From assembly GCF_000799565.1 (NCBI RefSeq), contig NZ_JUHB01000001.1:310001-374000 (forward strand): a DNA stretch of 64,000 nucleotides. The letters run 5' to 3'. Positions 1 to 64,000 of the stretch are shown in pieces; within the stretch, counting starts at the first letter, position 1; every line of letters starts with the position of its first letter. The notes beneath the pieces are model-generated. The model was not told the origin of the DNA. It did not search any database and worked only from the letters and a program-made list of their open reading frames with translations. Source of the DNA: Cellulophaga sp. Hel_I_12. GTDB taxonomy: Bacteria > Bacteroidota > Bacteroidia > Flavobacteriales > Flavobacteriaceae. The position numbers and the translations under genes are program-made.

Positions 1-84
1 TAAATGTACTTTTTTATTCTTTTGTTCGGTAAAGGAAGATAAGTAAATATCAAGACCCATCATCTTTGTTAAATTATTTTTCAT
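1..84 (-). CDS. 5' end of an unidentified protein, cut by window edge
   Basis: An open frame starts with ATG at 84 and runs leftward off the window without a stop, giving 28 residues that begin MKNNLTKMMGLDIYLSSF. A TATCTTTG element on the minus strand at 107-100 sits just upstream, which supports a real start here. The fragment is too short to identify a family. A later in-frame ATG pair (residues 8-9) could be the true start. Confidence 0.5.
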   Translation of the reverse strand, partial: MKNNLTKMMGLDIYLSSFTEQKNKKVHL

Positions 85-99
85 TCGCTTTTTTTTTGT

Positions 100-107
100 C
101 AAAGATA
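100..107 (-). promoter_or_regulatory. Bacteroidota -7 promoter element for the partial gene at 84
   Basis: The minus strand reads TATCTTTG, an exact match to TAnnTTTG. A TTG lies about 16 bases further upstream, in the range expected for the -33 element. The implied leader is only about ten bases. Confidence 0.45.
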
Positions 108-198
108 GGAATTTTATAGTAGCCAATGATATTCGCTTTATTAGTAAAAAGGTATATTAACATTAGTTCACTAGGGATACCCTAACTTTAATCTTCAT

Positions 199-648
199 TT
201 ATTCATTTTGAACGGCATCGTTAATTTCAATCCAATAGCCTTCTGGATCTGTGATGTATATTTGGCGAACGCCATCAGCTCTTAAACTTATGGCCCCTTT
301 TTTTCCTGGCCAGTCTTCATAAGAAATATTATTATCCTTTAAGTGACGGATAACCGCATCTAATTTTTGGGTGGATAAACAAATATGACTTGATTTGTGC
401 TTTTTCATGACCACGTTGGTCTTCAATATTAAATGCAATTGGGTGTTTCCATGTAAGGCAAACCACCTAAAATTAGGATCATTTGTTGGGTGTTCTATTT
501 CCTTTAAGCCTATAGTATTTTTATAGAAATCGCCAGTGGTTTCTAAATCGTTTACAATTAGCGTTGTATGGTCAATTGAAAAATTAAAATCTTGGGCTTC
601 AATAAGTAATGTACAGAAAAGAGCAGTAATACATAGAAGTACTTTCAT
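199..648 (-). CDS. Exported VOC (glyoxalase/bleomycin resistance-like) protein
   Basis: 149 residues. Residues 1-19 form a signal peptide ending near IEAQ, so the protein is probably periplasmic. The rest is one vicinal-oxygen-chelate unit: it opens with FSIDHTTLIVNDLETTGDFY and ends with the usual closing strand YITDPEGYWIEIND, in which the Glu is the typical last metal ligand. The family includes glyoxalase I, dioxygenases and resistance proteins, and the substrate cannot be told from sequence. It stands alone with no obvious operon partner. Family assignment is secure; function is not. Confidence 0.85.
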   Translation of the reverse strand: MKVLLCITALFCTLLIEAQDFNFSIDHTTLIVNDLETTGDFYKNTIGLKEIEHPTNDPNFRWFALHGNTQLHLILKTNVVMKKHKSSHICLSTQKLDAVIRHLKDNNISYEDWPGKKGAISLRADGVRQIYITDPEGYWIEINDAVQNE

Positions 649-873
649 GGATCGAGAGAATTAAAATTTTGTATTTATACACCGAAATTAGGTATTTCTG
701 TTTATTTTAAGTCTTGTTTGTCCAAATAATCCTCTTTAAACATTTGTACTTTACAGTAGATAGCAGCAATTTCAATGAATACGCTAATAAGAAATCACTA
801 AATCAGTTTCTTAAAGTTTACATATAATCCATGGTAAATGACTTAGGTAATTTTTTAAGGGTATTTTTTTGTT

Positions 874-1290
874 TTAGGAACGGTGCAAAACTTTCTCTAA
901 AATTATAAATTTCACTCCTTTTTTGATGTATGTTTTCGAGGTTTCTTTAAAGCCAAATTTTTTATAGAAGTTGGTTTTATCAGCCCTAGCATTACACCAC
1001 AGTAGTTTTATGTTTTCTGTAGTAGCAAAGTCAATGGTATGTTGCAATAAATCCGTGCCGTAACCTCTCCCTTGTTCTTCGGTATGGGTGGCAAACTTCC
1101 GAAATTGTGCACTTTCCCCATCGATAAAAAGAGAAATGACACTTACAAGTTGTTTATTTTTAAAAAGCCCAAAGTGAATCCCTTTTGTATCCTCTGCAAG
1201 TTGAATATATGAAATGGGCTGTTCTGGCCACAGCACAGCGTGACGTAAGGGGTAGGTTTCGACGGCGGTAATCTTTTTAATATTGATCAT
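874..1290 (-). CDS. GNAT family N-acetyltransferase
   Basis: 138 residues, a normal length for a single GNAT domain. The acetyl-CoA loop motif is visible as EEQGRGYGTDLLQHT (about residues 71-85), followed by the typical C-terminal NARADKTNFYKKFGFKE. This resembles the ElaA/YjcF-like small acetyltransferases acting on unknown amines. The nearest genes on the same strand are over 200 bases away, so it is probably transcribed alone. Confidence 0.85.
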   Translation of the reverse strand: MINIKKITAVETYPLRHAVLWPEQPISYIQLAEDTKGIHFGLFKNKQLVSVISLFIDGESAQFRKFATHTEEQGRGYGTDLLQHTIDFATTENIKLLWCNARADKTNFYKKFGFKETSKTYIKKGVKFIILEKVLHRS

Positions 1291-1497
1291 TTACTCTTTT
1301 CTAGTTAGATCTGGTGTGCTAATTCGACTTGCTTAAATAGTACTATCAAAACTAAATTTTATGTTTATTTGATAGCTCTGTTTCCCTTATCGATGTCCAA
1401 GACAATGAAAGGAACGATTTAGAAAATTTTTTTTATGCAGCGCCTAAACAAAAGCATAGATTTGAATAGCTTCATCCCCTGAAAAGAATAGTATTTT

Positions 1498-2808
1498 TTA
1501 GTCCAATGCTTCTTTATAGGTCTTTAGGCAGCGTTCCCGAGCCATTTTATGATCAACCATTTTGTCTGGATAGCTTAACTCCTGTAAGTCTGGCACCCAT
1601 TTCTTGATATATTCTTTTTGTTTGTCAAACTTATCAACTTGAGTCATAGGATTAAAAATTCGGAAGTAAGGCGCAGCGTCGACACCAGAGCCCGCGGCCC
1701 ACTGCCAATTACCTACATTAGAACTCATATCGTAATCTAATAACTTTTCAGCAAAATAGGCTTCTCCCCAGCGCCAATCTATTAATAAATGCTTGCATAA
1801 AAAGCTCGCCGTTAACATTCGAACACGGTTATGCATGAATCCAGTTTCATTTAATTCGCGCATTCCTGCATCAACGAGGGCATAACCGGTTTGTCCGTTT
1901 TTCCATTTTTCAAATTCAGCTTCATTATTTCGCCATTCAATACGATCGTATTTAGAGCGGAATGCTTTTTGATGTGTATGTGGAAAATGCCATAAAATCT
2001 GCATAAAAAATTCTCGCCAAATTAATTCACTCCAAAAAATCTCGTTTTCTTCTGCAATCGCTTTCTTCATCATTTTACGAATAGAGGCAGTACCAAAACG
2101 CAAATGGGGTCCTAATCTAGACGTACCGTTTTCTATAGCCGGAAAATTTCTAGTTTCCTCATAGTTATCGATTAATGTAGGCGTAACGGTATAGTCGGGA
2201 ACTTCAATCTTAGATTTTTCAAAACCCATATCTGATAAACTCAAGTTTGGCAGTTTCGTATGGGCTATGAGATTTTTTAAATAGCTGTTGGTATACTGAA
2301 TTTCTAGGTCCTTTTCAGGATTAAAAATCGATTTCCATTTGTTTTTAAAGGGAGTATACACCACATAAGGGTCTCCGTCATCTTTTAAGACATCGTCTTT
2401 TTCAAAAATTACTTGATCTTTATGTGTTTTGAACGGTACATTACGGTCCGAAAGTAGTTTTTCTATCTTCGAGTCTCTTTCTTTGGCATAAGGCTCATAA
2501 TCTCTATTCGTATGAACTTCTTGTACCTCGTACGCTTCTACTAAATTTTGAAATACGTTTTCGGGTGTATCGTGATAAAACGCAATAGAACTTTGATTTT
2601 GCTCTTGAAGTTCGTTTCGCATTTTTTGTAAGCTTTCAAATATAAAACTCACACGAGCGTCGTCTTTTGGTAATTTATCTAAAATTTCACGATCAAAAAT
2701 AAAGATAGGAAGTACCGGGTAATCGCTTTTAAGCGCAGCTAAAAATCCTACATTATCATCTAACCTAAGATCACGACGAAACCAAAAAACAGTAACTTTT
2801 TTTGACAT
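1498..2808 (-). CDS. phrB: Cryptochrome/DNA photolyase family protein
   Basis: 436 residues. The N-terminal photolyase Rossmann domain starts VFWFRRDLRLDDN. The C-terminal FAD-binding domain shows TSRLGPHLRFG, WSELIWREFF, GYALVDAGMRELNETG, HNRVRML and NVGNWQWAAGSG, matching class I CPD photolyases. Expected role: light-driven repair of cyclobutane pyrimidine dimers using FADH-, in the cytoplasm. It lies immediately downstream of the SDR gene (2-base gap) and near an SRPBCC gene, a photolyase-SDR-SRPBCC set I recall from flavobacteria. A blue-light receptor role cannot be excluded from sequence. Confidence 0.9.
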   Translation of the reverse strand: MSKKVTVFWFRRDLRLDDNVGFLAALKSDYPVLPIFIFDREILDKLPKDDARVSFIFESLQKMRNELQEQNQSSIAFYHDTPENVFQNLVEAYEVQEVHTNRDYEPYAKERDSKIEKLLSDRNVPFKTHKDQVIFEKDDVLKDDGDPYVVYTPFKNKWKSIFNPEKDLEIQYTNSYLKNLIAHTKLPNLSLSDMGFEKSKIEVPDYTVTPTLIDNYEETRNFPAIENGTSRLGPHLRFGTASIRKMMKKAIAEENEIFWSELIWREFFMQILWHFPHTHQKAFRSKYDRIEWRNNEAEFEKWKNGQTGYALVDAGMRELNETGFMHNRVRMLTASFLCKHLLIDWRWGEAYFAEKLLDYDMSSNVGNWQWAAGSGVDAAPYFRIFNPMTQVDKFDKQKEYIKKWVPDLQELSYPDKMVDHKMARERCLKTYKEALD

Positions 2809-2810
2809 AT

Positions 2811-3503
2811 TTAGTTGATATTTAAACTCGACATTCCACCATCAACACCAACCACCTGTCCTGTCATCCAAGTGCTATTATCACCTAATAGAAACAAAGC
2901 GATGGCTGCAATATCTGAAGCTTCACCAACACGTTTTAGGGGATGTCTTTCGGACATCATTTCAATTTTTTTATCGTTGTTTAATAATCTTTTTGCTAAG
3001 GGTGTATTTACTAATGAAGGAGCTACTACATTAACTCTAATTTTAGGTGCATATTCGGCAGCAAGTGATCTTGCAAAGCCTTCAACAGCCGCTTTAGCAG
3101 CAGCAACACTTGTATGAAATGGCATGCCTGTACCAACAGCCACCGTACTAAAAAATACCATACTAGAGTTTTCTGCCATTCTAGAAATAATTGTTTTTAC
3201 TACCTTAACAAGACTAAAAAAATTAAGTTCCATTTCCTCGTAGAAGGTATCAATACTCATCATTTTAAGAGGTTTTAAGTTGATGCTCCCCGGGCAATAG
3301 GCGAATCCATGAATCTCCTCAGGTAAAACCGCTGTGTCTAGAGTATCTGTAAGCGCATCAAAAGGAATATGTGTAATGTTTAAATCAGCAATTTCTTCCT
3401 TTGTTCTAGAGGCAACAAAAACATTATGCTCTTTCTGTAATTCTTTTGCCATGGCAAATCCTATTCCGTGTGAACCGCCAATCAATACTATATTTTTTTT
3501 CAT
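2811..3503 (-). CDS. SDR family NAD(P)-dependent oxidoreductase
   Basis: 230 residues, typical of classical short-chain dehydrogenases. The nucleotide motif is GGSHGIG (about residues 8-14). The C-terminal signature reads TGQVVGVDGG. The active-site region is FFSTVAVGTGMPFHTSVAAAK: the usual YxxxK Tyr position is occupied by His (HTSVAAAK), so catalytic activity may be altered. It is 2 bases upstream of the photolyase gene and clearly co-transcribed with it. Substrate unknown. Confidence 0.88.
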   Translation of the reverse strand: MKKNIVLIGGSHGIGFAMAKELQKEHNVFVASRTKEEIADLNITHIPFDALTDTLDTAVLPEEIHGFAYCPGSINLKPLKMMSIDTFYEEMELNFFSLVKVVKTIISRMAENSSMVFFSTVAVGTGMPFHTSVAAAKAAVEGFARSLAAEYAPKIRVNVVAPSLVNTPLAKRLLNNDKKIEMMSERHPLKRVGEASDIAAIALFLLGDNSTWMTGQVVGVDGGMSSLNIN

Positions 3504-3592
3504 GTTTTTAGATTAAAAATTTAAAGCTTTAGTTTTATTTATTTAAAAATTTGGGTCTTATTGTACCCATCGAAGCGTAATTAAGAGCAACT

Positions 3593-4090
3593 CTAGATAG
3601 TTCTTAGTGCTAAGAAATTAGGCTTATTTTCCATTTTTCCAAATAAGGCTGTTAGTTTATCCTCGCGATACTTGAAAATTGTTTTTAATTGATTTTTTAT
3701 TAAAATAGAATTTCCTATTTGGCCTAAAATACCGAAAGGTGCTTTGTAATCGATAATATCTTCCATTTCTACGCCGTTTTCTACTTTTTTAATGAAATGT
3801 TTATGGTGCCAAAGGGCATAAGGACCAAAGCGCTGTTCGTCTACAAAATATTCACCTTCTTTTACTTGGGTAATTTCAGTTACCCAACGTGTGGTAAAGC
3901 CAGGAAAAGGAGTAACGTTATATTGTATAATTTGTCCTGCAAACATTTTTCTATCCGCACCGGAAAGTACTTGAAAACCCATGGCTTCTGGCGTTATAAC
4001 CTTAAGGTTATTGGGGTTTGATAAAAATTCCCATGCTTCTTGGGGTGTAATGGGTAAAAATTGTTTGGAGTGTAATTGATGTAGTTTCAT
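3593..4090 (-). CDS. SRPBCC family (START-like) ligand-binding protein
   Basis: About 165 residues from the ATG at 4090 (MKLHQLHSKQFLPITPQEAW). An in-frame ATG at 4141 would add 17 residues that do not fit the fold, so I prefer 4090. Features typical of the family include ITPQEAWEFLSNPNNLKVITPE at the N-terminus and EMEDIIDYKAPFGILGQIGN near the C-terminus, as in cyclase/dehydrase-like SRPBCC proteins. It sits 89 bases upstream of the SDR-photolyase pair on the same strand and probably belongs to that light-stress cluster. Ligand unknown. Confidence 0.85.
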   Translation of the reverse strand: MKLHQLHSKQFLPITPQEAWEFLSNPNNLKVITPEAMGFQVLSGADRKMFAGQIIQYNVTPFPGFTTRWVTEITQVKEGEYFVDEQRFGPYALWHHKHFIKKVENGVEMEDIIDYKAPFGILGQIGNSILIKNQLKTIFKYREDKLTALFGKMENKPNFLALRTI

Positions 4091-4224
4091 TGGCTGTTGT
4101 TCATTTTTAAAAAAGTACCCTACGTACGATACATACCGCACAAAGATACTCCCAATTATGTTTAATTAAAAATTAATAAAGTTAAACAAAAAATAAATCT
4201 TTAGGAGGCTCACCCATCAGTTCG

Positions 4225-4232
4225 TATTTTTG
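4225..4232 (+). promoter_or_regulatory. -7 promoter element for the DUF2911 gene
   Basis: TATTTTTG matches TAnnTTTG exactly and lies 83 bases before the ATG at 4315. No clear -33 element is seen. Confidence 0.4.
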
Positions 4233-4314
4233 TTCATCGGCTTATTTAGGGATTTGTTAACAATTGATAGCCTGCTTTATCACTAGATTTGTGGAAATTA
4301 AACAACTAAAAACT

Positions 4315-5157
4315 ATGAAAAAAATAATCTTATTATTAATGATGGGTGCATGTTTCACTACAAATGCACAATTTGCAACACCACAGCCTAGTCCGGCTGC
4401 AATGGTAAAACAAGTAGTGGGGCTAACAGATGTTACCTTAGAATACTCAAGACCAGCCATGCGTGGCCGTGCGGTATTTGGAAATTTAGTACCTTTTGAA
4501 AAGGTATGGAGAACAGGAGCGAATAAAAACAGTGTTATTTCGTTCAGCACGGATGTTAAAATTGCAGGAAAAGATTTAAAAGCAGGTTCTTATGCTATTT
4601 TTTCGAAGCCAGGAGAAAGTGTTTGGGAAGTTTATTTTTACACGAATACTGAAAACTGGGGAGCACCACAAAATTGGGACGCTAGTAAAGTAGCCGCCAT
4701 TGTGAAAGCAAATCCGATCAAAACGGCTGATAAAGTAGAGTCATTTACCCTAGCGATAAATCATTTATCTGACAATGGGGCGCATTTAGAAATTTCTTGG
4801 GATGATACAAAAGTAGCTATTCCGTTTGAAGTGCCTACTGATATGGCTGTAATGGCTTCTATTGATAAGGTAATGAACGGTCCAGGGGCAGGTGATTATT
4901 ATGCCGCAGCAGTGTATTATTTAAGTGCAGATAAAGATATTAAAAAAGCGAAAGAATGGATGGATAAAGCGATGTCAATGACTGAAAAACCAGCTTATTG
5001 GCAATTGAGACAACAGTCACTTATCTATGCAAAAGCAGGGGATAAAAAAGGAGCTATAGCCGCTGCAAAAAAATCATTAGCAGGTGCTGAAGAAGCTAAA
5101 AATATGGATTATGTAAAAATGAATACCGACTCTTTAAAAGAATGGGGAGCGATGTAA
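4315..5157 (+). CDS. DUF2911 domain protein with signal peptide
   Basis: 280 residues from the ATG at 4315, chosen because residues 1-19 (MKKIILLLMMGACFTTNAQ) form a clean signal peptide; an upstream in-frame start at 4264 would bury it. Residues about 20-165 match DUF2911: SRPAMRGRAVFGNLVPF, VWRTGANKNSVISFS and GSYAIFSKPG. The last third is helical and TPR-like (KDIKKAKEWMDKAMSM, GDKKGAIAAAKKSL). Probably exported to the periplasm. Biochemical role unknown. A strong terminator follows directly. Confidence 0.9.
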   Translation: MKKIILLLMMGACFTTNAQFATPQPSPAAMVKQVVGLTDVTLEYSRPAMRGRAVFGNLVPFEKVWRTGANKNSVISFSTDVKIAGKDLKAGSYAIFSKPGESVWEVYFYTNTENWGAPQNWDASKVAAIVKANPIKTADKVESFTLAINHLSDNGAHLEISWDDTKVAIPFEVPTDMAVMASIDKVMNGPGAGDYYAAAVYYLSADKDIKKAKEWMDKAMSMTEKPAYWQLRQQSLIYAKAGDKKGAIAAAKKSLAGAEEAKNMDYVKMNTDSLKEWGAM

Positions 5158-5176
5158 GTTTTTAAATCATCCGAAT

Positions 5177-5216
5177 AAAAAAACGTCATAAGGCCTAGCG
5201 CTTATGACGTTTTTTT
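5177..5216. terminator. Bidirectional intrinsic terminator between DUF2911 and symporter genes
   Basis: A 16-base stem (left arm 5177-5192, right arm 5201-5216) with an 8-base loop, A-rich on one side and T-rich on the other, so it can end transcription from both converging genes. Confidence 0.85.
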
Positions 5217-5419
5217 ATGCCTTATAGATTTTCAATCTTCTCCTGAATTATTTTTGACAAGATATGTAGCTCCGAGTAGTATTTAATACCTAGACACTAA
5301 ACTTTCTGTTCCCATTAAAGTAGGAAAAATGTTATGTTCAGAACCTCATCTTATATTTAGATTATAAAGTCGCAAAATAACCATTTTAAACTATCGTAAG
5401 TTTTTAAGAACTGTAACGG

Positions 5420-7168
5420 TTAGTCTACTTCACTATTATTTAAAGGTTTATTCAACATATTATCAAACAGCTGGAAAAAAACAGCTATGGCCATAACCAG
5501 CACACAGCCAATTAAATTTAAGAGTAGGTAGCTAATTTTCTCTTCGCCATCTTCAAAAACATAAATGAAAGAATAGTAAATAAGAAAAATAAGTAATTGC
5601 GTTACGATGGCCGCAATAAAAACGGCATTCCCCTTAACGAATTTTACAAAGAAAGCCAATAGAAAAATACCTAAAACGTTTCCATAAAATATGGAGCCAA
5701 TGATATTGACAAGCTGAATTAAATTATCAAATAAATTAGTAACACAAGCAATGCCAATTGCAACAATACCCCAAGCAAGAGTAAACCATTTGGCTACAGA
5801 TACGTAATATTCTTGAGATTTTTCGGAGTTTTTATCGGTATGTCTTTTAAAAATATCTAAGGACGTAATGGTACCTAAAGCATTTAGCTCTGATGCGGTT
5901 GAAGACATGGCTGCTGATAAAATAACGGCTAAAAGTAGACCTATGAGTCCTTTTGGGAGGTAATTTAATATAAAGTGAATAAACACATAATCCTTATCGT
6001 TTGTTTCTGTCTCGTTATCGGCCTTACTAATTAAGGTTTTAGCAGCTTCTCTATTTCTTTTATCTTTCGCATTAATAGCTATAATGTTTTGCTTTGCGTC
6101 AACCGTCGCATCATACTCTTTAATATCTAGAGCTGCCGAAAATTTATCTTGTGCCATTTTTTTCTCCATGGCAAGTTCTTCATGCTCTTGTTGCAATAGC
6201 TTGTAATCGTCCGCATAAGAGGATTCTAAAACGGCAGAAGTTGCTGCTGGATTAAAATTTAAAGGTGATGGATTATATTGGTAAAAAACAAATACTAAAA
6301 CACCAACCAATAGAATGAAAAACTGCATAGGAATTTTAAAAATTCCGTTAAAAATTAAACCAAGTTGACTTTCTCGAACCGATTTACCTGATAAATAGCG
6401 TTGTACTTGACTTTGATCTGTGCCAAAATAGGCCAGAAACAAGAAAAGTCCTCCTGTAATTCCGCTCCAAAAGGTATAACGGGTTGATGTATCAAAGCTA
6501 AAATCTAGAATATCTAATTTGCCACTAGCTCCCGCTATTTTTAAAGCTTTACTAAAGGTGATATCTGAGGGTAAATAGCCGAGTATAAAGAAAAATGCCA
6601 CAAACATACCCAACATGATAATAAACATTTGTTGTTTTTGGGTAACGTTGACGGCTTTGGTACCACCAGAAACAGTATAAATCGTTACTATCGTGCCAAT
6701 AATAATATTTAGTGTAAATAAATCCCAACCTAAAACTGCGGAGAGAATAATAGAAGGAGCGTAAATGGTAATCCCTGCGGCTAATCCACGTTGAATTAAA
6801 AACAAAATGGCCGCTAAGGTTCTTGTTTTAACATCGAACCTATTTTCTAAAAATTCATAAGCGGTATAGACTTTTAATTTATAGTAGATGGGTATAAAAA
6901 CAATACAAATAATGACCATCGCTATGGGAAGTCCAAAATAAAACTGAACAAAGCCCATCCCATCATGAAAAGCTTGTCCAGGGGTAGAAAGAAAGGTAAT
7001 GGCACTGGCTTGGGTGGCCATAACTGAAAGTCCAACGGTTGTCCAGTTGGCTTCATTACCACCAAGCACATATTCGTTTACGTTTTTGCTTCCCTTAGTT
7101 TTCCAAACACCATAACCAACAATAAAGGCAAGTGTTCCTATTAAGATACTCCAATCTAGTACTTCCAT
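5420..7168 (-). CDS. Sodium:solute symporter family transporter
   Basis: 582 residues with many hydrophobic segments across the SSS fold. Signature stretches include SVMATQASAITFLSTPGQAF near residue 50 and ILSAAMSSTASELNALGT near residue 420. A charged insertion (about residues 315-390, QQEHEELAMEKKMAQDKF and following) interrupts the membrane domain, probably as a cytoplasmic loop. It is the last gene of an operon with a PIG-L protein and a tiny membrane peptide, so its substrate may be the PIG-L product. Substrate is not predictable from sequence alone. Confidence 0.9.
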   Translation of the reverse strand: MEVLDWSILIGTLAFIVGYGVWKTKGSKNVNEYVLGGNEANWTTVGLSVMATQASAITFLSTPGQAFHDGMGFVQFYFGLPIAMVIICIVFIPIYYKLKVYTAYEFLENRFDVKTRTLAAILFLIQRGLAAGITIYAPSIILSAVLGWDLFTLNIIIGTIVTIYTVSGGTKAVNVTQKQQMFIIMLGMFVAFFFILGYLPSDITFSKALKIAGASGKLDILDFSFDTSTRYTFWSGITGGLFLFLAYFGTDQSQVQRYLSGKSVRESQLGLIFNGIFKIPMQFFILLVGVLVFVFYQYNPSPLNFNPAATSAVLESSYADDYKLLQQEHEELAMEKKMAQDKFSAALDIKEYDATVDAKQNIIAINAKDKRNREAAKTLISKADNETETNDKDYVFIHFILNYLPKGLIGLLLAVILSAAMSSTASELNALGTITSLDIFKRHTDKNSEKSQEYYVSVAKWFTLAWGIVAIGIACVTNLFDNLIQLVNIIGSIFYGNVLGIFLLAFFVKFVKGNAVFIAAIVTQLLIFLIYYSFIYVFEDGEEKISYLLLNLIGCVLVMAIAVFFQLFDNMLNKPLNNSEVD

Positions 7169-7170
7169 AA

Positions 7171-7272
7171 TTATCTATTGCCTGTCATTATAAAATAAAA
7201 AATTATGATATAGAGTGCATTAAGCAGCAATACGATGGTGTATTCTTTTTTCCAGATAAATTTATCATCCAT
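7171..7272 (-). CDS. 33-residue single-pass membrane peptide upstream of the symporter
   Basis: ATG at 7272, stop at 7171. The peptide starts MDDKFIWKKEYTIVLLLNA and ends with a Tyr/Phe/Ile-rich stretch closing at MTGNR. Residues about 11-29 are hydrophobic enough for one membrane helix, with a charged N-terminus. The spacing is tight: 6 bases after the PIG-L stop codon and 2 bases before the symporter start, so it is almost certainly translated in this operon. It resembles the small accessory peptides encoded beside some sodium:solute symporters; a role in assembly or regulation is inference. Confidence 0.75.
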   Translation of the reverse strand: MDDKFIWKKEYTIVLLLNALYIIIFYFIMTGNR

Positions 7273-7278
7273 GATGCT

Positions 7279-9810
7279 TTAATTTTTTAGGTTTGTAGTT
7301 GTGCTAATGTCTTTTCCAACGGATAACATATTAGCAAATAATTTATAGGCACCTGTTACTCCTGCCGGTAATTCTCTAAAAAAACTAAGTCCAGTATATA
7401 TATAGTGACCCTTTCCATAAGGGGCTATCAATAAACTGCCTGTTTTGGGCGTCTCATCAACATCATTCATACTTAGAATTGGGGTATATTCACTTGACCA
7501 TTCTCTAGGGAAGTATAAACCGCGTTCTTGTACCCAGCCATTAAAATCTTCAGGGAGAATTTTATTGGGAAAATTAACTAAGCTATGATTTTTTGCTAGA
7601 ATCGACACTTCAGCATCTTCTTCGGTTACGCGATCATTTGATAATTGTAGCTCGAAAGGAGCAATGTTTTCGAACTGTTTATCCCATCGTCCAGCAGTAT
7701 TGTACTGCACAATTAAGGTACCCCCATTTTTTACAAAATCGAGGAGTAATTTCTGTTTAAATTTAAGTTCCGGTACAACATTATAGGCTCTAATCCCCAT
7801 GACGATGGCGTCATATTTTTGTAATTCACTAAGTGAGGAAACCTGAGCAGGATCAATAGTTTGTACGGTATACCCAATTTGTGTTAAGCTTTCAGGCACG
7901 GCGTCACCTGCACCTACAATATAGCCAATATACTGGCCTGCTTTTTTAATATTTAAACGAACAACTTTTGTTTCGGCTGGCATTAAAACAGATTGTTGGG
8001 GAATATGATCGTATGCAATGGTTACCAATTCTTTTTGTATTGCTTCCCCATCAATGTTTAGAATAGGATAAATAAAATTTTCATCTTCCGTATTAGGAGG
8101 GGTTAAAGTGAAATACAAGGTTTGTTCGTCCTCCTTTTTTTTAATACTAAATGGTTTGCTGTCGCTGTCAATTGTCCACCCATTTGGATACTTCAATTGC
8201 AATTCACCTGATGCATTTTCTTTGTGTGCTTTTACAACTACAGCTACTTGCTTAGGCGTACCGTCCGCAAAAATTAGTATTTTATCTTTTATACTTGCCG
8301 TTGCTTTGGGCAGTATTTCAAAAGGCTGGTATAATTCCCCTTTGTCAGATTTTGAATAACGGTATACCACAGGTTTTTCGATCACTAAAGTGGTCCCTTC
8401 TATGGCAAGCGTAAAATATACCTTATGTACTTTAGGGGTTTCGGGCGCACCAATTAAGGCTTGATCTGATACCGTATATTTTCCCAAGCTTCCTTTTTCG
8501 TTTAACCAATACGCATTGGTGTAAGCAGCGCTTTTAGGAATAGTTAAGCTAAGATCGAAATTGAATTTTTTGTTATTTGTTAAATCAATTGCGGCAGCAG
8601 CAGTTGCGGTTGGACTGAGAGAGGCGGAAATTAAATTTATTTTAGCAGTGCTACGGTTTAAGGCTTCAATATTCACCTTTAAAGTACCACCAGGATACGA
8701 AGTGGCATTTTCAGCAGAAGCTTCTAAATACAAGCCTGTTACGGCTTGAATAATAGCCATTAATTCTTGTGATTTTGTGCTCACCCAATGGGTGTCCTTA
8801 TTTTTTTGAAGTAAATTATAGGCCTTTAGCAATTCGGGTAAGTGTACGGAAGGGTCTTTAAAATTGAATTTATTTTCAATGTCATATAAAATTTCACCAA
8901 TAGCTTGACCACCTTCAATTCTTGACCAAGTAGTGTTGATGCCATCAAAAATATTCGTTTTATCTTTGGGTAAATCTCCTTTCAGGAGCTCTATATATTC
9001 TGTTTCTGAACCTCGAGATGTAAGGCGCCCAAAACCTTGACATAAGTGTTGGCTGCTAGCCATGGCAGCAATTTCATTATTTGAAAGTCCTAAATTTGGG
9101 TAGAAAAGTCCAGTATCGAAACTTAATAAATTGGTTTTATCTGCTTCATCAAATTTTTCTTGATTCCCGTAAAACCACCAAGAAGTATTAAAAAATAAGC
9201 GTTTTGGTTGCCAAACATTTGTTTTAGATAATTGGTCTGGATAAATAGCTGGATTGTTCGCTAAGTCAAAGGCTTCGTTACTAAGTAATGCTGATGAAGT
9301 ATGATGCCCATGTGTAGTGCCAGCACTTCTATGATCAAAGCGGTTGATAATGACATCAGGTTTAAAGGTTCTAATAATCCAAACTACATCACTTAAAACA
9401 AGGTCTTTATCCCATATTTTTAAAGTTTCTTTTGGGTGCTTCGAAAAGCCAAAATCTTTTGCTCGGGTAAAAAACTGTTCTCCGCCATCAACGCGTCGCG
9501 CAGCTAAAAGTTCTTGAGTTCTTAATACCCCTAGTAATTCTGAAAGTTCAGGGCCAATTAAGTTTTGTCCACCATCACCTCTTGTTAAGGATAAATAGGC
9601 GGTTTCCGCTTTTACTTCATTTTCTAAATAGGAAATAAGTCGTGTATTTTCATCATCAGGATGCGCCGCGATATAGAGTGCTTTTCCTAAAAAGTTTAAC
9701 TTTTGAATGGCTAAATAAAGGTCAGATGAATTTAATTTTTTTGGCACTTGAGCGGAAATACTATTTGATGCTAAAAGCAGCATCACAAAAAATCCAGTAA
9801 TCTGACGCAT
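7279..9810 (-). CDS. Exported PIG-L/LmbE deacetylase-like protein with C-terminal ThuA-like domain
   Basis: 843 residues with a signal peptide (cleavage near SISAQ). The PIG-L domain (about residues 40-300) has the zinc-site motif AAHPDDE, LTRGDGGQN, the INRFDHR loop and THGHH. The middle is beta-rich, sandwich-like. The C-terminal part (about 625-835) resembles a ThuA/glutamine-amidotransferase-like fold: VQTIDPAQVSSL, YDAIVMGIRAYN, NGGTLIVQYN, GKGHYIYTGLSFFREL. Expected role: deacetylation of an N-acetyl sugar or other glycan outside the cytoplasm. First gene of the operon with the small peptide and symporter. Confidence 0.88.
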   Translation of the reverse strand: MRQITGFFVMLLLASNSISAQVPKKLNSSDLYLAIQKLNFLGKALYIAAHPDDENTRLISYLENEVKAETAYLSLTRGDGGQNLIGPELSELLGVLRTQELLAARRVDGGEQFFTRAKDFGFSKHPKETLKIWDKDLVLSDVVWIIRTFKPDVIINRFDHRSAGTTHGHHTSSALLSNEAFDLANNPAIYPDQLSKTNVWQPKRLFFNTSWWFYGNQEKFDEADKTNLLSFDTGLFYPNLGLSNNEIAAMASSQHLCQGFGRLTSRGSETEYIELLKGDLPKDKTNIFDGINTTWSRIEGGQAIGEILYDIENKFNFKDPSVHLPELLKAYNLLQKNKDTHWVSTKSQELMAIIQAVTGLYLEASAENATSYPGGTLKVNIEALNRSTAKINLISASLSPTATAAAAIDLTNNKKFNFDLSLTIPKSAAYTNAYWLNEKGSLGKYTVSDQALIGAPETPKVHKVYFTLAIEGTTLVIEKPVVYRYSKSDKGELYQPFEILPKATASIKDKILIFADGTPKQVAVVVKAHKENASGELQLKYPNGWTIDSDSKPFSIKKKEDEQTLYFTLTPPNTEDENFIYPILNIDGEAIQKELVTIAYDHIPQQSVLMPAETKVVRLNIKKAGQYIGYIVGAGDAVPESLTQIGYTVQTIDPAQVSSLSELQKYDAIVMGIRAYNVVPELKFKQKLLLDFVKNGGTLIVQYNTAGRWDKQFENIAPFELQLSNDRVTEEDAEVSILAKNHSLVNFPNKILPEDFNGWVQERGLYFPREWSSEYTPILSMNDVDETPKTGSLLIAPYGKGHYIYTGLSFFRELPAGVTGAYKLFANMLSVGKDISTTTNLKN

Positions 9811-9900
9811 AGTCCTATATAATTTAGTTGGTCTCCAAATATAAATATATTAATAAGGAGATACTAGTTTTTAAAGTTACTTTAACAAAAGGGTAGGCTG

Positions 9901-10470
9901 CTAATCTATATTTTCGTTAATACTTTGATCTTGGTTGTATTCGTATATCTGCACCAGTGCTACTCCTTTCTGTAAAACCAAATTATTAGGATAGGTTAAA
10001 ATTTCTCCATTACTTCGGCGCAAGTGAAGATGAAAAGCTCTGATATCTTCTATAACATATGTTTCGTGTCCGTTTTTATCGGTTTCATGAATCTCCTTAT
10101 CAAATATTCTAATGGTATTTCCTATTTTAAAAGGGTAAGAAAAAAAGATAATAACTCCAGCAGTGATGTTGCTCAAAATAGACCATTGAGCAAATAAGGC
10201 CACCCCAATAACAGCAAATACAGAAGCTAAAATAGCCCCCAGATCCTTGACATTAACACTCCATACTGGAATTAAAACACCTATAGCAATTAAAGTAAGC
10301 GTTATTGAAATATATTTAACAATTAAATTTGTTCTTACTTTATCAAAATCTCCAATTTTACCCACTTTGCGAACGGCTTTGGTGAAAATGAATTTCAAGA
10401 TAAGGATAATTATAATCGTAATTAACGATGTTATTAATTCTTCTTGATGATTAATCAAAAATTGTTTCAT
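9901..10470 (-). CDS. Small MscS-family mechanosensitive channel
   Basis: 189 residues, shorter than E. coli MscS (286). Three hydrophobic segments (about 12-32, 50-70, 75-120) precede the beta domain. The pore and post-pore region is visible as ILASVFAVIGVALFAQWSIL and SNITAGVIIFFSYPFKIGN, followed by EDIRAFHLHLRRSNGEILTYPNNLV. The C-terminal cytoplasmic domain is reduced. Probable role: osmotic release channel in the inner membrane. Confidence 0.88.
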   Translation of the reverse strand: MKQFLINHQEELITSLITIIIILILKFIFTKAVRKVGKIGDFDKVRTNLIVKYISITLTLIAIGVLIPVWSVNVKDLGAILASVFAVIGVALFAQWSILSNITAGVIIFFSYPFKIGNTIRIFDKEIHETDKNGHETYVIEDIRAFHLHLRRSNGEILTYPNNLVLQKGVALVQIYEYNQDQSINENID

Positions 10471-10657
10471 TTATTTTTTAGTTTGAATGTTGTCTACAGC
10501 AATGGGTCTCAATAAAATAAAGGTACTAGGCTAAAATGGTTTCAATGATGAACTGCAAATTAAGTCATAGGGAAGCACAAAAGCCAAAACCCCTTTTATA
10601 ATTCTCAAAAGCCCATCCTTAACCCTAAGCTAGCGATTGATTTTTTTTAATCTTAAA

Positions 10658-11593
10658 TTACAATCCTAAACTGTCGCGCAAAAATAAGTCACTATTCTTA
10701 TTTTGTTCCCAATAAGGTGTTATAATTCTTTTGTTTTTTTGAGCTGAAGAAATTAAAATTCCATTTTCACTAGTTTCAGTCCAGCTTTCAATGCTGTATG
10801 GAAATTGTGTTGTAAATTGAATGGTTATGGTTCTTTTAAGTTCTGTATAATTGATGCTGTAACTGGTAAGTCCGGCTTCTAAAGTTTCCATTTGTGCGGT
10901 AGCATTTTGTGCTTTCATTTCTTTATGGTACACACGAATATATTCAAAAGAGGGGATGATACTTACTTCACCTACTGGTAATTGAGTTGGATTTATTCTT
11001 ATTTTATTCCATATTTCATCTTCAAGTAAGGTTTTATCCAATGAAAATTCTTGATCACCTTCCCTTTCAAAATAGGAATAGGAGGCTATATCAAATTTTT
11101 CTTTATTATTTAATTGTGCATATACTTGACCACACCATTCTTGCGCAGAAAACGAAGCTTTTAAGGCATGCGAATGATCACCAACAGGATAAAAAATACT
11201 CGTCATAATCGAGTAGGGGTAAATTCCGGTCAGGTAATTTTTAGTACTGTTAAGTTTTAAAACAGGAATATTATCAGGATTTGGACGATCGGCCTTGACT
11301 TGTTTTTCGGCAGAAAAGGGCTCCGTAACATAAATAAGTACGGCACTGCCATTTCTTAATTCTCCATAACGCGATTGTTGTAAGGTGTAGGAGGTTATTT
11401 CGGCCTTACCCGCATACCAGTATTTTTTAAATTCTTCGGTATGTTGTTTTTTAGGCACGTTGCTCACTGAAGTATCTTCAGTAGTAGCTACACTCACTTC
11501 TGTGCTGGTGGTTTCTTCTTTACAAGAAATAAATAGGGATAACACAAGGGCAGAGGTAAAGATAGTCAGTTTGTTTTTCAGGAACTTTGTCAT
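10658..11593 (-). CDS. Conserved lipoprotein of unknown function
   Basis: 311 residues from the ATG at 11593 (MTKFLKNKLTIFTSALVL). The lipobox is LFISC at about residue 25, so the mature protein is a lipoprotein; an upstream start at 11644 would spoil the signal. The mature part is mostly beta-prone, including HTEEFKKYWYAGKAEITSY, EPFSAEKQVKADRPNPDN and YFEREGDQEFSLD. Homologues next to maf have sometimes been labelled septum formation inhibitor, but I see no Maf motif. It lies 118 bases downstream of maf and could be co-transcribed with it. Function unknown. Confidence 0.75.
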   Translation of the reverse strand: MTKFLKNKLTIFTSALVLSLFISCKEETTSTEVSVATTEDTSVSNVPKKQHTEEFKKYWYAGKAEITSYTLQQSRYGELRNGSAVLIYVTEPFSAEKQVKADRPNPDNIPVLKLNSTKNYLTGIYPYSIMTSIFYPVGDHSHALKASFSAQEWCGQVYAQLNNKEKFDIASYSYFEREGDQEFSLDKTLLEDEIWNKIRINPTQLPVGEVSIIPSFEYIRVYHKEMKAQNATAQMETLEAGLTSYSINYTELKRTITIQFTTQFPYSIESWTETSENGILISSAQKNKRIITPYWEQNKNSDLFLRDSLGL

Positions 11594-11711
11594 GATATTT
11601 TTTTTATAAAAATACGAAGTCTTGAGTCGAAAGTCAAATGTCAAAAGTCAAATGTTGTTTGTAGTTTTAAAGTTTAAATTTTCAAATTATAGTTTAAAAA
11701 TTTATGGTCAA

Positions 11712-12302
11712 CTAACAGGCAGCCAACGCCATCAAAGTTTCATGCACCAAATGCGTCGGCAAACCTACTACATTGGCGTAAGAGCCTTTTATTTCTTCGA
11801 TGCCAATAAGTCCTATCCATTCTTGAATTCCGTATCCGCCTGCTTTATCAAAAGGTTTAAAAGAATGTATGTAATACCAAATTTCTTCATCGCTAAGAGA
11901 TTTAAATTTTACATGGGTAGTACTATGAAGTGTTTTTTGAAACGCTGCCGTGGTAAAACATACGGAAGTAATGACTTCATGCCAATCGTTGGATAAAGTT
12001 TTTAGCATTTCATATGCTTCAGTTTGGTCCGCCGGTTTTGCCAAAGAGACATGATTATGCCAAACGACCGTGTCGGAAGTAATCACAACTTGATTTTTTG
12101 TTAGTGTACCTTTAAATTTTGAAGCTTTAAGTACCGCTAAATAGTCTGATATTTCGCTGCCTTTTAAATGCTCTGGGTATACTTCGTCGATAGGTCGAAC
12201 ATCGATGCTTACTTCGATGGCTAAATCCTCAAAGAATTGCTTTCTTCTTGGTGATCCAGAAGCTAAAATTATATCTAGCGTTTTTAATTTTTCGGTCCAC
12301 AT
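11712..12302 (-). CDS. maf: Maf family nucleotide pyrophosphatase
   Basis: 196 residues. The Maf signature is at the N-terminus, ILASGSPRRKQFFEDL, followed by KASKF and the active-site ITSDTVV. PFDKAGGYGIQ and GSYANVVGLP near the C-terminus complete the family pattern. Known members hydrolyse dTTP/UTP or modified nucleotides to monophosphates, in the cytoplasm. It follows the KdsC-like gene with a 5-base gap, so the DUF2520-KdsC-Maf genes look like one operon. Confidence 0.95.
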   Translation of the reverse strand: MWTEKLKTLDIILASGSPRRKQFFEDLAIEVSIDVRPIDEVYPEHLKGSEISDYLAVLKASKFKGTLTKNQVVITSDTVVWHNHVSLAKPADQTEAYEMLKTLSNDWHEVITSVCFTTAAFQKTLHSTTHVKFKSLSDEEIWYYIHSFKPFDKAGGYGIQEWIGLIGIEEIKGSYANVVGLPTHLVHETLMALAAC

Positions 12303-12307
12303 ACCAC

Positions 12308-12835
12308 TTACGCATTTTGCGCATCAAAATTACCATACCAATCGCCTCGCACTTTTAATACTTGCTCAATAACATCACGTACGCAACCTTCACCGCCATT
12401 TTTATGAGAAATATATTTTGAAATCGATTTCACTTCAGGCACAGCATCTTGCGGACAAGTAGCTAAGCCCACCAATTGCATGACGGGAAGATCAGGCAAG
12501 TCATCGCCCATATACAATACTTCTTCTGCTTTGATGTTCTTGGCTTTTAAAAATTCTTGTAATTCATTTTCTTTATGATGTGCTCCCAAATAAATATCTT
12601 TTACCCCTAACATTTTTAGTCGCTCTCGAACGCCTTCATTGGTCCCTCCCGAGATAATACACACATGATAGCCTTTAGTTAAGGCTGTTTTTAAGGCATA
12701 ACCATCCTTAACACTCATTTTTCGAAGCATCTCTCCCGTACTGGTAATGAGCAAACTACCATCGGTAAAAACGCCGTCCACATCAAAAACAAAGGTGGTA
12801 ATCTGGTTTAAATATTCTTTGTAACTTTTTTCCAT
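12308..12835 (-). CDS. kdsC: KdsC-like HAD phosphatase (Kdo-8-phosphate phosphatase)
   Basis: 175 residues, the usual size for the cap-less KdsC type. HAD motif I is FVFDVDGVFTDGSLL with both catalytic Asp residues; motif II IISGG; motif IV YMGDDLPDLPVM. KdsC removes phosphate from Kdo-8-P in lipopolysaccharide core synthesis. It is followed 5 bases later by maf and preceded by the DUF2520 gene. Confidence 0.9.
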   Translation of the reverse strand: MEKSYKEYLNQITTFVFDVDGVFTDGSLLITSTGEMLRKMSVKDGYALKTALTKGYHVCIISGGTNEGVRERLKMLGVKDIYLGAHHKENELQEFLKAKNIKAEEVLYMGDDLPDLPVMQLVGLATCPQDAVPEVKSISKYISHKNGGEGCVRDVIEQVLKVRGDWYGNFDAQNA

Positions 12836-12867
12836 TCGTATTTTTTTTTGAGCTCCTATGTAAAGGT

Positions 12868-13626
12868 TTATATTTTTTTTTGAATTGATTCGCTGAGTAG
12901 TTTATAAATTTTTTGATTATTTTTTGAAGTCAATTGCTCTAGGTGAGCTTGCATGGTTTGAATGTCATTGCGCATGGCTGGTCCAGTTTGTGCTTCTAAG
13001 GGAGTCAAAGCATTAATTTTTAATGCGGTCTCCTGAATCAATGGTTTTAAAATTTCGAACGAAACCTTATTCTCTTCACAAATTTCTTGTCCAATCCGGT
13101 ACATATAGTTGGTGAAATTATTCACAAAAACTGCGGCTAAATGAAGACTTTGCCGTTGTTCAGTGCTAATATCATAAACGACATCAGAAATGGTTTCGGC
13201 GATGAAGTGAAGTATTTTGAGATCTTCGTTTTTGCTTGTTTCTAAGCAAATGGGAATTGTTCTGAAGTTTAATTTTTTTCCTTTTGTAAAGGTCTGTAAT
13301 GGATAAAAAACACCGTAATTACGTACTTCCGAAAGCGCGGTTACGGGAACGCTACCTGAGGTGTGCACCACTAAACCATTCAGGTGTACTAACTGTTTTG
13401 CAAGGGGTTGAATCGCATCATCACTTACTGAAATGATGTACACATCAGCCTTTTTTATAGTTTCTAAGGCTTCCGTTGTTTCTGTTTTCGTAGCAAAATG
13501 AGCTAATGATTTTTTACTTCTACCAACTACTTGTACCACGTTAATTGTGTTGTAAGCTAAAAAGGTATCAAACAATTGCGTTGCGACATTACCCGTGCCA
13601 ATAAGTACTACTGAAACCATGCTCAA
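12868..13626 (-). CDS. Rossmann-fold plus DUF2520 protein
   Basis: 252 residues. The N-terminal Rossmann domain begins VVLIGTGNVATQLFDTF (GxGNxA), similar to F420/NADP oxidoreductases. The C-terminal helical DUF2520 region contains HLAAVFVNNFTNYMY and TGPAMRNDIQTMQAHL. The family resembles ketopantoate/prephenate-type reductases but has no settled substrate. First gene of the DUF2520-KdsC-Maf operon; its start is 322 bases from the divergent ccsBA gene. Confidence 0.9.
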   Translation of the reverse strand: MSMVSVVLIGTGNVATQLFDTFLAYNTINVVQVVGRSKKSLAHFATKTETTEALETIKKADVYIISVSDDAIQPLAKQLVHLNGLVVHTSGSVPVTALSEVRNYGVFYPLQTFTKGKKLNFRTIPICLETSKNEDLKILHFIAETISDVVYDISTEQRQSLHLAAVFVNNFTNYMYRIGQEICEENKVSFEILKPLIQETALKINALTPLEAQTGPAMRNDIQTMQAHLEQLTSKNNQKIYKLLSESIQKKI

Positions 13627-13948
13627 AAGTACAAATTTTAAAAATTAAGTGACACCATTTCATTTTAATTTTAATTGGAGCTATGCGAAAAATCAGTTCA
13701 GAATTATTTTAGATCTATTTCTTAAAAAATAAGAAATAATTAACATCTTAAAGCTGCTTTTTGCTGAATATTACTTTCTAAATACTGTCAAAAGACCGTA
13801 CTTTTGCATACTAAAATTTAAATGGATTTTTTTTCAAGTATTTTGCCTTTGCAAATGGCTGCATGTTGATACGTACTTAACTCACGAATTGCTTTTAAAG
13901 TCCGAGTTTAGTCTTAAAAACCATTAAAATAAATTTAAAAATTACCAA
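13627..13948. other. Divergent intergenic region with a ccsBA promoter candidate
   Basis: No reading frame of note. On the plus strand TACTTTTG at 13799-13806 matches TAnnTTTG and would give ccsBA a leader of about 135 bases. The rest is AT-rich and I see no hairpin or repeat. Confidence 0.4.
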
Positions 13949-16900
13949 ATGAAAGAACTGCTTAAGAAGTACCTCTTTTCGACCCGATTAATGTCTCTTT
14001 TGTTTATTGTTTTTGCCACGGCTATGGCCTTCGGTACGTTTATCGAAAGTTGGTATAGTACGGCGACAGCTCGAATTTATATTTATAACGCCTGGTGGTT
14101 CGAGGCTATCATGGTTTTCTTTGTTATAAATTTCGCAGGCAACATGTTTAGGTATAAATTATTCAGTTGGAGTAAATGGCCTGTTTTTTTACTTCATGCG
14201 TCTTGGATTTTAATAATCGTAGGTGCTTTTGTAACACGCTATATTAGTTTTGAAGGGATGATGCCTATTCGTGAAGGTGCATCAGAGAAGGTTTTTTATT
14301 CTGATAAAACCTTTTTAAATGTGAATGTAGACGGATTGATCGATGGCGAAAAACTTAGGAAGCCACTAGAGCATCCAATTATTGTTACTTCTGAAGGCAT
14401 AAAATCTACATTGCCATGGCGACAAGATTTTAATGGACAAGATTTTAAAATTTCTTTTGTTGAATTTATTGAAGGCGCTAAAGAAGATATAATTCCTGAT
14501 GAAAAAGGCAGTCAATATTTAAAAATAGTGGAATCGAGTGGGGGAGAACGGCACGATCATTACCTTGAAAATGGTGAAATATCCAGCATACATAATGTAT
14601 TGTTCTCATTAAATAAACCTACGGAAGGTGCTATCAATATTGTTACCACTGATAGTACGTATCAAATAAAATCACCTTTTGAAGGCGATTTTATGCGAAT
14701 GGCAGATCAATTTACAGGGATCTTAACCAAAGATAGTCTGCAAACCCTTCAATTACGTTCTTTGTATAACGTGGCAGGAATGCAATTTGTAATGCCTGAC
14801 CCTCTAATGAGAGGATCTTATGGAATCGTAAAAGTTCCAGAAGAAGAAAGAACAGAAAAAACAAGAGACGCTATTGTACTCGAAATAAGCTCAAACGGTG
14901 AAACGGTACAGCAAAAAATATTAGGTGGTCAAGGAAATGCAGATTACTCTAATCCTGTGACTGTAGGTGGTCTGGACTTTACGATTCGCTACGGGTCTAA
15001 AGTGTATGAATTACCTTTTAATGTGCGTTTAAACGATTTTATTGCTGAAAAATATCCAGGCACTGAAAGAGGATTTTCTTCTTTTATGAGTAAAGTTACG
15101 GTAGAGGATGAACGGCCATTTGACTATGATATTTATATGAACCATGTATTAGATCACAAAGGCTATCGTTTTTTTCAAGCCAATTTTGATCCTGACGAAA
15201 AGGGTACAGGTTTATCCGTAAATCACGATTTTTATGGAACTTGGATTACCTATATTGGTTATTTTCTCTTATATATTGGTCTTATGGGTATTATGTTTTT
15301 TGGAAAAACCAGATTTAGAGATTTAGCAAAATCATTAGATAAATTAAACGAAAAGAAAAAAAGCATACTTTCACTTATACTTCTGTTGAGTTTAAATTTA
15401 GGAATTCAAGCACAAGAAACACACAGCGCTGATGATGGTCATAATCATGCAGCAAAAACAACTGAAGTACATACTGAAGACGATGGTCATGCTCATGCTG
15501 CCCAGCCAAATGAGGCTCAATTAGATTCGATTTTACAAACTACTATTGTTCCTAAAGAGCATGCTTTGGCCTTTGGAAAATTGGTTATTCAAGATGAAGG
15601 TGGCCGAATGAAGCCTATTAACACCTATTCCTCAGAGCTTCTAAGAAAATTAAGTTTTAAAGAAAAATATAATGACTTAAACTCGGATCAGGTTTTGGTT
15701 TCAATGATGCTAAATCCTGCTTTGTGGTATAACATAGAATTTATAGCCTTAGACAAGAAAGGCAAAAACGATAGTATTCGAAAGATAATAGGCGTACCCA
15801 ACGAGCAGCGGTACGTTAAAGCCACCGATTTTTTTGACAAAGAAGGGCAATCAAAATTTGAACCTTATTTAGAAAAAGCCTTTTCCACCAATAATCCAAA
15901 TAAATTTGAAACCGATATAAAGGACACCTATCTACGATTAGGTCTTTTAAATAGAACTTTAGGTGGTGAAATTCTGAAAATATTTCCCCTATTAGATGAT
16001 GAAAATAATAAATGGATTTCAGCTGTTGAATACCGCTCAGGAAATATTCAGGTAAGTGATTCTCTATATGGTAATTTCATCAATAATGGGTTGCCCTTGT
16101 ATGTAATGACTTTACGAAATGCTATAAAGACAAATGATTTTTCTCAAGCGGATGAATTATTAAAAGCCTTCAAAAAGAATCAATTAAATCATGGTTTTGA
16201 AGTTTTGCCCTCTGAAAATAGAATAAATGCAGAAGTCATTTACAATAAGGCCGATATTTTTAATCGTCTCTATAAATTCTATGCCCTAGTAGGTTTAATG
16301 ATGTTTTTCTTTTTAATTTTTCAAATATTTAAAGATAGAAAAGCATTACGTATCGGTATTAAAACGTTTAAAATACTAATTTGGGTTCTATTTATCCTAC
16401 ATACCTCTGGATTACTTTTACGCTGGTATATTTCGGGTAATGCTCCTTGGAGTGATGCTTACGAAAGTATTTTGTATGTTTCTTGGGCCACTATGGGAAT
16501 GGGATTAGCCTTTAGTAAAAAGAGTGATTTTACCATAGCAGCGACTTCATTTATCGTGTCTATGTTGTTGTGGATTGCCCATGGCAACTGGGTAGATCCC
16601 GCCATTGCTAACCTGCAGCCTGTATTAGATAGTTATTGGTTAATGATTCACGTATCTGTAATCGTAGGTAGTTATGGGCCATTAACGGTGGGGATGATTT
16701 TAGGTGTTGTTTGCCTAATTTTAATGCTTTTAATGAACCAAAAAAATAAAGCAAAAATTGAACATACCATTAAAGAGCTCACCGTTATTAATGAATTAGC
16801 GCTTACCATTGGTTTGGTGATGTTAACTATCGGGAACTTTTTAGGAGGGCAATGGGCTAATGAAAGCTGGGGGCGTTATTGGGGCTGGGATCCAAAAGAA

Positions 16901-17182
16901 ACTTGGGCGCTAATTTCAATTATGGTATATGCCTTTGTTTTACATATGCGCTTAGTGCCAGGTTTGCGTGGTAAATGGATCTTTAATTTTGCGAGCGTGG
17001 TGGCCTTTGCGAGTATTATGATGACGTATTTTGGGGTAAACTTTTACCTAGCCGGCTTGCATAGTTATGCCAGTGGAGCTCAAGTAATAACACCAGCATT
17101 TATTTATTACTTGGTATTTGGAGTTGTACTACTTGGTGCTGTTAGCTTTTGGCGCTATCGCATATATAATCCCAAAAAATAA
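13949..17182 (+). CDS. ccsBA: Fused cytochrome c maturation protein CcsBA (ResB-ResC)
   Basis: 1077 residues. The ResB/CcsB part fills about residues 1-460 with membrane helices near the N-terminus and at about 430. The CcsA part is C-terminal (about 780-1070), with the haem-handling motif WGRYWGWDPKETWAL and flanking conserved His residues. System II machinery exports haem and attaches it to apocytochromes c, here including the cytochrome c lipoprotein at 35887. Between the two parts lies a His-rich repeat (ADDGHNHAAK, TEDDGHAHAAQ), probably periplasmic and metal- or haem-binding. The fusion is common in Bacteroidota. Confidence 0.95.
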   Translation: MKELLKKYLFSTRLMSLLFIVFATAMAFGTFIESWYSTATARIYIYNAWWFEAIMVFFVINFAGNMFRYKLFSWSKWPVFLLHASWILIIVGAFVTRYISFEGMMPIREGASEKVFYSDKTFLNVNVDGLIDGEKLRKPLEHPIIVTSEGIKSTLPWRQDFNGQDFKISFVEFIEGAKEDIIPDEKGSQYLKIVESSGGERHDHYLENGEISSIHNVLFSLNKPTEGAINIVTTDSTYQIKSPFEGDFMRMADQFTGILTKDSLQTLQLRSLYNVAGMQFVMPDPLMRGSYGIVKVPEEERTEKTRDAIVLEISSNGETVQQKILGGQGNADYSNPVTVGGLDFTIRYGSKVYELPFNVRLNDFIAEKYPGTERGFSSFMSKVTVEDERPFDYDIYMNHVLDHKGYRFFQANFDPDEKGTGLSVNHDFYGTWITYIGYFLLYIGLMGIMFFGKTRFRDLAKSLDKLNEKKKSILSLILLLSLNLGIQAQETHSADDGHNHAAKTTEVHTEDDGHAHAAQPNEAQLDSILQTTIVPKEHALAFGKLVIQDEGGRMKPINTYSSELLRKLSFKEKYNDLNSDQVLVSMMLNPALWYNIEFIALDKKGKNDSIRKIIGVPNEQRYVKATDFFDKEGQSKFEPYLEKAFSTNNPNKFETDIKDTYLRLGLLNRTLGGEILKIFPLLDDENNKWISAVEYRSGNIQVSDSLYGNFINNGLPLYVMTLRNAIKTNDFSQADELLKAFKKNQLNHGFEVLPSENRINAEVIYNKADIFNRLYKFYALVGLMMFFFLIFQIFKDRKALRIGIKTFKILIWVLFILHTSGLLLRWYISGNAPWSDAYESILYVSWATMGMGLAFSKKSDFTIAATSFIVSMLLWIAHGNWVDPAIANLQPVLDSYWLMIHVSVIVGSYGPLTVGMILGVVCLILMLLMNQKNKAKIEHTIKELTVINELALTIGLVMLTIGNFLGGQWANESWGRYWGWDPKETWALISIMVYAFVLHMRLVPGLRGKWIFNFASVVAFASIMMTYFGVNFYLAGLHSYASGAQVITPAFIYYLVFGVVLLGAVSFWRYRIYNPKK

Positions 17183-17224
17183 TAATGTAATTTTAGTACT
17201 TCAGATTTATAAAAAATAAAAATC

Positions 17225-18379
17225 ATGAGCATAAAAAAACCAGGCTTAAATACTATTTGTACCCATGTTGGTGAGTTAGAGGATAAGGAATACAAAGGAG
17301 CAGTCTCTCCCTTATATATGAGTACGTCCTATGCGTTTGAGGATGTTGAAGTAAAACGCTATCCACGCTATTTTAATACTCCAAATCAAGTAGCCTTGTC
17401 AAAAAAAATTGCAGCCTTAGAGCATGCTGAATCTGCTATGATATTTGGCAGCGGTATGGCGGCTGTAAGTACAGCGCTAATGGCGTTTTTAAGTGCTGGT
17501 GATCACATAGTTTTGCAAAAAACCTTGTATGGCGGTACCTACAATTTAGTCACCGAAGAGTTTCAAAAATTTGGAATTTCTTATTCTTTTACCGAAGGTT
17601 TAGAGCCAGCACAATTTGAGGCTAAAATCAAGGAAAACACCAAAGTAATTTACATTGAAACACCATCGAACCCCTTGCTTACAATCACAGATCTAGCGGC
17701 AGTTGCTACAATTGCAAAAAAACATGGTTTGGTCTCGATGATTGACAATACCTTTGCAAGTCCAGTCAATCAGAACCCTATTGATTTTGGGATTGATGTT
17801 GTTATTCACAGTGCAACAAAATATATGGGAGGCCATTCTGATATTTTAGCAGGTGCGGTAGCTTCCACAGCAGAACATATGGAACGTATTTTTCATTTAG
17901 CTAAAAATTTTGGAGGTAGTTTAAGTGATTATACCGTTTGGTTGTTAGAACGTAGTTTAAAAACCATGGGGATTCGTGTAAAAGCTCAAAACGAAAATGC
18001 TCAAAAAATGGCCGAATTTCTATATAAAAATAAGGATGTTCAAGCTGTTTATTATCCAGGATTGCCTAGTCATCCGGACCATGAATTGGCCAAAGCTCAA
18101 ATGAAAGGATTTGGAGGCATGCTTTCCTTTGAATTAAATGAAACTATTGATGCCTATAGGTTTCAAAAAGCATTACAATTGATAAAATCATCCATGAGCC
18201 TTGCGGGTGTTGAAAGTACCTTATTATTACCAACAAAAACATCACACGCATTACTTAGCCCAGAAGAAAGGGAACATCAAGGTATCTCAGACCATTTAAT
18301 TCGCTTTTCTATAGGGATTGAAGAAATTGAAGATTTGATAGAAGATATTTCTCAAGCCATAGAAAAAAGCAAAGCCTAA
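17225..18379 (+). CDS. PLP-dependent trans-sulfuration enzyme (cystathionine gamma-synthase/methionine gamma-lyase type)
   Basis: 384 residues, family length. The substrate and PLP regions are visible: FGSGMAAVSTALMAFL, TLYGGTYNL, YIETPSNPLL, MIDNTFASP, and the PLP lysine in HSATKYMGGHSD. The C-terminus has SLAGVESTLLLPTKTSHALL. Members make cystathionine or cleave methionine, homocysteine or cystathionine; the exact reaction cannot be fixed from motifs. It lies 42 bases after ccsBA and 78 before bshB1, which could place it in thiol metabolism. Confidence 0.9.
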   Translation: MSIKKPGLNTICTHVGELEDKEYKGAVSPLYMSTSYAFEDVEVKRYPRYFNTPNQVALSKKIAALEHAESAMIFGSGMAAVSTALMAFLSAGDHIVLQKTLYGGTYNLVTEEFQKFGISYSFTEGLEPAQFEAKIKENTKVIYIETPSNPLLTITDLAAVATIAKKHGLVSMIDNTFASPVNQNPIDFGIDVVIHSATKYMGGHSDILAGAVASTAEHMERIFHLAKNFGGSLSDYTVWLLERSLKTMGIRVKAQNENAQKMAEFLYKNKDVQAVYYPGLPSHPDHELAKAQMKGFGGMLSFELNETIDAYRFQKALQLIKSSMSLAGVESTLLLPTKTSHALLSPEEREHQGISDHLIRFSIGIEEIEDLIEDISQAIEKSKA

Positions 18380-18457
18380 TAGCCTTAACGAGCTAAAGAG
18401 TACGCGAAGTAAACCTTAAAAACAGATCAACTTTTTTACCAACTCATACACTAAATT

Positions 18458-19180
18458 ATGAAATTAGATATATTGGCATTCGGTGCACACCCAGATGATG
18501 TAGAATTAGGATCAGGGGCGACTATAGCTAAAGAAGTGGCAAACGGAAAAAAAGTAGGAATAGTAGATCTAACGCGTGGAGAATTAGGCACTAGAGGGAA
18601 TGCAGAATTACGTGACCTGGAAGCTGCAAAAGCAGCAAAGATTCTTGGTGTTGTGGTTAGAGAAAATTTAGAATTTGCAGATGGTTTTTTTAGCAATGAT
18701 AAAGGGCATCAATTAGCAGTAATTAGAATGCTTCGTAAGTATCGGCCAGAAATTGTGTTATGTAATGCGATACATGACAGGCATATTGATCACGGTAAAG
18801 GAAGTGACTTAGTAAGTGATGCTTGTTTTTTAAGCGGTCTGGTTAAAATAGACACCAAGTTTGATGGTGAGGATTCATGGCAAGCCCCTTGGCGACCAAA
18901 ACATGTATATCATTATATACAATGGAAAAATATTACCCCTGACTTTGTGGTGGATGTTACGGGGTTTATGGACAAAAAAAAGGAAGCAATAGTAGCCTAC
19001 TCTTCTCAATTTTTTGATCCTAAGAGTAAGGAGCCTGAAACTCCAATAAGTAGTAAAAATTTTACCGAGAGTATTGATTATAGGGCCAAAGATTTAGGAA
19101 GACTTATTGGCGTAGCCTACGCAGAAGGCTTTACTGCGGAACGCTTTGTAGGTATAAATACTTTAGATGATTTAATTTAG
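18458..19180 (+). CDS. bshB1: Bacillithiol biosynthesis deacetylase BshB1
   Basis: 240 residues. LmbE-family zinc motif AFGAHPDDVELGSG at the N-terminus, then DLTRGELGTRGN, CNAIHDRHIDHGKGSDLV, and the C-terminal AEGFTAERF. This matches BshB1, which deacetylates GlcNAc-malate in bacillithiol synthesis, a thiol used by many Bacteroidota. The neighbouring trans-sulfuration enzyme fits a cysteine/thiol context. Cytoplasmic. Confidence 0.93.
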   Translation: MKLDILAFGAHPDDVELGSGATIAKEVANGKKVGIVDLTRGELGTRGNAELRDLEAAKAAKILGVVVRENLEFADGFFSNDKGHQLAVIRMLRKYRPEIVLCNAIHDRHIDHGKGSDLVSDACFLSGLVKIDTKFDGEDSWQAPWRPKHVYHYIQWKNITPDFVVDVTGFMDKKKEAIVAYSSQFFDPKSKEPETPISSKNFTESIDYRAKDLGRLIGVAYAEGFTAERFVGINTLDDLI

Positions 19181-19186
19181 GCTATG

Positions 19187-21238
19187 CTATTTTTTAGGCA
19201 GTTTTATATAAAATGTACTGCCTTTTCCTATGGAGCTTTCAACCCAAATTTCACCTTCGTTTTTCAAGACCATTTCCTTACATAGCGCTAAGCCAAGACC
19301 AGTACCTTTCTCATTTGCTGTGCCGTAAGTCGATACTAAAGTATTAGAATCTGTAAAAATCTTTTGTTTAAACTCTTCTGCCATTCCAACACCATTATCT
19401 TGTATCGAAAATTGTATAAAGTCTTCTTCCTCCGTGGCAGAAAAAGTGATATGGCCATTTTTAGGAGTAAACTTTATGGCATTGCTCAATAGGTTTCTAA
19501 GTACTACATCTATTTGGTTTTTATCGGCCCAAATTGTATAGGCTTCAGAAACGGTATTTTGAATACTGATTTTTTTATGCTTTGCACTTTCATCTAGAAA
19601 TTTAATAGTGTCGTTTATCATTGAACTCAAACCTATTTTAATTCGTTCCGAAGTTGCTCCAGTCATTTGCGTTCGTCCCCAAGACAATAAATTATTAAGT
19701 GTAAAAGATATGGCATCAACGTCAGTACTAACTTTGGGAATAAACTGCGAAAATTCTTCTTCAGTTATTTCTTTTTCTTTTAGCATTTTTAAAATACTGC
19801 CAAGCGCATTTATTGGACCACGTAAATCGTGTCCTATGATAGAAAAAAGCTTGTCTTTGGTATTGTTTATTTCGTTTAATTCAATCTCCCTTTTTTCAAG
19901 GGCTTTATTTTTTATGCGCAAAATAGCATTAAAATCTTTCCGAACTTTCGATTGTTTTCTCAGTAAAAAAATGATAAATCCAAAAATTACGAGCGTAAAT
20001 AAAGCCAAATAGGTATACACATTTTGTTTGGCTAATTCTTTTTCATTGGCTATGGCATCATCTTTTTGTTTTTTATCAAATTCTAATTTTGTTTTTAAAT
20101 TACCTAAGCTGGTCAAATTTTCCTTTCGAGAAATAGAATCAAAAAAGAGTTTGTATTTCTCATGATATTCCAAAGCTGAAATGGGTTGCAAGTCTTCTTT
20201 TTTTATTTGATATAAAATGTCATAAGAATTGGTGCTATTTTCTAATAGTCCTAATTTTTGTGATATTTCTAAAGACGATAAGGCAAAGGCTTCAGCTTCT
20301 GTATATTTTTTTTGAATTAAATGAGCTCTAGCGATTTCATTGAGTAGTGGGGCTTTATAAACGTCATCGTCAAGATTTTCATGCAATTCTAAACTTTTTC
20401 CATACCAATATAAAGCAAGTGTTGAATTGTCTTGATTTAAATAAATATCTCCTTTTGTTTTATAACAAGAAGACAGCCATTCATAGGACTTATTTTTTTC
20501 AAAAATAGCAATACTATAATCTATGTTTAAATTTGCATTTTCAAAATCTTTTAAGTCAACATACAAATCAGCCATATTGGCTTTAGTTTCTCCAATATAT
20601 TGCTCGTTGCCTAATTCATTATTAATGGCAACAACTTCTTTATAAATATCTAGAGCTTGTTGAAAATCGTTTTGTGCAATGTATAAAATAGCAATATTTT
20701 CTTTCACAACAGAAAGGAGTATTTTATCTGAGGTTTTTTCTCCTAATTTAGTGGCTAATAAATAGGCTTTTAATGCTTCTGAATGATTTCCTAAGTCGAA
20801 ATGGTAATATCCGAGCTTATTTAGGATGGCTCCTTCATTCCGGTTATTATGATCCTTTGCTAATTGCAAACTTTCATTTAAGAGTCGAAGAGATTCGGTG
20901 TTCTTTCCTACATTGAAATAGTAATGACTAAGATTAAGTAAGGCGATTATTTCTTCATTGATAAAATTATTTTTTTTAGCAATATCATAGGCTATTTTGG
21001 AATAGTGCCTTACACTGTCTAAATTTCTAAAAAAATACAAGTCAGAAATCGTATTATGTAATCTTACATAATCTACGTTGTTTTTATTGAATGATTTAGT
21101 ATTTTCAATATATGCTAACTCTAGTTTTAGGCTATCTAATGAATTTGACTGAGCCTTACCAGGACTTAGCCATAAAAAGAACAAAATAAGAAGCACCTTT
21201 TTCGCAAAGGGCTTTAAAATGGTATAATTTGGTTTCAT
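19187..21238 (-). CDS. TPR-containing sensor histidine kinase
   Basis: 683 residues. A signal peptide or N-terminal anchor (to about residue 30) precedes TPR repeats over about 50-370, for example ALKAYLLATKLGEK and QQALDIYKEVVAINNE. One membrane helix (YLALFTLVIFGFIIFLL, about 402-420) is followed by a coiled coil and the kinase core: H box SIIGHDLRGPINALG, N box LRNLLSNAIKFTP, G1 DNGVGM, G2 GTGLGLAL. A periplasmic TPR sensor signals across the inner membrane; no response regulator is adjacent. It converges with bshB1, 6 bases apart. Confidence 0.93.
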   Translation of the reverse strand: MKPNYTILKPFAKKVLLILFFLWLSPGKAQSNSLDSLKLELAYIENTKSFNKNNVDYVRLHNTISDLYFFRNLDSVRHYSKIAYDIAKKNNFINEEIIALLNLSHYYFNVGKNTESLRLLNESLQLAKDHNNRNEGAILNKLGYYHFDLGNHSEALKAYLLATKLGEKTSDKILLSVVKENIAILYIAQNDFQQALDIYKEVVAINNELGNEQYIGETKANMADLYVDLKDFENANLNIDYSIAIFEKNKSYEWLSSCYKTKGDIYLNQDNSTLALYWYGKSLELHENLDDDVYKAPLLNEIARAHLIQKKYTEAEAFALSSLEISQKLGLLENSTNSYDILYQIKKEDLQPISALEYHEKYKLFFDSISRKENLTSLGNLKTKLEFDKKQKDDAIANEKELAKQNVYTYLALFTLVIFGFIIFLLRKQSKVRKDFNAILRIKNKALEKREIELNEINNTKDKLFSIIGHDLRGPINALGSILKMLKEKEITEEEFSQFIPKVSTDVDAISFTLNNLLSWGRTQMTGATSERIKIGLSSMINDTIKFLDESAKHKKISIQNTVSEAYTIWADKNQIDVVLRNLLSNAIKFTPKNGHITFSATEEEDFIQFSIQDNGVGMAEEFKQKIFTDSNTLVSTYGTANEKGTGLGLALCKEMVLKNEGEIWVESSIGKGSTFYIKLPKK

Positions 21239-21490
21239 GAAGCTAGAACTGGTGTTTTTTAATTTTTTTAAAGTCTTTAAATCGTATTTCCTATACTTGT
21301 GAATTTTTTTTAAATTAGTAATATGATGTACTTAAACGGTGAATATAAGTATTTTAACGGCTAAATATAATTTAAAGTACATCTGATGTAAAATAATTCT
21401 GTCAGAATTTATGGTTTTTAAAGATTTTGTTTACGGCTTTCAATACATTTTTAAAATTTATAGTAAATTTTAAAAATAGCAGGTAATTTA

Positions 21491-21522
21491 TTTTGAAGAT
21501 AGGAACTAAAAAATTAACTTTG
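21491..21522 (+). promoter_or_regulatory. tRNA-His promoter
   Basis: TTTTG at 21491-21495 and TAACTTTG at 21515-21522 match the Bacteroidota -33 and -7 elements with 19 bases between, giving a start just before the tRNA. Confidence 0.7.
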
Positions 21523-21537
21523 CAGCCGCTTACAAAT

Positions 21538-21612
21538 GGTGGTTGTAGCTCAGCTGGTTAGAGCATCGGTTTGTGGTACCGAGGGTCGCCGGTTCGAACC
21601 CGGTCTTCCACC
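21538..21612 (+). tRNA. tRNA-His (anticodon GTG)
   Basis: Cloverleaf read by eye. D arm from 21548; the anticodon loop TTGTGGT has anticodon GTG and is closed by a 5-base stem; the T loop is TTCGAAC at 21593-21599. The extra 5' G at 21538 pairs with the discriminator C at 21612, the hallmark of bacterial tRNA-His. CCA is not encoded. Oddity: acceptor positions 5-68 and 6-67 are both U opposite U, while the other five pairs are normal. Confidence 0.93.
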
Positions 21613-21624
21613 CTATAAGTTTTT

Positions 21625-21657
21625 AAAAGTCCCGTCTTAAGTGATGGGACTTTTTTG
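21625..21657 (+). terminator. Intrinsic terminator after tRNA-His
   Basis: 12-base stem (21625-21636 with 21643-21654, one G-T pair), 6-base loop, then a T run. Confidence 0.85.
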
Positions 21658-21802
21658 TTTTATACGTATAGGTAGAGGGCTGATACGCCCTTACAAGGCG
21701 GAGTTTAAGTAAAGCCATTCTACAGGTATACGTTTTATCTAAGTGGTGTTTTTAAAGTTACTGCTTTTTATATGAAGTTTATAACCCACACCTGTATCCA
21801 AT

Positions 21803-21839
21803 AAAAAAGCCTTATCTTTTATGGATAAGGCTTTTTTTT
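21803..21839 (-). terminator. Intrinsic terminator of the M28 peptidase gene
   Basis: Inverted repeat with arms around AAGCCTTATC/GATAAGGCTT and T runs on both strands, 14 bases past the minus-strand stop at 21853. Confidence 0.85.
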
Positions 21840-21852
21840 AATCTACTTTTTA

Positions 21853-23418
21853 TTATTTACTGGCTTTGTCCACCACTAAGCGGTCAGCTCTATTGGCAAC
21901 CTCCCAACCTGTGTAAAACACCAATCGGGTTCTGTTTTCTAATAAATCATAATTTATTTTATCAGGTGTATCTCCTGGTTTATGATAATCATCATGGGTA
22001 CCATTAAAATAAAAGATAATTGGAATATTATTTTTTACAAAATTGTAATGGTCACTTCTGTAGTAAAATCTGTTAGGATCATTCTCGTCGTTATACGTAT
22101 AATCTAACTCAACATTCATGTACTTTTTATTTACTTCTTCTGAAATTGTGTGTAAATCTGTACTTAGCTTATCAGAACCAATTAAATAGATATAATTACG
22201 ATCACCTTCTCTTTTCGGGTCAATGCGGCCAATCATATCTATATTTAAATCCGCTACAGTTTCATTCAAAGGAAAAATAGGATCAATATCCGTATAGTAT
22301 TGAGAACCTAATAGGCCTTTTTCTTCTCCGGTTACATGTAAAAAAACAACAGATCTCTTTGGACCATGACCAGCATCTGCCGCTTTTTTAAAGGCTTTTG
22401 CTATTTCTAATAATGCTACTGTACCTGAACCATCATCATCAGCTCCATTGTTTATTTCACCATCGGCACTAATCCCAATATGATCTAAATGCGAGGAAAA
22501 TACTAAATATTCATTAGGTTTTTCGGTACCTTTAATAAAAGCAACTACGTTTTCAGAATCTACATCCTCATCTGTGCTTTTAACCGACAATTCAATTTTT
22601 TTCGAGATGGTTTTACTGGTGTTTTCGTCAGCTATTGTTGGTAAAAGGTTTTTTGCAAAATCCGCATTGATAAAAAAGTTAAAAAAAGCATTTGGATCCT
22701 CTACTTTTAGACCCATTCTACCGCTGTCGTTTTTTTGCATATAATCAAAACGATTCTTATACCGACCAAAATTATTTTCATCGTAGTACAATACGCCTTT
22801 TGCACCGTTGTTTTTCGCCGCTTCAAAACGTTTTCCTACAGATTCGGACATGTTACTCCAAACAGATTTCTCGTCACTTCCAGAAATCATATAGGTACCG
22901 TCAGAATTCATTGGCTCCCCGGCTTTGATTAAAACTAATTTGCCTTTTACATCTATATTTTTATAATCTGAATAGTTTTCGTCTTCGATACCATAAGCGG
23001 CATATACAAGCTCGTTATAGCTACCTTCTGCGGCAGAAAAAGTTAAAAGACCTTCACCATTTTCAAAAGATTTGCCATCCACCAAAATACCACCTTTAGG
23101 TAATTTACTTAATTTTAAGGGTACTTTTTGAATGTAGTCACCATCGGCTTTGGCTGCTGCAATGCCTAATTTTTTATATTCATTCGCTAGGTATTCTACT
23201 GCTTTTTTCTGACCAGGCTCACCAGTTTCTCTTCCTTCAAATTCATCAGAAGCATATATATAAAGGTGTTCTTTAAGTTCAGCTTCTGTAATGGTCTCTG
23301 CATATGCCGAAGGATCAACGATTTCCATTTTTGTGTCCGACGTAGCCTCACTGACTGTTTTTTGAGAAGAATTACAAGCCATAGCTAGTAATGATGCAAA
23401 TAGTACTATTTTTTTCAT
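21853..23418 (-). CDS. M28 family metallopeptidase lipoprotein
   Basis: 521 residues from the ATG at 23418 (MKKIVLFASLLAMACNSSQ), with the lipobox LAMAC at residue 15; an upstream start at 23448 would displace the signal. A PA-like insert (about residues 120-280) precedes the M28 core: SSHLDHIG, NGADDDGSGTVALLEIAKAF, VTGEEKGLLGS, DMIGRID and YRSDHYNF, which hold the His/Asp/Glu/Asp/His zinc ligands. Probably a periplasmic or surface aminopeptidase. It has its own terminator and no operon partner. Confidence 0.93.
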   Translation of the reverse strand: MKKIVLFASLLAMACNSSQKTVSEATSDTKMEIVDPSAYAETITEAELKEHLYIYASDEFEGRETGEPGQKKAVEYLANEYKKLGIAAAKADGDYIQKVPLKLSKLPKGGILVDGKSFENGEGLLTFSAAEGSYNELVYAAYGIEDENYSDYKNIDVKGKLVLIKAGEPMNSDGTYMISGSDEKSVWSNMSESVGKRFEAAKNNGAKGVLYYDENNFGRYKNRFDYMQKNDSGRMGLKVEDPNAFFNFFINADFAKNLLPTIADENTSKTISKKIELSVKSTDEDVDSENVVAFIKGTEKPNEYLVFSSHLDHIGISADGEINNGADDDGSGTVALLEIAKAFKKAADAGHGPKRSVVFLHVTGEEKGLLGSQYYTDIDPIFPLNETVADLNIDMIGRIDPKREGDRNYIYLIGSDKLSTDLHTISEEVNKKYMNVELDYTYNDENDPNRFYYRSDHYNFVKNNIPIIFYFNGTHDDYHKPGDTPDKINYDLLENRTRLVFYTGWEVANRADRLVVDKASK

Positions 23419-23498
23419 TTCTGTTTTAATTATAATTTGTATTTTCAAAAATAGTTAAAACTAAGTACTTTCAAACTAAAAATTCTAAAATGTGTCTT

Positions 23499-24338
23499 TT
23501 AGTTTTTGGCATATCTTGAGGGTGATTTGCTTTTTAATGTTTTAAACTGTCGATTAAAATTTGAAACTGAATTGAAGCCCGAAGCCATGGCTATATTTTC
23601 TATCGTATTATCGGTAGTGTTTTCAAGTAGTTGACAGGCATGCTCAATTCTAAATTGAATTAAAAACTGAAAGAAAGTTTTATTGGTTCGCTGTTTAAAA
23701 AAGCGACAAAAGGCATTGGGAGTCATATAGATAAGGTCAGCTACATCATTTAAACCAATTTGATTTTGAAAATTCTGAATCACGTAGTCAAAGACCACTT
23801 GCATACGTTTTCCTTCTATATCCGTAATTTTTTTCAAGGCCTTGAATTCACTTAACCGAATGCTTTTGGCATTTAAAATGAGTTGAATAATTTGGAAGAA
23901 CTGTATCAACCGGGATAGCTTATCTGACCTAACCATAGCCTCTATTAATTCATATAACGGTCTTGTGTTTGTAATGACCTTAAAATTTAGCTCGGTCTTA
24001 GAAAAAAACTGTTTTAATGGCGCTAATTCAGGAATACTCGCATAGCAATCTTCGAACGACTTTCGGGTAAAAAAGAGTGAAATCATATGGATCCCAGAAC
24101 TATTTTCGGAACTTTTAAATACATGTGGGTGATTACTTCCGATACAAAATAGGGCTCCTTCTTTAAAAGAATGTGCACTATCTGCAATAATTAACTTTCC
24201 TTTTCCTTTTTTAATATAGCTGATTTGTATTTCTTCATGCTGATGCAATTTGCTGTAAAATTCGGATGTTTTATCTACCTGAACAGTGATACTTTCATGT
24301 GTTTTTTTGGCTATTTTAAACGGTCGAGCTTTAACCAT
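23499..24338 (-). CDS. AraC family transcriptional regulator
   Basis: 279 residues. The N-terminal cupin-like domain (HQHEEIQISYIKKGKGKLII, then GSNHPHVF) probably senses the inducer. The C-terminal double helix-turn-helix (about 180-279) shows IYMTPNAFCRFFKQRTNKTF and IAMASGFNSVSNFNRQFKTL. It is divergent from the hydroxyproline catabolic operon with 141 bases between, so it is most likely that operon's regulator, with hydroxyproline or an intermediate as ligand (inference). Confidence 0.92.
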   Translation of the reverse strand: MVKARPFKIAKKTHESITVQVDKTSEFYSKLHQHEEIQISYIKKGKGKLIIADSAHSFKEGALFCIGSNHPHVFKSSENSSGIHMISLFFTRKSFEDCYASIPELAPLKQFFSKTELNFKVITNTRPLYELIEAMVRSDKLSRLIQFFQIIQLILNAKSIRLSEFKALKKITDIEGKRMQVVFDYVIQNFQNQIGLNDVADLIYMTPNAFCRFFKQRTNKTFFQFLIQFRIEHACQLLENTTDNTIENIAMASGFNSVSNFNRQFKTLKSKSPSRYAKN

Positions 24339-24398
24339 AAATGTATTTATATGACGCAGATTAACTTTAAAACTGGTAAATATCCTAAAAATAAGGTA

Positions 24399-24412
24399 AT
24401 ATATGCATATAT
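24399..24412. promoter_or_regulatory. Candidate AraC-type operator, 14-base palindrome
   Basis: ATATATGCATATAT lies midway between the divergent regulator and the hydroxyproline operon. CTGGT occurs on both sides (24373 and 24413) in direct orientation, which suits AraC proteins. AT-rich, so chance is possible. Confidence 0.35.
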
Positions 24413-24451
24413 CTGGTTAAAATAGAAGCATAACAAATTTTGATAACAGCT

Positions 24452-24459
24452 TATATTTG
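24452..24459 (+). promoter_or_regulatory. -7 element of the hydroxyproline operon
   Basis: TATATTTG matches TAnnTTTG and lies 21 bases before the ATG at 24480. No good -33 element is present, as expected for an activator-dependent promoter. Confidence 0.5.
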
Positions 24460-24479
24460 GCTTATAAAAATAAGTATTG

Positions 24480-25385
24480 ATGAAAATAAACTGGGAAGGC
24501 GTTCTGCCAGCTGTCACAACTAAGTTCACAAAAGACGATACATTAGACATGAACATGTTTAATGTAAATATAGAAGCACAGTTACAGGCGGGAGTAAACG
24601 GAATTATTTTGGGAGGAACGCTTGGGGAAGCAAGTACCTTAACCGATGGAGAAAAAAAGACTTTAATTAAAGAAACCGTTCGCATGGTTGATGGTAAAGT
24701 TCCGGTCATTATAAATATTGCGGAACAAACAACGACTAGCGCTATTGATGCCGCACATAAAGCAGAGAAGTATGGTGCTCATGGGATAATGATGTTGCCA
24801 CCCATGCGGTATAAAGCTACCGATTTTGAAACGCTAAGGTATTTCAAGAAAATAGCTTCAAGTACCGATTTACCCATAATGATTTATAATAACCCTGTAG
24901 ATTATAAAATTGAGGTAACTTTAGATATGTTTGAAGAACTTCTAAAACATGAGAATATCCAAGCGGTAAAAGAATCTACAAGAGATGTAACGAACATCAT
25001 CCGTATTAAAAATAGATTTGGTAATCGCTTACGAATCCTCTGTGGTGTGGATACCTTAGCCTTAGAAACCATGATTACAGGAGCCGATGGTTGGGTGGCT
25101 GGTTTGGTGTGTGCATTTCCCAAAGAAACTGTTGCTATTTACAAATTGGTTCAAGCAGGTAGAATTGCAGAAGCTTTGGAAATTTACCGATGGTTTATGC
25201 CTATTTTAGAATTAGATATAAGCCCACAATTGGTGCAAAATATTAAATTAGCGGAGGTAGCGACAGGAATCGGGACCGAATTTGTGCGTGAACCAAGATT
25301 GCCCTTACAAGGTGAAGAGCGTATTCGTGTTCAAAAAATAATTAATGAAGGCCTTAAAACTAGACCCAAGTTGCCAATTTTGTAA
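24480..25385 (+). CDS. DapA-superfamily 1-pyrroline-4-hydroxy-2-carboxylate deaminase
   Basis: 301 residues from the ATG at 24480; a TTG three bases earlier is not needed. The DHDPS-like TIM barrel has GGTLGEASTLT, the catalytic Tyr in IYNNPVDY and the Schiff-base Lys in QAVKESTRD. In a cluster with 4-hydroxyproline epimerase and a D-amino-acid dehydrogenase, the established role is conversion of pyrroline-4-hydroxy-2-carboxylate to alpha-ketoglutarate semialdehyde. Dihydrodipicolinate synthase itself is less likely given the context. Confidence 0.88.
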   Translation: MKINWEGVLPAVTTKFTKDDTLDMNMFNVNIEAQLQAGVNGIILGGTLGEASTLTDGEKKTLIKETVRMVDGKVPVIINIAEQTTTSAIDAAHKAEKYGAHGIMMLPPMRYKATDFETLRYFKKIASSTDLPIMIYNNPVDYKIEVTLDMFEELLKHENIQAVKESTRDVTNIIRIKNRFGNRLRILCGVDTLALETMITGADGWVAGLVCAFPKETVAIYKLVQAGRIAEALEIYRWFMPILELDISPQLVQNIKLAEVATGIGTEFVREPRLPLQGEERIRVQKIINEGLKTRPKLPIL

Positions 25386-25566
25386 AGATTTTGTGCTGAG
25401 TTTAGGATGAACTTTTACTTAATTTTCTAGTTTTTTACATAATTTTTCGTGAAGTTAGCTAGCACTTAAGTAAAAATAATAGAGACCATAAAGTGCATCC
25501 GCTAAGCATTCAGGAAACTTATTTTTTCATCCATCAACTTTGCTAATTTTTAAAAAAACTAAAAGA

Positions 25567-27150
25567 ATGATTTCAGGAAAAAATTATATTGGAAATAACC
25601 TCTCTGGCTTAAATTCAAAAACCTATACCACCTTCAATCCACAACTAAACCAAGCAAATAAGGAACAATTTTATGAGGCCACACCTAAAGAAATAAACGA
25701 AGCTGTTTTGTTAGCTACCGTTGCTTTTGAAAGCTATAAAAAAATAGCAGGATCTAAAAAAGCAGAATTTTTAAATAGTATTGCCGATGAAATTTTAGCT
25801 TTAGGTGATTTGTTAATTGAAACCTATTGCAAAGAATCAGGTTTACCTGAAGCAAGAGCAAATGGAGAAAGAGCTAGGACTATTGGACAATTGCGATCTT
25901 TTGCAAACCTAGTGGAAGAAGGTTCTTGGGTAGAGGCTACAATCGATACTGCTCAAGCCCTTAGAGAACCTGCTCCAAAACCAGACCTACGTAAAATGAT
26001 GCTGCCTTTGGGGCCTGTAGTTGTATTTGGTGCCAGTAATTTTCCTTTAGCCTATTCAACCGCTGGAGGTGATACGGCTGCCGCTTTGGCGGCTGGTTGT
26101 CCCGTGATTGTAAAAAGTCATCCCATGCATGCTGGTACGGGCGAGTTAGTAGCTTCTGCCATCATAAAAGCTGCTGAAAAAACAGGAATGCCAAACGGTG
26201 TTTTCTCTAATTTGAATAGTAGCGGTATTGATGTTGGTGTGCAATTAGTGCAACATCCTCAAGTAAAAGCCGTAGGATTTACTGGCAGTATTACCGGTGG
26301 TAGGGCTTTGTTTGATGAAGCGGTTAAGCGTGATGAACCTATCCCAGTTTTTGCGGAAATGGGAAGTATAAATCCAGTAGTTATCTTACCAAGAGCTCTA
26401 GAAGTAGATAGTGAAAAATGGGCAAAGACCTATGCGGGATCTATTACGCTTGGAGCTGGTCAATTTTGTACCAACCCAGGTTTACTATTAGGAATAAAAA
26501 GTGCTATGCTAAGCAGTTTTATTCAGCGTTTATCCCAAGAAATTGTGAAAATAGATCCTACTTGTATGCTGCATCCCAATATTTATGAATCGTACAAAAA
26601 AAACAAGCAAACTTCATTTTCGCAGTCAGGGGTTGAAGTGGTGGCAGATTATAGTCCCACGGTAAACAATAACTACGCGAAACAAGCAGTGGTAAGCGTT
26701 GATGGTGCTACTTTTTTAAAAAATACAACGCTACATCATGAGGTTTTTGGTCCTTATTCATTGGTGGTACAATGTGATCATGCTAAAGAATTAGAACTCA
26801 TTATAGCGACATTAGAAGGACAGTTAACGGGTACCATACTAACCGATACTATTGAAGCTAAAGACTACACAGATGTTATTAGTGCATTGAGTAATAGGGT
26901 AGGGCGTATCATTTTTAATGGCGTCCCTACAGGTGTTGAAGTTTGCCCGTCCATGCAACACGGTGGGCCTTATCCTGCCTCTACTGATAGTCGATTTACG
27001 GCGGTAGGGGTTCATAGCATCAAAAGATGGATTCGACCATTTTCCTTCCAAGATTGGCCTAATGAATTATTACCACAAGAATTACAGAACGAAAATCCAC
27101 TACAAATTAGTAGATTAGTCAATGGAAATCACACAAGGAATAAAATATGA
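25567..27150 (+). CDS. Alpha-ketoglutarate semialdehyde dehydrogenase
   Basis: 527 residues from the ATG at 25567; the frame upstream to 25540 lacks ATG. The aldehyde dehydrogenase fold shows VFGASNFPLAYSTAGGDTAA, GFTGSITGGRALF, catalytic Glu in FAEMGSINPV and catalytic Cys in GAGQFCTNPG. Length and motifs fit the NADP-dependent 2,5-dioxovalerate dehydrogenase group. It oxidises the product of the preceding enzyme to 2-oxoglutarate, feeding the TCA cycle. A 181-base gap separates it from the deaminase; it overlaps the next gene by 4 bases. Confidence 0.92.
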   Translation: MISGKNYIGNNLSGLNSKTYTTFNPQLNQANKEQFYEATPKEINEAVLLATVAFESYKKIAGSKKAEFLNSIADEILALGDLLIETYCKESGLPEARANGERARTIGQLRSFANLVEEGSWVEATIDTAQALREPAPKPDLRKMMLPLGPVVVFGASNFPLAYSTAGGDTAAALAAGCPVIVKSHPMHAGTGELVASAIIKAAEKTGMPNGVFSNLNSSGIDVGVQLVQHPQVKAVGFTGSITGGRALFDEAVKRDEPIPVFAEMGSINPVVILPRALEVDSEKWAKTYAGSITLGAGQFCTNPGLLLGIKSAMLSSFIQRLSQEIVKIDPTCMLHPNIYESYKKNKQTSFSQSGVEVVADYSPTVNNNYAKQAVVSVDGATFLKNTTLHHEVFGPYSLVVQCDHAKELELIIATLEGQLTGTILTDTIEAKDYTDVISALSNRVGRIIFNGVPTGVEVCPSMQHGGPYPASTDSRFTAVGVHSIKRWIRPFSFQDWPNELLPQELQNENPLQISRLVNGNHTRNKI

Positions 27151-28892
27151 ATTTGAAATTTGATATCTTAATTTGCTGGTTCCTGTTAGGCCTTTTTATT
27201 TCTTGTAAAAACTCTAGCAGAGAAACTTGTGACGGATCCACAGCAACACTTGAAACTTTGATAAAGTCGTACGAGGAGCGTGAAAGCTATGACAAAAAAG
27301 CGTATCCTTTAGGCTTGTTTACGGAAGAATATTATAAATCCGAAGCCTCTTATGCCGAAGATCAGATGCAGTATTTTGGCTGTATAGCAATGGATGAGCT
27401 TAGCGATACCGAACAGATATCGGCGCAGCTTTTAAAGTTTGTTTTACAAGATAAAATCAACTTCTATAGGTTTGAACAGTATTTAAATCCTTTACTTTCT
27501 GATGCTGGCTTTCATTCTAATTTAAACTACATCGTTCGCCCATTAACCAATTATGATCAGGTTAAGGCGTATTTACAGAAACTCAACGCTGTACCAGACT
27601 TTGTTGATCAGCATTTTATCAATCTAAGAAAAGGTTTGGAAAAAGGCGTTTCTCAACCCAAGGTTATTTTTAAGGGATATGAGTCTACCTATGATACACA
27701 TATTGTAGAAAATTCGGAAGATAGCTTTTTCTTTTCTCCCTTTAATTCTTTACCCAACGAACTCACTGAAGGGCAGAAAGACTCGGTTTTAGCTGCTGCA
27801 CATGAAGCAATTGCTAAACACGTAATTCCTGAATTTAAGAGAATCAAAGTATTTTTTGAAACAGAATATTTGCCAAAAACAAGAACAAGTCTTGGTGTTT
27901 CAGAAACCCCTAATGGCGCAGCTTATTACCAAAATCGAATTAATTTTTATACGACAAGTGAAAGTTATTCTGCTGAGGATATTCACCAAATCGGGCTTAA
28001 AGAGGTAGCTCGAATAAAAACCCAAATGGAAAAAATTATTCTTGACCTAGGTTTTGAAGGGAGCTTTGCAGATTTTTTACAATTTTTAAGAACAGATGAA
28101 CAGTTTTATGCGAAAACGCCGAATGAATTGTTGATGATTGCTCGTGATATAGCCAAAAGAGCAGATGCACAGCTGCCTAAATTTTTTAATAAATTACCCA
28201 GAAAACCCTACGGTGTTGCTCCAGTACCAGAGGCCATTGCACCTAAATACACGACGGGACGCTATGTGGGTACGTCTGTAAACAGTACTGATCCTGGCTA
28301 TTATTGGGTAAACACCTATAATTTACCGAGCAGAACATTGTATACAATGCCTGCGCTTACCGTACACGAAGCAGTACCAGGCCATCATTTACAAGGATCA
28401 TTAAATAATGAATTAGGCGATAGTATTCCTCAATTTAGACGCAACTTATACCTTTCAGCCTATGGTGAGGGTTGGGGATTATACTCAGAATTTCTAGCAG
28501 AAGAAATGGGACTGTACACCACGCCTTATGAACATTTTGGGAAACTTACCTACGAAATGTGGAGAGCTTGCCGCTTGGTGGTAGATACAGGTATTCATGC
28601 CAAAGGATGGTCTCGACCACAGGTAGTGGGTTATATGACCGAAAATACAGCGCTTTCATTGCATGAAATTAATACAGAAACCGATCGCTATATTTCATGG
28701 CCTGGCCAAGCCCTTTCGTATAAAATTGGGGAGCTTAAAATTCGAGAATTAAGAGTATTAGCAGAAAAAGAACTCGTAGAAAAATTTAATATCCGCGAGT
28801 TTCATGAAATTATTTTAGGACAAGGCACAGTTACCCTTGCCATATTAGAGAAACGCGTAACTGATTATATTAAAAAGGTAAAAAATGGCTAG
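27147..28892 (+). CDS. DUF885 family lipoprotein, putative metallopeptidase
   Basis: 581 residues. Signal and lipobox at the N-terminus (LLGLFISCKNSS, Cys about residue 20). DUF885 motifs are clear: SRTLYTMPALTVHEAVPGHH, in which HEAVPGHH resembles an HExxxH zinc site, SAYGEGWGLYSE, and RYISWPGQALSYKIGELKI. Its start overlaps the dehydrogenase stop by 4 bases and its end overlaps the epimerase by 8, so it is firmly part of the hydroxyproline operon. A role releasing hydroxyproline from peptides outside the cytoplasm is inference. Confidence 0.9.
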   Translation: MNLKFDILICWFLLGLFISCKNSSRETCDGSTATLETLIKSYEERESYDKKAYPLGLFTEEYYKSEASYAEDQMQYFGCIAMDELSDTEQISAQLLKFVLQDKINFYRFEQYLNPLLSDAGFHSNLNYIVRPLTNYDQVKAYLQKLNAVPDFVDQHFINLRKGLEKGVSQPKVIFKGYESTYDTHIVENSEDSFFFSPFNSLPNELTEGQKDSVLAAAHEAIAKHVIPEFKRIKVFFETEYLPKTRTSLGVSETPNGAAYYQNRINFYTTSESYSAEDIHQIGLKEVARIKTQMEKIILDLGFEGSFADFLQFLRTDEQFYAKTPNELLMIARDIAKRADAQLPKFFNKLPRKPYGVAPVPEAIAPKYTTGRYVGTSVNSTDPGYYWVNTYNLPSRTLYTMPALTVHEAVPGHHLQGSLNNELGDSIPQFRRNLYLSAYGEGWGLYSEFLAEEMGLYTTPYEHFGKLTYEMWRACRLVVDTGIHAKGWSRPQVVGYMTENTALSLHEINTETDRYISWPGQALSYKIGELKIRELRVLAEKELVEKFNIREFHEIILGQGTVTLAILEKRVTDYIKKVKNG

Positions 28893-29892
28893 CAAAACCT
28901 TTTTTTGTGTCGACGCCCATACCTGCGGAAATCCTGTTCGGGTGGTTGCCGGTGGTGGCCCTAATCTAGTGGGGGCTAGTATGAGTGAAAAACGGCAACA
29001 CTTTTTAAAAGAGTACGATTGGATACGAAAGGGGTTGATGTTCGAACCACGTGGCCATGATATGATGAGTGGTAGCATTTTTTATCCGCCGTCAGATCCA
29101 GAGAACGAATTTGGAATTTTATTTATAGAAACAAGTGGTTGTTTACCCATGTGCGGACATGGCACTATTGGGGCCATCACCATCGGTATTGAAGAAGGTT
29201 TAATTACACCTCACACTCCGGGTAAAATCCACATGGAAACACCGGCTGGTTTGGTGCATATAGATTACCAACAGACCCACAATAAGGTAGATTGGGTGCG
29301 GCTCACCAATGTAAAATCATACTTAGCAGCGACAGAGTTGACTATAGAGTGTGCTGGTTTGGGAGAATTAGTATTTGATGTGTCTTACGGAGGTAATTAT
29401 TATGCCATCATAGACCCACAAAAGAATTTTAAGGGTATTCAAGAATTTTCGGCTGGGCAACTCATTCAGTTTAGCCAAGAAATTCGTACAAAAATTAATC
29501 AAAAATATCCCCATACATTTATTCATCCAGAAGATGAAACTATTCGTGATGTAAGCCATATTCTATGGACTGGTACTACCATTTCACCAATGGCAACAGC
29601 GCGTAATGCGGTATTTTATGGGGATAAAGCTATAGATCGTTCGCCTTGTGGTACAGGGACGTCGGCACGTATGGCCCAATGGTATGCTAAAGGAAATTTA
29701 GCTTTAGGAGCTGATTTTATTCATGAAAGTTTTATTGGGTCTCAATTTATTGGGCGCGTTGAAAAAGAAACTATATTAGCTGGACAACTGGCTATTATAC
29801 CAAGTATTCAAGGCTGGGCAAAAATATATGGGTACAACACTATTTGTATTGATGATGATGACCCTTATGCACATGGATTTCAAGTGATTTAA
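28885..29892 (+). CDS. 4-hydroxyproline 2-epimerase (proline racemase family)
   Basis: 335 residues, family length. Both active-site cysteines are present: C90 in MCGHGTIGA and C255 in SPCGTGTSARM. This Cys/Cys pair marks racemase/epimerase members; dehydratases carry Thr at the first position. N-terminal DAHTCGNPVRVV is also conserved. Expected reaction: trans-4-hydroxy-L-proline to cis-4-hydroxy-D-proline, cytoplasmic. It overlaps the DUF885 gene by 8 bases and is followed 1 base later by the FAD oxidoreductase that would use its product. Confidence 0.93.
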   Translation: MASKTFFCVDAHTCGNPVRVVAGGGPNLVGASMSEKRQHFLKEYDWIRKGLMFEPRGHDMMSGSIFYPPSDPENEFGILFIETSGCLPMCGHGTIGAITIGIEEGLITPHTPGKIHMETPAGLVHIDYQQTHNKVDWVRLTNVKSYLAATELTIECAGLGELVFDVSYGGNYYAIIDPQKNFKGIQEFSAGQLIQFSQEIRTKINQKYPHTFIHPEDETIRDVSHILWTGTTISPMATARNAVFYGDKAIDRSPCGTGTSARMAQWYAKGNLALGADFIHESFIGSQFIGRVEKETILAGQLAIIPSIQGWAKIYGYNTICIDDDDPYAHGFQVI

Positions 29893-29893
29893 A

Positions 29894-31147
29894 ATGGCAA
29901 AAAATATAGTTATTATTGGTGGTGGTATTGTAGGCCTAAGTGCTGCTTATTTTTTACAGAAAGAAGGTCATCAAGTAACGGTACTAGATAAGTCAGCTAT
30001 CACCACAGGAGCTTCTTTTGTGAATGCGGGGTACATTACGCCGAGTCACATTATTCCCATGGCTTCACCAGGTAAAATTAAACAAGGTATTCAATGGATG
30101 TTTAATTCTTCGAGTCCGTTTTACATGAAACCGCGCTGGGATATCGACTTTTTTAAATGGTCATGGTATTTTCATAAATCTTCTACCCATGCTAAAGTTG
30201 AAAAGGCTATACCGCTCATTAAAGACATCAACCTTTTAAGTTTTGAATTGTTTAGGGGGATTAAATCTTCTGGTGACTTAGGTGATTTTCAATTGGCAAA
30301 GAAGGGCTTAATGATGTTGTATCAAACTCAGAAATCTTACGATCATGAAATACAAGTAGCGAAACGAGCTGAATTTTTAGGTTTAGAAGTAAAAGAGTTA
30401 AATAAAGCAGAGATCGCCAAACTGGAGCCTAATATTAAAATCAATGCTGAAGGTGCTATTCATTATGAATGTGACGGACATACCACCCCCACAGAACTGA
30501 TGCCTAAATTACTCCAGTATTTAACATCGGTCGGCACCCAACTAAAAACAAGTGAAGAGGTGCTTGATATTAAAATTTCAAATCGAAAAATTATAGGATT
30601 AACAACTTCAAAAGCTTACTATGAGGCTGATGAAGTGGTTTTGGCTGCTGGTTCTTGGAGTGGAGAACTTGCAAAAAAATTAAAATTGAATATTGCCTTA
30701 CAAGCCGGAAAGGGCTATAGTATCAATGTAGAACGCCCAACAGGAATAACAATTCCTGCCATTTTGATGGAAAGTAGTATGGCCGTAACCCCCATGCAAG
30801 GTTTTACGCGTTTTGCTGGAACAATGGAGTTCTCAGGAATTAATACCATCGTAAGGAAAGAGCGCGTACATTCTATCGCCAATGGTGCAAAAAAGTTTTA
30901 TCCTGAATTTGAAATTACCCAAGAAGAGCGCAATGCTGCTAAAACAGGATTACGGCCCGTTTCTCCTGATGGATTGCCCTATATTGGAAAATCGAGTGCC
31001 TATGACAATCTAACTTTTGCAACAGGGCACGCTATGATGGGTTGGAGCTTGGGCCCGGCTACAGGCAAGCTAGTGGCCGAAATTATCGATGGTAAAAAAA
31101 CTTCTATGGATATAAGCGCTTTTCACCCCGATCGTAGGTTTAGCTAA
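29894..31147 (+). CDS. FAD-dependent D-amino acid (D-hydroxyproline) dehydrogenase
   Basis: 417 residues. The N-terminal dinucleotide motif is IVIIGGGIVGLSAAYFL, and the DAO/DadA fold continues with TTGASFVNAGYITPSH, GSWSGELAKKL, the C-terminal RPVSPDGLPYIG and ATGHAMMGWSLGPATGKL. In this operon it would oxidise cis-4-hydroxy-D-proline to the pyrroline that the first gene product deaminates. Single-subunit DadA-like type; the electron acceptor is probably the respiratory chain. Last gene of the operon. Confidence 0.92.
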   Translation: MAKNIVIIGGGIVGLSAAYFLQKEGHQVTVLDKSAITTGASFVNAGYITPSHIIPMASPGKIKQGIQWMFNSSSPFYMKPRWDIDFFKWSWYFHKSSTHAKVEKAIPLIKDINLLSFELFRGIKSSGDLGDFQLAKKGLMMLYQTQKSYDHEIQVAKRAEFLGLEVKELNKAEIAKLEPNIKINAEGAIHYECDGHTTPTELMPKLLQYLTSVGTQLKTSEEVLDIKISNRKIIGLTTSKAYYEADEVVLAAGSWSGELAKKLKLNIALQAGKGYSINVERPTGITIPAILMESSMAVTPMQGFTRFAGTMEFSGINTIVRKERVHSIANGAKKFYPEFEITQEERNAAKTGLRPVSPDGLPYIGKSSAYDNLTFATGHAMMGWSLGPATGKLVAEIIDGKKTSMDISAFHPDRRFS

Positions 31148-31542
31148 TGAACTCCATTTTTAAAAATGGTGTGGCCATTAAAAAAGTAAAAGTTGATGTA
31201 TTTAATTTCTGAGCGTACTATCGTTATCAAGGGTTCTAGAATACATGGAAGGACTATATATGTTCACTTCAAAAAAATTTCTTTTTTATTAATTATGTTT
31301 GAAAACTAAAAGTCTAATGCCAACCTTTTTTAAAGGTTTATCTCTAATTGAATAATCACCAACATCTATTTAAAGTTTTAAGGGAAAGCAGTGTATTTTT
31401 TCAAAATGATGAACTTTAACTTGATGTTTTATATTAGGAAGCCAAGCGTTTAGATGCTAAATTACTCATGATTTTAAGCGATGATATACGCCTAAAACAA
31501 CTGATTTATATAGAGATGAATTCATTATTAAAATTTGAATGA
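31148..31542. other. Gene-poor gap after the hydroxyproline operon
   Basis: Stop codons are frequent in all frames. The longest plus-strand remnant ends at about 31540 (34 open codons, including LLMILSDDIRLKQLIYIEMN) without a plausible start, and could be the tail of a decayed gene. A short inverted repeat at 31153-31168 is the only hairpin. Nothing else seen. Confidence 0.3.
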
Positions 31543-31947
31543 ATGCAAATAGAATATAACAAAGCTGATCAAACAATTGAAATTAAAGACGATATAAAAA
31601 CGCATTATTTTGCTTTAAAAATTGTATTAGGTTTAAATGCATTAACTGGAATTTTAAATCTGGCTGGTACGTACAAATCAGGAGTTGGTTTTATTGAACT
31701 ATTTTGGATATTTATGCTGGTTACAGCACTAGTTTTTTTATACTATTTTACCTTTAGAAAATCGGTTGCAGTATTAATTCCATTGCATCAAATAAAATAT
31801 GTAAAACAACGCTCTATTCTAGGGCGCAAGCAATTTTCATTGGTGCTTCAGAATGGTAAAAGTCGTGATATTCCTAGTTTTAAAAAACAAGCTGATGTAA
31901 ATCAACTAAAAGCTTTATGCCAGGAGTTAGGAATTCTTATGAAATAA
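31543..31947 (+). CDS. Small membrane protein, PH-like
   Basis: 134 residues. Two hydrophobic segments (about 26-44 and 51-70) form a hairpin near the N-terminus. The C-terminal part has alternating strands (VAVLIPLHQIKYVKQRSILG, QFSLVLQNGKSRDI) like a bacterial PH domain facing the cytoplasm. I do not recognise a named family. It stands between two gene-poor gaps. Confidence 0.65.
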   Translation: MQIEYNKADQTIEIKDDIKTHYFALKIVLGLNALTGILNLAGTYKSGVGFIELFWIFMLVTALVFLYYFTFRKSVAVLIPLHQIKYVKQRSILGRKQFSLVLQNGKSRDIPSFKKQADVNQLKALCQELGILMK

Positions 31948-32531
31948 TGTAATAAAACACGTAGTTCTGAAAACTTTGACGCTTTTTATTCCATAGCAAA
32001 AACGAGCAGCATTTTCTGGTGGCATCGTAGTGGAAAAAATAGGCCGATTTTAACTAGTGATGTGTAATGAATACACAAATAAACCGACTATGAATCAGGT
32101 CAGCAATTTACGCTTTGAGCTAGCAACGGAAAAATAGGGTATTGGCAGTATTGAAAATATGATTTCTATAGTTTTTCGCCATGATATTTTTTGAAAACAA
32201 GGTATAAACTGCTATTTCTAGAAAATGGGTTTTAACCATGAAAGAAATACAGAAGGTTTAGAATTTAGGTGACTTCGACAGCCATATTTAGTAAATAGAT
32301 ACGGTTATGAATGATATTTATGTTCTAAATCAATTAGAAAGTTGCGTAAATTTAGCAGCTTATTATGTGTTGCAAATCAAATGAGTTTAAATTTTTGATT
32401 CAAAGGATATATTCTAAACACTATTGGCGCTTTAAGCCCTCAGAGTACAGGTTGTGACTTTTGCTTCTTTAATTAAAGTTAAAGCTGTTTTGTATAAAAA
32501 GATTTGAATTTATAAGTAAATTTTAAAATTA
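31948..32531. other. 584-base stretch without a convincing gene
   Basis: All frames are interrupted every 10-30 codons. Short open pieces such as a 25-codon frame from the ATG at about 32306 (MNDIYVLNQLESCVNLAAYY) look more like decayed coding DNA than a gene. No terminator, repeat or clear promoter seen. The preceding gap is similar, so this neighbourhood may have lost genes. Confidence 0.3.
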
Positions 32532-33431
32532 ATGAACGAATACATACAAATTATTATCAATGCTATTGTTGGCACGTTCAATTGGACTTGGAAATCTATT
32601 ATTTTTGAAGTGCCTTGGTATACCAACTATTTTTGGGGTTTAATTTTAATTTCATTGCTTGTTTGGGGATTAGAAATGCTATTTCCTTGGAGAAAAAATC
32701 AATCTGTTTTCCGTAAAGATTTTTGGCTCGATGCTTTTTATATGTTTTTTAATTTTTTTCTATTCGCTATTGTTATCAGTGGTTTTTATAAACTTTTAGC
32801 GAAAGTATTTTCTGAACTGGGAGTAGCTGCTAGCAGTTTCGCACTAATCGATTTTTCAACGTGGCCCATGTGGGGACAATTACTCGTGTTTTTTGTGTTG
32901 TTAGATTTTGTGCAATGGTTTACCCATATTTTATTACATAAGTATCCATTTTTATGGGAATTTCACAAAGTACATCACAGCGTGAAAGAGATGGGTTTTG
33001 CAGCGCATCTACGGTATCATTGGATGGAAAACATATTGTATAAACCTTTAAAGACCCTTGCGGTTATGCTATTGGGTGGTTTTGAACCGGAACAAGCTTA
33101 TATTGTTCATTTTATAGCCATTACTATTGGTCACTTTAATCATTCAAACATTAAAATTACCTATGGTCCTTTTAAATATCTTTTAAACAATCCTGTGATG
33201 CATTTATACCATCATGCACACGAGTTACCAAAAGGAACATATGGTGTAAATTTTGGTATTAGCTTAAGCCTTTGGGATTATATATTTAAAACCAATTATA
33301 TTCCAGAAGAAAGTGGCACCATTCAATTGGGGTTTGAGGGAGATGATGCTTTTCCCAAAGATTTTCTACACCAGAATATACATGGATTTGTGAAATCTAA
33401 AAAAAATGATAATTCGAGTGCTGCACATTGA
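32532..33431 (+). CDS. Sterol desaturase/fatty acid hydroxylase superfamily protein
   Basis: 299 residues with several membrane helices. The di-iron His boxes are present: HILLHKYPFLWEFHKVHHS (HxxxH and HxxHH), HLRYHWME, then HFNHSN and HLYHHAHELP. Members hydroxylate or desaturate lipids or carotenoids in the inner membrane. Substrate unknown. A terminator follows at 33531. Confidence 0.9.
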   Translation: MNEYIQIIINAIVGTFNWTWKSIIFEVPWYTNYFWGLILISLLVWGLEMLFPWRKNQSVFRKDFWLDAFYMFFNFFLFAIVISGFYKLLAKVFSELGVAASSFALIDFSTWPMWGQLLVFFVLLDFVQWFTHILLHKYPFLWEFHKVHHSVKEMGFAAHLRYHWMENILYKPLKTLAVMLLGGFEPEQAYIVHFIAITIGHFNHSNIKITYGPFKYLLNNPVMHLYHHAHELPKGTYGVNFGISLSLWDYIFKTNYIPEESGTIQLGFEGDDAFPKDFLHQNIHGFVKSKKNDNSSAAH

Positions 33432-33530
33432 TGACTTTACTAGACTAAAGAATTTCTTTTGGTCATCTCTTTAAATATTGCTTAGTTTTTTAGACACACT
33501 TTTGTCCTTTATTTTTTATCACAATACTTA

Positions 33531-33558
33531 AAACCGCCAAGATTGGCGGTTTTTTATT
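33531..33558. terminator. Bidirectional intrinsic terminator
   Basis: Nine-base stem AAACCGCCA/TGGCGGTTT with a 4-base loop and T runs on both strands. It serves the desaturase gene and possibly arsM. Confidence 0.85.
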
Positions 33559-33658
33559 TTTTATAGCAAAATACATTAAGTAGCCTATGGACTCGATGTG
33601 TTTTAACAACAGTTAGTCGAAGGATCGCAAGCATTTGAAGTTTGCACTTCTGATAGGA

Positions 33659-34489
33659 TTAGTTTAGCTTTTCTTGAGGTATTCCTTCTTTTTCTGCATA
33701 CACGGTGATACTGAAAATCCCTGTTTTACTCTCCTTAAAGGCTTGTATTTCATTTTTTGAAAGGTATTTTTCTAGAATATCATCCGGAATCACAATCGTT
33801 TTTTCTTTTTGAATTTTAACAGCCTTAAATCCATTGTTTTCAATTAATTTAAGGTATTGGCTCTTTTGTATGGCACCTGCAACGCAACCTGCATACATTT
33901 CGGCATCTTTTAATAAAGATGCTGGTAATTCGCCCACAAGAACAATATCAGAAATACTAAAATGACCTCCTGGCTTTAATACTCTATATATATCTTTGAA
34001 AACTTTTTCTTTGTTTGGAACTAAATTCAAAACACAATTACTCACGATTACGTCAGCTATTGCATCACTTAAAGGCATGGCATCAATATCTCCTTCTCGA
34101 AACTCGACATTGTTAAAGCCTAATTTTTCGGCGTTGATACGTGCCTTTTGAATCATGATAGGCGTAAAGTCTATGCCGATAACTTTTCCTTCGTTCCCTG
34201 TTTCGTTTCGAGCTACAAAACAGTCGTTTCCAGCACCAGAACCTAGGTCAACAACGGTATCGCCCTTTTTTATTTGAGCGAATTGTGTGGGCAATCCACA
34301 TCCCAATCCTAAATCAGCATCTGCTACGTAGCCACTGGTTTCAGAATAATCATCCATCATGATATTATAGACTTTATTCGATGGGGTAGTGGCACCGCAG
34401 CATGAAGAAGCATTTTCAACTTTTCCTTGCTCCGCAATTTTACTGTAGCGTTCTTTAACGATATTTTTTAATTCTTGTTCTTTGTTCAT
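33659..34489 (-). CDS. arsM: Arsenite S-adenosylmethionine methyltransferase
   Basis: 276 residues from the ATG at 34489 (MNKEQELKNIVKERYSKIAE); an upstream frame start at 34534 overlaps arsR and is not needed. Conserved arsM cysteines occur in SSCCGATTPSN, LGLGCGLPTQF, SNCVLNLVPNKE and YAGCVAGA. The SAM motif is VVDLGSGAGNDCFVA. The enzyme methylates As(III). The gene follows arsR. After the stop, the +1 frame continues as SEVQTSNACDPSTNCC and stops at 33603. Some arsM proteins end in such a Cys-rich tail, so a 3' frameshift is possible. Confidence 0.93.
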   Translation of the reverse strand: MNKEQELKNIVKERYSKIAEQGKVENASSCCGATTPSNKVYNIMMDDYSETSGYVADADLGLGCGLPTQFAQIKKGDTVVDLGSGAGNDCFVARNETGNEGKVIGIDFTPIMIQKARINAEKLGFNNVEFREGDIDAMPLSDAIADVIVSNCVLNLVPNKEKVFKDIYRVLKPGGHFSISDIVLVGELPASLLKDAEMYAGCVAGAIQKSQYLKLIENNGFKAVKIQKEKTIVIPDDILEKYLSKNEIQAFKESKTGIFSITVYAEKEGIPQEKLN

Positions 34490-34524
34490 GTTAATTAATT
34501 TTTTTTGAAGTGTAAGAATAAATG

Positions 34525-34875
34525 TTAACAACAATCAGTTTTAGAGATGTCTTGGTTTAAAAAGTGAAGCATGACTTCTTTCATTTTTAGCCAATTTTCC
34601 TGGTCAATACAATAACAAACGCTTGTTCCTTCCACATTGCCTCTAATAAGTCCTAAATGTTTTAGCTCTTTTAAATGTTGTGAAATCGTAGGTTGTGCAA
34701 GTCCAATTTCAATGACTAAATCGCCGCAAATACACGTATTTATTTTAAATAAATGTTCTAGGATAGCTACTCTAGCTGGATGCCCAAAGACTTTTGCAAA
34801 CAAGGCAATTTTGTTTTGTTCTTCCGTAAATATCTCAGTTTTAGCTAAGCCCATATCGTGTATGTATTTGTTCAT
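34525..34875 (-). CDS. arsR: ArsR family repressor
   Basis: 116 residues. Winged helix with FGHPARVAILEHL, then CICGDL, similar in position to the ELCVCDL metal-site motif, and the recognition helix region AQPTISQHLKELKHLGLI. Extra cysteines in CYC (about residue 95) and the terminal CC may add ligands. Expected role: As(III)-released repressor of arsM and itself. It is 35 bases upstream of arsM. Confidence 0.93.
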   Translation of the reverse strand: MNKYIHDMGLAKTEIFTEEQNKIALFAKVFGHPARVAILEHLFKINTCICGDLVIEIGLAQPTISQHLKELKHLGLIRGNVEGTSVCYCIDQENWLKMKEVMLHFLNQDISKTDCC

Positions 34876-34889
34876 TGCAATATTACGAT
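34874..34889. promoter_or_regulatory. Candidate ArsR operator at the arsR start codon
   Basis: ATTGCAAT/ATTACGAT is an imperfect palindrome (6 of 8 positions match) overlapping the arsR start. The position fits autoregulation. Confidence 0.45.
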
Positions 34890-35007
34890 AAATAAACCCA
34901 ATTTTTACTTTTTTTAGATTTTATTTTAAAAAGTTAACCTAAGCTACCAAGCTTTAGTTACCATTAAAAGATGTAATTTTTTTTGAGCTGGTGTTTTGGC
35001 CTTCTAG

Positions 35008-35622
35008 TTAGGATGTCAATTGAGCTAATTCAAGTTCTAAATTTTCTCTTGCTTGTTTTTCGTATTTTTGAATAAAGAAGTCGGTTTTGTAGATAGATTT
35101 TAATGCTAATATGCTTTTCAGTACTTTTTTTCTTCCTTTTCGATACATAAAATCTGGATAAATTTGATACTCCTTGCGTATATTTTTTGCGTATTGTGTG
35201 TATTCGATATTGCTTTTTCCTAAAATAGAAAGATCACAATCTAAAAGTAAATTGGTATCATGATCCTCAGAAAATTTATGTTCTTTGGTGGCTTCAATGG
35301 CACGCCTGCATTCTTGGATATATGAAAAGGAGGTTTTTGTTATTCTTTTTTGAAAGAGTAATGAACTTTGTACTTCGTTATCACTTTTAGTGGCGGTATA
35401 AATGATGTCGTGGTAATAAACCGCAAAGATGAGGCTATCTAAATTCAAAATTTGTGTTTTTACCTCGTCTAACTCCTTCAGCATATTTTCTAAATGCTCT
35501 AAATTATGATAGTAACGTGATTTGGAGGAATATTTTTCCTCAATTTCTTTCCAGCAGTATAAATTATACCTTTCATCTTTTGAATAGCTGCTGATAAGTT
35601 GTATGAATTTTTCTTTTAGCAT
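35008..35622 (-). CDS. Predicted HD-superfamily metal-dependent phosphohydrolase
   Basis: 204 residues. The pattern RYYHNLEHLENML, then FAVYYHDIIYTATKSDNE, gives the His...HD metal residues, and DCDLSILG supplies a further Asp; this is the group once mislabelled as NMDA receptor subunit. Nearly all helical. Likely a cytoplasmic nucleotidase or phosphodiesterase of unknown substrate. No operon partner. Confidence 0.82.
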   Translation of the reverse strand: MLKEKFIQLISSYSKDERYNLYCWKEIEEKYSSKSRYYHNLEHLENMLKELDEVKTQILNLDSLIFAVYYHDIIYTATKSDNEVQSSLLFQKRITKTSFSYIQECRRAIEATKEHKFSEDHDTNLLLDCDLSILGKSNIEYTQYAKNIRKEYQIYPDFMYRKGRKKVLKSILALKSIYKTDFFIQKYEKQARENLELELAQLTS

Positions 35623-35642
35623 TTTTGAAGACTCTTTATCGC

Positions 35643-35702
35643 TTAAATTTTAAAGCCTACATAAAACACAAACTCCTCGACCAACATATTCCCTTTCTTG
35701 TG
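35643..35702 (-). pseudogene. Possible C-terminal remnant of an outer-membrane beta-barrel protein
   Basis: A 19-codon frame before the stop at 35643 encodes HKKGNMLVEEFVFYVGFKI, which looks like a last beta-barrel strand. It is preceded in frame by stops, so the body of the gene is gone. An overlapping 38-codon ORF (35650-35766, MNNLEYINRITKAQNK) uses a different frame and is probably fortuitous. The rest of the 35623-35886 gap is empty. Confidence 0.3.
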
Positions 35703-35886
35703 CTATAAGGGGCTTGTTTTTGTTCTGCGCTTTGGTTATTCGATTGATGTATTCAAGGTTGTTCATAAAATGAAACTTGTAAAGGATGGGCTTCATTTTC
35801 GGATCGGTTTATTCTTTGAACCTAAATATTGAAAAATACTGGCCTTCTAAAATAGGCTAAAAGTGCAATACCTTGGTGAAATAGAA

Positions 35887-36837
35887 TTAATTTTCTACAT
35901 TAAACTGAATACTCCAAATACCTCTCACTTCATTTTCCGCATAGCCAAGCGCTTTATCATTCGGATACAAATTTTTTATGGCTTTATACGTTTCGGGAGA
36001 AACTTCTTTTTCGGTTCCATGACATTGTAAACACATCGCATTTGTAGTTATGGGATAGTAAAAACTAACGGTAGAACCCTGTTTTTTGGTAATAGCTTCT
36101 ACGGCCGTTTTGTTGCTCATTGCAGTTTTAAAATTTTCAATGTAACCTAGTTCCTCGGTATTTGCTTGGTTTTTTGGGTTTCTTGGTTTATCACTAACGC
36201 GTTTAATTTTTGCATTATGAACTGTCGACATACTATCTGTTAAAGGGTAGGCTTGAATAGTACAAAACTCTAAAGCTCCTAATGTGCCTTTTTTTTGAAT
36301 GGCACTCATTAAGTTTTTGCCTAAGGTTTGTTTCGTAGCAAGAGCATAGCTTAAACCAATGTCTTCTGCGGCACGCTCGGGTGCATTTACTTTTTTACGT
36401 TCTTGTTTTTGATGATCTTCAACCCATTCTGGTGCATCAATATCGTGGGTAAACATATAATCGGCAATACGTTCTATATCTTCTTCAGGATAGGGAAGGT
36501 AAGGCATAAGTCCAAAACGCTTAACTGCACCGGGCATTTTCGATGTTTCTATACCTGGCTTTTTAGTCCAAGCGATGATATCTTTAATGAATGCTTCTTT
36601 AGTAGTATTCTCTTTAGTATAATGCTCCTTTACAGCAATCATAGGAGGAGCAATTCGGTTTTTAGCCTTAGCATTGGGGTTATGGCAGCTATAACAGTTC
36701 GTTTCCATGAGTTCTTTACCGCGATGTTGTTCTGTGTTTTCGACATTAATTTGTCGCACACTAACATCTGATTTTTTACCAGTCTCTTTACAGGCCACTA
36801 GGCTTATAAAAATTACAAGAAGCATCTCTTTTTTCAT
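35887..36837 (-). CDS. Cytochrome c lipoprotein with DUF3365 haem-sensor domain
   Basis: 316 residues. Lipobox FISLVACKE at about residue 16. The first domain has the haem site CYSCH (about residue 48) and distal Met candidates MPGAVKRFGLM and MPYLPYPEEDI. The second (about 165-316) is DUF3365-like with CLQCH and the Tyr/Pro context FYYPITTNAMCLQC. Both CxxCH sites need the CcsBA machinery. Likely a periplasmic redox sensor or carrier. It is followed 50 bases earlier in transcription by nothing obvious; the HMA and rhodanese genes lie upstream on the same strand. Confidence 0.88.
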   Translation of the reverse strand: MKKEMLLVIFISLVACKETGKKSDVSVRQINVENTEQHRGKELMETNCYSCHNPNAKAKNRIAPPMIAVKEHYTKENTTKEAFIKDIIAWTKKPGIETSKMPGAVKRFGLMPYLPYPEEDIERIADYMFTHDIDAPEWVEDHQKQERKKVNAPERAAEDIGLSYALATKQTLGKNLMSAIQKKGTLGALEFCTIQAYPLTDSMSTVHNAKIKRVSDKPRNPKNQANTEELGYIENFKTAMSNKTAVEAITKKQGSTVSFYYPITTNAMCLQCHGTEKEVSPETYKAIKNLYPNDKALGYAENEVRGIWSIQFNVEN

Positions 36838-36929
36838 GGAAACAATTTTAGTTGCTATGTTTAACGAGCGTGTTTAAACCTGAAGCAGATTTTATTTTTA
36901 TGCTAAGTGAATTTTAGGCCCTTTTATGC

Positions 36930-37196
36930 TTAGGACATTTTACCAGTAGCACAGCTTACAAACGATTTGGCTTTTGATGTCAATGAATTTTCTTCGTCAA
37001 TAGCAGGATAGCCTATTTGTTTAAGTTTTTCTTTGACCTTTAAAGTACTTTCTGCACTGTCAGAAGTAAATGATATCGTAGCTGTTTCTATGTTAACGTT
37101 AATCCCAGTAATATTCGGAATAGCTGTTATTTTTGAGCTTATTGTTTTTGCACAGCCACCACATTTTAAATTCTGAACGATGATTGAATTTTGCAT
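36930..37196 (-). CDS. Heavy-metal-associated (HMA) domain protein
   Basis: 88 residues. A ferredoxin-like HMA fold with the metal pair in LKCGGCAKTI (residues 11-20) and the closing KEKLKQIGYPA. The C-terminal extension carries one more Cys (SFVSCATGKMS). Expected role: Cu(I) or other soft metal chaperone in the cytoplasm. It sits 88 bases downstream of the rhodanese gene and may share its promoter. Confidence 0.88.
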   Translation of the reverse strand: MQNSIIVQNLKCGGCAKTISSKITAIPNITGINVNIETATISFTSDSAESTLKVKEKLKQIGYPAIDEENSLTSKAKSFVSCATGKMS

Positions 37197-37260
37197 ATAT
37201 CTAGACCTCTTTAAATAAAAACACGTTGTTTATATAATTTACTTTTGTTCAGCTTTACCA

Positions 37261-37281
37261 AGACCCAAGACCCAAGACCCA
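37261..37281. repeat. Three tandem AGACCCA heptamers
   Basis: AGACCCA occurs three times without interruption between the rhodanese and HMA genes. A slippage-type microrepeat with no clear function. Confidence 0.7.
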
Positions 37282-37284
37282 AAT

Positions 37285-37629
37285 TTAGCTCCAAGCAGAA
37301 TAACCACCTTTTAGATTTACCACCTCAGTAAAGCCCATTTTAACTAACTTTTTGGCGGCACTCATACTGCGAGCTCCAGAACGACAGTAGACATAAACAG
37401 GACTTTCTTTTTGATACTTTTCAAATTTTTTTTCAAAGGCAGCACTATTAAAAACATCAATATTTGCCGCATTTTTTATATGTCCAGCGCCAAATTCGGA
37501 GGAAGTTCTCACATCTACCAGTTGTACTTTTTTACCTTGTATGGCCATTTTAAATTCGGCCACATTTAAATTTTTTATAGCTTTTAATGTTTCACTTTTT
37601 GTTCCAAATAATTGACTTAAAAACGACAT
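37285..37629 (-). CDS. Rhodanese-like domain protein
   Basis: 114 residues, a single rhodanese domain. The active-site loop is VYCRSGARSM, with the catalytic Cys in CRSGAR; LVDVRTSSEFGAGHIKNAAN is the conserved N-terminal part. It carries sulfane sulfur as a persulfide in the cytoplasm. It is the first gene downstream of a Crp/Fnr-type palindrome and a hairpin-rich leader (37660-37735), next to the regulator gene itself. Confidence 0.92.
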   Translation of the reverse strand: MSFLSQLFGTKSETLKAIKNLNVAEFKMAIQGKKVQLVDVRTSSEFGAGHIKNAANIDVFNSAAFEKKFEKYQKESPVYVYCRSGARSMSAAKKLVKMGFTEVVNLKGGYSAWS

Positions 37630-37659
37630 ATTTTTTTCTATTTAATTTGAGTAAATTTT

Positions 37660-37735
37660 AAAAATGGAAGTAGTAAAAACCACCTCACTACTTCCATTAA
37701 AACAACCAACCAATAAACTTTCTCTAAGTTTATTG
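37660..37735 (-). ncRNA. Two-hairpin leader or small RNA upstream of the rhodanese gene
   Basis: Read on the minus strand, the predicted transcript start at about 37734 opens with a perfect 10-base stem (37735-37726 with 37720-37711, loop of 5). A second perfect 12-base stem (37698-37687 with 37674-37663, loop of 12) follows and ends in four or five T. This is either a ~75-base small RNA, an attenuator of the rhodanese mRNA, or the second hairpin is only the terminator of the Crp/Fnr gene. Confidence 0.5.
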
Positions 37736-37738
37736 TTG

Positions 37739-37782
37739 CAAATTTAGAGCGATTATAAGTGTTTTACAGTAACCTAAGTTAC
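37739..37782 (-). promoter_or_regulatory. Crp/Fnr-type palindrome and -7 element upstream of rhodanese gene
   Basis: GTAAC-CTAA-GTTAC at 37769-37782 has perfect 5-base arms. On the minus strand TAAATTTG (37746-37739) is an exact -7 element whose first base is 29.5 bases from the palindrome centre, the same offset as in the stress island. The site is beside the Crp/Fnr gene, so that regulator is the natural candidate. Confidence 0.6.
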
Positions 37783-37795
37783 ATAGGATGATTTT

Positions 37796-38428
37796 TTATA
37801 AATCAATAATTTTTATAAAATTACGGTATAGTTTTATTTTGCCCATTTCTTCTAATTTTTTTAAAAGCCTTGAAATAACTACCCGAGAACTGTGTAGATC
37901 GTAGGCAATTTCTTGATGGGTATTGTGAATCGTATCTTCTTTGTTAATACGCGATTTTTCTTTTAAAAAATTAAGTAAACGTTCATCCATATTCTGAAAG
38001 GCAATCGAATCCACAGTCAGTAAAAGTTCATTTACTCTTTTGTGATAGCTTTCAAATACAAAATTCCGCCACGATTTATATTTCGCCGTCCATTCTTCCA
38101 TTTTCTGAACCGGAATCATAATTAAAACTGTATCAAGCTCCGCAATGGCCCTAATTTCACTTTTAGAATTGGCGATACAACAGGTTAAAGTCATCGAACA
38201 AGTTTCACCCTTTTCTAAATAATATAAAAGTAGTTCATCTCCATCAGCATCTTCTCGAAGTATTTTAATAGCTCCTGAAATTAATAAGGGCATGCTTTTT
38301 ATATATTCTCCGATTTCTATTAATTTATAACCCTCTGGAACTTCTTTAAAAGTACCAATGGCCACAATTTCATCTAGTAATTCTTTTTCAAAAATTGTCC
38401 CGTAATTATCATACAGTTGTTGTAACAT
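37796..38428 (-). CDS. Crp/Fnr family transcriptional regulator
   Basis: 210 residues from the ATG at 38428 (MLQQLYDNYGTIFEKELLDE); a frame start at 38515 would add 29 residues outside the fold. The cyclic-nucleotide-like sensor domain contains a Cys cluster GETCSMTLTCC, and the winged helix has THQEIAYDLHSSRVVISRLL. It lacks the N-terminal Cys cluster of iron-sulfur FNR. Candidate master regulator of the palindromes found here; sulfur, redox or NO sensing through the Cys cluster is inference. Confidence 0.9.
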   Translation of the reverse strand: MLQQLYDNYGTIFEKELLDEIVAIGTFKEVPEGYKLIEIGEYIKSMPLLISGAIKILREDADGDELLLYYLEKGETCSMTLTCCIANSKSEIRAIAELDTVLIMIPVQKMEEWTAKYKSWRNFVFESYHKRVNELLLTVDSIAFQNMDERLLNFLKEKSRINKEDTIHNTHQEIAYDLHSSRVVISRLLKKLEEMGKIKLYRNFIKIIDL

Positions 38429-38662
38429 AAGCTTCAAGTATTGACTTTCAAAAATACAGCTATTCAAAGATTGTTGCAAGTAAATTAATCCATATGGCTC
38501 TTTCATTCTTTTCATCTTTGGCTAAGCTTACCCTATAGATTTGAAAAGATTAGAATGTAGTCACAAAATTAGCGACTGAATGTGATTTTTTGTTAGGAAA
38601 GAATTATTCGTTTTACATTTTCATCTCTAGTACAGAATTAACTCTATTATTATACCCACAAA

Positions 38663-38690
38663 TACGGCTACAAGCCGTAGTTTTGTTTTT
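38663..38690 (+). terminator. Terminator-like hairpin just before the mechanosensitive channel gene
   Basis: TACGGCT-ACA-AGCCGTA followed by T-rich bases, ending about 15 bases before the ATG at 38705. It may attenuate the channel gene or end an upstream transcript. Confidence 0.45.
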
Positions 38691-38704
38691 TGAAAAAAAG
38701 CACG

Positions 38705-39958
38705 ATGATGAATGATACTTTTGGACGTTTATTATACGATTATTTAGTAAAAATTGGAATAAACCAGGATGTAGTTGCCTTACTAAATTCGGCGATTATA
38801 TTAACTTTGGCGCTCCTTTTAGCTTGGATTCTCGATTGGATTATTTGGAAATTTTTACGTTCATTTAGTATTAGGCTTGCGAAAACTACAAAGTCAAACT
38901 TTGATAATTTTTTAGTTTCCAATCGCGTTCCACGAGCTTTGGCGCACATTATTCCCTTATTCGTATTATTTGAATTTTCTCCTATAATATTTTTTGATTT
39001 TAAATATGTTGGGGGTTTAGCGCTAAAATTGCTTTATGTATTGACCGTCATCTTAGTTTTATCTATTGTTAAAAGAATTTTATCGGCTATAAAAGACTAT
39101 TTGAGAACACTCCCGCACTTAAAAGATAAACCATTAGACAGCTACATTCAAGTACTTATGATTTTTGCCTGGTTGGGAGGTATTTTAACCATCTTTGCCA
39201 TATTATCAGGAAGTTCTGTTTGGCAGTTTTTTACGGCACTAGGGGCGGCTTCAGCAGTTATTCTATTGATTTTTAAAGATTCTATTTTAGGTTTTGTTGC
39301 CAGTATACAGGTGAGTATTAATGACATGGTTCGTATAGGTGATTGGATTACTTTTGAAAAATATGGCGCAGACGGTGATGTTATCGAGATTAATTTAGCT
39401 ACGGTGAAAGTTCAAAATTTTGATAAAACAATTACCACGATACCGACCTATGCCATGATTTCTGATTCCTTTAAAAATTGGCGTGGTATGCAAAATTCTG
39501 GGGGAAGACGTATAAAACGTTCCCTGATTATCCGTCAAAAAAGTATCCGTTTTTTAACCGAAAAAGACATTGTTGAATTAAAGAAAATTCAGTTGATTGC
39601 ATCGTATTTAAATACCCGAAGTGAGCAAATAAATAAGTACAATGAACAGCATGAAATTAATAAAGAGGTGACTATAAACGGTAGAAACCTTACCAATATT
39701 GGCGTATTTAGAAAGTATATAGAAACCTACTTAGAAAATCATTCTGCGATTAATAAAAAAATGACCTTGATGACACGACAGTTGAGTCCTACACCACAGG
39801 GAATTCCATTAGAAATTTACGCGTTTAGTGCTGATAAACGGTGGGAAAATTACGAATATGTGATGGCAGATATTTTCGATCATCTCTTAGCTTCTTTGGA
39901 TTATTTTGATTTAGAAGTGTTTGAATTACCGGTTTCTTTTGAAGCATTAAACCCTTAG
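38705..39958 (+). CDS. YbdG/MscM-type mechanosensitive ion channel
   Basis: 417 residues from the ATG at 38705; a TTG at 38690 is in frame but overlaps the hairpin. About five membrane helices fill residues 1-190. The MscS core reads FTALGAASAVILLIFKDSIL, VSINDMVRIGDWITFEKYGA, and the beta domain GDVIEINLATVKVQNFDKT, with NWRGMQNSGGRRIKR typical of the YbdG branch. Inner-membrane, small-conductance osmotic channel. Confidence 0.9.
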   Translation: MMNDTFGRLLYDYLVKIGINQDVVALLNSAIILTLALLLAWILDWIIWKFLRSFSIRLAKTTKSNFDNFLVSNRVPRALAHIIPLFVLFEFSPIIFFDFKYVGGLALKLLYVLTVILVLSIVKRILSAIKDYLRTLPHLKDKPLDSYIQVLMIFAWLGGILTIFAILSGSSVWQFFTALGAASAVILLIFKDSILGFVASIQVSINDMVRIGDWITFEKYGADGDVIEINLATVKVQNFDKTITTIPTYAMISDSFKNWRGMQNSGGRRIKRSLIIRQKSIRFLTEKDIVELKKIQLIASYLNTRSEQINKYNEQHEINKEVTINGRNLTNIGVFRKYIETYLENHSAINKKMTLMTRQLSPTPQGIPLEIYAFSADKRWENYEYVMADIFDHLLASLDYFDLEVFELPVSFEALNP

Positions 39959-39992
39959 TAAATACGCTTAGCTTGGCAAGAAAACTCACAAA

Positions 39993-40835
39993 ATGGAATT
40001 AAAAAAGGCATTTATCTTTATGCTTATCAGTACCTTGTCATTTTCTTTAATGAATGCCATTGTAAAATATTTAGTGCATTTGCCAGCGTATGAATTGGTT
40101 TTTTTTAGATCCTTAGGAACTTTACTTTTTTCAACATCATTTTTAGTCTTCCATAAAATTCCCATTTTAGGAAATAAAAGAAAATTATTACTGTCAAGGG
40201 CAATCTTTGGTGTTATTTCAATGACCTTATTCTTCATGTCATTGAAATATTTAACCATGGGAACAGCGGTATCATTACGTTATATAGCGCCTATTTTTGC
40301 CGCAATTTTCGCCATCTTTATGCTTAGAGAAAAGGTTAAACTCATTCAGTGGTTATTTTTTGCGATTGCTTTTGGAGGCGTTTTGGTGTTGAAAGGACTG
40401 GATAAAGAAATAGATACGTTTGGCCTTAGTTTAATCATCGGTGCGGCATTTTTTAGTGGCTTAGTTTTTGTGACGATTACTAAAATAGGGAAACAAGATC
40501 ATCCTGTTGTCGTGGTCAATTATTTTATGTTTGTCGCTACTTTGGTGGGTGGTTTTTTAATGCTTTTTAATTTTGTGACACCTAAGGGTATAGAATGGCT
40601 TTTATTGTTGTTATTAGGAGTATTTGGCTATTTTGGACAATTGTACATGACAAAAGCTTTTCAATCAGCAAGTACCAACCAAGTTGCTCCTTTCAAATAC
40701 ATTGAAGTTGTTTTTACAGTGATACTTGGTTTTTTTTGGTTTCAAGAAAGCTATAGTCTTTGGAGTTTGTTGGGTATTTTGATGATTATTGGTGGTCTGG
40801 TACTTAATGCTTTATACAAAAGAGGTTCGCTCTAA
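39993..40835 (+). CDS. EamA/DMT superfamily transporter
   Basis: 280 residues with ten hydrophobic segments arranged as two EamA repeats. Characteristic stretches are YELVFFRSLGTLLFS, AVSLRYIAPIFAAIFAIFML and QVAPFKYIEVVFTVILGFFW. Likely an inner-membrane exporter of a small metabolite; substrate unknown. It starts 34 bases after the channel gene and may be co-transcribed. Confidence 0.9.
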   Translation: MELKKAFIFMLISTLSFSLMNAIVKYLVHLPAYELVFFRSLGTLLFSTSFLVFHKIPILGNKRKLLLSRAIFGVISMTLFFMSLKYLTMGTAVSLRYIAPIFAAIFAIFMLREKVKLIQWLFFAIAFGGVLVLKGLDKEIDTFGLSLIIGAAFFSGLVFVTITKIGKQDHPVVVVNYFMFVATLVGGFLMLFNFVTPKGIEWLLLLLLGVFGYFGQLYMTKAFQSASTNQVAPFKYIEVVFTVILGFFWFQESYSLWSLLGILMIIGGLVLNALYKRGSL

Positions 40836-40962
40836 ATTCTTCCTATCATAAAATCGATTTTAAAAGGCTCGGAATTCTTTTGTTGGCGTACTTGAGTTTG
40901 AATGATCAAGTGCGCTTCTAAATTCTTAGACAAACCTTAACGAAACCCGCTATTACATGAAA

Positions 40963-41337
40963 TTAGTGCTCTATTTCCACAGGGTCAAAAGTACTATGTT
41001 CTTTAAATTGCTCGTAAATTAACTGTTTTTCTTTTAAGGTAAATTTTTTACTTTCAAACCAGTCGTGAATAGCAATTTTCTTGTTCTCGACTTGAGCATT
41101 TCTAATGGCTTTTAAGGTCACTAAATGCCAATGTACCCCCTTTTGTCTCGAAACAGAATATCCTATACTTTCTGTGATATACGAGATTCTGGGTTGGTTT
41201 ACCAAACGGACGCCATTTTTTAAAATAACTAATGTTTTTGTTACTTCTACAACTTCCGAAAATGAGTATCGTATAAAATCATCAAAGCCATCTTGTTTTG
41301 TATTGTATACCTTATCGCCAATCTGTAATGCATCCAT
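40963..41337 (-). CDS. Conserved hypothetical protein
   Basis: 124 residues, soluble. The first half is strand-rich and barrel-like (ALQIGDKVYNTKQDGFDDF, VVEVTKTLVILKNGVRLVNQ), as in small KOW/SH3-like folds; the second half is helical (KKFTLKEKQLIYEQFKEH). I do not recognise a family. No operon partner. Confidence 0.6.
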   Translation of the reverse strand: MDALQIGDKVYNTKQDGFDDFIRYSFSEVVEVTKTLVILKNGVRLVNQPRISYITESIGYSVSRQKGVHWHLVTLKAIRNAQVENKKIAIHDWFESKKFTLKEKQLIYEQFKEHSTFDPVEIEH

Positions 41338-41697
41338 ATCTTGAGAAAGGTGGCAAAAATAAGCTTCTGAGTTTGTATTGGAAGAATTAAAAGAAGGTAA
41401 ATTATTAACAAATAATTTATAACATAGTTGTTAAATTAGTTTTATGTTGCTCCTGTAATCGTTCTAAATTACCATCATAAACCCGATCTATGAACCATAA
41501 AAAAGAAATAGCAAAAAGCTTAAAACGCAAGACCTTCATAAAAGTCTTTGCTTCTCAGAAGTAATTGTGGCCTTAGAAATTTAATTAAAGGTTTACAGTC
41601 ATTAATGCTATGCTTTATATCCGTATTAAAACAAAAAAGTTGCCTTGACATAAAAATGTAAAGACAACTTGTATATATGTTAAAAAATGTAGTGTGT
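41338..41697. other. Gap of about 360 bases downstream of dps
   Basis: Contains the dps terminator (41632-41670), a small AT-only hairpin at about 41399-41418 and no convincing gene. A minus-strand frame at 41520-41741 overlaps dps and the terminator and is not accepted. Confidence 0.4.
41632..41670 (-). terminator. Intrinsic terminator of dps
   Basis: On the minus strand a 10-base stem (one G-T pair) plus an inner ACAT/ATGT stem around a T-rich loop, then TTTTTT. Confidence 0.75.
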
Positions 41698-42174
41698 TTA
41701 TTTGGCGATGGTAGCTCTGAGCATCCAAGCCATTTCCTCATGTTCTTGCATTAAGCCTGTCAAGAAATCTCCTGAACCTGCATCTTTAAAATCTTCATCG
41801 ACTTTAGATATATTTTCTCTAATAAATTGTATGATGGTGTCATGATCTTCTAGTAGGGCTTTTATATAGTCATGGCTGGTATTATCCCCTTGGTATTTTT
41901 CAGTCAGATGTGTTAATTCTAAAAATTCTTTTAGCGTTCCAGGAGCGTAATGTCCTAACTTACGAATTCGTTCTGCCACGCTATCCGTAAATAACTTTAT
42001 AGCATTGTAATGCTCTTCAAAAAATACGTGTTTCGTATGAAAATCATGACCCTCTAAATTCCAATGGGCTTTCAATGTTTTTGTATATAAAACAAATTCA
42101 TCAGCTAATAATGTTTCGAGTATCGCTGTTACTTTTTTTCTGTTGTCTTCTGATATTCCAATATTCGTCTTCAT
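41698..42174 (-). CDS. dps: Dps/ferritin-like DNA-protecting protein
   Basis: 158 residues, typical Dps length. The intersubunit ferroxidase residues are visible: LKAHWNLEGHDFHTKHVFFE and TDSVAERIRKLGHYAPG. Dps dodecamers store iron and shield DNA from peroxide in stress and stationary phase. It has its own TAATTTTG element (minus strand, 42204-42197) and a terminator. I see no Fnr-like palindrome upstream, so it is probably regulated apart from the island. Confidence 0.95.
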   Translation of the reverse strand: MKTNIGISEDNRKKVTAILETLLADEFVLYTKTLKAHWNLEGHDFHTKHVFFEEHYNAIKLFTDSVAERIRKLGHYAPGTLKEFLELTHLTEKYQGDNTSHDYIKALLEDHDTIIQFIRENISKVDEDFKDAGSGDFLTGLMQEHEEMAWMLRATIAK

Positions 42175-42410
42175 AAATCTTATTTTCTGTTTTATCCAAA
42201 ATTAATAGATTTACTGCTGTATGCTTATCGCATTTAGGTTAATTATTGACGCTAACTAAACTCCATTTTTTCACGCCATAAGATAAACGACTATTTTTTT
42301 TAAAAATCACTATTTCATGAAAATTAAACACTTTTCCTTGAACTAAATTTATTGTTCAACGAATTGGTTCTTTTGGTATTTAAATCAACACTATATGATT
42401 ACTTATGCAA

Positions 42411-43865
42411 TCATAAAAAAGGAGATAATAACCTGACTATTTTTTCCCAAAGAACTAGGTGTTTTGGTCGGTTCAACCAATTTATAGCATTTATTTGTTC
42501 TGATGCTATTAAATCGTTTTCAAAAACATCAGCTAGTTGTTGGGCTATTTTTTTACTATAGACCATGGCATTGACTTCAAAATTGAGATCAAAACTTCGA
42601 TAATCCATATTAGCAGACCCAATAATGGCTAAATCATCGTCGATGACCATAGTCTTCGCATGAACAAATCCTTTATTGTATTGGTATATTTTTGCACCAT
42701 ACCTAAGTAATTCTGTATAATAAGCATTGGCCACGGCGTTCACCATTTTTGAATCTGATATACCCGGAATTAATATACGAACGTCTAAGCCGCTTTGAAT
42801 GGCAATTATTAAAGCATCCATTAAACTTTCTCCAGGAATAAAATATGGACTAGTAATAAAAATTCTTTTTTTAGCCAAATTAATGGCTTTTAATAAGGAA
42901 TAGAAAATAACAGGCTGCGAACTATCAGGGCCTGAGGCAGCAATTTGCATAGCTTCTTTGCCAATAGTTTTATTTTGCGTGTAATCTTTAAAATAGATAG
43001 GACTATAGGCTAATTTATTTGGACTACAAAAATTCCAATCACAGATAAAAAGATATTGTAGTTGCGCTGTTGCTTGACCTGTAACCATTAAATGGGTATC
43101 ACGCCAAAATAAATGATCTTTTAAAGGCGTATCATTTCGGTATTTATCACTCACATTAATCCCACCAATAAAGCCAACACAGGTATCAATAATTACTATT
43201 TTTCTATGATTTCTATAATTAAGTCTATTGGCCAATGCATACCATTTTATTTTATAAATCGGTGCTGTTTGTACGCCAGCCTCATTTAATTTCTCAATAA
43301 AAGATTTGTCTAAGCTATGACTTCCAAAATCATCATATATAAACCTTACTTCAACACCTTCTTTTGCTTTTTTTATAAGCAGGTCTGCCACTTGATTTCC
43401 AGTAACATCATTTTCATAAATGTAATATTCCATGTGAATATGTGATGTAGCTTTCTCAAGGGCGCTTAATAGTTCAGGAAACTTCTCTTCGCCATTAATC
43501 AACAATTTAATTTCGTTGTTTGCGGTAAGTTGGCTGATGCCTGAATTTTGAATATATTCGATTAATTGCTGATAATGATCTGATATAATTCCTGAATGGG
43601 TAATGGCATTCGCGTATGATTTTTTTCTCTGGGTTATTTGCTTCCAAAGAGGTTCATCTAGTAGAATTTTTTTGCTGTATATTTTTCTTTTTCTGTAATT
43701 AATTCCGAAGGAGAAGTAAAAAAACACTCCTATAAAAGGGACAAAAATGATAAAAAGAATGTAGGCTAAAGCCTTAGTACTGCTGCGGGTATCTAATAAT
43801 ACTCGAAATATGATCACAAGAATTACAAGGATGTAAGTTATTTGTGCAGCTAAAATCCAACTCAT
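42411..43865 (-). CDS. cls: Cardiolipin synthase (phospholipase D family)
   Basis: 484 residues. Two N-terminal membrane segments with the PLDNF-type motif (about 5-55), then two PLD domains with HKD motifs: LNYRNHRKIVIIDTCVGFIGG and FVHAKTMVIDDDLAIIGSAN. It condenses phosphatidylglycerol to cardiolipin in the inner membrane. A second paralogue is at 52293. It probably changes membrane composition under stress. No operon partner. Confidence 0.93.
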   Translation of the reverse strand: MSWILAAQITYILVILVIIFRVLLDTRSSTKALAYILFIIFVPFIGVFFYFSFGINYRKRKIYSKKILLDEPLWKQITQRKKSYANAITHSGIISDHYQQLIEYIQNSGISQLTANNEIKLLINGEEKFPELLSALEKATSHIHMEYYIYENDVTGNQVADLLIKKAKEGVEVRFIYDDFGSHSLDKSFIEKLNEAGVQTAPIYKIKWYALANRLNYRNHRKIVIIDTCVGFIGGINVSDKYRNDTPLKDHLFWRDTHLMVTGQATAQLQYLFICDWNFCSPNKLAYSPIYFKDYTQNKTIGKEAMQIAASGPDSSQPVIFYSLLKAINLAKKRIFITSPYFIPGESLMDALIIAIQSGLDVRILIPGISDSKMVNAVANAYYTELLRYGAKIYQYNKGFVHAKTMVIDDDLAIIGSANMDYRSFDLNFEVNAMVYSKKIAQQLADVFENDLIASEQINAINWLNRPKHLVLWEKIVRLLSPFL

Positions 43866-44000
43866 ACTAAAGACTATTGTTTACTGTTCATTATTCATTT
43901 TCTAGCCATAGGGCATCGCTATTAAAAAAATATCAATTACGTATATTTTTACGATTTTTCTATTGTAAATTAAGCTTAATATATATATAATCTATTGCTT

Positions 44001-44444
44001 TTAAATCATTTTTAAAGTCATTATGATTCGTTCTTCATGGTCTAGAAAATAGTTGTCTAAAATTAAGTCACCTAAGAAACCTAATTCTTTGTAAATTTTA
44101 ATGGCAGCTAGATTGTCTGGGTACACCGTTAGGGCAATTTCTTCTATAGGTTCTGCTTTCACAACGGTGATTAATGTTTCGGTTAATTGTTTTCCTAAAC
44201 CTTTTCCTCTTGCCTCTAAAGCCACTCCTAAAGACAAAATCCAAGCTTTCTTTTCATTGGTATTTATACCACCTAATGCATAGCCTAAAACCTTGTCGTC
44301 TTCTTTCGCTACCAAAAAATAAGCGCCAGAAATATCAAAAAGCTGTCGTACCACAAAAGCAGGATAAGCATCGGTATTAAAAATTTGTTGTTCAATGGCA
44401 ATAATGCTTTCGAGGTCTTCTAATTGCGCTTTTTCTATAGTCAT
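44001..44444 (-). CDS. GNAT N-acetyltransferase, RimI-like
   Basis: 147 residues. The acetyl-CoA site is LGVALEARGKGLGKQLTETL (about 73-92), followed by ALTVYPDNLAAIKIYKELGF as in RimI-type protein N-terminal acetyltransferases. Other small-molecule acetyltransferases share this look. Transcribed alone. Confidence 0.88.
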   Translation of the reverse strand: MTIEKAQLEDLESIIAIEQQIFNTDAYPAFVVRQLFDISGAYFLVAKEDDKVLGYALGGINTNEKKAWILSLGVALEARGKGLGKQLTETLITVVKAEPIEEIALTVYPDNLAAIKIYKELGFLGDLILDNYFLDHEERIIMTLKMI

Positions 44445-44540
44445 TATTATCTTTTCTTTTTCAATGGTAAAGTGATTGGCTACTACAGGAGTAGGTTGGG
44501 AAAATTTACTGAGTTTAAAATACCTTTTTCGATCTCTTAA

Positions 44541-44747
44541 TTACGCATAAAGGTCCATTAAATTTAGTGGTATAAGAACACTTGTATTGACTGCGGAGGA
44601 ACTTTTACTTGCCCCTATAAATAGGCTGATAGCCTCAAAGTCGAGTATGTTATAAGAAGACAAAATTAAAAGTGCATGTGTTCTAGAGGCTAAGGGAGAT
44701 AGTTTTAGGCTTGCTACAAGTTTTGGCTTCTCCGTGTTTTTAGTCAT
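44541..44747 (-). CDS. Hypothetical 68-residue protein
   Basis: ATG at 44747, beginning MTKNTEKPKLVASLKLSPLA and ending LIPLNLMDLYA. Rich in Ser, Leu and Ala with no recognised motif. It sits alone in the 44445-44888 gap. It could be real or fortuitous; no promoter stands out. Confidence 0.35.
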   Translation of the reverse strand: MTKNTEKPKLVASLKLSPLASRTHALLILSSYNILDFEAISLFIGASKSSSAVNTSVLIPLNLMDLYA

Positions 44748-44888
44748 GTTATACTCAACAATTATTAAGTTTTATAAAAATAGTATTAGTTCATGTAATA
44801 ACAATCCAAATGGCCAGAAATTTCTATAACCCTGTTTCTAAAACTATTTAAATTTTTGAAAAGTGCTGCTTTGAATCGTAATATTTTT

Positions 44889-46262
44889 TTAAAGCCTTAT
44901 TTTTTCTACTTCATGTAGTTTTGGAATATGAACATTCCACGAAAAGGTTTCCTTAATTTTAACTCTAAAGGCATCTAATGCAGCAGGTTCTCCATGGATT
45001 AAAAATACTTTTTCTGGAATATTTTTAATAGTACCCATCCAATGAAGTAAGTCTTCTTGATCTGCATGTGCAGATAAACTTTCAATGCTCTCAATTTTGG
45101 CTTTTACGGGGTAGTATTTGCCGAAAAATTTAATTTCGTGCGCTCCATCTTTTAATTGTCGGCCTCGTGTACCTTCTGCTTGGTAACCCACCAATAAAAC
45201 CGTGGTTGTGGGCTCGTCAATAAGTTGCTGTAAATAGGTTAATACTCTACCACCAGTCACCATGCCACTGCCAGCGATGATAATTTTTGAGCGTTTATCA
45301 TCAATAGTTTCCCAGGTTTCTCGGTAAGAACTTACAATGTTAAAATGATGAAGCATAGCCTTATATGCTTCAGGACTTAGTTTATGCCATTTGGAGAATC
45401 TATTAAAAACATCTAATACATTATTGCCCATGGGGCTATCAATAAAAATAGGAATATTCGGAATTTTATTTTTCTTGTACAATTCCCAAAGAATAAACAT
45501 TAATGTTTGCAAGCGTTCTACGGCAAAGCTGGGAATAATAAGATTTCCTTGGTTATGGATTGTTTCTTTAATTAAAGTGGCCAATTTAGCTTCTATGTCT
45601 TCTTTTGGATGTAATTTATCGCCATAGGTGCTTTCTATGCATAGATAATCTGCCCATTCGGGTCTCATTGGTTCCCGTAATAAATAATCTTTTCTTCTAC
45701 CTATATCGCCTGAGAATACAAACTTTTTGCCAAGGATATCTAACTCAATAAAAACGGCACCAATAATATGCCCGTTGTACTGCATCCGATAAGAAATATG
45801 ATCCGCTATGGATATCCATTTATTTTCTTTGGAAACTTGAAATAATCTCAGTGTTTTTTCTACATCTTCCAGTCTATAGTAAGGCAGAGCAGGATGGTGT
45901 TTTGTGTACTGTTCTTTATTGGCCTTTTGGGCTTCCTCTTCATGTATTTTCGCGCTATCTCTTAAAATAATTTCAGCAATAGCCAGAGTAGGAGCAGTGC
46001 CTATTATTTTGCCTTTAAAACCTTGCATGACTAAGCGTGGCAAATAGCCTACATGATCTAAATGTCCATGGGTTAATAGCACCATGTCGATGGCCGAAAC
46101 GTCAACAGCTAAAGCTTGCCAATTAATTTTTCTAAGTTCTTTTAAGCCTTGAAACATCCCGCAATCTATAAGTATATTGAGCTCTGAAGTTTCCACTAAA
46201 AACTTAGAACCAGTGACAACTCCTGAGGCGCCAAGAAAAGTGATAGTAGCATATTTTTCCAT
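44889..46262 (-). CDS. MBL-fold beta-CASP RNA metallo-hydrolase
   Basis: 457 residues. The metallo-beta-lactamase site is LLTHGHLDHVGYLP; FSGDIGRR supplies another ligand. The beta-CASP insertion (about 200-370) has ESTYGDKLHP and SGMVTGGRVLTYLQQL, and the C-terminal RNA-specificity part has SLSAHADQEDLL and FLIHGEPAA. Family members are RNases related to CPSF/Ysh1 and RNase J. It begins 2 bases after the ATP-cone gene, so the two are translationally coupled and probably act together. Confidence 0.93.
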   Translation of the reverse strand: MEKYATITFLGASGVVTGSKFLVETSELNILIDCGMFQGLKELRKINWQALAVDVSAIDMVLLTHGHLDHVGYLPRLVMQGFKGKIIGTAPTLAIAEIILRDSAKIHEEEAQKANKEQYTKHHPALPYYRLEDVEKTLRLFQVSKENKWISIADHISYRMQYNGHIIGAVFIELDILGKKFVFSGDIGRRKDYLLREPMRPEWADYLCIESTYGDKLHPKEDIEAKLATLIKETIHNQGNLIIPSFAVERLQTLMFILWELYKKNKIPNIPIFIDSPMGNNVLDVFNRFSKWHKLSPEAYKAMLHHFNIVSSYRETWETIDDKRSKIIIAGSGMVTGGRVLTYLQQLIDEPTTTVLLVGYQAEGTRGRQLKDGAHEIKFFGKYYPVKAKIESIESLSAHADQEDLLHWMGTIKNIPEKVFLIHGEPAALDAFRVKIKETFSWNVHIPKLHEVEKIRL

Positions 46263-46264
46263 AA

Positions 46265-47113
46265 TTATTCGTTTTCAAGAGTACATAAATGTTTAATTTC
46301 GTTTAGAATTTTCTGCTTTCGTAGCTCTGAAATACCGAGGTGATCTAAATAAAATTTATCGTCTAATAGGTCGCGACAGAGCACGATATTTCGACCTAAT
46401 AAAAACTGTTTTTCTCGATTGCTGAGGATGGTAGAAACGGTAATTGGGTATAGTCCTAAAGAATCAATCAAATCTTTTAAGCCTTCATTTTTTGGATAAT
46501 CCCAACTTATTAAATACAAACCACAGCAATTACCATACTTTAAAGCGTCTTCGGTAAATCTAGTATTTGTAACCAGCCATCCTTTTCTAAGTTTATTATT
46601 TTTTGAATTTTTACTCCAATGAGTTTTTACATCTTGAAAGCGAGAATGGATATAAAGCGGAATTTTCACATTACACTTAAATTCTTTTTCACTGTGGAAT
46701 TTACATTCTACAACGGTAGTTTCATTATCTTTTATAGCTATGACATCTATTTCGTGACTTACGCAATGCCCTTGTAAAATTTTATTAACTTCTGTTCGGT
46801 ATCCAGAGTTTTCTAACAAGGCGCTAATAAAGCGCTCAAAAGGAAAGCCTGTTGGTCCTAATTCATAGATTGCTTTTTTTAGTTTATAGCGCGAGGCAAA
46901 ATGACTTTCTTTTTTCTTAAGCAAGGCGAAGGCTCTATGATATACTTCTTTGGTAGAAATTCCTTGGTATAGTTCATCACGAACTACATTAATAATGTTG
47001 TCGATAGTGGCTTTATCTGCTTTAGTTTTATTTAAAGAAGCACGCAATTTCTCAAAAGAAAACTTTGCTTTTTCCCCAGATGATTTTATAATTTCAATAG
47101 GTGTGTTTTCCAT
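46265..47113 (-). CDS. ATP-cone protein with PD-(D/E)xK nuclease-like domain
   Basis: 282 residues. The N-terminal ATP-cone (about 5-95) starts PIEIIKSSGEKAKFSFEKLR. The central domain shows GHCVSHEIDVIAIKDNETTV followed by VECKFH, an Asp...ExK restriction-endonuclease core as in Mrr. The C-terminus is a short helical tail. ATP/dATP binding may gate nuclease activity. It is directly upstream of the beta-CASP hydrolase, a pairing I recall near stress proteins in other bacteria. Target (RNA or DNA) unknown. Confidence 0.85.
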   Translation of the reverse strand: MENTPIEIIKSSGEKAKFSFEKLRASLNKTKADKATIDNIINVVRDELYQGISTKEVYHRAFALLKKKESHFASRYKLKKAIYELGPTGFPFERFISALLENSGYRTEVNKILQGHCVSHEIDVIAIKDNETTVVECKFHSEKEFKCNVKIPLYIHSRFQDVKTHWSKNSKNNKLRKGWLVTNTRFTEDALKYGNCCGLYLISWDYPKNEGLKDLIDSLGLYPITVSTILSNREKQFLLGRNIVLCRDLLDDKFYLDHLGISELRKQKILNEIKHLCTLENE

Positions 47114-47321
47114 AGGTTACTTTTAAGAAATTTTTATTTTTAAATAGACTGTTGTTAAGGTCTAATGATTTGTATAACAGCAGCATCATCACAATACGCC
47201 TCTTTGGGCTAGGATTTCGAAAAATTTGAAAACGAAATTTTTTAGTTTTTTCACAAAAATTAGTATCGAAAGCTCGCGAAGGGCGTGTTCAGAGAGTAAA
47301 AATCAAAAATGAAAGTAATTT

Positions 47322-48161
47322 CTATTTTTCTGTAATACAAGGCACAATTAAAAACGGTATTGTTGTTTTAAAACCTAGTTTTTTTATGATGGGTTCGTTG
47401 ATTAAATTCTCTAAAAAACTATGCTTGTAATTTACCATTGCCAAAATATTTATATCATGAATATCGATAAAATCTTTAACTCCTTGTGCAACATTGTCGT
47501 AATCTCGCATCCAATGAAAGCTATGTAAATGACTTTCCATCACTTTTTTTAGTTGTTCTAGATTTGTTTCTTGTATGGGCGTTAAATTTTCCTTTTCATT
47601 GATATGGACCACCCTAATCCTAGCATTAAAATGGGAACTCCACGTTGTGATTGGTTCTAATTCTTCTCCGTAAAACCTATTAAAATCTGTTGGGAAGGCT
47701 ATTTGTGCTGGGTTTTTAAATACACTTTCCTCAGGAACTATTAGTATGGGACAATCTTTTATTTTCAGAATACTCGCTACGGTATTGCTGCCAAAGAAAA
47801 TACCCTTTGCTTTTGAAGCACCTTTCGTGCCCATGACCACTAAATTAATTTTAAAGGTTTGGATGGCTTGTAAAATAGCATCCTGTAAATCTTCGGGGCT
47901 TAAAACAATTTTAAATTCATGTTTGCTATTTGGATATGTTTTTTTTGCTTTTTCGACAAGTTCATTAAGCTCTAACTTATTATTTTCGGCCATAATGGTC
48001 GATAATTTGTTGGAACGTATAGCGGCACTCGAAACTTTGAGTTTCGCGGCATGCATAAAGTAAAAAGTACATGAATCCTTGGCGTACAATTGCAGAATAT
48101 AGGAAGCCGCACGCCAAGCATTATTTGAAAAATCGGTAGGTAATAATATATTTTCGTTCAT
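47322..48161 (-). CDS. Tandem-domain universal stress protein (USP 1)
   Basis: 279 residues with two UspA units. The first begins ILLPTDFSNNAWRAASYIL and carries the ATP-type loop MGTKGASKAKGIFFGSNTVA. The second unit (about 150-279) starts IAFPTDFNRFYGEELEP, lacks that loop and has instead AMVNYKHSFLENLINEPIIK, a signature shared by this array. Cytoplasmic; role in stress survival is inferred from the family. Lies 39 bases after USP 2. Confidence 0.92.
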   Translation of the reverse strand: MNENILLPTDFSNNAWRAASYILQLYAKDSCTFYFMHAAKLKVSSAAIRSNKLSTIMAENNKLELNELVEKAKKTYPNSKHEFKIVLSPEDLQDAILQAIQTFKINLVVMGTKGASKAKGIFFGSNTVASILKIKDCPILIVPEESVFKNPAQIAFPTDFNRFYGEELEPITTWSSHFNARIRVVHINEKENLTPIQETNLEQLKKVMESHLHSFHWMRDYDNVAQGVKDFIDIHDINILAMVNYKHSFLENLINEPIIKKLGFKTTIPFLIVPCITEK

Positions 48162-48200
48162 TGTAAATGTTTTATTTGTTATTATTGTTTTGACGTTTTT

Positions 48201-49046
48201 TTACTGATTTGATGGAATCACTAAAAATGGAATTTGTAAATGAAAACCAATTTGATGGATGGTTGATTTAAAAAATAAGTTTTCAAAAAATGAATGTTTG
48301 TTATTGATCATGACCAATAAATTAACTTTAGTTTTTATTTGAAATTGAGTAATGGCCTCAGCGACTTCCATGTGCTTAAATTGATGAAAAACAAAGGCTA
48401 ATTCTTTACATTCTTGTGTTAAAATTTCTTTATTCTTTTCCTGTTTTTGCGTTAACTGATTACCATCGCTTACATACATGGCATTTATTCTAGCCGTATG
48501 CGTTTGGGCTAAATCTTTTAGTAATGCTAATTGATTGTTCCGGTAATCAAGTTCTAAATCAGTCGGGAATAAAATATCATGCGGATTTTCATAATCAAAA
48601 TTTGATGGGATGGCTAAAATGGGGCATTTAATTTCTTTAAAAACATGAACGGTATTAGACCCAAATAACACTTCTTTTGCCCCTGTTGCGCCTTTAGTTC
48701 CCATGACAATGATAAGCTTAGGGTACTTTTCGGCATATTCTTTTATGGCTCCAATTAAAGTGTCGAATCGAGACCTAGTTTCAAAATGGTGAAAGGAGTT
48801 CACTTTGAACGTGTTTGAAATACGATTTTTAAGTTCTTTTAAATTAAGTTGTGAATTGCTACGTAAGGCATCGCCTATGCCAAATTGAGCAGGTGCTCCG
48901 ATAGCATATTCAAGATTGTAAATAATGGGTGTATAGGTATGTAATAGGTGAAATGTGCACTTTTCATCCTTAAAAAGTTGAATTGCGTACCTGATAGCAT
49001 TCCAAGAATTTTCAGAAAAATCAGTAGGGAGAAGAATGTGTTTCAT
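48201..49046 (-). CDS. Tandem-domain universal stress protein (USP 2)
   Basis: 281 residues from the ATG at 49046 (MKHILLPTDFSENSWNAIRY), preferred over the ATG at 49058 because siblings start the same way. ATP-type loop MGTKGATGAKEVLFGSNTVH; C-terminal VMINNKHSFFENLFFKSTIH. It belongs with USP 6 and USP 9 in a subgroup having LHTYTP and a LG/IG.P..IG.GD segment near residue 45-60. Possibly transcribed from the palindrome upstream of USP 3. Confidence 0.92.
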   Translation of the reverse strand: MKHILLPTDFSENSWNAIRYAIQLFKDEKCTFHLLHTYTPIIYNLEYAIGAPAQFGIGDALRSNSQLNLKELKNRISNTFKVNSFHHFETRSRFDTLIGAIKEYAEKYPKLIIVMGTKGATGAKEVLFGSNTVHVFKEIKCPILAIPSNFDYENPHDILFPTDLELDYRNNQLALLKDLAQTHTARINAMYVSDGNQLTQKQEKNKEILTQECKELAFVFHQFKHMEVAEAITQFQIKTKVNLLVMINNKHSFFENLFFKSTIHQIGFHLQIPFLVIPSNQ

Positions 49047-49196
49047 GATATTTTTCATTTAATGTTTTAGGCTTTTAAAAAGCATGCAGTAATGCGGTAC
49101 AAATAATTTATTGCGAGGTAGGTTTTAGCGTTGAAATATGAGATATAACACATGGCATCTATCCATAAAATAGGTGTAATCAACAATTCATCTCGA

Positions 49197-50051
49197 TCAT
49201 CTATTTGTATTTTGTAAGGCTAAAATTGGAATCTCGAGTTCTAAACTTACTTCATCCAATGTTGTCGGGAAAAGCATATCTTCTAAAAACGAATGCTGTG
49301 TATTTACCATCGTTAAAAGATCTATATTCTTTTCTTTTATGTATTTTTTAATACCCTCTTCTACTTTTTTAGCATCTTCTGTATAATAACTTGTCTTGTT
49401 TTCTTGTAATTCATCTTTTATAAATGTTTGATTATCTTCTTGGCGAATTGATAATTTATAGGGTTTTGATATATGCACTACATGAATATGACTGCGATAG
49501 GGTTTTGCCAATTCTGATACTAATTTTAACTCTCGACGCTTATAGGGAATCAAGTAATTGGTCGGAAATAAGATTTGTTTGGGTTGTGTATTGGTATAAT
49601 TCGTAGGTATCGCTAAAACAGGACATTGAACATATTTTAAAACTTGAAAGGTTTGACTACCAAAAAGAATAGTTCTTTTGTTCGATTTTCCTTTAGTTCC
49701 CATGACAATTAAATCTATATTTTTATCTTCTACAATAGCATTTGCTTCATCGACAAGGGTATTATTGGCAGAAATAGTATGATAGCTATATCTTGGATTT
49801 GGGGCTAATTCTTGAACTGTAGCGATAAGATTTTTTAATTTATTTTCGGATTCATTTTTAACACGTTCTAACACCTCTGTAAATACTTGTCGAGAAGTTA
49901 AATCGTCATGATCATAAAATTCGTTTTTATAGGCATGCATAAAATAAAAGTCTACTTTTTGGTATTTAAAGAATTGTAAGGCATACTTTATAGCGTTCAT
50001 GGAATTGTCTGAAAAACCGTTGGTAACAATATGGTCATCATAGTACTTCAA
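49197..50051 (-). CDS. Tandem-domain universal stress protein (USP 3)
   Basis: 284 residues. The N-terminus departs from its siblings: DDHIVTNGFSDNSMNAIKYA replaces the usual IL.PTDFS. The ATP-type loop is MGTKGKSNKRTILFGSQTFQ, and the second domain ends with TMVNTQHSFLEDMLFPTTLD, slightly diverged. First gene of a likely three-USP run (USP 3-2-1) read from the Fnr-like promoter at 50096. Confidence 0.9.
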   Translation of the reverse strand: MKYYDDHIVTNGFSDNSMNAIKYALQFFKYQKVDFYFMHAYKNEFYDHDDLTSRQVFTEVLERVKNESENKLKNLIATVQELAPNPRYSYHTISANNTLVDEANAIVEDKNIDLIVMGTKGKSNKRTILFGSQTFQVLKYVQCPVLAIPTNYTNTQPKQILFPTNYLIPYKRRELKLVSELAKPYRSHIHVVHISKPYKLSIRQEDNQTFIKDELQENKTSYYTEDAKKVEEGIKKYIKEKNIDLLTMVNTQHSFLEDMLFPTTLDEVSLELEIPILALQNTNR

Positions 50052-50065
50052 TTAAATCTTGAAAC

Positions 50066-50109
50066 TAAAAATAATTTATTCACAGACCATATACTATGAT
50101 AATTGTCAT
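50066..50109 (-). promoter_or_regulatory. Fnr-like box and -7 element for USP 3
   Basis: ATGAT-AATT-GTCAT at 50096-50109. On the minus strand TATTTTTA starts at 50073, 29.5 bases from the box centre, and lies 15 bases before the USP 3 start. This is class II activator geometry with no -33 element. Confidence 0.72.
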
Positions 50110-50198
50110 GTAAAATTTAATAGCAAGATCTCATAAGAGCGCTAACGACTAGTGTTTTTATAATAATTGTAAACGTCAAACTAAAACTTTAGCTGGGA

Positions 50199-50453
50199 TT
50201 GTTTAAATTTGGTCAGATTATTATACCTAAGCTAGATACTTTGAATACCAATAAGTACGTATTATTTTCATCTGACCATCAATATGTGGTAGAATACCTA
50301 TTTAATCAATTGGTTTTAAGTAATAGTATTTCAGAAGCTTTGATTTTTGAAAATTATGAACTCGCTATTCGGTTTCAAAAAACAATTGTAGAAGAGTGTA
50401 AGTGTCAATGTTCTATAAATACGTACATTGAATTTAATTCATCGAACACATAA
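50199..50453 (+). CDS. Hypothetical 84-residue protein, TTG start
   Basis: Open frame from the TTG at 50199 to 50453; no ATG lies near the 5' end. Contains NKYVLFSSDHQYVVEYLFNQ and FQKTIVEECKCQCSINTYI. The composition looks protein-like but I recognise no family. The lack of ATG and of a -7 element at the expected offset from the box at 50096 lowers confidence. Confidence 0.4.
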   Translation: MFKFGQIIIPKLDTLNTNKYVLFSSDHQYVVEYLFNQLVLSNSISEALIFENYELAIRFQKTIVEECKCQCSINTYIEFNSSNT

Positions 50454-50477
50454 ATGCTGTTCGTGATTTTTAAAGAA

Positions 50478-50624
50478 TTATGATTCTTTAGCTTTTTTAA
50501 GAATAGCTTTTAGTCGGTCTTTTCTAAGCTCCTTTTCGGCTTTCTTTTTATTTACTTTTCTAGCCATGAGCTTGGCGTGTTTGGCTTTATTTTTTGTATT
50601 TTTTTGACCTTTAGGTTTTGGCAT
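50478..50624 (-). CDS. 48-residue highly basic protein
   Basis: ATG at 50624, stop at 50478. Starts MPKPKGQKNTKNKAKHAKLM and continues with repeated Lys/Arg; about 40% of residues are basic and there are almost no hydrophobics, so nucleic-acid or ribosome binding is plausible (inference). It starts 9 bases after the response-regulator fragment stop, so the two may share a transcript. Confidence 0.6.
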   Translation of the reverse strand: MPKPKGQKNTKNKAKHAKLMARKVNKKKAEKELRKDRLKAILKKAKES

Positions 50625-50633
50625 CGTAAGTTT

Positions 50634-50765
50634 TTATGAGTTTATTTTTTCTAAACTTATACAAGCATTTGAAGCAGTTCCTGCGCTGCAACCTTCATAT
50701 TCAAAAAGTTCTGCAGTAATCTCACGAATACTTGGATCGTCTTCACTGAATATAATACTAATCAT
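50634..50765 (-). CDS. 43-residue protein resembling the first part of a receiver domain
   Basis: ATG at 50765, stop at 50634. MISIIFSEDDPSIREITAEL matches the first strand, acidic pocket (EDD) and helix 1 of response-regulator receivers; FEYEGCSAGTASNACISL continues it. The frame then ends, so the phospho-accepting Asp and everything after are missing. Either a pseudogene remnant or a truncated micro-protein. Confidence 0.55.
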   Translation of the reverse strand: MISIIFSEDDPSIREITAELFEYEGCSAGTASNACISLEKINS

Positions 50766-50915
50766 GACATAAGTTAATTTTAAGGTATAAGTAAACAAGG
50801 ATAATAAGATAAAAAAATATCTCTTTTAGTTAAAGAAAATGATTTTTAAATTGGTTTTATAAATATTTTAGAAGCAAATGTTAAAATTTAGAAAAACGTA
50901 CTAAACTGATCTAGG

Positions 50916-50958
50916 TCATGTTCGAACTAAAATTAGTATATTATCTTAGCGGTATAAT
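50916..50958 (+). promoter_or_regulatory. Fnr-like box and -10 element of a non-coding transcript
   Basis: CTGAT-CTAG-GTCAT at 50916-50929, then TATAAT at 50953-50958, 30.5 bases from the box centre. The transcript would start near 50964. Confidence 0.62.
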
Positions 50959-50963
50959 TAAAG

Positions 50964-51133
50964 AAAATTTCGTTCATTGAAAATAAAGAAAAGAGGGGAT
51001 TATAACTATTTTTATACCATTTGAATTCTGAATTAACTTAGTAGTAAGTTCTGTAGGGATCAGTATAAGAGGCAGAAATAGTAAAAAATTTCTTCTAGGA
51101 AATCGGAACATTCGGTGTTCCGATTTCTTTTTT
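50964..51133 (+). ncRNA. Candidate Fnr-controlled small RNA, about 170 bases
   Basis: Bounded by a class II-type promoter and a perfect 12-base terminator stem. There is no ATG anywhere before the terminator, so it is very unlikely to encode a protein by an ordinary start. No known RNA family recognised. Confidence 0.55.
51099..51133 (+). terminator. Intrinsic terminator 1 of the serial set
   Basis: Perfect 12-base stem (51099-51110 with 51116-51127), loop TTCGG, then six or more T. Confidence 0.9.
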
Positions 51134-51290
51134 AAAATACTAAAACATGTTTAAGTACTATCGCAAGGCAGTATTTATCTTAGTAAAGGAATAAATGATG
51201 TTAGTATCTAAATGAATAGTGTAACACATTTTGTAAAAAAAATGTTGAAATTAGGATTAAAAGATCATAGCGATATTTATTACTTTATGG

Positions 51291-51322
51291 AAAACAGGAA
51301 GTTGAAACTTCCTGTTTTTTCT
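51291..51322 (+). terminator. Intrinsic terminator 2 of the serial set
   Basis: Stem around ACAGGAAG/CTTCCTGT (51291-51318) followed by T residues. Confidence 0.85.
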
Positions 51323-51476
51323 TAAAATTACTTAGCAAGGTTTCTAAGCAGTAATGCCTTAGAAATTATACATAGGTGATCTAGAATTTTTTTTAGCTTT
51401 AGAATATGCATAATTATAGTACGGTAGTATTTAGTTGTAGTACTTACTAAGTAAAAAAAGTTAGTTATCACCTTAC

Positions 51477-51517
51477 AAAGGACTGTAATGCTGGAATAGT
51501 ATTTCAGTCCTTTTTAA
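51477..51517 (+). terminator. Intrinsic terminator 3 of the serial set
   Basis: Nine-base outer stem AAAGGACTG/CAGTCCTTT plus a six-base inner stem separated by one mismatch, 5-base loop, then T run. A degenerate box (GTGAT-CTAG) at 51376 and TATAGT at 51415 could be its promoter. Confidence 0.85.
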
Positions 51518-51663
51518 CATATGATATGATCAGGGACTTATCCTTGAAAAAGTATATAGCCTAGGAAAGTTCGAATAGTTTTTATGAATATTGTCTACCA
51601 TATCATTTTACGATTAAAATGAAGGACAGATTAGAACAAAAAAAATATTTGAGCTTTGAAAAG

Positions 51664-51697
51664 AAACAAGTGTACCAAAGGTACGCTTGTTTTTATT
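51664..51697. terminator. Intrinsic terminator 4, shared by both strands
   Basis: 13-base stem with one G-T pair (51664-51676 with 51680-51692), loop AAA, T-rich on both strands. It also ends the lipoprotein gene on the minus strand. Confidence 0.88.
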
Positions 51698-51706
51698 TTA
51701 TACTTT

Positions 51707-52105
51707 TTAGTTACGATTTCTCGTAGCACTGTTTTTTGAAGTTCTATATTTGCTTTTGCTATAGTTATCATGATAACTGCGAATATTGTCATCCGTATAA
51801 TTACGAACCCTTTCATATCTTGATCTTCTTAAATCAATATCTTTATATCTTAAGGGTAGGGAACTTCTGCGAACCCAAACACCAGCATCTAAATACACAT
51901 AAGAATTCGCTGATAAGTCATAATAGAAACTATAGTCAGGAAAATATACATAGCGAACCATTTCTAAGCGATTAGGATAAAACCATGATGGTGGCAGATT
52001 ATTTGATTTCGATGAAAATACAATTGTACCACAGCTTGATAACATTAGAAGTGTTAAATAAACTAGAAATAACAAGAATGAACGAATAAGGTTTTTCATT
52101 TCCAT
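51707..52105 (-). CDS. Small lipoprotein of unknown function
   Basis: 132 residues (an alternative ATG at 52099 removes two). Lipobox LMLSSCG at about residue 25. The mature part is rich in Tyr, Arg and Ser: MVRYVYFPDYSFYYDL, NSYVYLDAGVWVRRSSLPLR, then a basic tail. It recalls a Bacteroidota lipoprotein family with YVYLD.G.W repeats, function unknown. It is controlled from the Fnr-like box at 52153. Confidence 0.78.
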   Translation of the reverse strand: MEMKNLIRSFLLFLVYLTLLMLSSCGTIVFSSKSNNLPPSWFYPNRLEMVRYVYFPDYSFYYDLSANSYVYLDAGVWVRRSSLPLRYKDIDLRRSRYERVRNYTDDNIRSYHDNYSKSKYRTSKNSATRNRN

Positions 52106-52122
52106 AGCCTTAGTTTTAAAAA

Positions 52123-52166
52123 CAAAGTAAAGGGTCTTTTGTACTTTATGAAATGATTTAGGTCAT
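52123..52166. promoter_or_regulatory. Fnr-like box between the lipoprotein and the second cardiolipin synthase
   Basis: ATGAT-TTAG-GTCAT at 52153-52166. On the minus strand TTACTTTG starts at 52130, 29.5 bases from the centre, and serves the lipoprotein. The plus-strand side has only a weak -7 candidate near 52189. Confidence 0.68.
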
Positions 52167-52292
52167 CCCATTTTGTTTTTTTGTAGAGCAAAGTTTCCAT
52201 TTCTATAATCTAGGGATAAAATGACCAATATCATAAAAAGTATACTTATATCAGTGTACTTTGAACTGTATGAAAGTTTAGAAAGGAGGAAC

Positions 52293-53699
52293 ATGTTAAC
52301 GATTTTATTTTTAGTCTTTTATCTTGTAGTTGCATTATTCATAATCACAAGTATACTGCTTCATGGAGCAAAACCATCTAAGACGTTAGGGTGGCTTCTA
52401 GCCATATTTACAATTCCGGTTGGAGGTATCATTTTATATCTCTTACTAGGTCGAAATCGAAGAAAAAGCAAATTACTAAAACTAAAGAAAGCAATATTTT
52501 TAAAGCTTCCAAAGCCTTCAACTGAACATATGGCTTCTATGAGTGGGAAGTACAGGAAGTTGATGACTCTTATTTATAAAAACGCTCATTTTCCGCCAAC
52601 CTCGAATAATCAGCTTCAATTATTAAAAGATGGTAAAACAACTTTTGAATCTATTTTTAAGACATTAGAAAAAGCTCAAAGTAAAATACATTTACAGTAC
52701 TATATATTCGAAGAAGGAATACTCACAGACCGCTTGTTGCTTTTATTTGAAGAAAAGGTAAAACAAGGTGTTCAGGTACGAATGATCTATGATGGCGTTG
52801 GTAGTTTTTCACTAAGCAAGTTATATTTAAAAAAGTTAAAAGTAATTGGGGTAAAGGTTTATCCTTTTCTTCCTTTTAAGTTTGGTCGTTTTCTTTCCTC
52901 ACTCAACTATAGAAATCATCGAAAAATAATAGTAGTAGATAGTGAAATTGCATTTACAGGAGGTATTAATATATCAGATAAATATTTAAAGGGTGATCAT
53001 AGTTTGGGTAATTGGCATGATATGCATTTAAAAATCGAAGGACCTGCAGCAGCTCATTTAGATTACGTTTTTGCTATGGATTGGTATTTGGTTAGTCAAG
53101 AAACCATAATACCTATTACTTCATTAAAGCCAAGTACTTCTGAAACTACTGGCAAACTTGTGCAAATTGTATCAGGGGGTCCAGATGATGATTTTCCATC
53201 ATTAGAACAAGCTTATTTCACCATAATGAATAAGGCAAAAAAATACCTTTATATTACGAATCCTTACATTATTCCTGGTCCCGCAATTATGCAAGCGCTG
53301 CAAACAGCAGCTTTAGGAGGTGTAGATGTTCGTTTACTAGTATCTGAGAAAATAGATAGTAAAATTGTAGGTTGGAGTGTAAAATCATACTTTGAAGCTT
53401 TACTGAAATCAGGTATAAAAATCTATCTTTTTCCTGATGGCTTTTTACATAGTAAAATTATTGTGAGTGACGATTCCGTTTCAACTATAGGTACAGCAAA
53501 TTTAGATGATCGAAGCTTTGAGCAGAACTACGAAGTCAATGCTATTATATATGATCAAGAATTTGCTATGTTGCTAAAAGATGATTTTTTAAAAGATGCT
53601 CAAATCAGCAGTATGCTTTCATATCAAGAATATATTAAAAGACCATGGAGCGATAAGTTAAAAGAAGGTTTTGGTAAAGTATTCAGTCCTGTTTTATGA
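52293..53699 (+). CDS. cls: Cardiolipin synthase (second copy)
   Basis: 468 residues from the ATG at 52293, chosen because MLTILFLVFYLVVALFIITS starts the membrane anchor and a perfect AGGAGG lies 4 bases before it, rare in this phylum. An in-frame ATG at 52221 would add 24 residues. HKD motifs: LNYRNHRKIIVVDSEIAFTGG and FLHSKIIVSDDSVSTIGTAN. Diverged from the copy at 42411. Its end overlaps the converging ldhA gene by 6 bases. Confidence 0.92.
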   Translation: MLTILFLVFYLVVALFIITSILLHGAKPSKTLGWLLAIFTIPVGGIILYLLLGRNRRKSKLLKLKKAIFLKLPKPSTEHMASMSGKYRKLMTLIYKNAHFPPTSNNQLQLLKDGKTTFESIFKTLEKAQSKIHLQYYIFEEGILTDRLLLLFEEKVKQGVQVRMIYDGVGSFSLSKLYLKKLKVIGVKVYPFLPFKFGRFLSSLNYRNHRKIIVVDSEIAFTGGINISDKYLKGDHSLGNWHDMHLKIEGPAAAHLDYVFAMDWYLVSQETIIPITSLKPSTSETTGKLVQIVSGGPDDDFPSLEQAYFTIMNKAKKYLYITNPYIIPGPAIMQALQTAALGGVDVRLLVSEKIDSKIVGWSVKSYFEALLKSGIKIYLFPDGFLHSKIIVSDDSVSTIGTANLDDRSFEQNYEVNAIIYDQEFAMLLKDDFLKDAQISSMLSYQEYIKRPWSDKLKEGFGKVFSPVL

Positions 53700-54701
53700 G
53701 TCTGCCATCTCAAGACCTAATTCATTTTTACCCACTGTATGAGCCAACCAACTATCAATATTTTTGAAGGTAATTTCGGCAATGTGTTGTAAAGCTTCTT
53801 TGGTGACAAAGGCTTGATGCGGTGTGAGCAGCACATTAGAAAAAGTTAATAATTTTTTTAAATCTTCATCTTTAATACTGTCTTTACTATTATCTTTAAA
53901 GAACGTACCTTTTTCTTTTTCATAAACGTCGGTGCAATAGCCAGCAATGGCACCTTTCTCTAAGGCTTCGATTAGTGCTTTAGTATCCACTAAGGCACCT
54001 CTTGATGTATTTATTAAAATTGTATCTGACGACATTAAAGCTAGTTTTTCTTTATTAATCAGATAGTAATTTTGATAGCTCAAAGGAATATGTAGACTTA
54101 TAATTGCTGCTTTTTTATAAATTTCATCTAAAGTTACATAAGTAACATCGCACAGTTCAACCAGATCATCATCTGGTTGAAGATCATTAGCCAATATTTT
54201 ACAGCCAAAACCATGCATAATCTTCACCATTATACTCCCAATTCTTCCAGTACCTATAATACCTACTGTTTTACCATGTAAATTAAAACCCATTAAATTA
54301 TTTTGTAAAAAATTGTAGGCATGTACTTGTTCATTAGCCATTATTATTTTTCTATTTAGGGTAAGCAATAAAGCTACAGCATGTTCTGCAATTGCGTGCG
54401 GGGAATAATCTGGAGCATTAGCGACTTGAAAGCCTAAATTTTTAGCCACCTTAAGATTTATATTATTGAAACCCGCCGAGCGTATGGTGATAAAACGCAC
54501 ACCCAAATCCCATAGTTTTTCTAGTACTATGGCTGATGCATCATCACCTGAAAATATACAAATAATTCTATAACCAACTGCTTTGAAAACGGTTTCAGTA
54601 TCTAAAGCATCTGGTGTAAAAGTAATTTGATACTTGTTGATATTGGCAGCACTTATAAAAGGAATTTCAAAGGCTTTAGCACTATAAACTAGTATTTTCA
54701 T
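53694..54701 (-). CDS. ldhA: D-lactate dehydrogenase, LdhA type
   Basis: 335 residues. NAD motif VGIIGTGRIGSIMVKIM; catalytic Arg in NTSRGALVDT, Glu in TDVYEKEKGTFF and His in LTPHQAFVTKEAL. The YEKEKGTFFKDNS segment is close to fermentative LdhA. It reduces pyruvate to D-lactate and regenerates NAD+, which fits low-oxygen life. It overlaps the upstream lipoprotein gene by 20 bases. Confidence 0.9.
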   Translation of the reverse strand: MKILVYSAKAFEIPFISAANINKYQITFTPDALDTETVFKAVGYRIICIFSGDDASAIVLEKLWDLGVRFITIRSAGFNNINLKVAKNLGFQVANAPDYSPHAIAEHAVALLLTLNRKIIMANEQVHAYNFLQNNLMGFNLHGKTVGIIGTGRIGSIMVKIMHGFGCKILANDLQPDDDLVELCDVTYVTLDEIYKKAAIISLHIPLSYQNYYLINKEKLALMSSDTILINTSRGALVDTKALIEALEKGAIAGYCTDVYEKEKGTFFKDNSKDSIKDEDLKKLLTFSNVLLTPHQAFVTKEALQHIAEITFKNIDSWLAHTVGKNELGLEMADS

Positions 54702-55338
54702 GGGTGATTTCTTTTTTGAATATTAAATCTTGATCTTCCATAGCTAGAATCACTAATTTTATATAGTCATCGATTGTTTTTTCTATATTTTTAGGGTCTG
54801 TGATATCTATACTTCCTCTCCAAATCATCGCTCTTTCTTTACCTTCACAAATACAATATAGGGTTGTCTCTGCATGGTAAACAGTAAATTCATCGTAGTA
54901 ATCCTCGTCATAATAAATACCTTGGTGTGATCGATAATCTTCATTAAATCGACCCTTATAATTATCTAATTTTGATATGGCTTTTATAAAGCTTTCTCTA
55001 TCTTCAGAGCCTGTTATTTTAGTAAATAAAATGGCATCAAAATCTTTATCTAAAAGGCTTTGCTCCACAGCATCTAATTCCTTCTCAGTTTTTGCTGAAT
55101 TCGTAAAGGCTATATCAAAAACATCTAAACTGGCTACAGCCTCTACATTTCTTTGTTTGAATTCTTGCTGTAATTTGTCCTCAAAATTTTCTCTAGCTTC
55201 TGCATTTGCAGTCATTCCAACTATTAAAACCTTGTTTGCATTAAAAATTACGATATCTGGATTTTTCCAGTTTTCCACAAGACTAACGGGGGAACAGCCG
55301 ATTAAAAATAAAGTAGTTATAAACAGTAGTTTTTTCAT
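54682..55338 (-). CDS. Lipoprotein of unknown function in the ldhA operon
   Basis: 218 residues. Lipobox FLIGCSP at about residue 15. The mature part has an alpha/beta look: NANKVLIVGMTANAEARENF, DFDAILFTKITGSEDRESF, then an acidic Tyr-rich loop and IWRGSIDITDPKN. It resembles DUF4136-like outer-membrane lipoproteins, but not surely. Middle gene of the helical protein-lipoprotein-ldhA set. Confidence 0.72.
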   Translation of the reverse strand: MKKLLFITTLFLIGCSPVSLVENWKNPDIVIFNANKVLIVGMTANAEARENFEDKLQQEFKQRNVEAVASLDVFDIAFTNSAKTEKELDAVEQSLLDKDFDAILFTKITGSEDRESFIKAISKLDNYKGRFNEDYRSHQGIYYDEDYYDEFTVYHAETTLYCICEGKERAMIWRGSIDITDPKNIEKTIDDYIKLVILAMEDQDLIFKKEITHENTSL

Positions 55339-55351
55339 CGGATACGTATAT

Positions 55352-55789
55352 TTAATGAAGTAAACGTTTATCCTTTTTTATGGCTAGTGATACAATTTTA
55401 AAAAGCTCTTTTTTGATGGCTCTATTTTTTTCGATGTAAGTGCTTATGGCAACGATAAGCTTTTTATGAGTTTCTAAATAGGCTTTTTCCATCTCTAGTT
55501 GGTCAATAGTATCTACCATAATCTCTAATTGCTTTTCATGCTTTTGAACCATTTTTAATAAAGGCCCTAAATCGTCTTCTAATTTTTTTAGATTGATTAT
55601 GGTATTTTTACTTTCTTTAAAGAATGATGTATCAATTAATTGCCGTGTGTATGATTGAACTAAGTCATTTAAAAATAGCTGTTCATCTTTAATGAAATTT
55701 AATTCGGATAGCCACTGTTTAATAGTTTCATGCATTTCTTCGGCACTTAACCATTCTAAATAGGTGTATTTTAAAATATTATTTTTCAT
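55352..55789 (-). CDS. All-helical hypothetical protein
   Basis: 145 residues, no signal peptide. Long amphipathic helices with heptad-like spacing (KNTIINLKKLEDDLGPLLKM, QLEIMVDTIDQLEMEKAYL) suggest a four-helix bundle or coiled coil. Weak similarity in layout to the protein at 60449 (Trp-rich N-terminal helix, then Lys/Glu helices). First gene of the ldhA operon, 13 bases before the lipoprotein. Function unknown. Confidence 0.7.
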   Translation of the reverse strand: MKNNILKYTYLEWLSAEEMHETIKQWLSELNFIKDEQLFLNDLVQSYTRQLIDTSFFKESKNTIINLKKLEDDLGPLLKMVQKHEKQLEIMVDTIDQLEMEKAYLETHKKLIVAISTYIEKNRAIKKELFKIVSLAIKKDKRLLH

Positions 55790-55944
55790 GTCTTTTTTAT
55801 AGTGTGCTATTAATTAAAATAATCAAGCTTTAATAGTTTTTTTCAGAATAATAGTGGTGAAAATAATGACGATAATACGCTATAATAAGGTTTTAATTCT
55901 TTTTATGATGATAGTGACTTTTAAAATATTAAAAGTGTCTGCAT

Positions 55945-56017
55945 AATGAATGCTGAAAATTATTAGCGCTAACGAATTGATTTTTTGTGTTAGAATTTCA
56001 AATATTCAGCATTCATT
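55945..56017. repeat. 13-base perfect inverted repeat with 47-base spacer
   Basis: AATGAATGCTGAA at 55945-55957 and its exact complement at 56005-56017, between the eRF1-like and helical-protein genes. The spacer holds TTAGCGCTAA and a CTAAC/GTTAG pair. Confidence 0.8.
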
Positions 56018-56023
56018 TGATGC

Positions 56024-56431
56024 TTATTTTTTAAAAAAATCTCTAACTAATGCTTTTACTTGGTTCTCAGTCATACTATCAGCCTTTGCCACTGTTTTTA
56101 CTTTAAGAGCCAAAGGAATATGATGTTCTTTTAAGTACTTACTAAACTTTTCATTGGTGTTTGCAGGACCAAACAAAGCAATGGCATCGGCGTTTTTAAC
56201 AGCATTGGCCAAATTTGTAAAGTATGCTTTTAATTGGGACTTTTCTCTTTCGGTATACGTACTTTCATGTGTTATATTTTGAGTACTACCTGTTTTTGCT
56301 CGAGAGCCACCTGTACCTGTTCTGTTGAAAAATTCAATTTCCGAAAAAACCGTCTCTAATTTTTCACCTGAATCGCTCAAATAAACAATATGACTTTTTT
56401 CTTTATCTATCCAAATTCCAATATTTTTCAT
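56024..56431 (-). CDS. eRF1-domain-like (host attachment/translational machinery family) protein
   Basis: 135 residues from the ATG at 56431 (MKNIGIWIDKEKSHIVYLSD). The fold pattern, an N-terminal hairpin, a Gly-rich loop (NRTGTGGSRAKTG), YTEREKSQLKAYFTNLANAV, then AIALFGPANTNEKFSKYL, resembles small bacterial eRF1-like proteins. Function in the family is unproven; ribosome interaction is a hypothesis. Last gene of the USP 6-5-4 operon. Confidence 0.7.
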   Translation of the reverse strand: MKNIGIWIDKEKSHIVYLSDSGEKLETVFSEIEFFNRTGTGGSRAKTGSTQNITHESTYTEREKSQLKAYFTNLANAVKNADAIALFGPANTNEKFSKYLKEHHIPLALKVKTVAKADSMTENQVKALVRDFFKK

Positions 56432-56453
56432 AAGTATTATTTTAAATTTATTA

Positions 56454-57293
56454 TTAATGTAAGGCCAATATGGGCGTAATAGCGTCATATCCTATTTCTT
56501 TAACCAATGGTTTAGAAAAGATATTACCAAAAAAGAAGTGTTTCCGATTAATAAATGCAATCATATCACTATTTCTACTTTCTACAAATGAGGTAATACC
56601 TTCCGATAAATCAGTATCAGAAAGGACATGAAAACTATATTCAACCACACTTAATATAGCTTCTAAAAGTTGTTTGTTATCTTCTTGCGCGGTAGTCAGT
56701 TTATTTTCTTTCTTAATATGTAATACCCGAATAGAAGCGCTGTGTAATTTTGCTATTTCAATAAGATAGTTCATTTCTTTACGCTTGTAACTGGTTTTGT
56801 AATCTGTAGGAAAAACAATTTCCTTTAGTGGAGAAAATTGAGTGTTTTCAGGAATAGCAAGCACTGGACAAGCTGTAATTTTTTCCATAGTTTTTACGGT
56901 GTTACTTCCTAAAATTAAATCTTTAGCATTAGTGGCTCCTTTGGTTCCCATAATTACGATATCGATATCTTTTTTGGCTAATTGTTCTTTGATCGCTTCT
57001 GATAGAAAATTAAAGCTTGAGATGGTATGGTATGTATGTTTAGGATTATCATGATGAAGCTTTAAGGTATTTAAAAATTTTACAAAGAAGGCTTTAGATT
57101 GGTTTTCTGTATGCTCGTAAGTCTCAGAACCTGGTTCTGGTAATACTAATGTACTGGTGGTATAACCTTCTAATTGAAAAACATTTAAAAAATAAAATTC
57201 GCAGTTCACTTTTGCATAAAGGTTTAACGCATAGCGGGTAGCATTTAATGCATTTTTCGAAAAATCAGTAGGAATTAATATTCTTTTGTCCAT
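56454..57293 (-). CDS. Tandem-domain universal stress protein (USP 4)
   Basis: 279 residues. ILIPTDFSKNALNATRYALN start; ATP-type loop MGTKGATNAKDLILGSNTVK; second-domain signature AFINRKHFFFGNIFSKPLVK, where the usual HSF[FL]E is HFFFG, so it is diverged. Lies 63 bases after the true end of USP 5 and 22 before the eRF1-like gene. Confidence 0.91.
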   Translation of the reverse strand: MDKRILIPTDFSKNALNATRYALNLYAKVNCEFYFLNVFQLEGYTTSTLVLPEPGSETYEHTENQSKAFFVKFLNTLKLHHDNPKHTYHTISSFNFLSEAIKEQLAKKDIDIVIMGTKGATNAKDLILGSNTVKTMEKITACPVLAIPENTQFSPLKEIVFPTDYKTSYKRKEMNYLIEIAKLHSASIRVLHIKKENKLTTAQEDNKQLLEAILSVVEYSFHVLSDTDLSEGITSFVESRNSDMIAFINRKHFFFGNIFSKPLVKEIGYDAITPILALH

Positions 57294-57356
57294 AATATTT
57301 TTTTAAGTTTTTCGATTATAATTGTCAACTTTATTGAGCATTACTAATAGCAAGTA

Positions 57357-58204
57357 TTATTCTTCATAAGGAAGTATTAATAAAGGTATATCCGCAGAAA
57401 TACTAACATCTTTAATAACGGGTTCTCGTATTATTTTTTCAAAAAAACTATGTTTATAATGTATCATCGAAAACAAATCAATATGCTGTTTTTTTAAAAA
57501 GCATCAATTACTTGCGCTTTAGCTGAAAAATTTTGGATCCAATGAAAACTATAGCTATACTCCTTTAGACAATTTTCTAAAAGTTTTCTTTTTAATTCTT
57601 GTTCGGCATCTAATATCTCATTTTCGTTTATGTGCATCACTCGAATGTTGGCATTAGAAAGTGATGCAATAAAGCGTAGTGGCGCTATATTTTTCTCTCC
57701 ACAACCTTTTTTAAAGTTAGTTATAAAAGCAATTTCTTTTAGGGTTTTAAAATTTATTTGTTTGGGTACCGCCAAAATTGGACATAAGTTTATAGAATTC
57801 GCAACTTGTACGGTATTACTTCCCATAAAAAGATCCTTAGCACTGGTATTTCCTTTATTTCCCATCACTACAAAATCAATAGCATGATAATGGATGATTT
57901 TTTTTAAAATTTTGGTTAATGTGCCTTTTTTCGATATCGTTTCAAAGCTATGTATAGGATTATCAGTATCTAAGTTTATTTTATGAAGTACATGTAATAA
58001 TTTCTCTTTAGAACTAATCTCTAATAATTTTAGTAATTTTTTATCACCAAAAAGTGATGTTTTTTTTTCTTCTAAAGGTGTAAGCTTATCAAAGACATTT
58101 AATATGTAAAAAGTACAGGACTTTGCCGCCAATAATTGTGTGCTATAAAACAGCGCGGCGTAGGCATCGTTTGAAAAATCAGTAGTAACTAGAATATTTT
58201 TCAT
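57357..58204 (-). pseudogene. Universal stress protein (USP 5) with a frameshift
   Basis: The frame from the ATG at 58204 stops at 57494 after 236 residues (ending KAQVIDAF). At a T5A7 run (about 57487-57498) a missing base separates this from a frame that reads QHIDLFSMIHYKHSFFEKII and ends at 57357. Restoring one base gives 282 residues, the sibling length, and the array signature KHSFFE. The ATP-type loop in the first domain is intact (MGNKGNTSAKDLFMGSNTVQ). A mutation, a read error in a homopolymer, or -1 slippage at TTT before TAA would each explain it. Confidence 0.85.
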
Positions 58205-58214
58205 TAAACCATTT

Positions 58215-59051
58215 TTATAATTGGGGAATGACCATAAAAGGTACCGTAATGTGAAATCCTAATTTTTTGATGACTGGTTCTATAAAAAGACGCTCTAAAA
58301 AAGTATGTTTGTTTTGTATCATCACTAGAAGATTTATTTTATTTTTCACTTGAAATTGATTGATAGCATTAATTACTTCATTATCTGGCATTTCGTGAAA
58401 AAGACTCATAGTACTTATAAGTTTCTCTAATTGTTTTTTATATTTTTTCTGGAGCGTATTTAAATCTAACCCAGCACGAACGTGCATTACATTGATACGG
58501 GAATTATGCTGTTGAGCGATAATGAACAAAGATTCTAATGCTTCTTTTTTGTAATCAATTTCATAATCTGTTGGGAATAATATTTCTTTTGGAGCTTCAT
58601 ATTCAAAATTCGGGGGTACTACAATTATGGGGCGTTTTGTTTTTTTTATTACATGAACAGCGTTAGACCCAAAAAGAATCTCCTTAGCACCTGTTGCTCC
58701 TGTAGTTCCCATAATGATCATATCTATCTCTTCTTGTTCTGTAGTCTCTATAACTTCGTTGACTAAGGTGTTAAAAGCAGTGCGAATTTTAAACGTGTGA
58801 TTTGTATTTTTATATTGACTTTCTAAACGAACTTTTAGTTTTTCTAGACGATTCGTTGAGGTCTCTTGCATAACATCACCCAAACCTATGAGTCCTGGAC
58901 TTCCTAATAAATATTCGGTTTGGTAAACAGGCGGTGTATAGGTATGCAATAAAAAGAAAGTACATTTTAGATCTTTAAAAACAAGTAATGCATATCTAAT
59001 TGCTTCAAAGGCATTATCGGAAAAATCGGTAGGGAGCAAAATTCGTTTCAT
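58215..59051 (-). CDS. Tandem-domain universal stress protein (USP 6)
   Basis: 278 residues. ILLPTDFSDNAFEAIRYALL; LGSPGLIGLGDVM subgroup segment; ATP-type loop MGTTGATGAKEILFGSNAVH; second domain VMIQNKHTFLERLFIEPVIK. Closest to USP 2 and USP 9. First gene of the operon USP 6-5-4-eRF1-like, driven from the box at 59099. Confidence 0.93.
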   Translation of the reverse strand: MKRILLPTDFSDNAFEAIRYALLVFKDLKCTFFLLHTYTPPVYQTEYLLGSPGLIGLGDVMQETSTNRLEKLKVRLESQYKNTNHTFKIRTAFNTLVNEVIETTEQEEIDMIIMGTTGATGAKEILFGSNAVHVIKKTKRPIIVVPPNFEYEAPKEILFPTDYEIDYKKEALESLFIIAQQHNSRINVMHVRAGLDLNTLQKKYKKQLEKLISTMSLFHEMPDNEVINAINQFQVKNKINLLVMIQNKHTFLERLFIEPVIKKLGFHITVPFMVIPQL

Positions 59052-59068
59052 GATCTTTTATCTTTCTA

Positions 59069-59142
59069 TAAATTTAAGGCTGAATAATTTTAAAAACTAT
59101 GATATTGGTCAGTTCACTATTTTATTAATTTTAGTATTTTTA
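59069..59142. promoter_or_regulatory. Divergent promoter pair around one Fnr-like box (USP 6 / thioredoxin)
   Basis: ATGAT-ATTG-GTCAG at 59099-59112. Minus side: TAAATTTA starts at 59076. Plus side: TATTTTTA starts at 59135. Both are exactly 29.5 bases from the box centre, and both start codons are 54-56 bases from it. Confidence 0.78.
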
Positions 59143-59160
59143 TTTTTTAAATTATTGCAA

Positions 59161-59460
59161 ATGAAACTTAATTTCAAAACAATTATCGACTCTGAAGTTC
59201 CAGTTCTTATTGATTTTTATGCTGATTGGTGTGGACCATGTAAAGCATTAGCCCCTATATTAAAGCAAGTAAAAGACGAGATGGGTGACGCTATAAAAAT
59301 TATTAAAATTGATGTAGATAAAAATCAATCTACAGCTTCAAAATTCCAAGTTCGTGGAGTGCCGACCTTAATATTGTTTAAAAAAGGGGAGCAGCTCTGG
59401 CGACAATCAGGTGTACTCCAAAAAAATGATCTTATTAATGTTGTTAAATCTCATTCCTAA
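59161..59460 (+). CDS. trxA: Thioredoxin
   Basis: 99 residues from the ATG at 59161 (MKLNFKTIIDSEVPVLIDFY); the frame is open back to 59050 but that extension covers the promoter. Active site WCGPCK and the cis-Pro loop VRGVPTLILF are intact, with no signal peptide, so it is cytosolic. It reduces disulfides. Divergent from USP 6 and sharing its Fnr-like box. Confidence 0.95.
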   Translation: MKLNFKTIIDSEVPVLIDFYADWCGPCKALAPILKQVKDEMGDAIKIIKIDVDKNQSTASKFQVRGVPTLILFKKGEQLWRQSGVLQKNDLINVVKSHS

Positions 59461-59487
59461 TACTTGGTCAAAAAAATTGATGCCATT

Positions 59488-60333
59488 TTATTCGGATTTG
59501 TGTAAAACTAAAAGTGGTGTTGTTGTTTGGTAGCTAATTTTTTCAACCGTTGGTTTTACAAAAAAACGTTCTAAAAAATTTAAATTCTTGGTTATCATAA
59601 CCACCATATCTAGTTCTCTACTTTCTGTAAAACATCGTATAGAGGTCTCTAGTTTTTCTCCTGTTATTTTATGAAAACTATGTTGAATCTCCTTAAAATT
59701 AGTAGCTAACCGTTCTTTGTTATCCATTTGTAAAACATTAAAGTCAGCGCCATTAAGTACAACATACAAAAAGCGTATAGTGGAGTTATGGATTAATGCT
59801 ATGTCTTTTAGATGATCTAATGTTTTTATATTATAGTCTATTTTAAAATCTGTCGGAAAGCCAATTTCTTTTGGTTTTTTAAAAACTGTATGTTCAGGTA
59901 TTGCTAAAATTGAACATTTTATTTTGGCTATTACATTTCCTGTGTTACTCCCAATAGCTACTGCTTTTAAACCTGTTGCTCCTTTGGTACCCATAATAAT
60001 GAGATCAATATTCTTGTCTTTTACTTCTTTTTGTATATGATCCGTAAAAAAGCCATAAAAAGCCATAGTATGAAAGCTATGTTTAGTATTGAAAGGTAAA
60101 TGCTCTATGTCTTTTAGTACTTTATGGAGTTGTTCGGTAGTTTCTTTTAAAATAGTTTCTTCAATAATTTCAGGTGTTATAAATACTGCCGATTCTCCTC
60201 CAGAATACGATTTTATTGGATTTACATGAATAAGGTAAAAAGTGCATTTGCTTTTTTTGAAAAATTCCATACCATAAGTAATTGCATTCCATGAATTTTC
60301 AGAGAAGTCAGTAGGAATAAGTATGTTTTTCAT
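59488..60333 (-). CDS. Tandem-domain universal stress protein (USP 7)
   Basis: 281 residues. ILIPTDFSENSWNAITYGME; ATP-type loop MGTKGATGLKAVAIGSNTGN; second-domain signature replaced by VMITKNLNFLERFFVKPTVE, so the KHSF core is lost while FLERFF remains. Monocistronic, divergent from the helical protein at 60449. Confidence 0.92.
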   Translation of the reverse strand: MKNILIPTDFSENSWNAITYGMEFFKKSKCTFYLIHVNPIKSYSGGESAVFITPEIIEETILKETTEQLHKVLKDIEHLPFNTKHSFHTMAFYGFFTDHIQKEVKDKNIDLIIMGTKGATGLKAVAIGSNTGNVIAKIKCSILAIPEHTVFKKPKEIGFPTDFKIDYNIKTLDHLKDIALIHNSTIRFLYVVLNGADFNVLQMDNKERLATNFKEIQHSFHKITGEKLETSIRCFTESRELDMVVMITKNLNFLERFFVKPTVEKISYQTTTPLLVLHKSE

Positions 60334-60358
60334 TTTAGGTGCCTTTTAAGATATAGGA

Positions 60359-60432
60359 TAAATTTAATGGAGTATAAATTGTTTTCAAATGACTTTGGTC
60401 ATTTGATATCTAATACAACGGCGTTAGTTTTA
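60359..60432. promoter_or_regulatory. Divergent promoter pair around the best Fnr-like box (USP 7 / helical protein)
   Basis: CAAATGAC-TTTG-GTCATTTG at 60386-60405 is perfect over 8-base arms. Minus side: TAAATTTA starts at 60366. Plus side: TAGTTTTA starts at 60425. Both are 29.5 bases from the centre. Confidence 0.85.
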
Positions 60433-60448
60433 GACAAAATTTTAACTC

Positions 60449-60922
60449 ATGAAAAAAATAGAAGAAAATATGCTAAAAAAAGATACTTCTTCAAAGATTT
60501 TAGCTTGGTATGCGGCATCTAAAGAATGGATTTCAACTATTGAATTTTATTTAGATAGTTTTTTTACTATGAAAAATATTATAGATCGCTATCTTGATAA
60601 AATTTTAAAAAATGAAAATTTAGATGAAATCAGAGAATGTGTTATGCGACTTCAAGATATTCGATATTCATGTAGTGAAGCCTTAGAAAAAGTTAAATTA
60701 CATAAAGGGGTATTGGTTGAGTTTCAGGATAAGAAATTACAACCAATTGCTTCGCTGGAAAAAGAACACTTAAGATTAAAGAAAATTATGGGCACTTGCC
60801 ACAAAAATTTTAAGGAGATTAAAAATGAGGTTTTTAGTATTACAGAGCATACTCTTCAAATAAGTAAAGAAGAAAATTTAGCTATAGAACTAGAGAAAAT
60901 AAAAGTAGCAAGAAATAATTAA
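60449..60922 (+). CDS. All-helical hypothetical protein
   Basis: 157 residues, no signal peptide or membrane segment. Helical throughout: ILAWYAASKEWISTIEFYLD, LDEIRECVMRLQDIRYSCSE, LEKEHLRLKKIMGTCHKNF. Layout recalls the protein at 55352; they may be distant paralogues. It is controlled by the strongest Fnr-like box in the window, so it is probably an important but undescribed member of the regulon. Function unknown. Confidence 0.75.
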   Translation: MKKIEENMLKKDTSSKILAWYAASKEWISTIEFYLDSFFTMKNIIDRYLDKILKNENLDEIRECVMRLQDIRYSCSEALEKVKLHKGVLVEFQDKKLQPIASLEKEHLRLKKIMGTCHKNFKEIKNEVFSITEHTLQISKEENLAIELEKIKVARNN

Positions 60923-60935
60923 TTAATTAATTAAT
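60917..60935. repeat. AATT tetranucleotide run at converging gene ends
   Basis: Nearly five AATT units span the stop codons of the helical protein (60922) and the ROK gene (60931). Confidence 0.75.
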
Positions 60936-61902
60936 ATTTGGCCTCTAAGCTTACCCATGCTAATGCAGCAGGACCTAATACAGCATCTGAGCTTGTTGCG
61001 TTTGAAAGCAATACTTTAATTTTTCCTTTGTAAGCACTAAACAAATACTTTTCCATATTGTTTAGGATAGGTTTTAAAAGAATATCTCCAGCCTTACTTA
61101 ATCCACCAGATATAATAAAAGCTTCAGGATCTAGATGGGCAACAGTATCTGCCATTTTGCTTCCTAGTATTTTACCCGTTTTTTCAAAAGCATTTAGGGC
61201 TATAAGATCACCGGCTAAAGCTGCTTTGGAGATATCTGTTCCAGTCATTTCTGAAAAACTAATAGTTCTTAAAACAGAGTCTTCCCGCATTTCAGAAAGT
61301 AACTCAAAAACTGTTCTTTTAATACCAGTTACTGAAGCGTAGGTTTCTAAACAGCCTTGTAAACCGCAATTACACATTCTACCTTGTGGATCAACATTTA
61401 CATGACCAATTTCCCCAGCGGCCCCATGTTCTCCAATTAATAATTTTCCATCTGTTATAATTCCACTTCCCAGACCTGTACCCAAAGTTAAGGTTACAAA
61501 GTTTTTCATGCCTTTGGCAGACCCAAATATCAGTTCCCCCAAAGCCGCTGCGTTTGCATCATTAGCAATAAAAACGGGTAACTTAAAAGCTTTTTTTATG
61601 GTTTCTAAAAGTGGAATAGCTTTGCCCCATTTAAGGTTTGGAGGATTTTCTATTTGGCCAGAATATGGGTTTGCATTTGGTGCTCCAACACCGACAGCAA
61701 TAATTTTAATATCAGAATTTTGTTTTAAAATAAGCGCTTCAACTTCAGATTTTAGTTTTATCATAAAGACTGAGAAGGGTTTTTCTGCTTCTGTTTCAAA
61801 AACTTTTTTATCTAAAATGTGACCATCTTTGCTTACTAGACCTATTTTCGTTAAGCTACCGCCTATATCAATTCCTAATACTGTTTGTTTCGCCATTTTC
61901 AT
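60931..61902 (-). CDS. ROK family sugar kinase (glucokinase-like)
   Basis: 323 residues (start could also be 61896). ATP motif LGIDIGGSLTKIGLV; second motif VTLTLGTGLGSGIITDG; ROK zinc site GHVNVDP...CNCGLQGCLETYAS; AHLDPEAFIISGG near the end. It phosphorylates glucose or a related sugar, so may raise glycolytic flux when respiration is limited (inference). Transcribed from the box at 61950. Confidence 0.9.
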   Translation of the reverse strand: MKMAKQTVLGIDIGGSLTKIGLVSKDGHILDKKVFETEAEKPFSVFMIKLKSEVEALILKQNSDIKIIAVGVGAPNANPYSGQIENPPNLKWGKAIPLLETIKKAFKLPVFIANDANAAALGELIFGSAKGMKNFVTLTLGTGLGSGIITDGKLLIGEHGAAGEIGHVNVDPQGRMCNCGLQGCLETYASVTGIKRTVFELLSEMREDSVLRTISFSEMTGTDISKAALAGDLIALNAFEKTGKILGSKMADTVAHLDPEAFIISGGLSKAGDILLKPILNNMEKYLFSAYKGKIKVLLSNATSSDAVLGPAALAWVSLEAKY

Positions 61903-61919
61903 GATTTTTTAATCGTCTA

Positions 61920-61993
61920 CAAAAGAAAATAATTTTTAATTCTTTCCAACTGATGCATATCATTTTATAAGCCGTAGTCTTTGTTTAATTTGT
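61920..61993. promoter_or_regulatory. Divergent promoter pair around an Fnr-like box (ROK kinase / HMA-like protein)
   Basis: CTGAT-GCAT-ATCAT at 61950-61963. Minus side: TTCTTTTG starts at 61927. Plus side: TAATTTG starts at 61986. Both are 29.5 bases from the centre; start codons are 52-55 bases away. Confidence 0.7.
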
Positions 61994-62008
61994 AGAAAAT
62001 TCAACATT

Positions 62009-62317
62009 ATGCAAGCTCTCGCAACCTTAAAAAATATAAATTCTAATTCTTGTAAAGAATTAATAGTTCGTAATTTAAGTAGAATTCTTGATATTCGAAT
62101 CCTTGATATTGATCTTGATATTGGTATTCTCAGTTTTACTTATAGCACGCAACATTCTTTTGAACAGGTAAAAAAAGAACTACATAGAATTGGATATCCT
62201 ATTCAGAATTACACAAATACTTCTAAAAAGGAATCAAAATTTCAAAAAGCTACTTCTCAAAATTCAACTGAATTTAAAGTAAGAGGTAGAAGACCTTATT
62301 ATTCTTTTAATCCATAA
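62009..62317 (+). CDS. HMA-fold-like small protein without metal cysteines
   Basis: 102 residues. The order of elements (CKELIVRNLSRILDIRILDI, then ILSFTYSTQHSFEQVKKEL, then HRIGYPI) parallels an HMA ferredoxin-like domain, including the closing IGYP, but the CxxC is absent. The tail is basic and Ser/Thr-rich. Probably a non-metal binder or regulator. Divergent from the ROK kinase and sharing its Fnr-like box. Confidence 0.7.
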   Translation: MQALATLKNINSNSCKELIVRNLSRILDIRILDIDLDIGILSFTYSTQHSFEQVKKELHRIGYPIQNYTNTSKKESKFQKATSQNSTEFKVRGRRPYYSFNP

Positions 62318-62416
62318 AAAACTATAAACTCGAATTTTTTACCATAAATATCTTGGAAAAAAATCAAAATTTTACTGTTTTTAAATAATTCAAAAAATGT
62401 AACACACTCTATTTAA

Positions 62417-63262
62417 TTAGCCTTCAGGAAGCATTAAAACAGGGATGGCTGAATGGAAAGCAGTTTTTTTTACCACAGGTTCTCTAATAAATTTCTCCCA
62501 AAAACTGTGTTGATTACGCATCATAACCATCAAATTTACTTCGTTTTCAACAATATATTTTGCAATAGTTTTACTTAAACTTATCTCAAACGCCATATGA
62601 TGATGTGAATAGGGAATCGAAACAAGCCGTTCTTCTATGCGTTCTTTGTTTATTTTTTGCTTGGCACTTAATCTAAATTCACTAGTTATATGGAGTATTT
62701 GTATGTTGGCCTTCCAAATAGCTGCTAGCTGGCTTAGAGGAAGCAGTTCTGATTTACTTGGAGCTCTATCAAAATTAGTTGAAAAAACTAAAGTTTTTAA
62801 TTGTTGAAAATGATACCCAGAGGGTATCACCAACACTGGTCGCTTCTTAATATGCTTTAATACTTTTACGGTAGTACTTCCTATAAAAATTTCTTTTGCA
62901 CCTGTTGCTCCTTGAGTACCCATGGCAATAAGATCAATATCTTTACCTATAATTATCGAATCTAATGCTTCGTTGAGCGTATCTGCTTTTGAAATTGTTT
63001 CAATGCTGTGATTCGAATTGATATGATTTTTGTTTAAATAGATTAACATTTTCTCTAATTCTTGTTCGGTATATTTTGAAAGGGAATCATAAATAATTCC
63101 TAAGCGTTGCTGACTACTTTTTCCAATAAAATTCAACTGTTTAGGTTCATACACATGTAGTAGATAAAATTTACATGAAATCTTTGCATACAGTTTTAGG
63201 GTTGTGAATATCGCGTTCCAAGAATTATCAGAGAAATCGGTGGGTAAAATAATTTTTAACAT
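62417..63262 (-). CDS. Tandem-domain universal stress protein (USP 8)
   Basis: 281 residues. IILPTDFSDNSWNAIFTTLK; ATP-type loop MGTQGATGAKEIFIGSTTVK; second domain VMMRNQHSFWEKFIREPVVK. It begins 10 bases after USP 9 stops, so it is co-transcribed with it. Confidence 0.93.
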   Translation of the reverse strand: MLKIILPTDFSDNSWNAIFTTLKLYAKISCKFYLLHVYEPKQLNFIGKSSQQRLGIIYDSLSKYTEQELEKMLIYLNKNHINSNHSIETISKADTLNEALDSIIIGKDIDLIAMGTQGATGAKEIFIGSTTVKVLKHIKKRPVLVIPSGYHFQQLKTLVFSTNFDRAPSKSELLPLSQLAAIWKANIQILHITSEFRLSAKQKINKERIEERLVSIPYSHHHMAFEISLSKTIAKYIVENEVNLMVMMRNQHSFWEKFIREPVVKKTAFHSAIPVLMLPEG

Positions 63263-63272
63263 GGTATATTTT

Positions 63273-64000
63273 TTAATTTGTTTTTAGTATCGAAGAAAAA
63301 GGAAGCACTAAAAAAGGAACAGTAGAATAATAACCTATAGAATCTATGCTGGTTCTTACAATCAAACGCTCTAAAAATGAAAGTTTATGGTTCATGATTG
63401 CTAAAAAATCGGTTTGGTGCTCTGCTATATATTCATGGATGGCGTTAGGCATTAATTTGCCTCTTAATTCTTCGAAAGAATGTTCAATACCTTTAAAATG
63501 GTTCGCTATTATTTTTTTATTTACTTTTTGATCTTCCGTTAGGTCGTAGGTATCCTTTACGTTTAAAATACGCAAGGATGCCTTTTGTACTCTGGCAATA
63601 TCAAGCAATATTTTTAATTCTTCTTTTTGGAGCCTTGTTCGATAATCGGAGGGAAATAAAATCGACTTTATTTCTTTGAATTTGTAGTTGTTTGGAATTA
63701 CCAATACTGGTTTTGTAGCTTTTCGTAACACGTGAACGGTATGCGTGCCTAAAAATATTTCTTTGACTCCTGTTGCGCCCTGTGTTCCCATAACAATTAA
63801 ATCTATTTTTTCGTTTTGGGTGATACTTAAAATTTCATCAGTCAAGGTATTGAATGCCGCAAAGGTTTTAAATTGGTGTTTTGGATTATTGTATTTGGTT
63901 TTTATTTCAAGAAGGGTAGTTTCAAGACCTTCAAGCGCTACATCTATCCCTACATCTGGAATAGCACTAAAACTAGGGCCTCCTAACATATAATCAAGTC
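63273..64000 (-). CDS. Tandem-domain universal stress protein (USP 9), N-terminus beyond window
   Basis: The frame is open to the right edge (codons before the ATG at 63989 read LDY), so the usual IL.PTDFS start lies outside. The visible part has the subgroup segment LGGPSFSAIPDVG, ATP-type loop MGTQGATGVKEIFLGTHTVH, and second-domain AIMNHKLSFLERLIVRTSID. Belongs with USP 2 and USP 6. First gene of a pair with USP 8 as far as visible. Confidence 0.9.
   Translation of the reverse strand, partial: LDYMLGGPSFSAIPDVGIDVALEGLETTLLEIKTKYNNPKHQFKTFAAFNTLTDEILSITQNEKIDLIVMGTQGATGVKEIFLGTHTVHVLRKATKPVLVIPNNYKFKEIKSILFPSDYRTRLQKEELKILLDIARVQKASLRILNVKDTYDLTEDQKVNKKIIANHFKGIEHSFEELRGKLMPNAIHEYIAEHQTDFLAIMNHKLSFLERLIVRTSIDSIGYYSTVPFLVLPFSSILKTN

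Follow-up and report, generated by a model that had tools for sequence, protein, structure and literature searches.

Fixed operator spacing and two candidate kinds of Crp/Fnr-fold regulator in a probable oxygen-limitation regulon of Cellulophaga sp. Hel_I_12

Between positions 50066 and 61993 of a 64,000-nucleotide stretch of the Cellulophaga sp. Hel_I_12 genome (hereafter 'the window'), similar palindromes accompany genes for universal stress proteins (USPs) and their neighbors, which raises the question of what reads these palindromes, and at which signal. A first-pass annotation had listed six of them, with eight -7 elements starting 29.5 bases from a palindrome center and a ninth, 50953 on the plus strand, at 30.5. 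Four palindromes (50096, 52153, 59099 and 61950) are indeed where it had placed them; those given as 50916 and 60386 lie at 50906-50919 and 60389-60402, and a perfect seventh, at 52221, had been overlooked. At the distance of 29.5 bases, five of the eight -7 elements are strict TAnnTTTR (50073-, 59076-, 59135+, 60366-, 60425+), and three are degenerate (TTnnTTTG at 52130- and 61927-, TAnnTTGT at 61986+). The ninth promoter fell because it was built on a wrong palindrome coordinate: its true distance is 40.5, and the 50906 site has no -7 element at gaps of 22 to 24 on either side. The features are the following.

37796 to 38515, minus strand: Crp-family protein, the regulator named by the first pass and judged unlikely here
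49197 to 50038, minus strand: USP gene with an apparent frameshift near the 5' end; start at about 50038 (by eye)
50066 to 50073, minus strand: strict -7 element TATTTTTA, serving USP 49197-50038
50096 to 50109: operator ATGATAATTGTCAT, in class II position for the minus-strand USP gene, strict TATTTTTA at gap 23
50906 to 50919: palindrome CTGATCTAGGTCAT, orphan or not functional
51707 to 52105, minus strand: small protein that looks like a lipoprotein by eye and has no Pfam family
52123 to 52130, minus strand: degenerate -7 element TTACTTTG, preceding gene 51707-52105
52153 to 52166: operator ATGATTTAGGTCAT, with TTACTTTG 23 bases away on the minus strand
52221 to 52234: perfect operator ATGACCAATATCAT, followed on the plus strand after 23 bases by TACTTTGA and then by ATG 52293
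52221 to 53699, plus strand: PLD-family enzyme; ATG 52293 is probably the true start
53694 to 59051, minus strand: seven-gene run downstream of the 59076 promoter (three USPs, two unknown proteins, a protein that by eye resembles a lipoprotein and a 2-hydroxyacid dehydrogenase), presumed to be one operon
59069 to 59076, minus strand: strict -7 element TAAATTTA, for the USP-led run 59051-53694
59099 to 59112: divergent operator ATGATATTGGTCAG, with a strict -7 element 23 bases away on each strand
59135 to 59142, plus strand: strict -7 element TATTTTTA, for the thioredoxin gene
59161 to 59460, plus strand: thioredoxin
59488 to 60333, minus strand: USP
60359 to 60366, minus strand: strict -7 element TAAATTTA, for USP 59488-60333
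60389 to 60402: divergent operator ATGACTTTGGTCAT, with a strict -7 element 23 bases away on each strand
60425 to 60432, plus strand: strict -7 element TAGTTTTA, for gene 60449-60922
60449 to 60922, plus strand: protein without Pfam or NCBIfam family, whose relatives likewise lie behind gap-23 sites
60931 to 61902, minus strand: ROK-family kinase
61950 to 61963: divergent operator CTGATGCATATCAT, flanked by two degenerate -7 elements, TTCTTTTG on the minus and TAATTTGT on the plus strand
62009 to 62317, plus strand: small protein without Pfam family, its single NCBIfam match far under the cut-off

The 'gap-23' pattern was defined as a TGAY-N4-RTCA palindrome followed, after exactly 23 bases, by a TAnnTTTR -7 element. 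It matched 31 times in the whole 4.03 Mb genome, compared to once for a reversed-pattern control (several of the 31 lie in or adjoin unrelated genes, and some may not be promoters), and the sites cluster from the 50066..61993 region to 31 kb past the end of the window. Single sites without a promoter, such as 50906, would fit palindromes arising by chance in AT-rich DNA. However, the segment 50000-62000 holds 7 palindromes (TGAYN4RTCA) and 5 strict gap-23 promoters, compared to means of 0.716 and 0.002 in second-order Markov resamples, and either observed value was reached in 0 of 1,000 resamples. Over the whole window, a longer motif with at most one mismatch gave 21 matches for 8.25 expected (0 of 100 shuffles). 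Moreover, a single gap dominates among relatives. In 20 relatives' stretches taken together with the island itself, gap 23 accounted for 77 matches and every other gap from 5 to 59 for at most 5; in 80 named relatives' loci (response-regulator neighborhoods) the figures were 338 and at most 9, and all 80 loci had at least one gap-23 site. We conclude that chance is refuted as the origin of the entire set, its probability being practically negligible. This enrichment around the relatives' genes was also the test that the first pass had set for itself.

The distance from the -7 element to the ATG is tight at gap-23 sites (median 31, quartiles 28-35). Since the -7 box of Flavobacterium psychrophilum spans -12 to -5 (accessible part of PMC9723704), the palindrome center falls at -41.5. 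The first pass had held that no -33 element is needed, and this was borne out by 337 pooled gap-23 promoters: all positions from -28 to -13 carry 0.2 bits or less, and the operator flank from -34 to -29 is T-rich (0.27-0.62 bits), with no fixed TTTG or TTG. An operator centered near -41.5 and no -35/-33 element correspond to class II geometry; the sites would thus be class II activator operators of sigma-A promoters. The proposal of a single regulon with this geometry, joining the USPs, thioredoxin, ROK kinase, lipoprotein-like protein and unknown-family proteins, was likewise upheld.

This architecture resembles the class II regulons of FNR, FixK and Anr in Proteobacteria, which have a Crp-fold activator and a TGA-N6-TCA core; class II operators of FNR are centered at -41.5, and cbb3 oxidase and hemN are targets of FNR, FixK and Anr. 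It differs from them in its promoter, of the Bacteroidota TAnnTTTG type, and in the outer operator base, which is mainly A or C here instead of the T of TTGAT; this difference matches the recognition helix, which has Ile for Ser. Anr also controls USPs (accessible part of PMC6127331).

Two kinds of candidate regulator were found. The first is an Fnr-like protein whose gene adjoins the ccoNO oxidase genes, the ccoS-ccoNO genes beside it carrying a strict site. It has a cNMP-binding fold and a Crp HTH (PF00027, PF13545), as in the FNR family, and its best NCBIfam match is the Fnr model, under that model's cut-off. Its four-cysteine set is unusual and does not follow the E. coli pattern: in an alignment with the FNR of PDB 9qlt, Cys9, Cys12 and Cys111 align with cysteines, while the third N-terminal cysteine of FNR aligns with Asn18, and Cys58, the third cluster cysteine here, aligns with Ala. 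These cysteines are kept in 17 to 19 of 23 aligned sequences, and we predict that Cys9, 12, 58 and 111 hold an oxygen-labile Fe-S cluster. The Fnr-like proteins of one family are without all four cysteines, and its genomes still have gap-23 sites.

The second kind comprises two response regulators of the island with domain order REC-cNMP-HTH_Crp, each behind a PAS histidine kinase (Pfam). Of 82 such regulators among relatives, 78 have a kinase gene immediately upstream. An equivalent of the FixL His H200 was present in 71 of these 78 kinases and an equivalent of R220, the distal Arg of B. japonicum FixL, in 62, with both together in 61. The PAS domain of the genome's own HK1 matches FixL 1d06 (E 7.6e-14) and has the haem-ligating His (H66) but carries Lys in place of the Arg with which FixL contacts oxygen, and in HK2 the haem His is missing; for these reasons at least one of the two kinases probably senses something other than oxygen. 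As in the FixL-FixJ-FixK cascade, a FixL-like haem PAS kinase would stand upstream, a FixK-like Crp module downstream and a cbb3 oxidase among the targets. In that cascade, however, FixJ, composed of a receiver and a LuxR HTH, and FixK are separate proteins, whereas here a fusion of receiver and Crp module stands in the place of both. Both response regulators, both kinases and most of the sites lie outside the 64-kb window, and the first pass had seen only the edge of the system.

To which of these proteins do the sites belong? We sorted 196 genomes by regulator type and counted gap-23 matches and controls per Mb; the genomes are related, and the counts are therefore not independent. Genomes with neither type had 0.63 matches against 0.07 controls (86 genomes), those with the Fnr-like protein only 1.74 against 0.10 (81), those with the response regulator only 3.80 against 0.08 (7), and those with both 3.97 against 0.14 (22). 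The 64 matches against 7 controls in the 'neither' genomes, some of which are plainly one coding site recurring in related genomes, show that the background is not zero. Response-regulator genomes outside the host's family are low, at 2 to 6 matches each in six genomes.

The Crp-family protein at 37796, which the first pass had put forward as the regulator, lies inside the window and occurs in each of the 40 sampled genomes of the host's family. Its recognition helix, however, is SSRVVISR, without the Glu of the T-E-[ST]-x-I-R common to the genome's other three HTH_Crp_2 proteins above the cut-off. In addition, 12 genomes with this protein and neither other regulator type had 0.53 matches per Mb, no more than the 'neither' background, compared to 1.43 per Mb in 12 genomes with the Fnr-like protein and without the 37796 protein. 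On these two grounds the 37796 protein was set aside as very improbable.

If the Fnr-like protein alone controlled all the sites, the response regulators would work at other sites, and their position among its targets would be incidental. The 81 genomes that keep the geometry with only the Fnr-like protein, and the strict site at its own ccoS-ccoNO neighbors, would fit such a situation. The seven regulator-only genomes argue against it: without a close Fnr-like protein ('Fnr-absent' refers to a threshold of E 1e-40, and two genomes carry a 31-32% identical Crp paralogue), they hold 8 to 18 gap-23 sites each, 93 in total compared to 2 controls, including sites at ccoS and hemN. The sites in all 80 response-regulator neighborhoods point the same way, and we regard sole control by the Fnr-like protein as quite unlikely. 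Identities of shared targets were scanned by family for at least one example each and otherwise assigned by eye; on this basis, FixS or CcoNO lies behind gap-23 sites in all four Fnr-only and all three regulator-only genomes examined. HemN does so in two genomes of each class, and the Fe-S repair protein RIC in one Fnr-only and two regulator-only genomes. As judged from sequence, the geometry is thus kept with only the Fnr-like protein or only the response regulator, at shared genes for cbb3 oxidase, hemN and Fe-S repair.

The same architecture might respond to nitric oxide, or to another haem or redox ligand, in place of oxygen. Haem PAS domains can bind nitric oxide, and the presence of RIC among the targets in both regulator classes fits nitric oxide as well as oxygen. 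The core targets, on the other hand, are cbb3 oxidase and the oxygen-independent HemN, and in F. psychrophilum oxygen limitation induces the cbb3 oxidase and haem-synthesis enzymes (accessible part of PMC9723704). A signal other than oxygen therefore seems unlikely, though less so than sole control by the Fnr-like protein.

We consider it probable that the sites define an oxygen-limitation regulon, with class II operators at -41.5, two kinds of Crp/Fnr-fold regulator and a content like that of the DosR and lxa systems. The operators would be bound through a recognition helix E-x-x-[IV]-R, either by the Fnr-like protein with its predicted cluster or by the receiver fused to a cNMP-HTH_Crp module, and most RR1-type kinases would sense through a FixL-like haem PAS domain. 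At low oxygen the kinase would be switched and the receiver phosphorylated, upon which the Crp part would bind DNA and touch RNA polymerase. The two kinds of regulator may be interchangeable in running the regulon, whose targets would protect and idle the cell (USPs, Hsp20, a ribosome-hibernation factor, thioredoxin, PfkB, a PEP-utilising enzyme, cbb3 oxidase and oxygen-independent HemN). The switch of the island is most likely thrown at low oxygen by a two-protein sensor, the regulator of which fuses parts that are separate elsewhere. As to its history, we lean slightly towards a flavobacterial FixL-J-K cascade compressed to a haem PAS kinase and a receiver-Crp fusion. In some lineages this pair would have replaced the Fe-S Fnr with unusual cysteines, leaving the cbb3 and hemN operators and the -41.5 geometry unchanged; in others both would share the operators, the fusion having carried the operator to the genes of a dormancy-like USP island. 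This would be a natural example of one regulator taking the place of another while the operators stay fixed.

By Pfam content, a USP cluster with Hsp20, PfkB and similar genes, the island resembles those of the DosR or lxa kind, and it may represent a Bacteroidota parallel to these dormancy-type islands. PfkB and M50-CBS proteins are members of the DosR/DevR and OsdR regulons of Actinobacteria, which, unlike the island, have a LuxR-type regulator and haem sensors that are not FixL. As in those regulons, many USPs, a heat-shock protein and a pyruvate-phosphate-dikinase-type enzyme occur here, with USP genes near regulator genes, whereas the operator is unrelated to theirs (accessible part of PMC5069765). 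The lxa locus of Burkholderia cenocepacia, of 50 genes and associated with persistence in limited oxygen, shares USPs (six), a heat-shock protein and a phosphofructokinase with the island; it is, however, proteobacterial, with an Anr-like protein suspected as its regulator, and no receiver-Crp fusion is described for it in the accessible part of PMC6127331.

A 2021 study predicted Flavobacteriales Crp/Fnr homologues to sense carbon (accessible part of PMC8510549). In the literature covered, mainly as titles and abstract openings, we found no named regulator of the oxygen-limitation response in Flavobacteriaceae, and by title or abstract opening neither a Bacteroidota Fnr regulon nor a receiver-Crp regulator. 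With the operator predicted, its spacing exact to one base, the targets listed and two regulators proposed as candidates, the question of the Flavobacteriaceae regulator can be tested directly. The operators themselves, compared between 27 sites of Fnr-only and 28 of regulator-only genomes, showed no clear difference in their core letters; at the operator center, A/T was favored in the Fnr-only sites.

The first-pass annotation had placed six palindromes in the window as operators. Four of its coordinates were correct, while two were off, these palindromes lying at 50906 (not 50916) and 60389 (not 60386), and a perfect seventh palindrome, absent from its list, was found at 52221. Of the eight -7 elements claimed, five are strict (TAnnTTTR) and three degenerate; a ninth promoter turned out to be an artefact, because the palindrome coordinate on which it rested was wrong. 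We designate as 'gap-23' those promoters in which the palindrome TGAY-N4-RTCA stands exactly 23 bases upstream of a strict -7 element. Five occur within 12 kb where resampling gives 0.002 on average (none of 1000 resamples reached five), which places the set far outside chance. A wider -7 pattern, with nine occurrences seen, was devised after the sites had been inspected and is not countable as a test. The 23-base gap, together with a -7 box positioned at -12 to -5 (PMC9723704), implies class II geometry. The -7 boxes of TAnnTTG type at 61986 and 52257 resemble the SM5 class (TAnnTTGY), which PMC9723704 distinguishes from the sigma-A consensus, and perhaps constitute a second promoter type within the regulon. 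The listed start of the PLD ORF overlaps the perfect operator (window 52221-52300); the ATG at 52293, behind a TACTTTGA box, is the likelier gene start.

The regulon extends over the whole genome (4.03 Mb, single contig), in which the window occupies positions 310,001-374,000. The pattern TGAYNNNNRTCA occurs 294 times, compared to 175 for its reversed form. When 9 to 38 bases were allowed between palindrome and TANNTTTR, 64 matches were listed, 29 of them, by our own count, at exactly 23 bases, and two further gap-23 sites stand in that listing at a shorter gap; a fixed-gap search gave 31 gap-23 matches against 1 control. Sites are concentrated at 360,097-405,017, that is, from window position 50,097 to 31 kb beyond the window end. 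This 46 kb island holds 25 palindromes (2.05 expected) and 17 strict gap-23 promoters, compared to 5 palindromes (3.55 expected) in the flanking 69 kb. Genes of the island, and those behind strict sites elsewhere, are as follows.

Island: many universal stress proteins (USPs), thioredoxin, PLD enzyme, 2-hydroxyacid dehydrogenase, ROK kinase, short-chain dehydrogenase, PfkB kinase
Island, continued: S30AE ribosome-hibernation protein, DUF302, M50 protease with CBS, Hsp20, P-type cation ATPase
Island, continued: patatin, PPDK/PEP-utilising enzyme, MlaE permease, two kinase-regulator pairs
Downstream of strict sites outside the island: cytochrome c, oxygen-independent HemN (score above the NCBIfam cut-off), two USPs, pyridine-nucleotide oxidoreductase, FixS-CcoNO genes

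Some island genes are without a strict site of their own; the hibernation gene, for example, has a TATTTTCG box.

A search for candidate regulators with HTH_Crp_2 (Pfam) gave four matches over the cut-off and two below.

Genome 376,011-377,063 (window-equivalent 66,011-67,063): RR1, receiver-cNMP-HTH_Crp, behind the PAS kinase HK1
Genome 394,547-395,617: RR2, receiver-cNMP-HTH_Crp, behind the PAS kinase HK2
Genome 3,027,017: Fnr-like protein, divergent from the cco genes
Window 37796: fourth protein over the cut-off

RR1, RR2 and the Fnr-like protein share a recognition helix T-E-[ST]-x-I-R, the corresponding residues of the 37796 protein being SSRVVISR. For RR1, no PDB chain had its best stretch spanning both halves (among 60 listed of 330 matched), and no NCBIfam match reached its cut-off (best 25 of 105). 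The nearest named relatives by regulator match were Arenibacter, Pricia and Maribacter, in a comparison from which very near genomes may be absent.

The geometry is conserved in relatives. In 20 of their stretches plus the island, 77 matches fell at gap 23 and no other gap had more than 5; four of the 20 stretches (L025, L040, L043, L044) were without a strict gap-23 site. Across 80 named loci, there were 526 palindromes against 128 for the inverted control, and 338 matches at gap 23 (the next most frequent gap had 9 matches). These loci were picked by presence of a regulator, so the counts show that the sites accompany it; loci that are related are not independent. The logo, [AC]TGAY-N4-RTCAT with a T-rich flank, has no TTTG at -33. 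An ATG ORF begins within 350 bases of 352 of the 369 gap-23 promoters (338 from relatives, 31 from our own stretches), the median distance between -7 start and ATG being 31 bases. Clustering placed 165 of these 352 first genes in the USP cluster, 39 with the divergent neighbour of HK1 (which has no Pfam family), 18 in the S30AE hibernation-factor cluster, 15 with window ORF 60449-60922, 10 in a CcoNO-like cluster (by eye) and 8 in the thioredoxin cluster. In 38 loci a gap-23 site precedes a gene of the divergent-neighbour cluster. In our genome, the operator serving the divergent neighbour itself is 25 bases away from the start codon of HK1 (378577-378671; L001), and may thus damp HK1-RR1 too.

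Co-occurrence was analysed in 196 genomes of the order, where a response regulator (RR) was called from full-length matches, with up to ten candidates scored in each genome, and an Fnr-like protein from a threshold of 1e-40. Gap-23 matches per Mb, against the reversed control, were 0.63 versus 0.07 with neither regulator (86 genomes), 1.74 versus 0.10 with Fnr-like only (81), 3.80 versus 0.08 with RR only (7) and 3.97 versus 0.14 with both (22). All seven RR-only genomes belong to the family of our own genome, within which Fnr-only genomes had 164 matches (17 genomes), RR-only 93 (7) and both 356 (16); six RR-bearing genomes of other families had just 2 to 6 matches, which makes the association strongest at the local level. 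The 37796 protein, formerly proposed as the regulator, adds no explanation: the density was 0.53 per Mb (11 matches, 0 controls) in 12 genomes that carry it but neither of the other types, and 1.43 (52 matches, 6 controls) in 12 that lack it but have the Fnr-like protein. Among 148 genomes drawn from the phylum, other orders of the class gave about 98 matches against 8 controls (20 genomes), and other classes about 68 against 15 (111 genomes; both summed by hand). The gap-23 geometry weakens with distance, yet extends beyond the order.

In four Fnr-only and three RR-only genomes, we inspected 40 stretches that cover some of the listed sites and contain 56 gap-23 promoters (95 are listed for eight genomes, including G133, outside the seven). 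All seven genomes have FixS or CcoNO behind such sites. HemN stands there in G041, G160, G188 and G192, and RIC, a protein of Fe-S repair, in G034, G144 and G188. Both classes have cytochromes c and USPs in this position, USPs being recognised, by eye, in a single Fnr-only genome (G160). Family matches confirmed FixS (G041, G160, G192), CcoNO (G026), HemN (G041, G188), RIC (G144, G188) and cytochrome c (G144, G188), the remainder being assigned by eye. Since the same targets occur under either regulator, the Fnr-like and RR types appear, from gene content, to be interchangeable. In G160, a diverged Crp/Fnr paralogue (L159 3297-3980) adjoins the Fnr-like gene and is itself behind a gap-23 site.

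Sensory features were compared. Among 82 regulators in the 80 loci, 78 have a kinase directly upstream; of the other four, those of L053 and L105 begin at most 70 bases from the locus end, that of L100 1.7 kb from it, and that of L123 has 5.4 kb upstream without a kinase. In the 78 aligned kinases, His occupies the haem position of FixL in 71, Arg its distal position in 62, and 61 have both. HK1 has His and Lys there, HK2 neither His nor Arg. In an alignment of 23 Fnr-like sequences, of which two are paralogues and two lack the start, 18 retain Cys9, 17 retain Cys12, and 19 each retain Cys58 and Cys111. Three of the four align with cysteines of FNR; Cys58 is new, replacing the third FNR cysteine. 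Three proteins of one family (f4) are without all four, a joint loss expected if these are ligands of one cluster; f4 genomes retain gap-23 sites, and any binding of these sites by the f4 Fnr-like protein would have to do without a cluster of this kind.

The FixL-like PAS domains, the Fnr-like cysteines and the cbb3 and oxygen-independent HemN targets suggest that oxygen would be the signal, as does the response of F. psychrophilum to oxygen limitation, where cbb3 oxidase and haem-synthesis enzymes are reported to be raised (PMC9723704). Gene content of the island matches the Burkholderia lxa low-oxygen island and the DevR/OsdR regulons (PMC6127331 and PMC5069765, respectively). Nitric oxide as the signal instead of oxygen is a fair alternative, and for Flavobacteriales Crp/Fnr homologues carbon sensing is predicted instead in PMC8510549.

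Small lipoprotein-like proteins (by eye) recur near sites (window 54682-55338; genome 380866-381498; L014 3175-3810), the one member scanned having no Pfam or NCBIfam match. Close to its 5' end, the USP at window 49197-50041 (-) continues in a different frame, which leaves the listed ORF with a late start or a TTG start; this is an apparent frameshift or sequencing error. The USP at 57494-58204 (-) ends early, a typical USP end lying in another frame near a T run, an apparent second frameshift (window 57360-58204).
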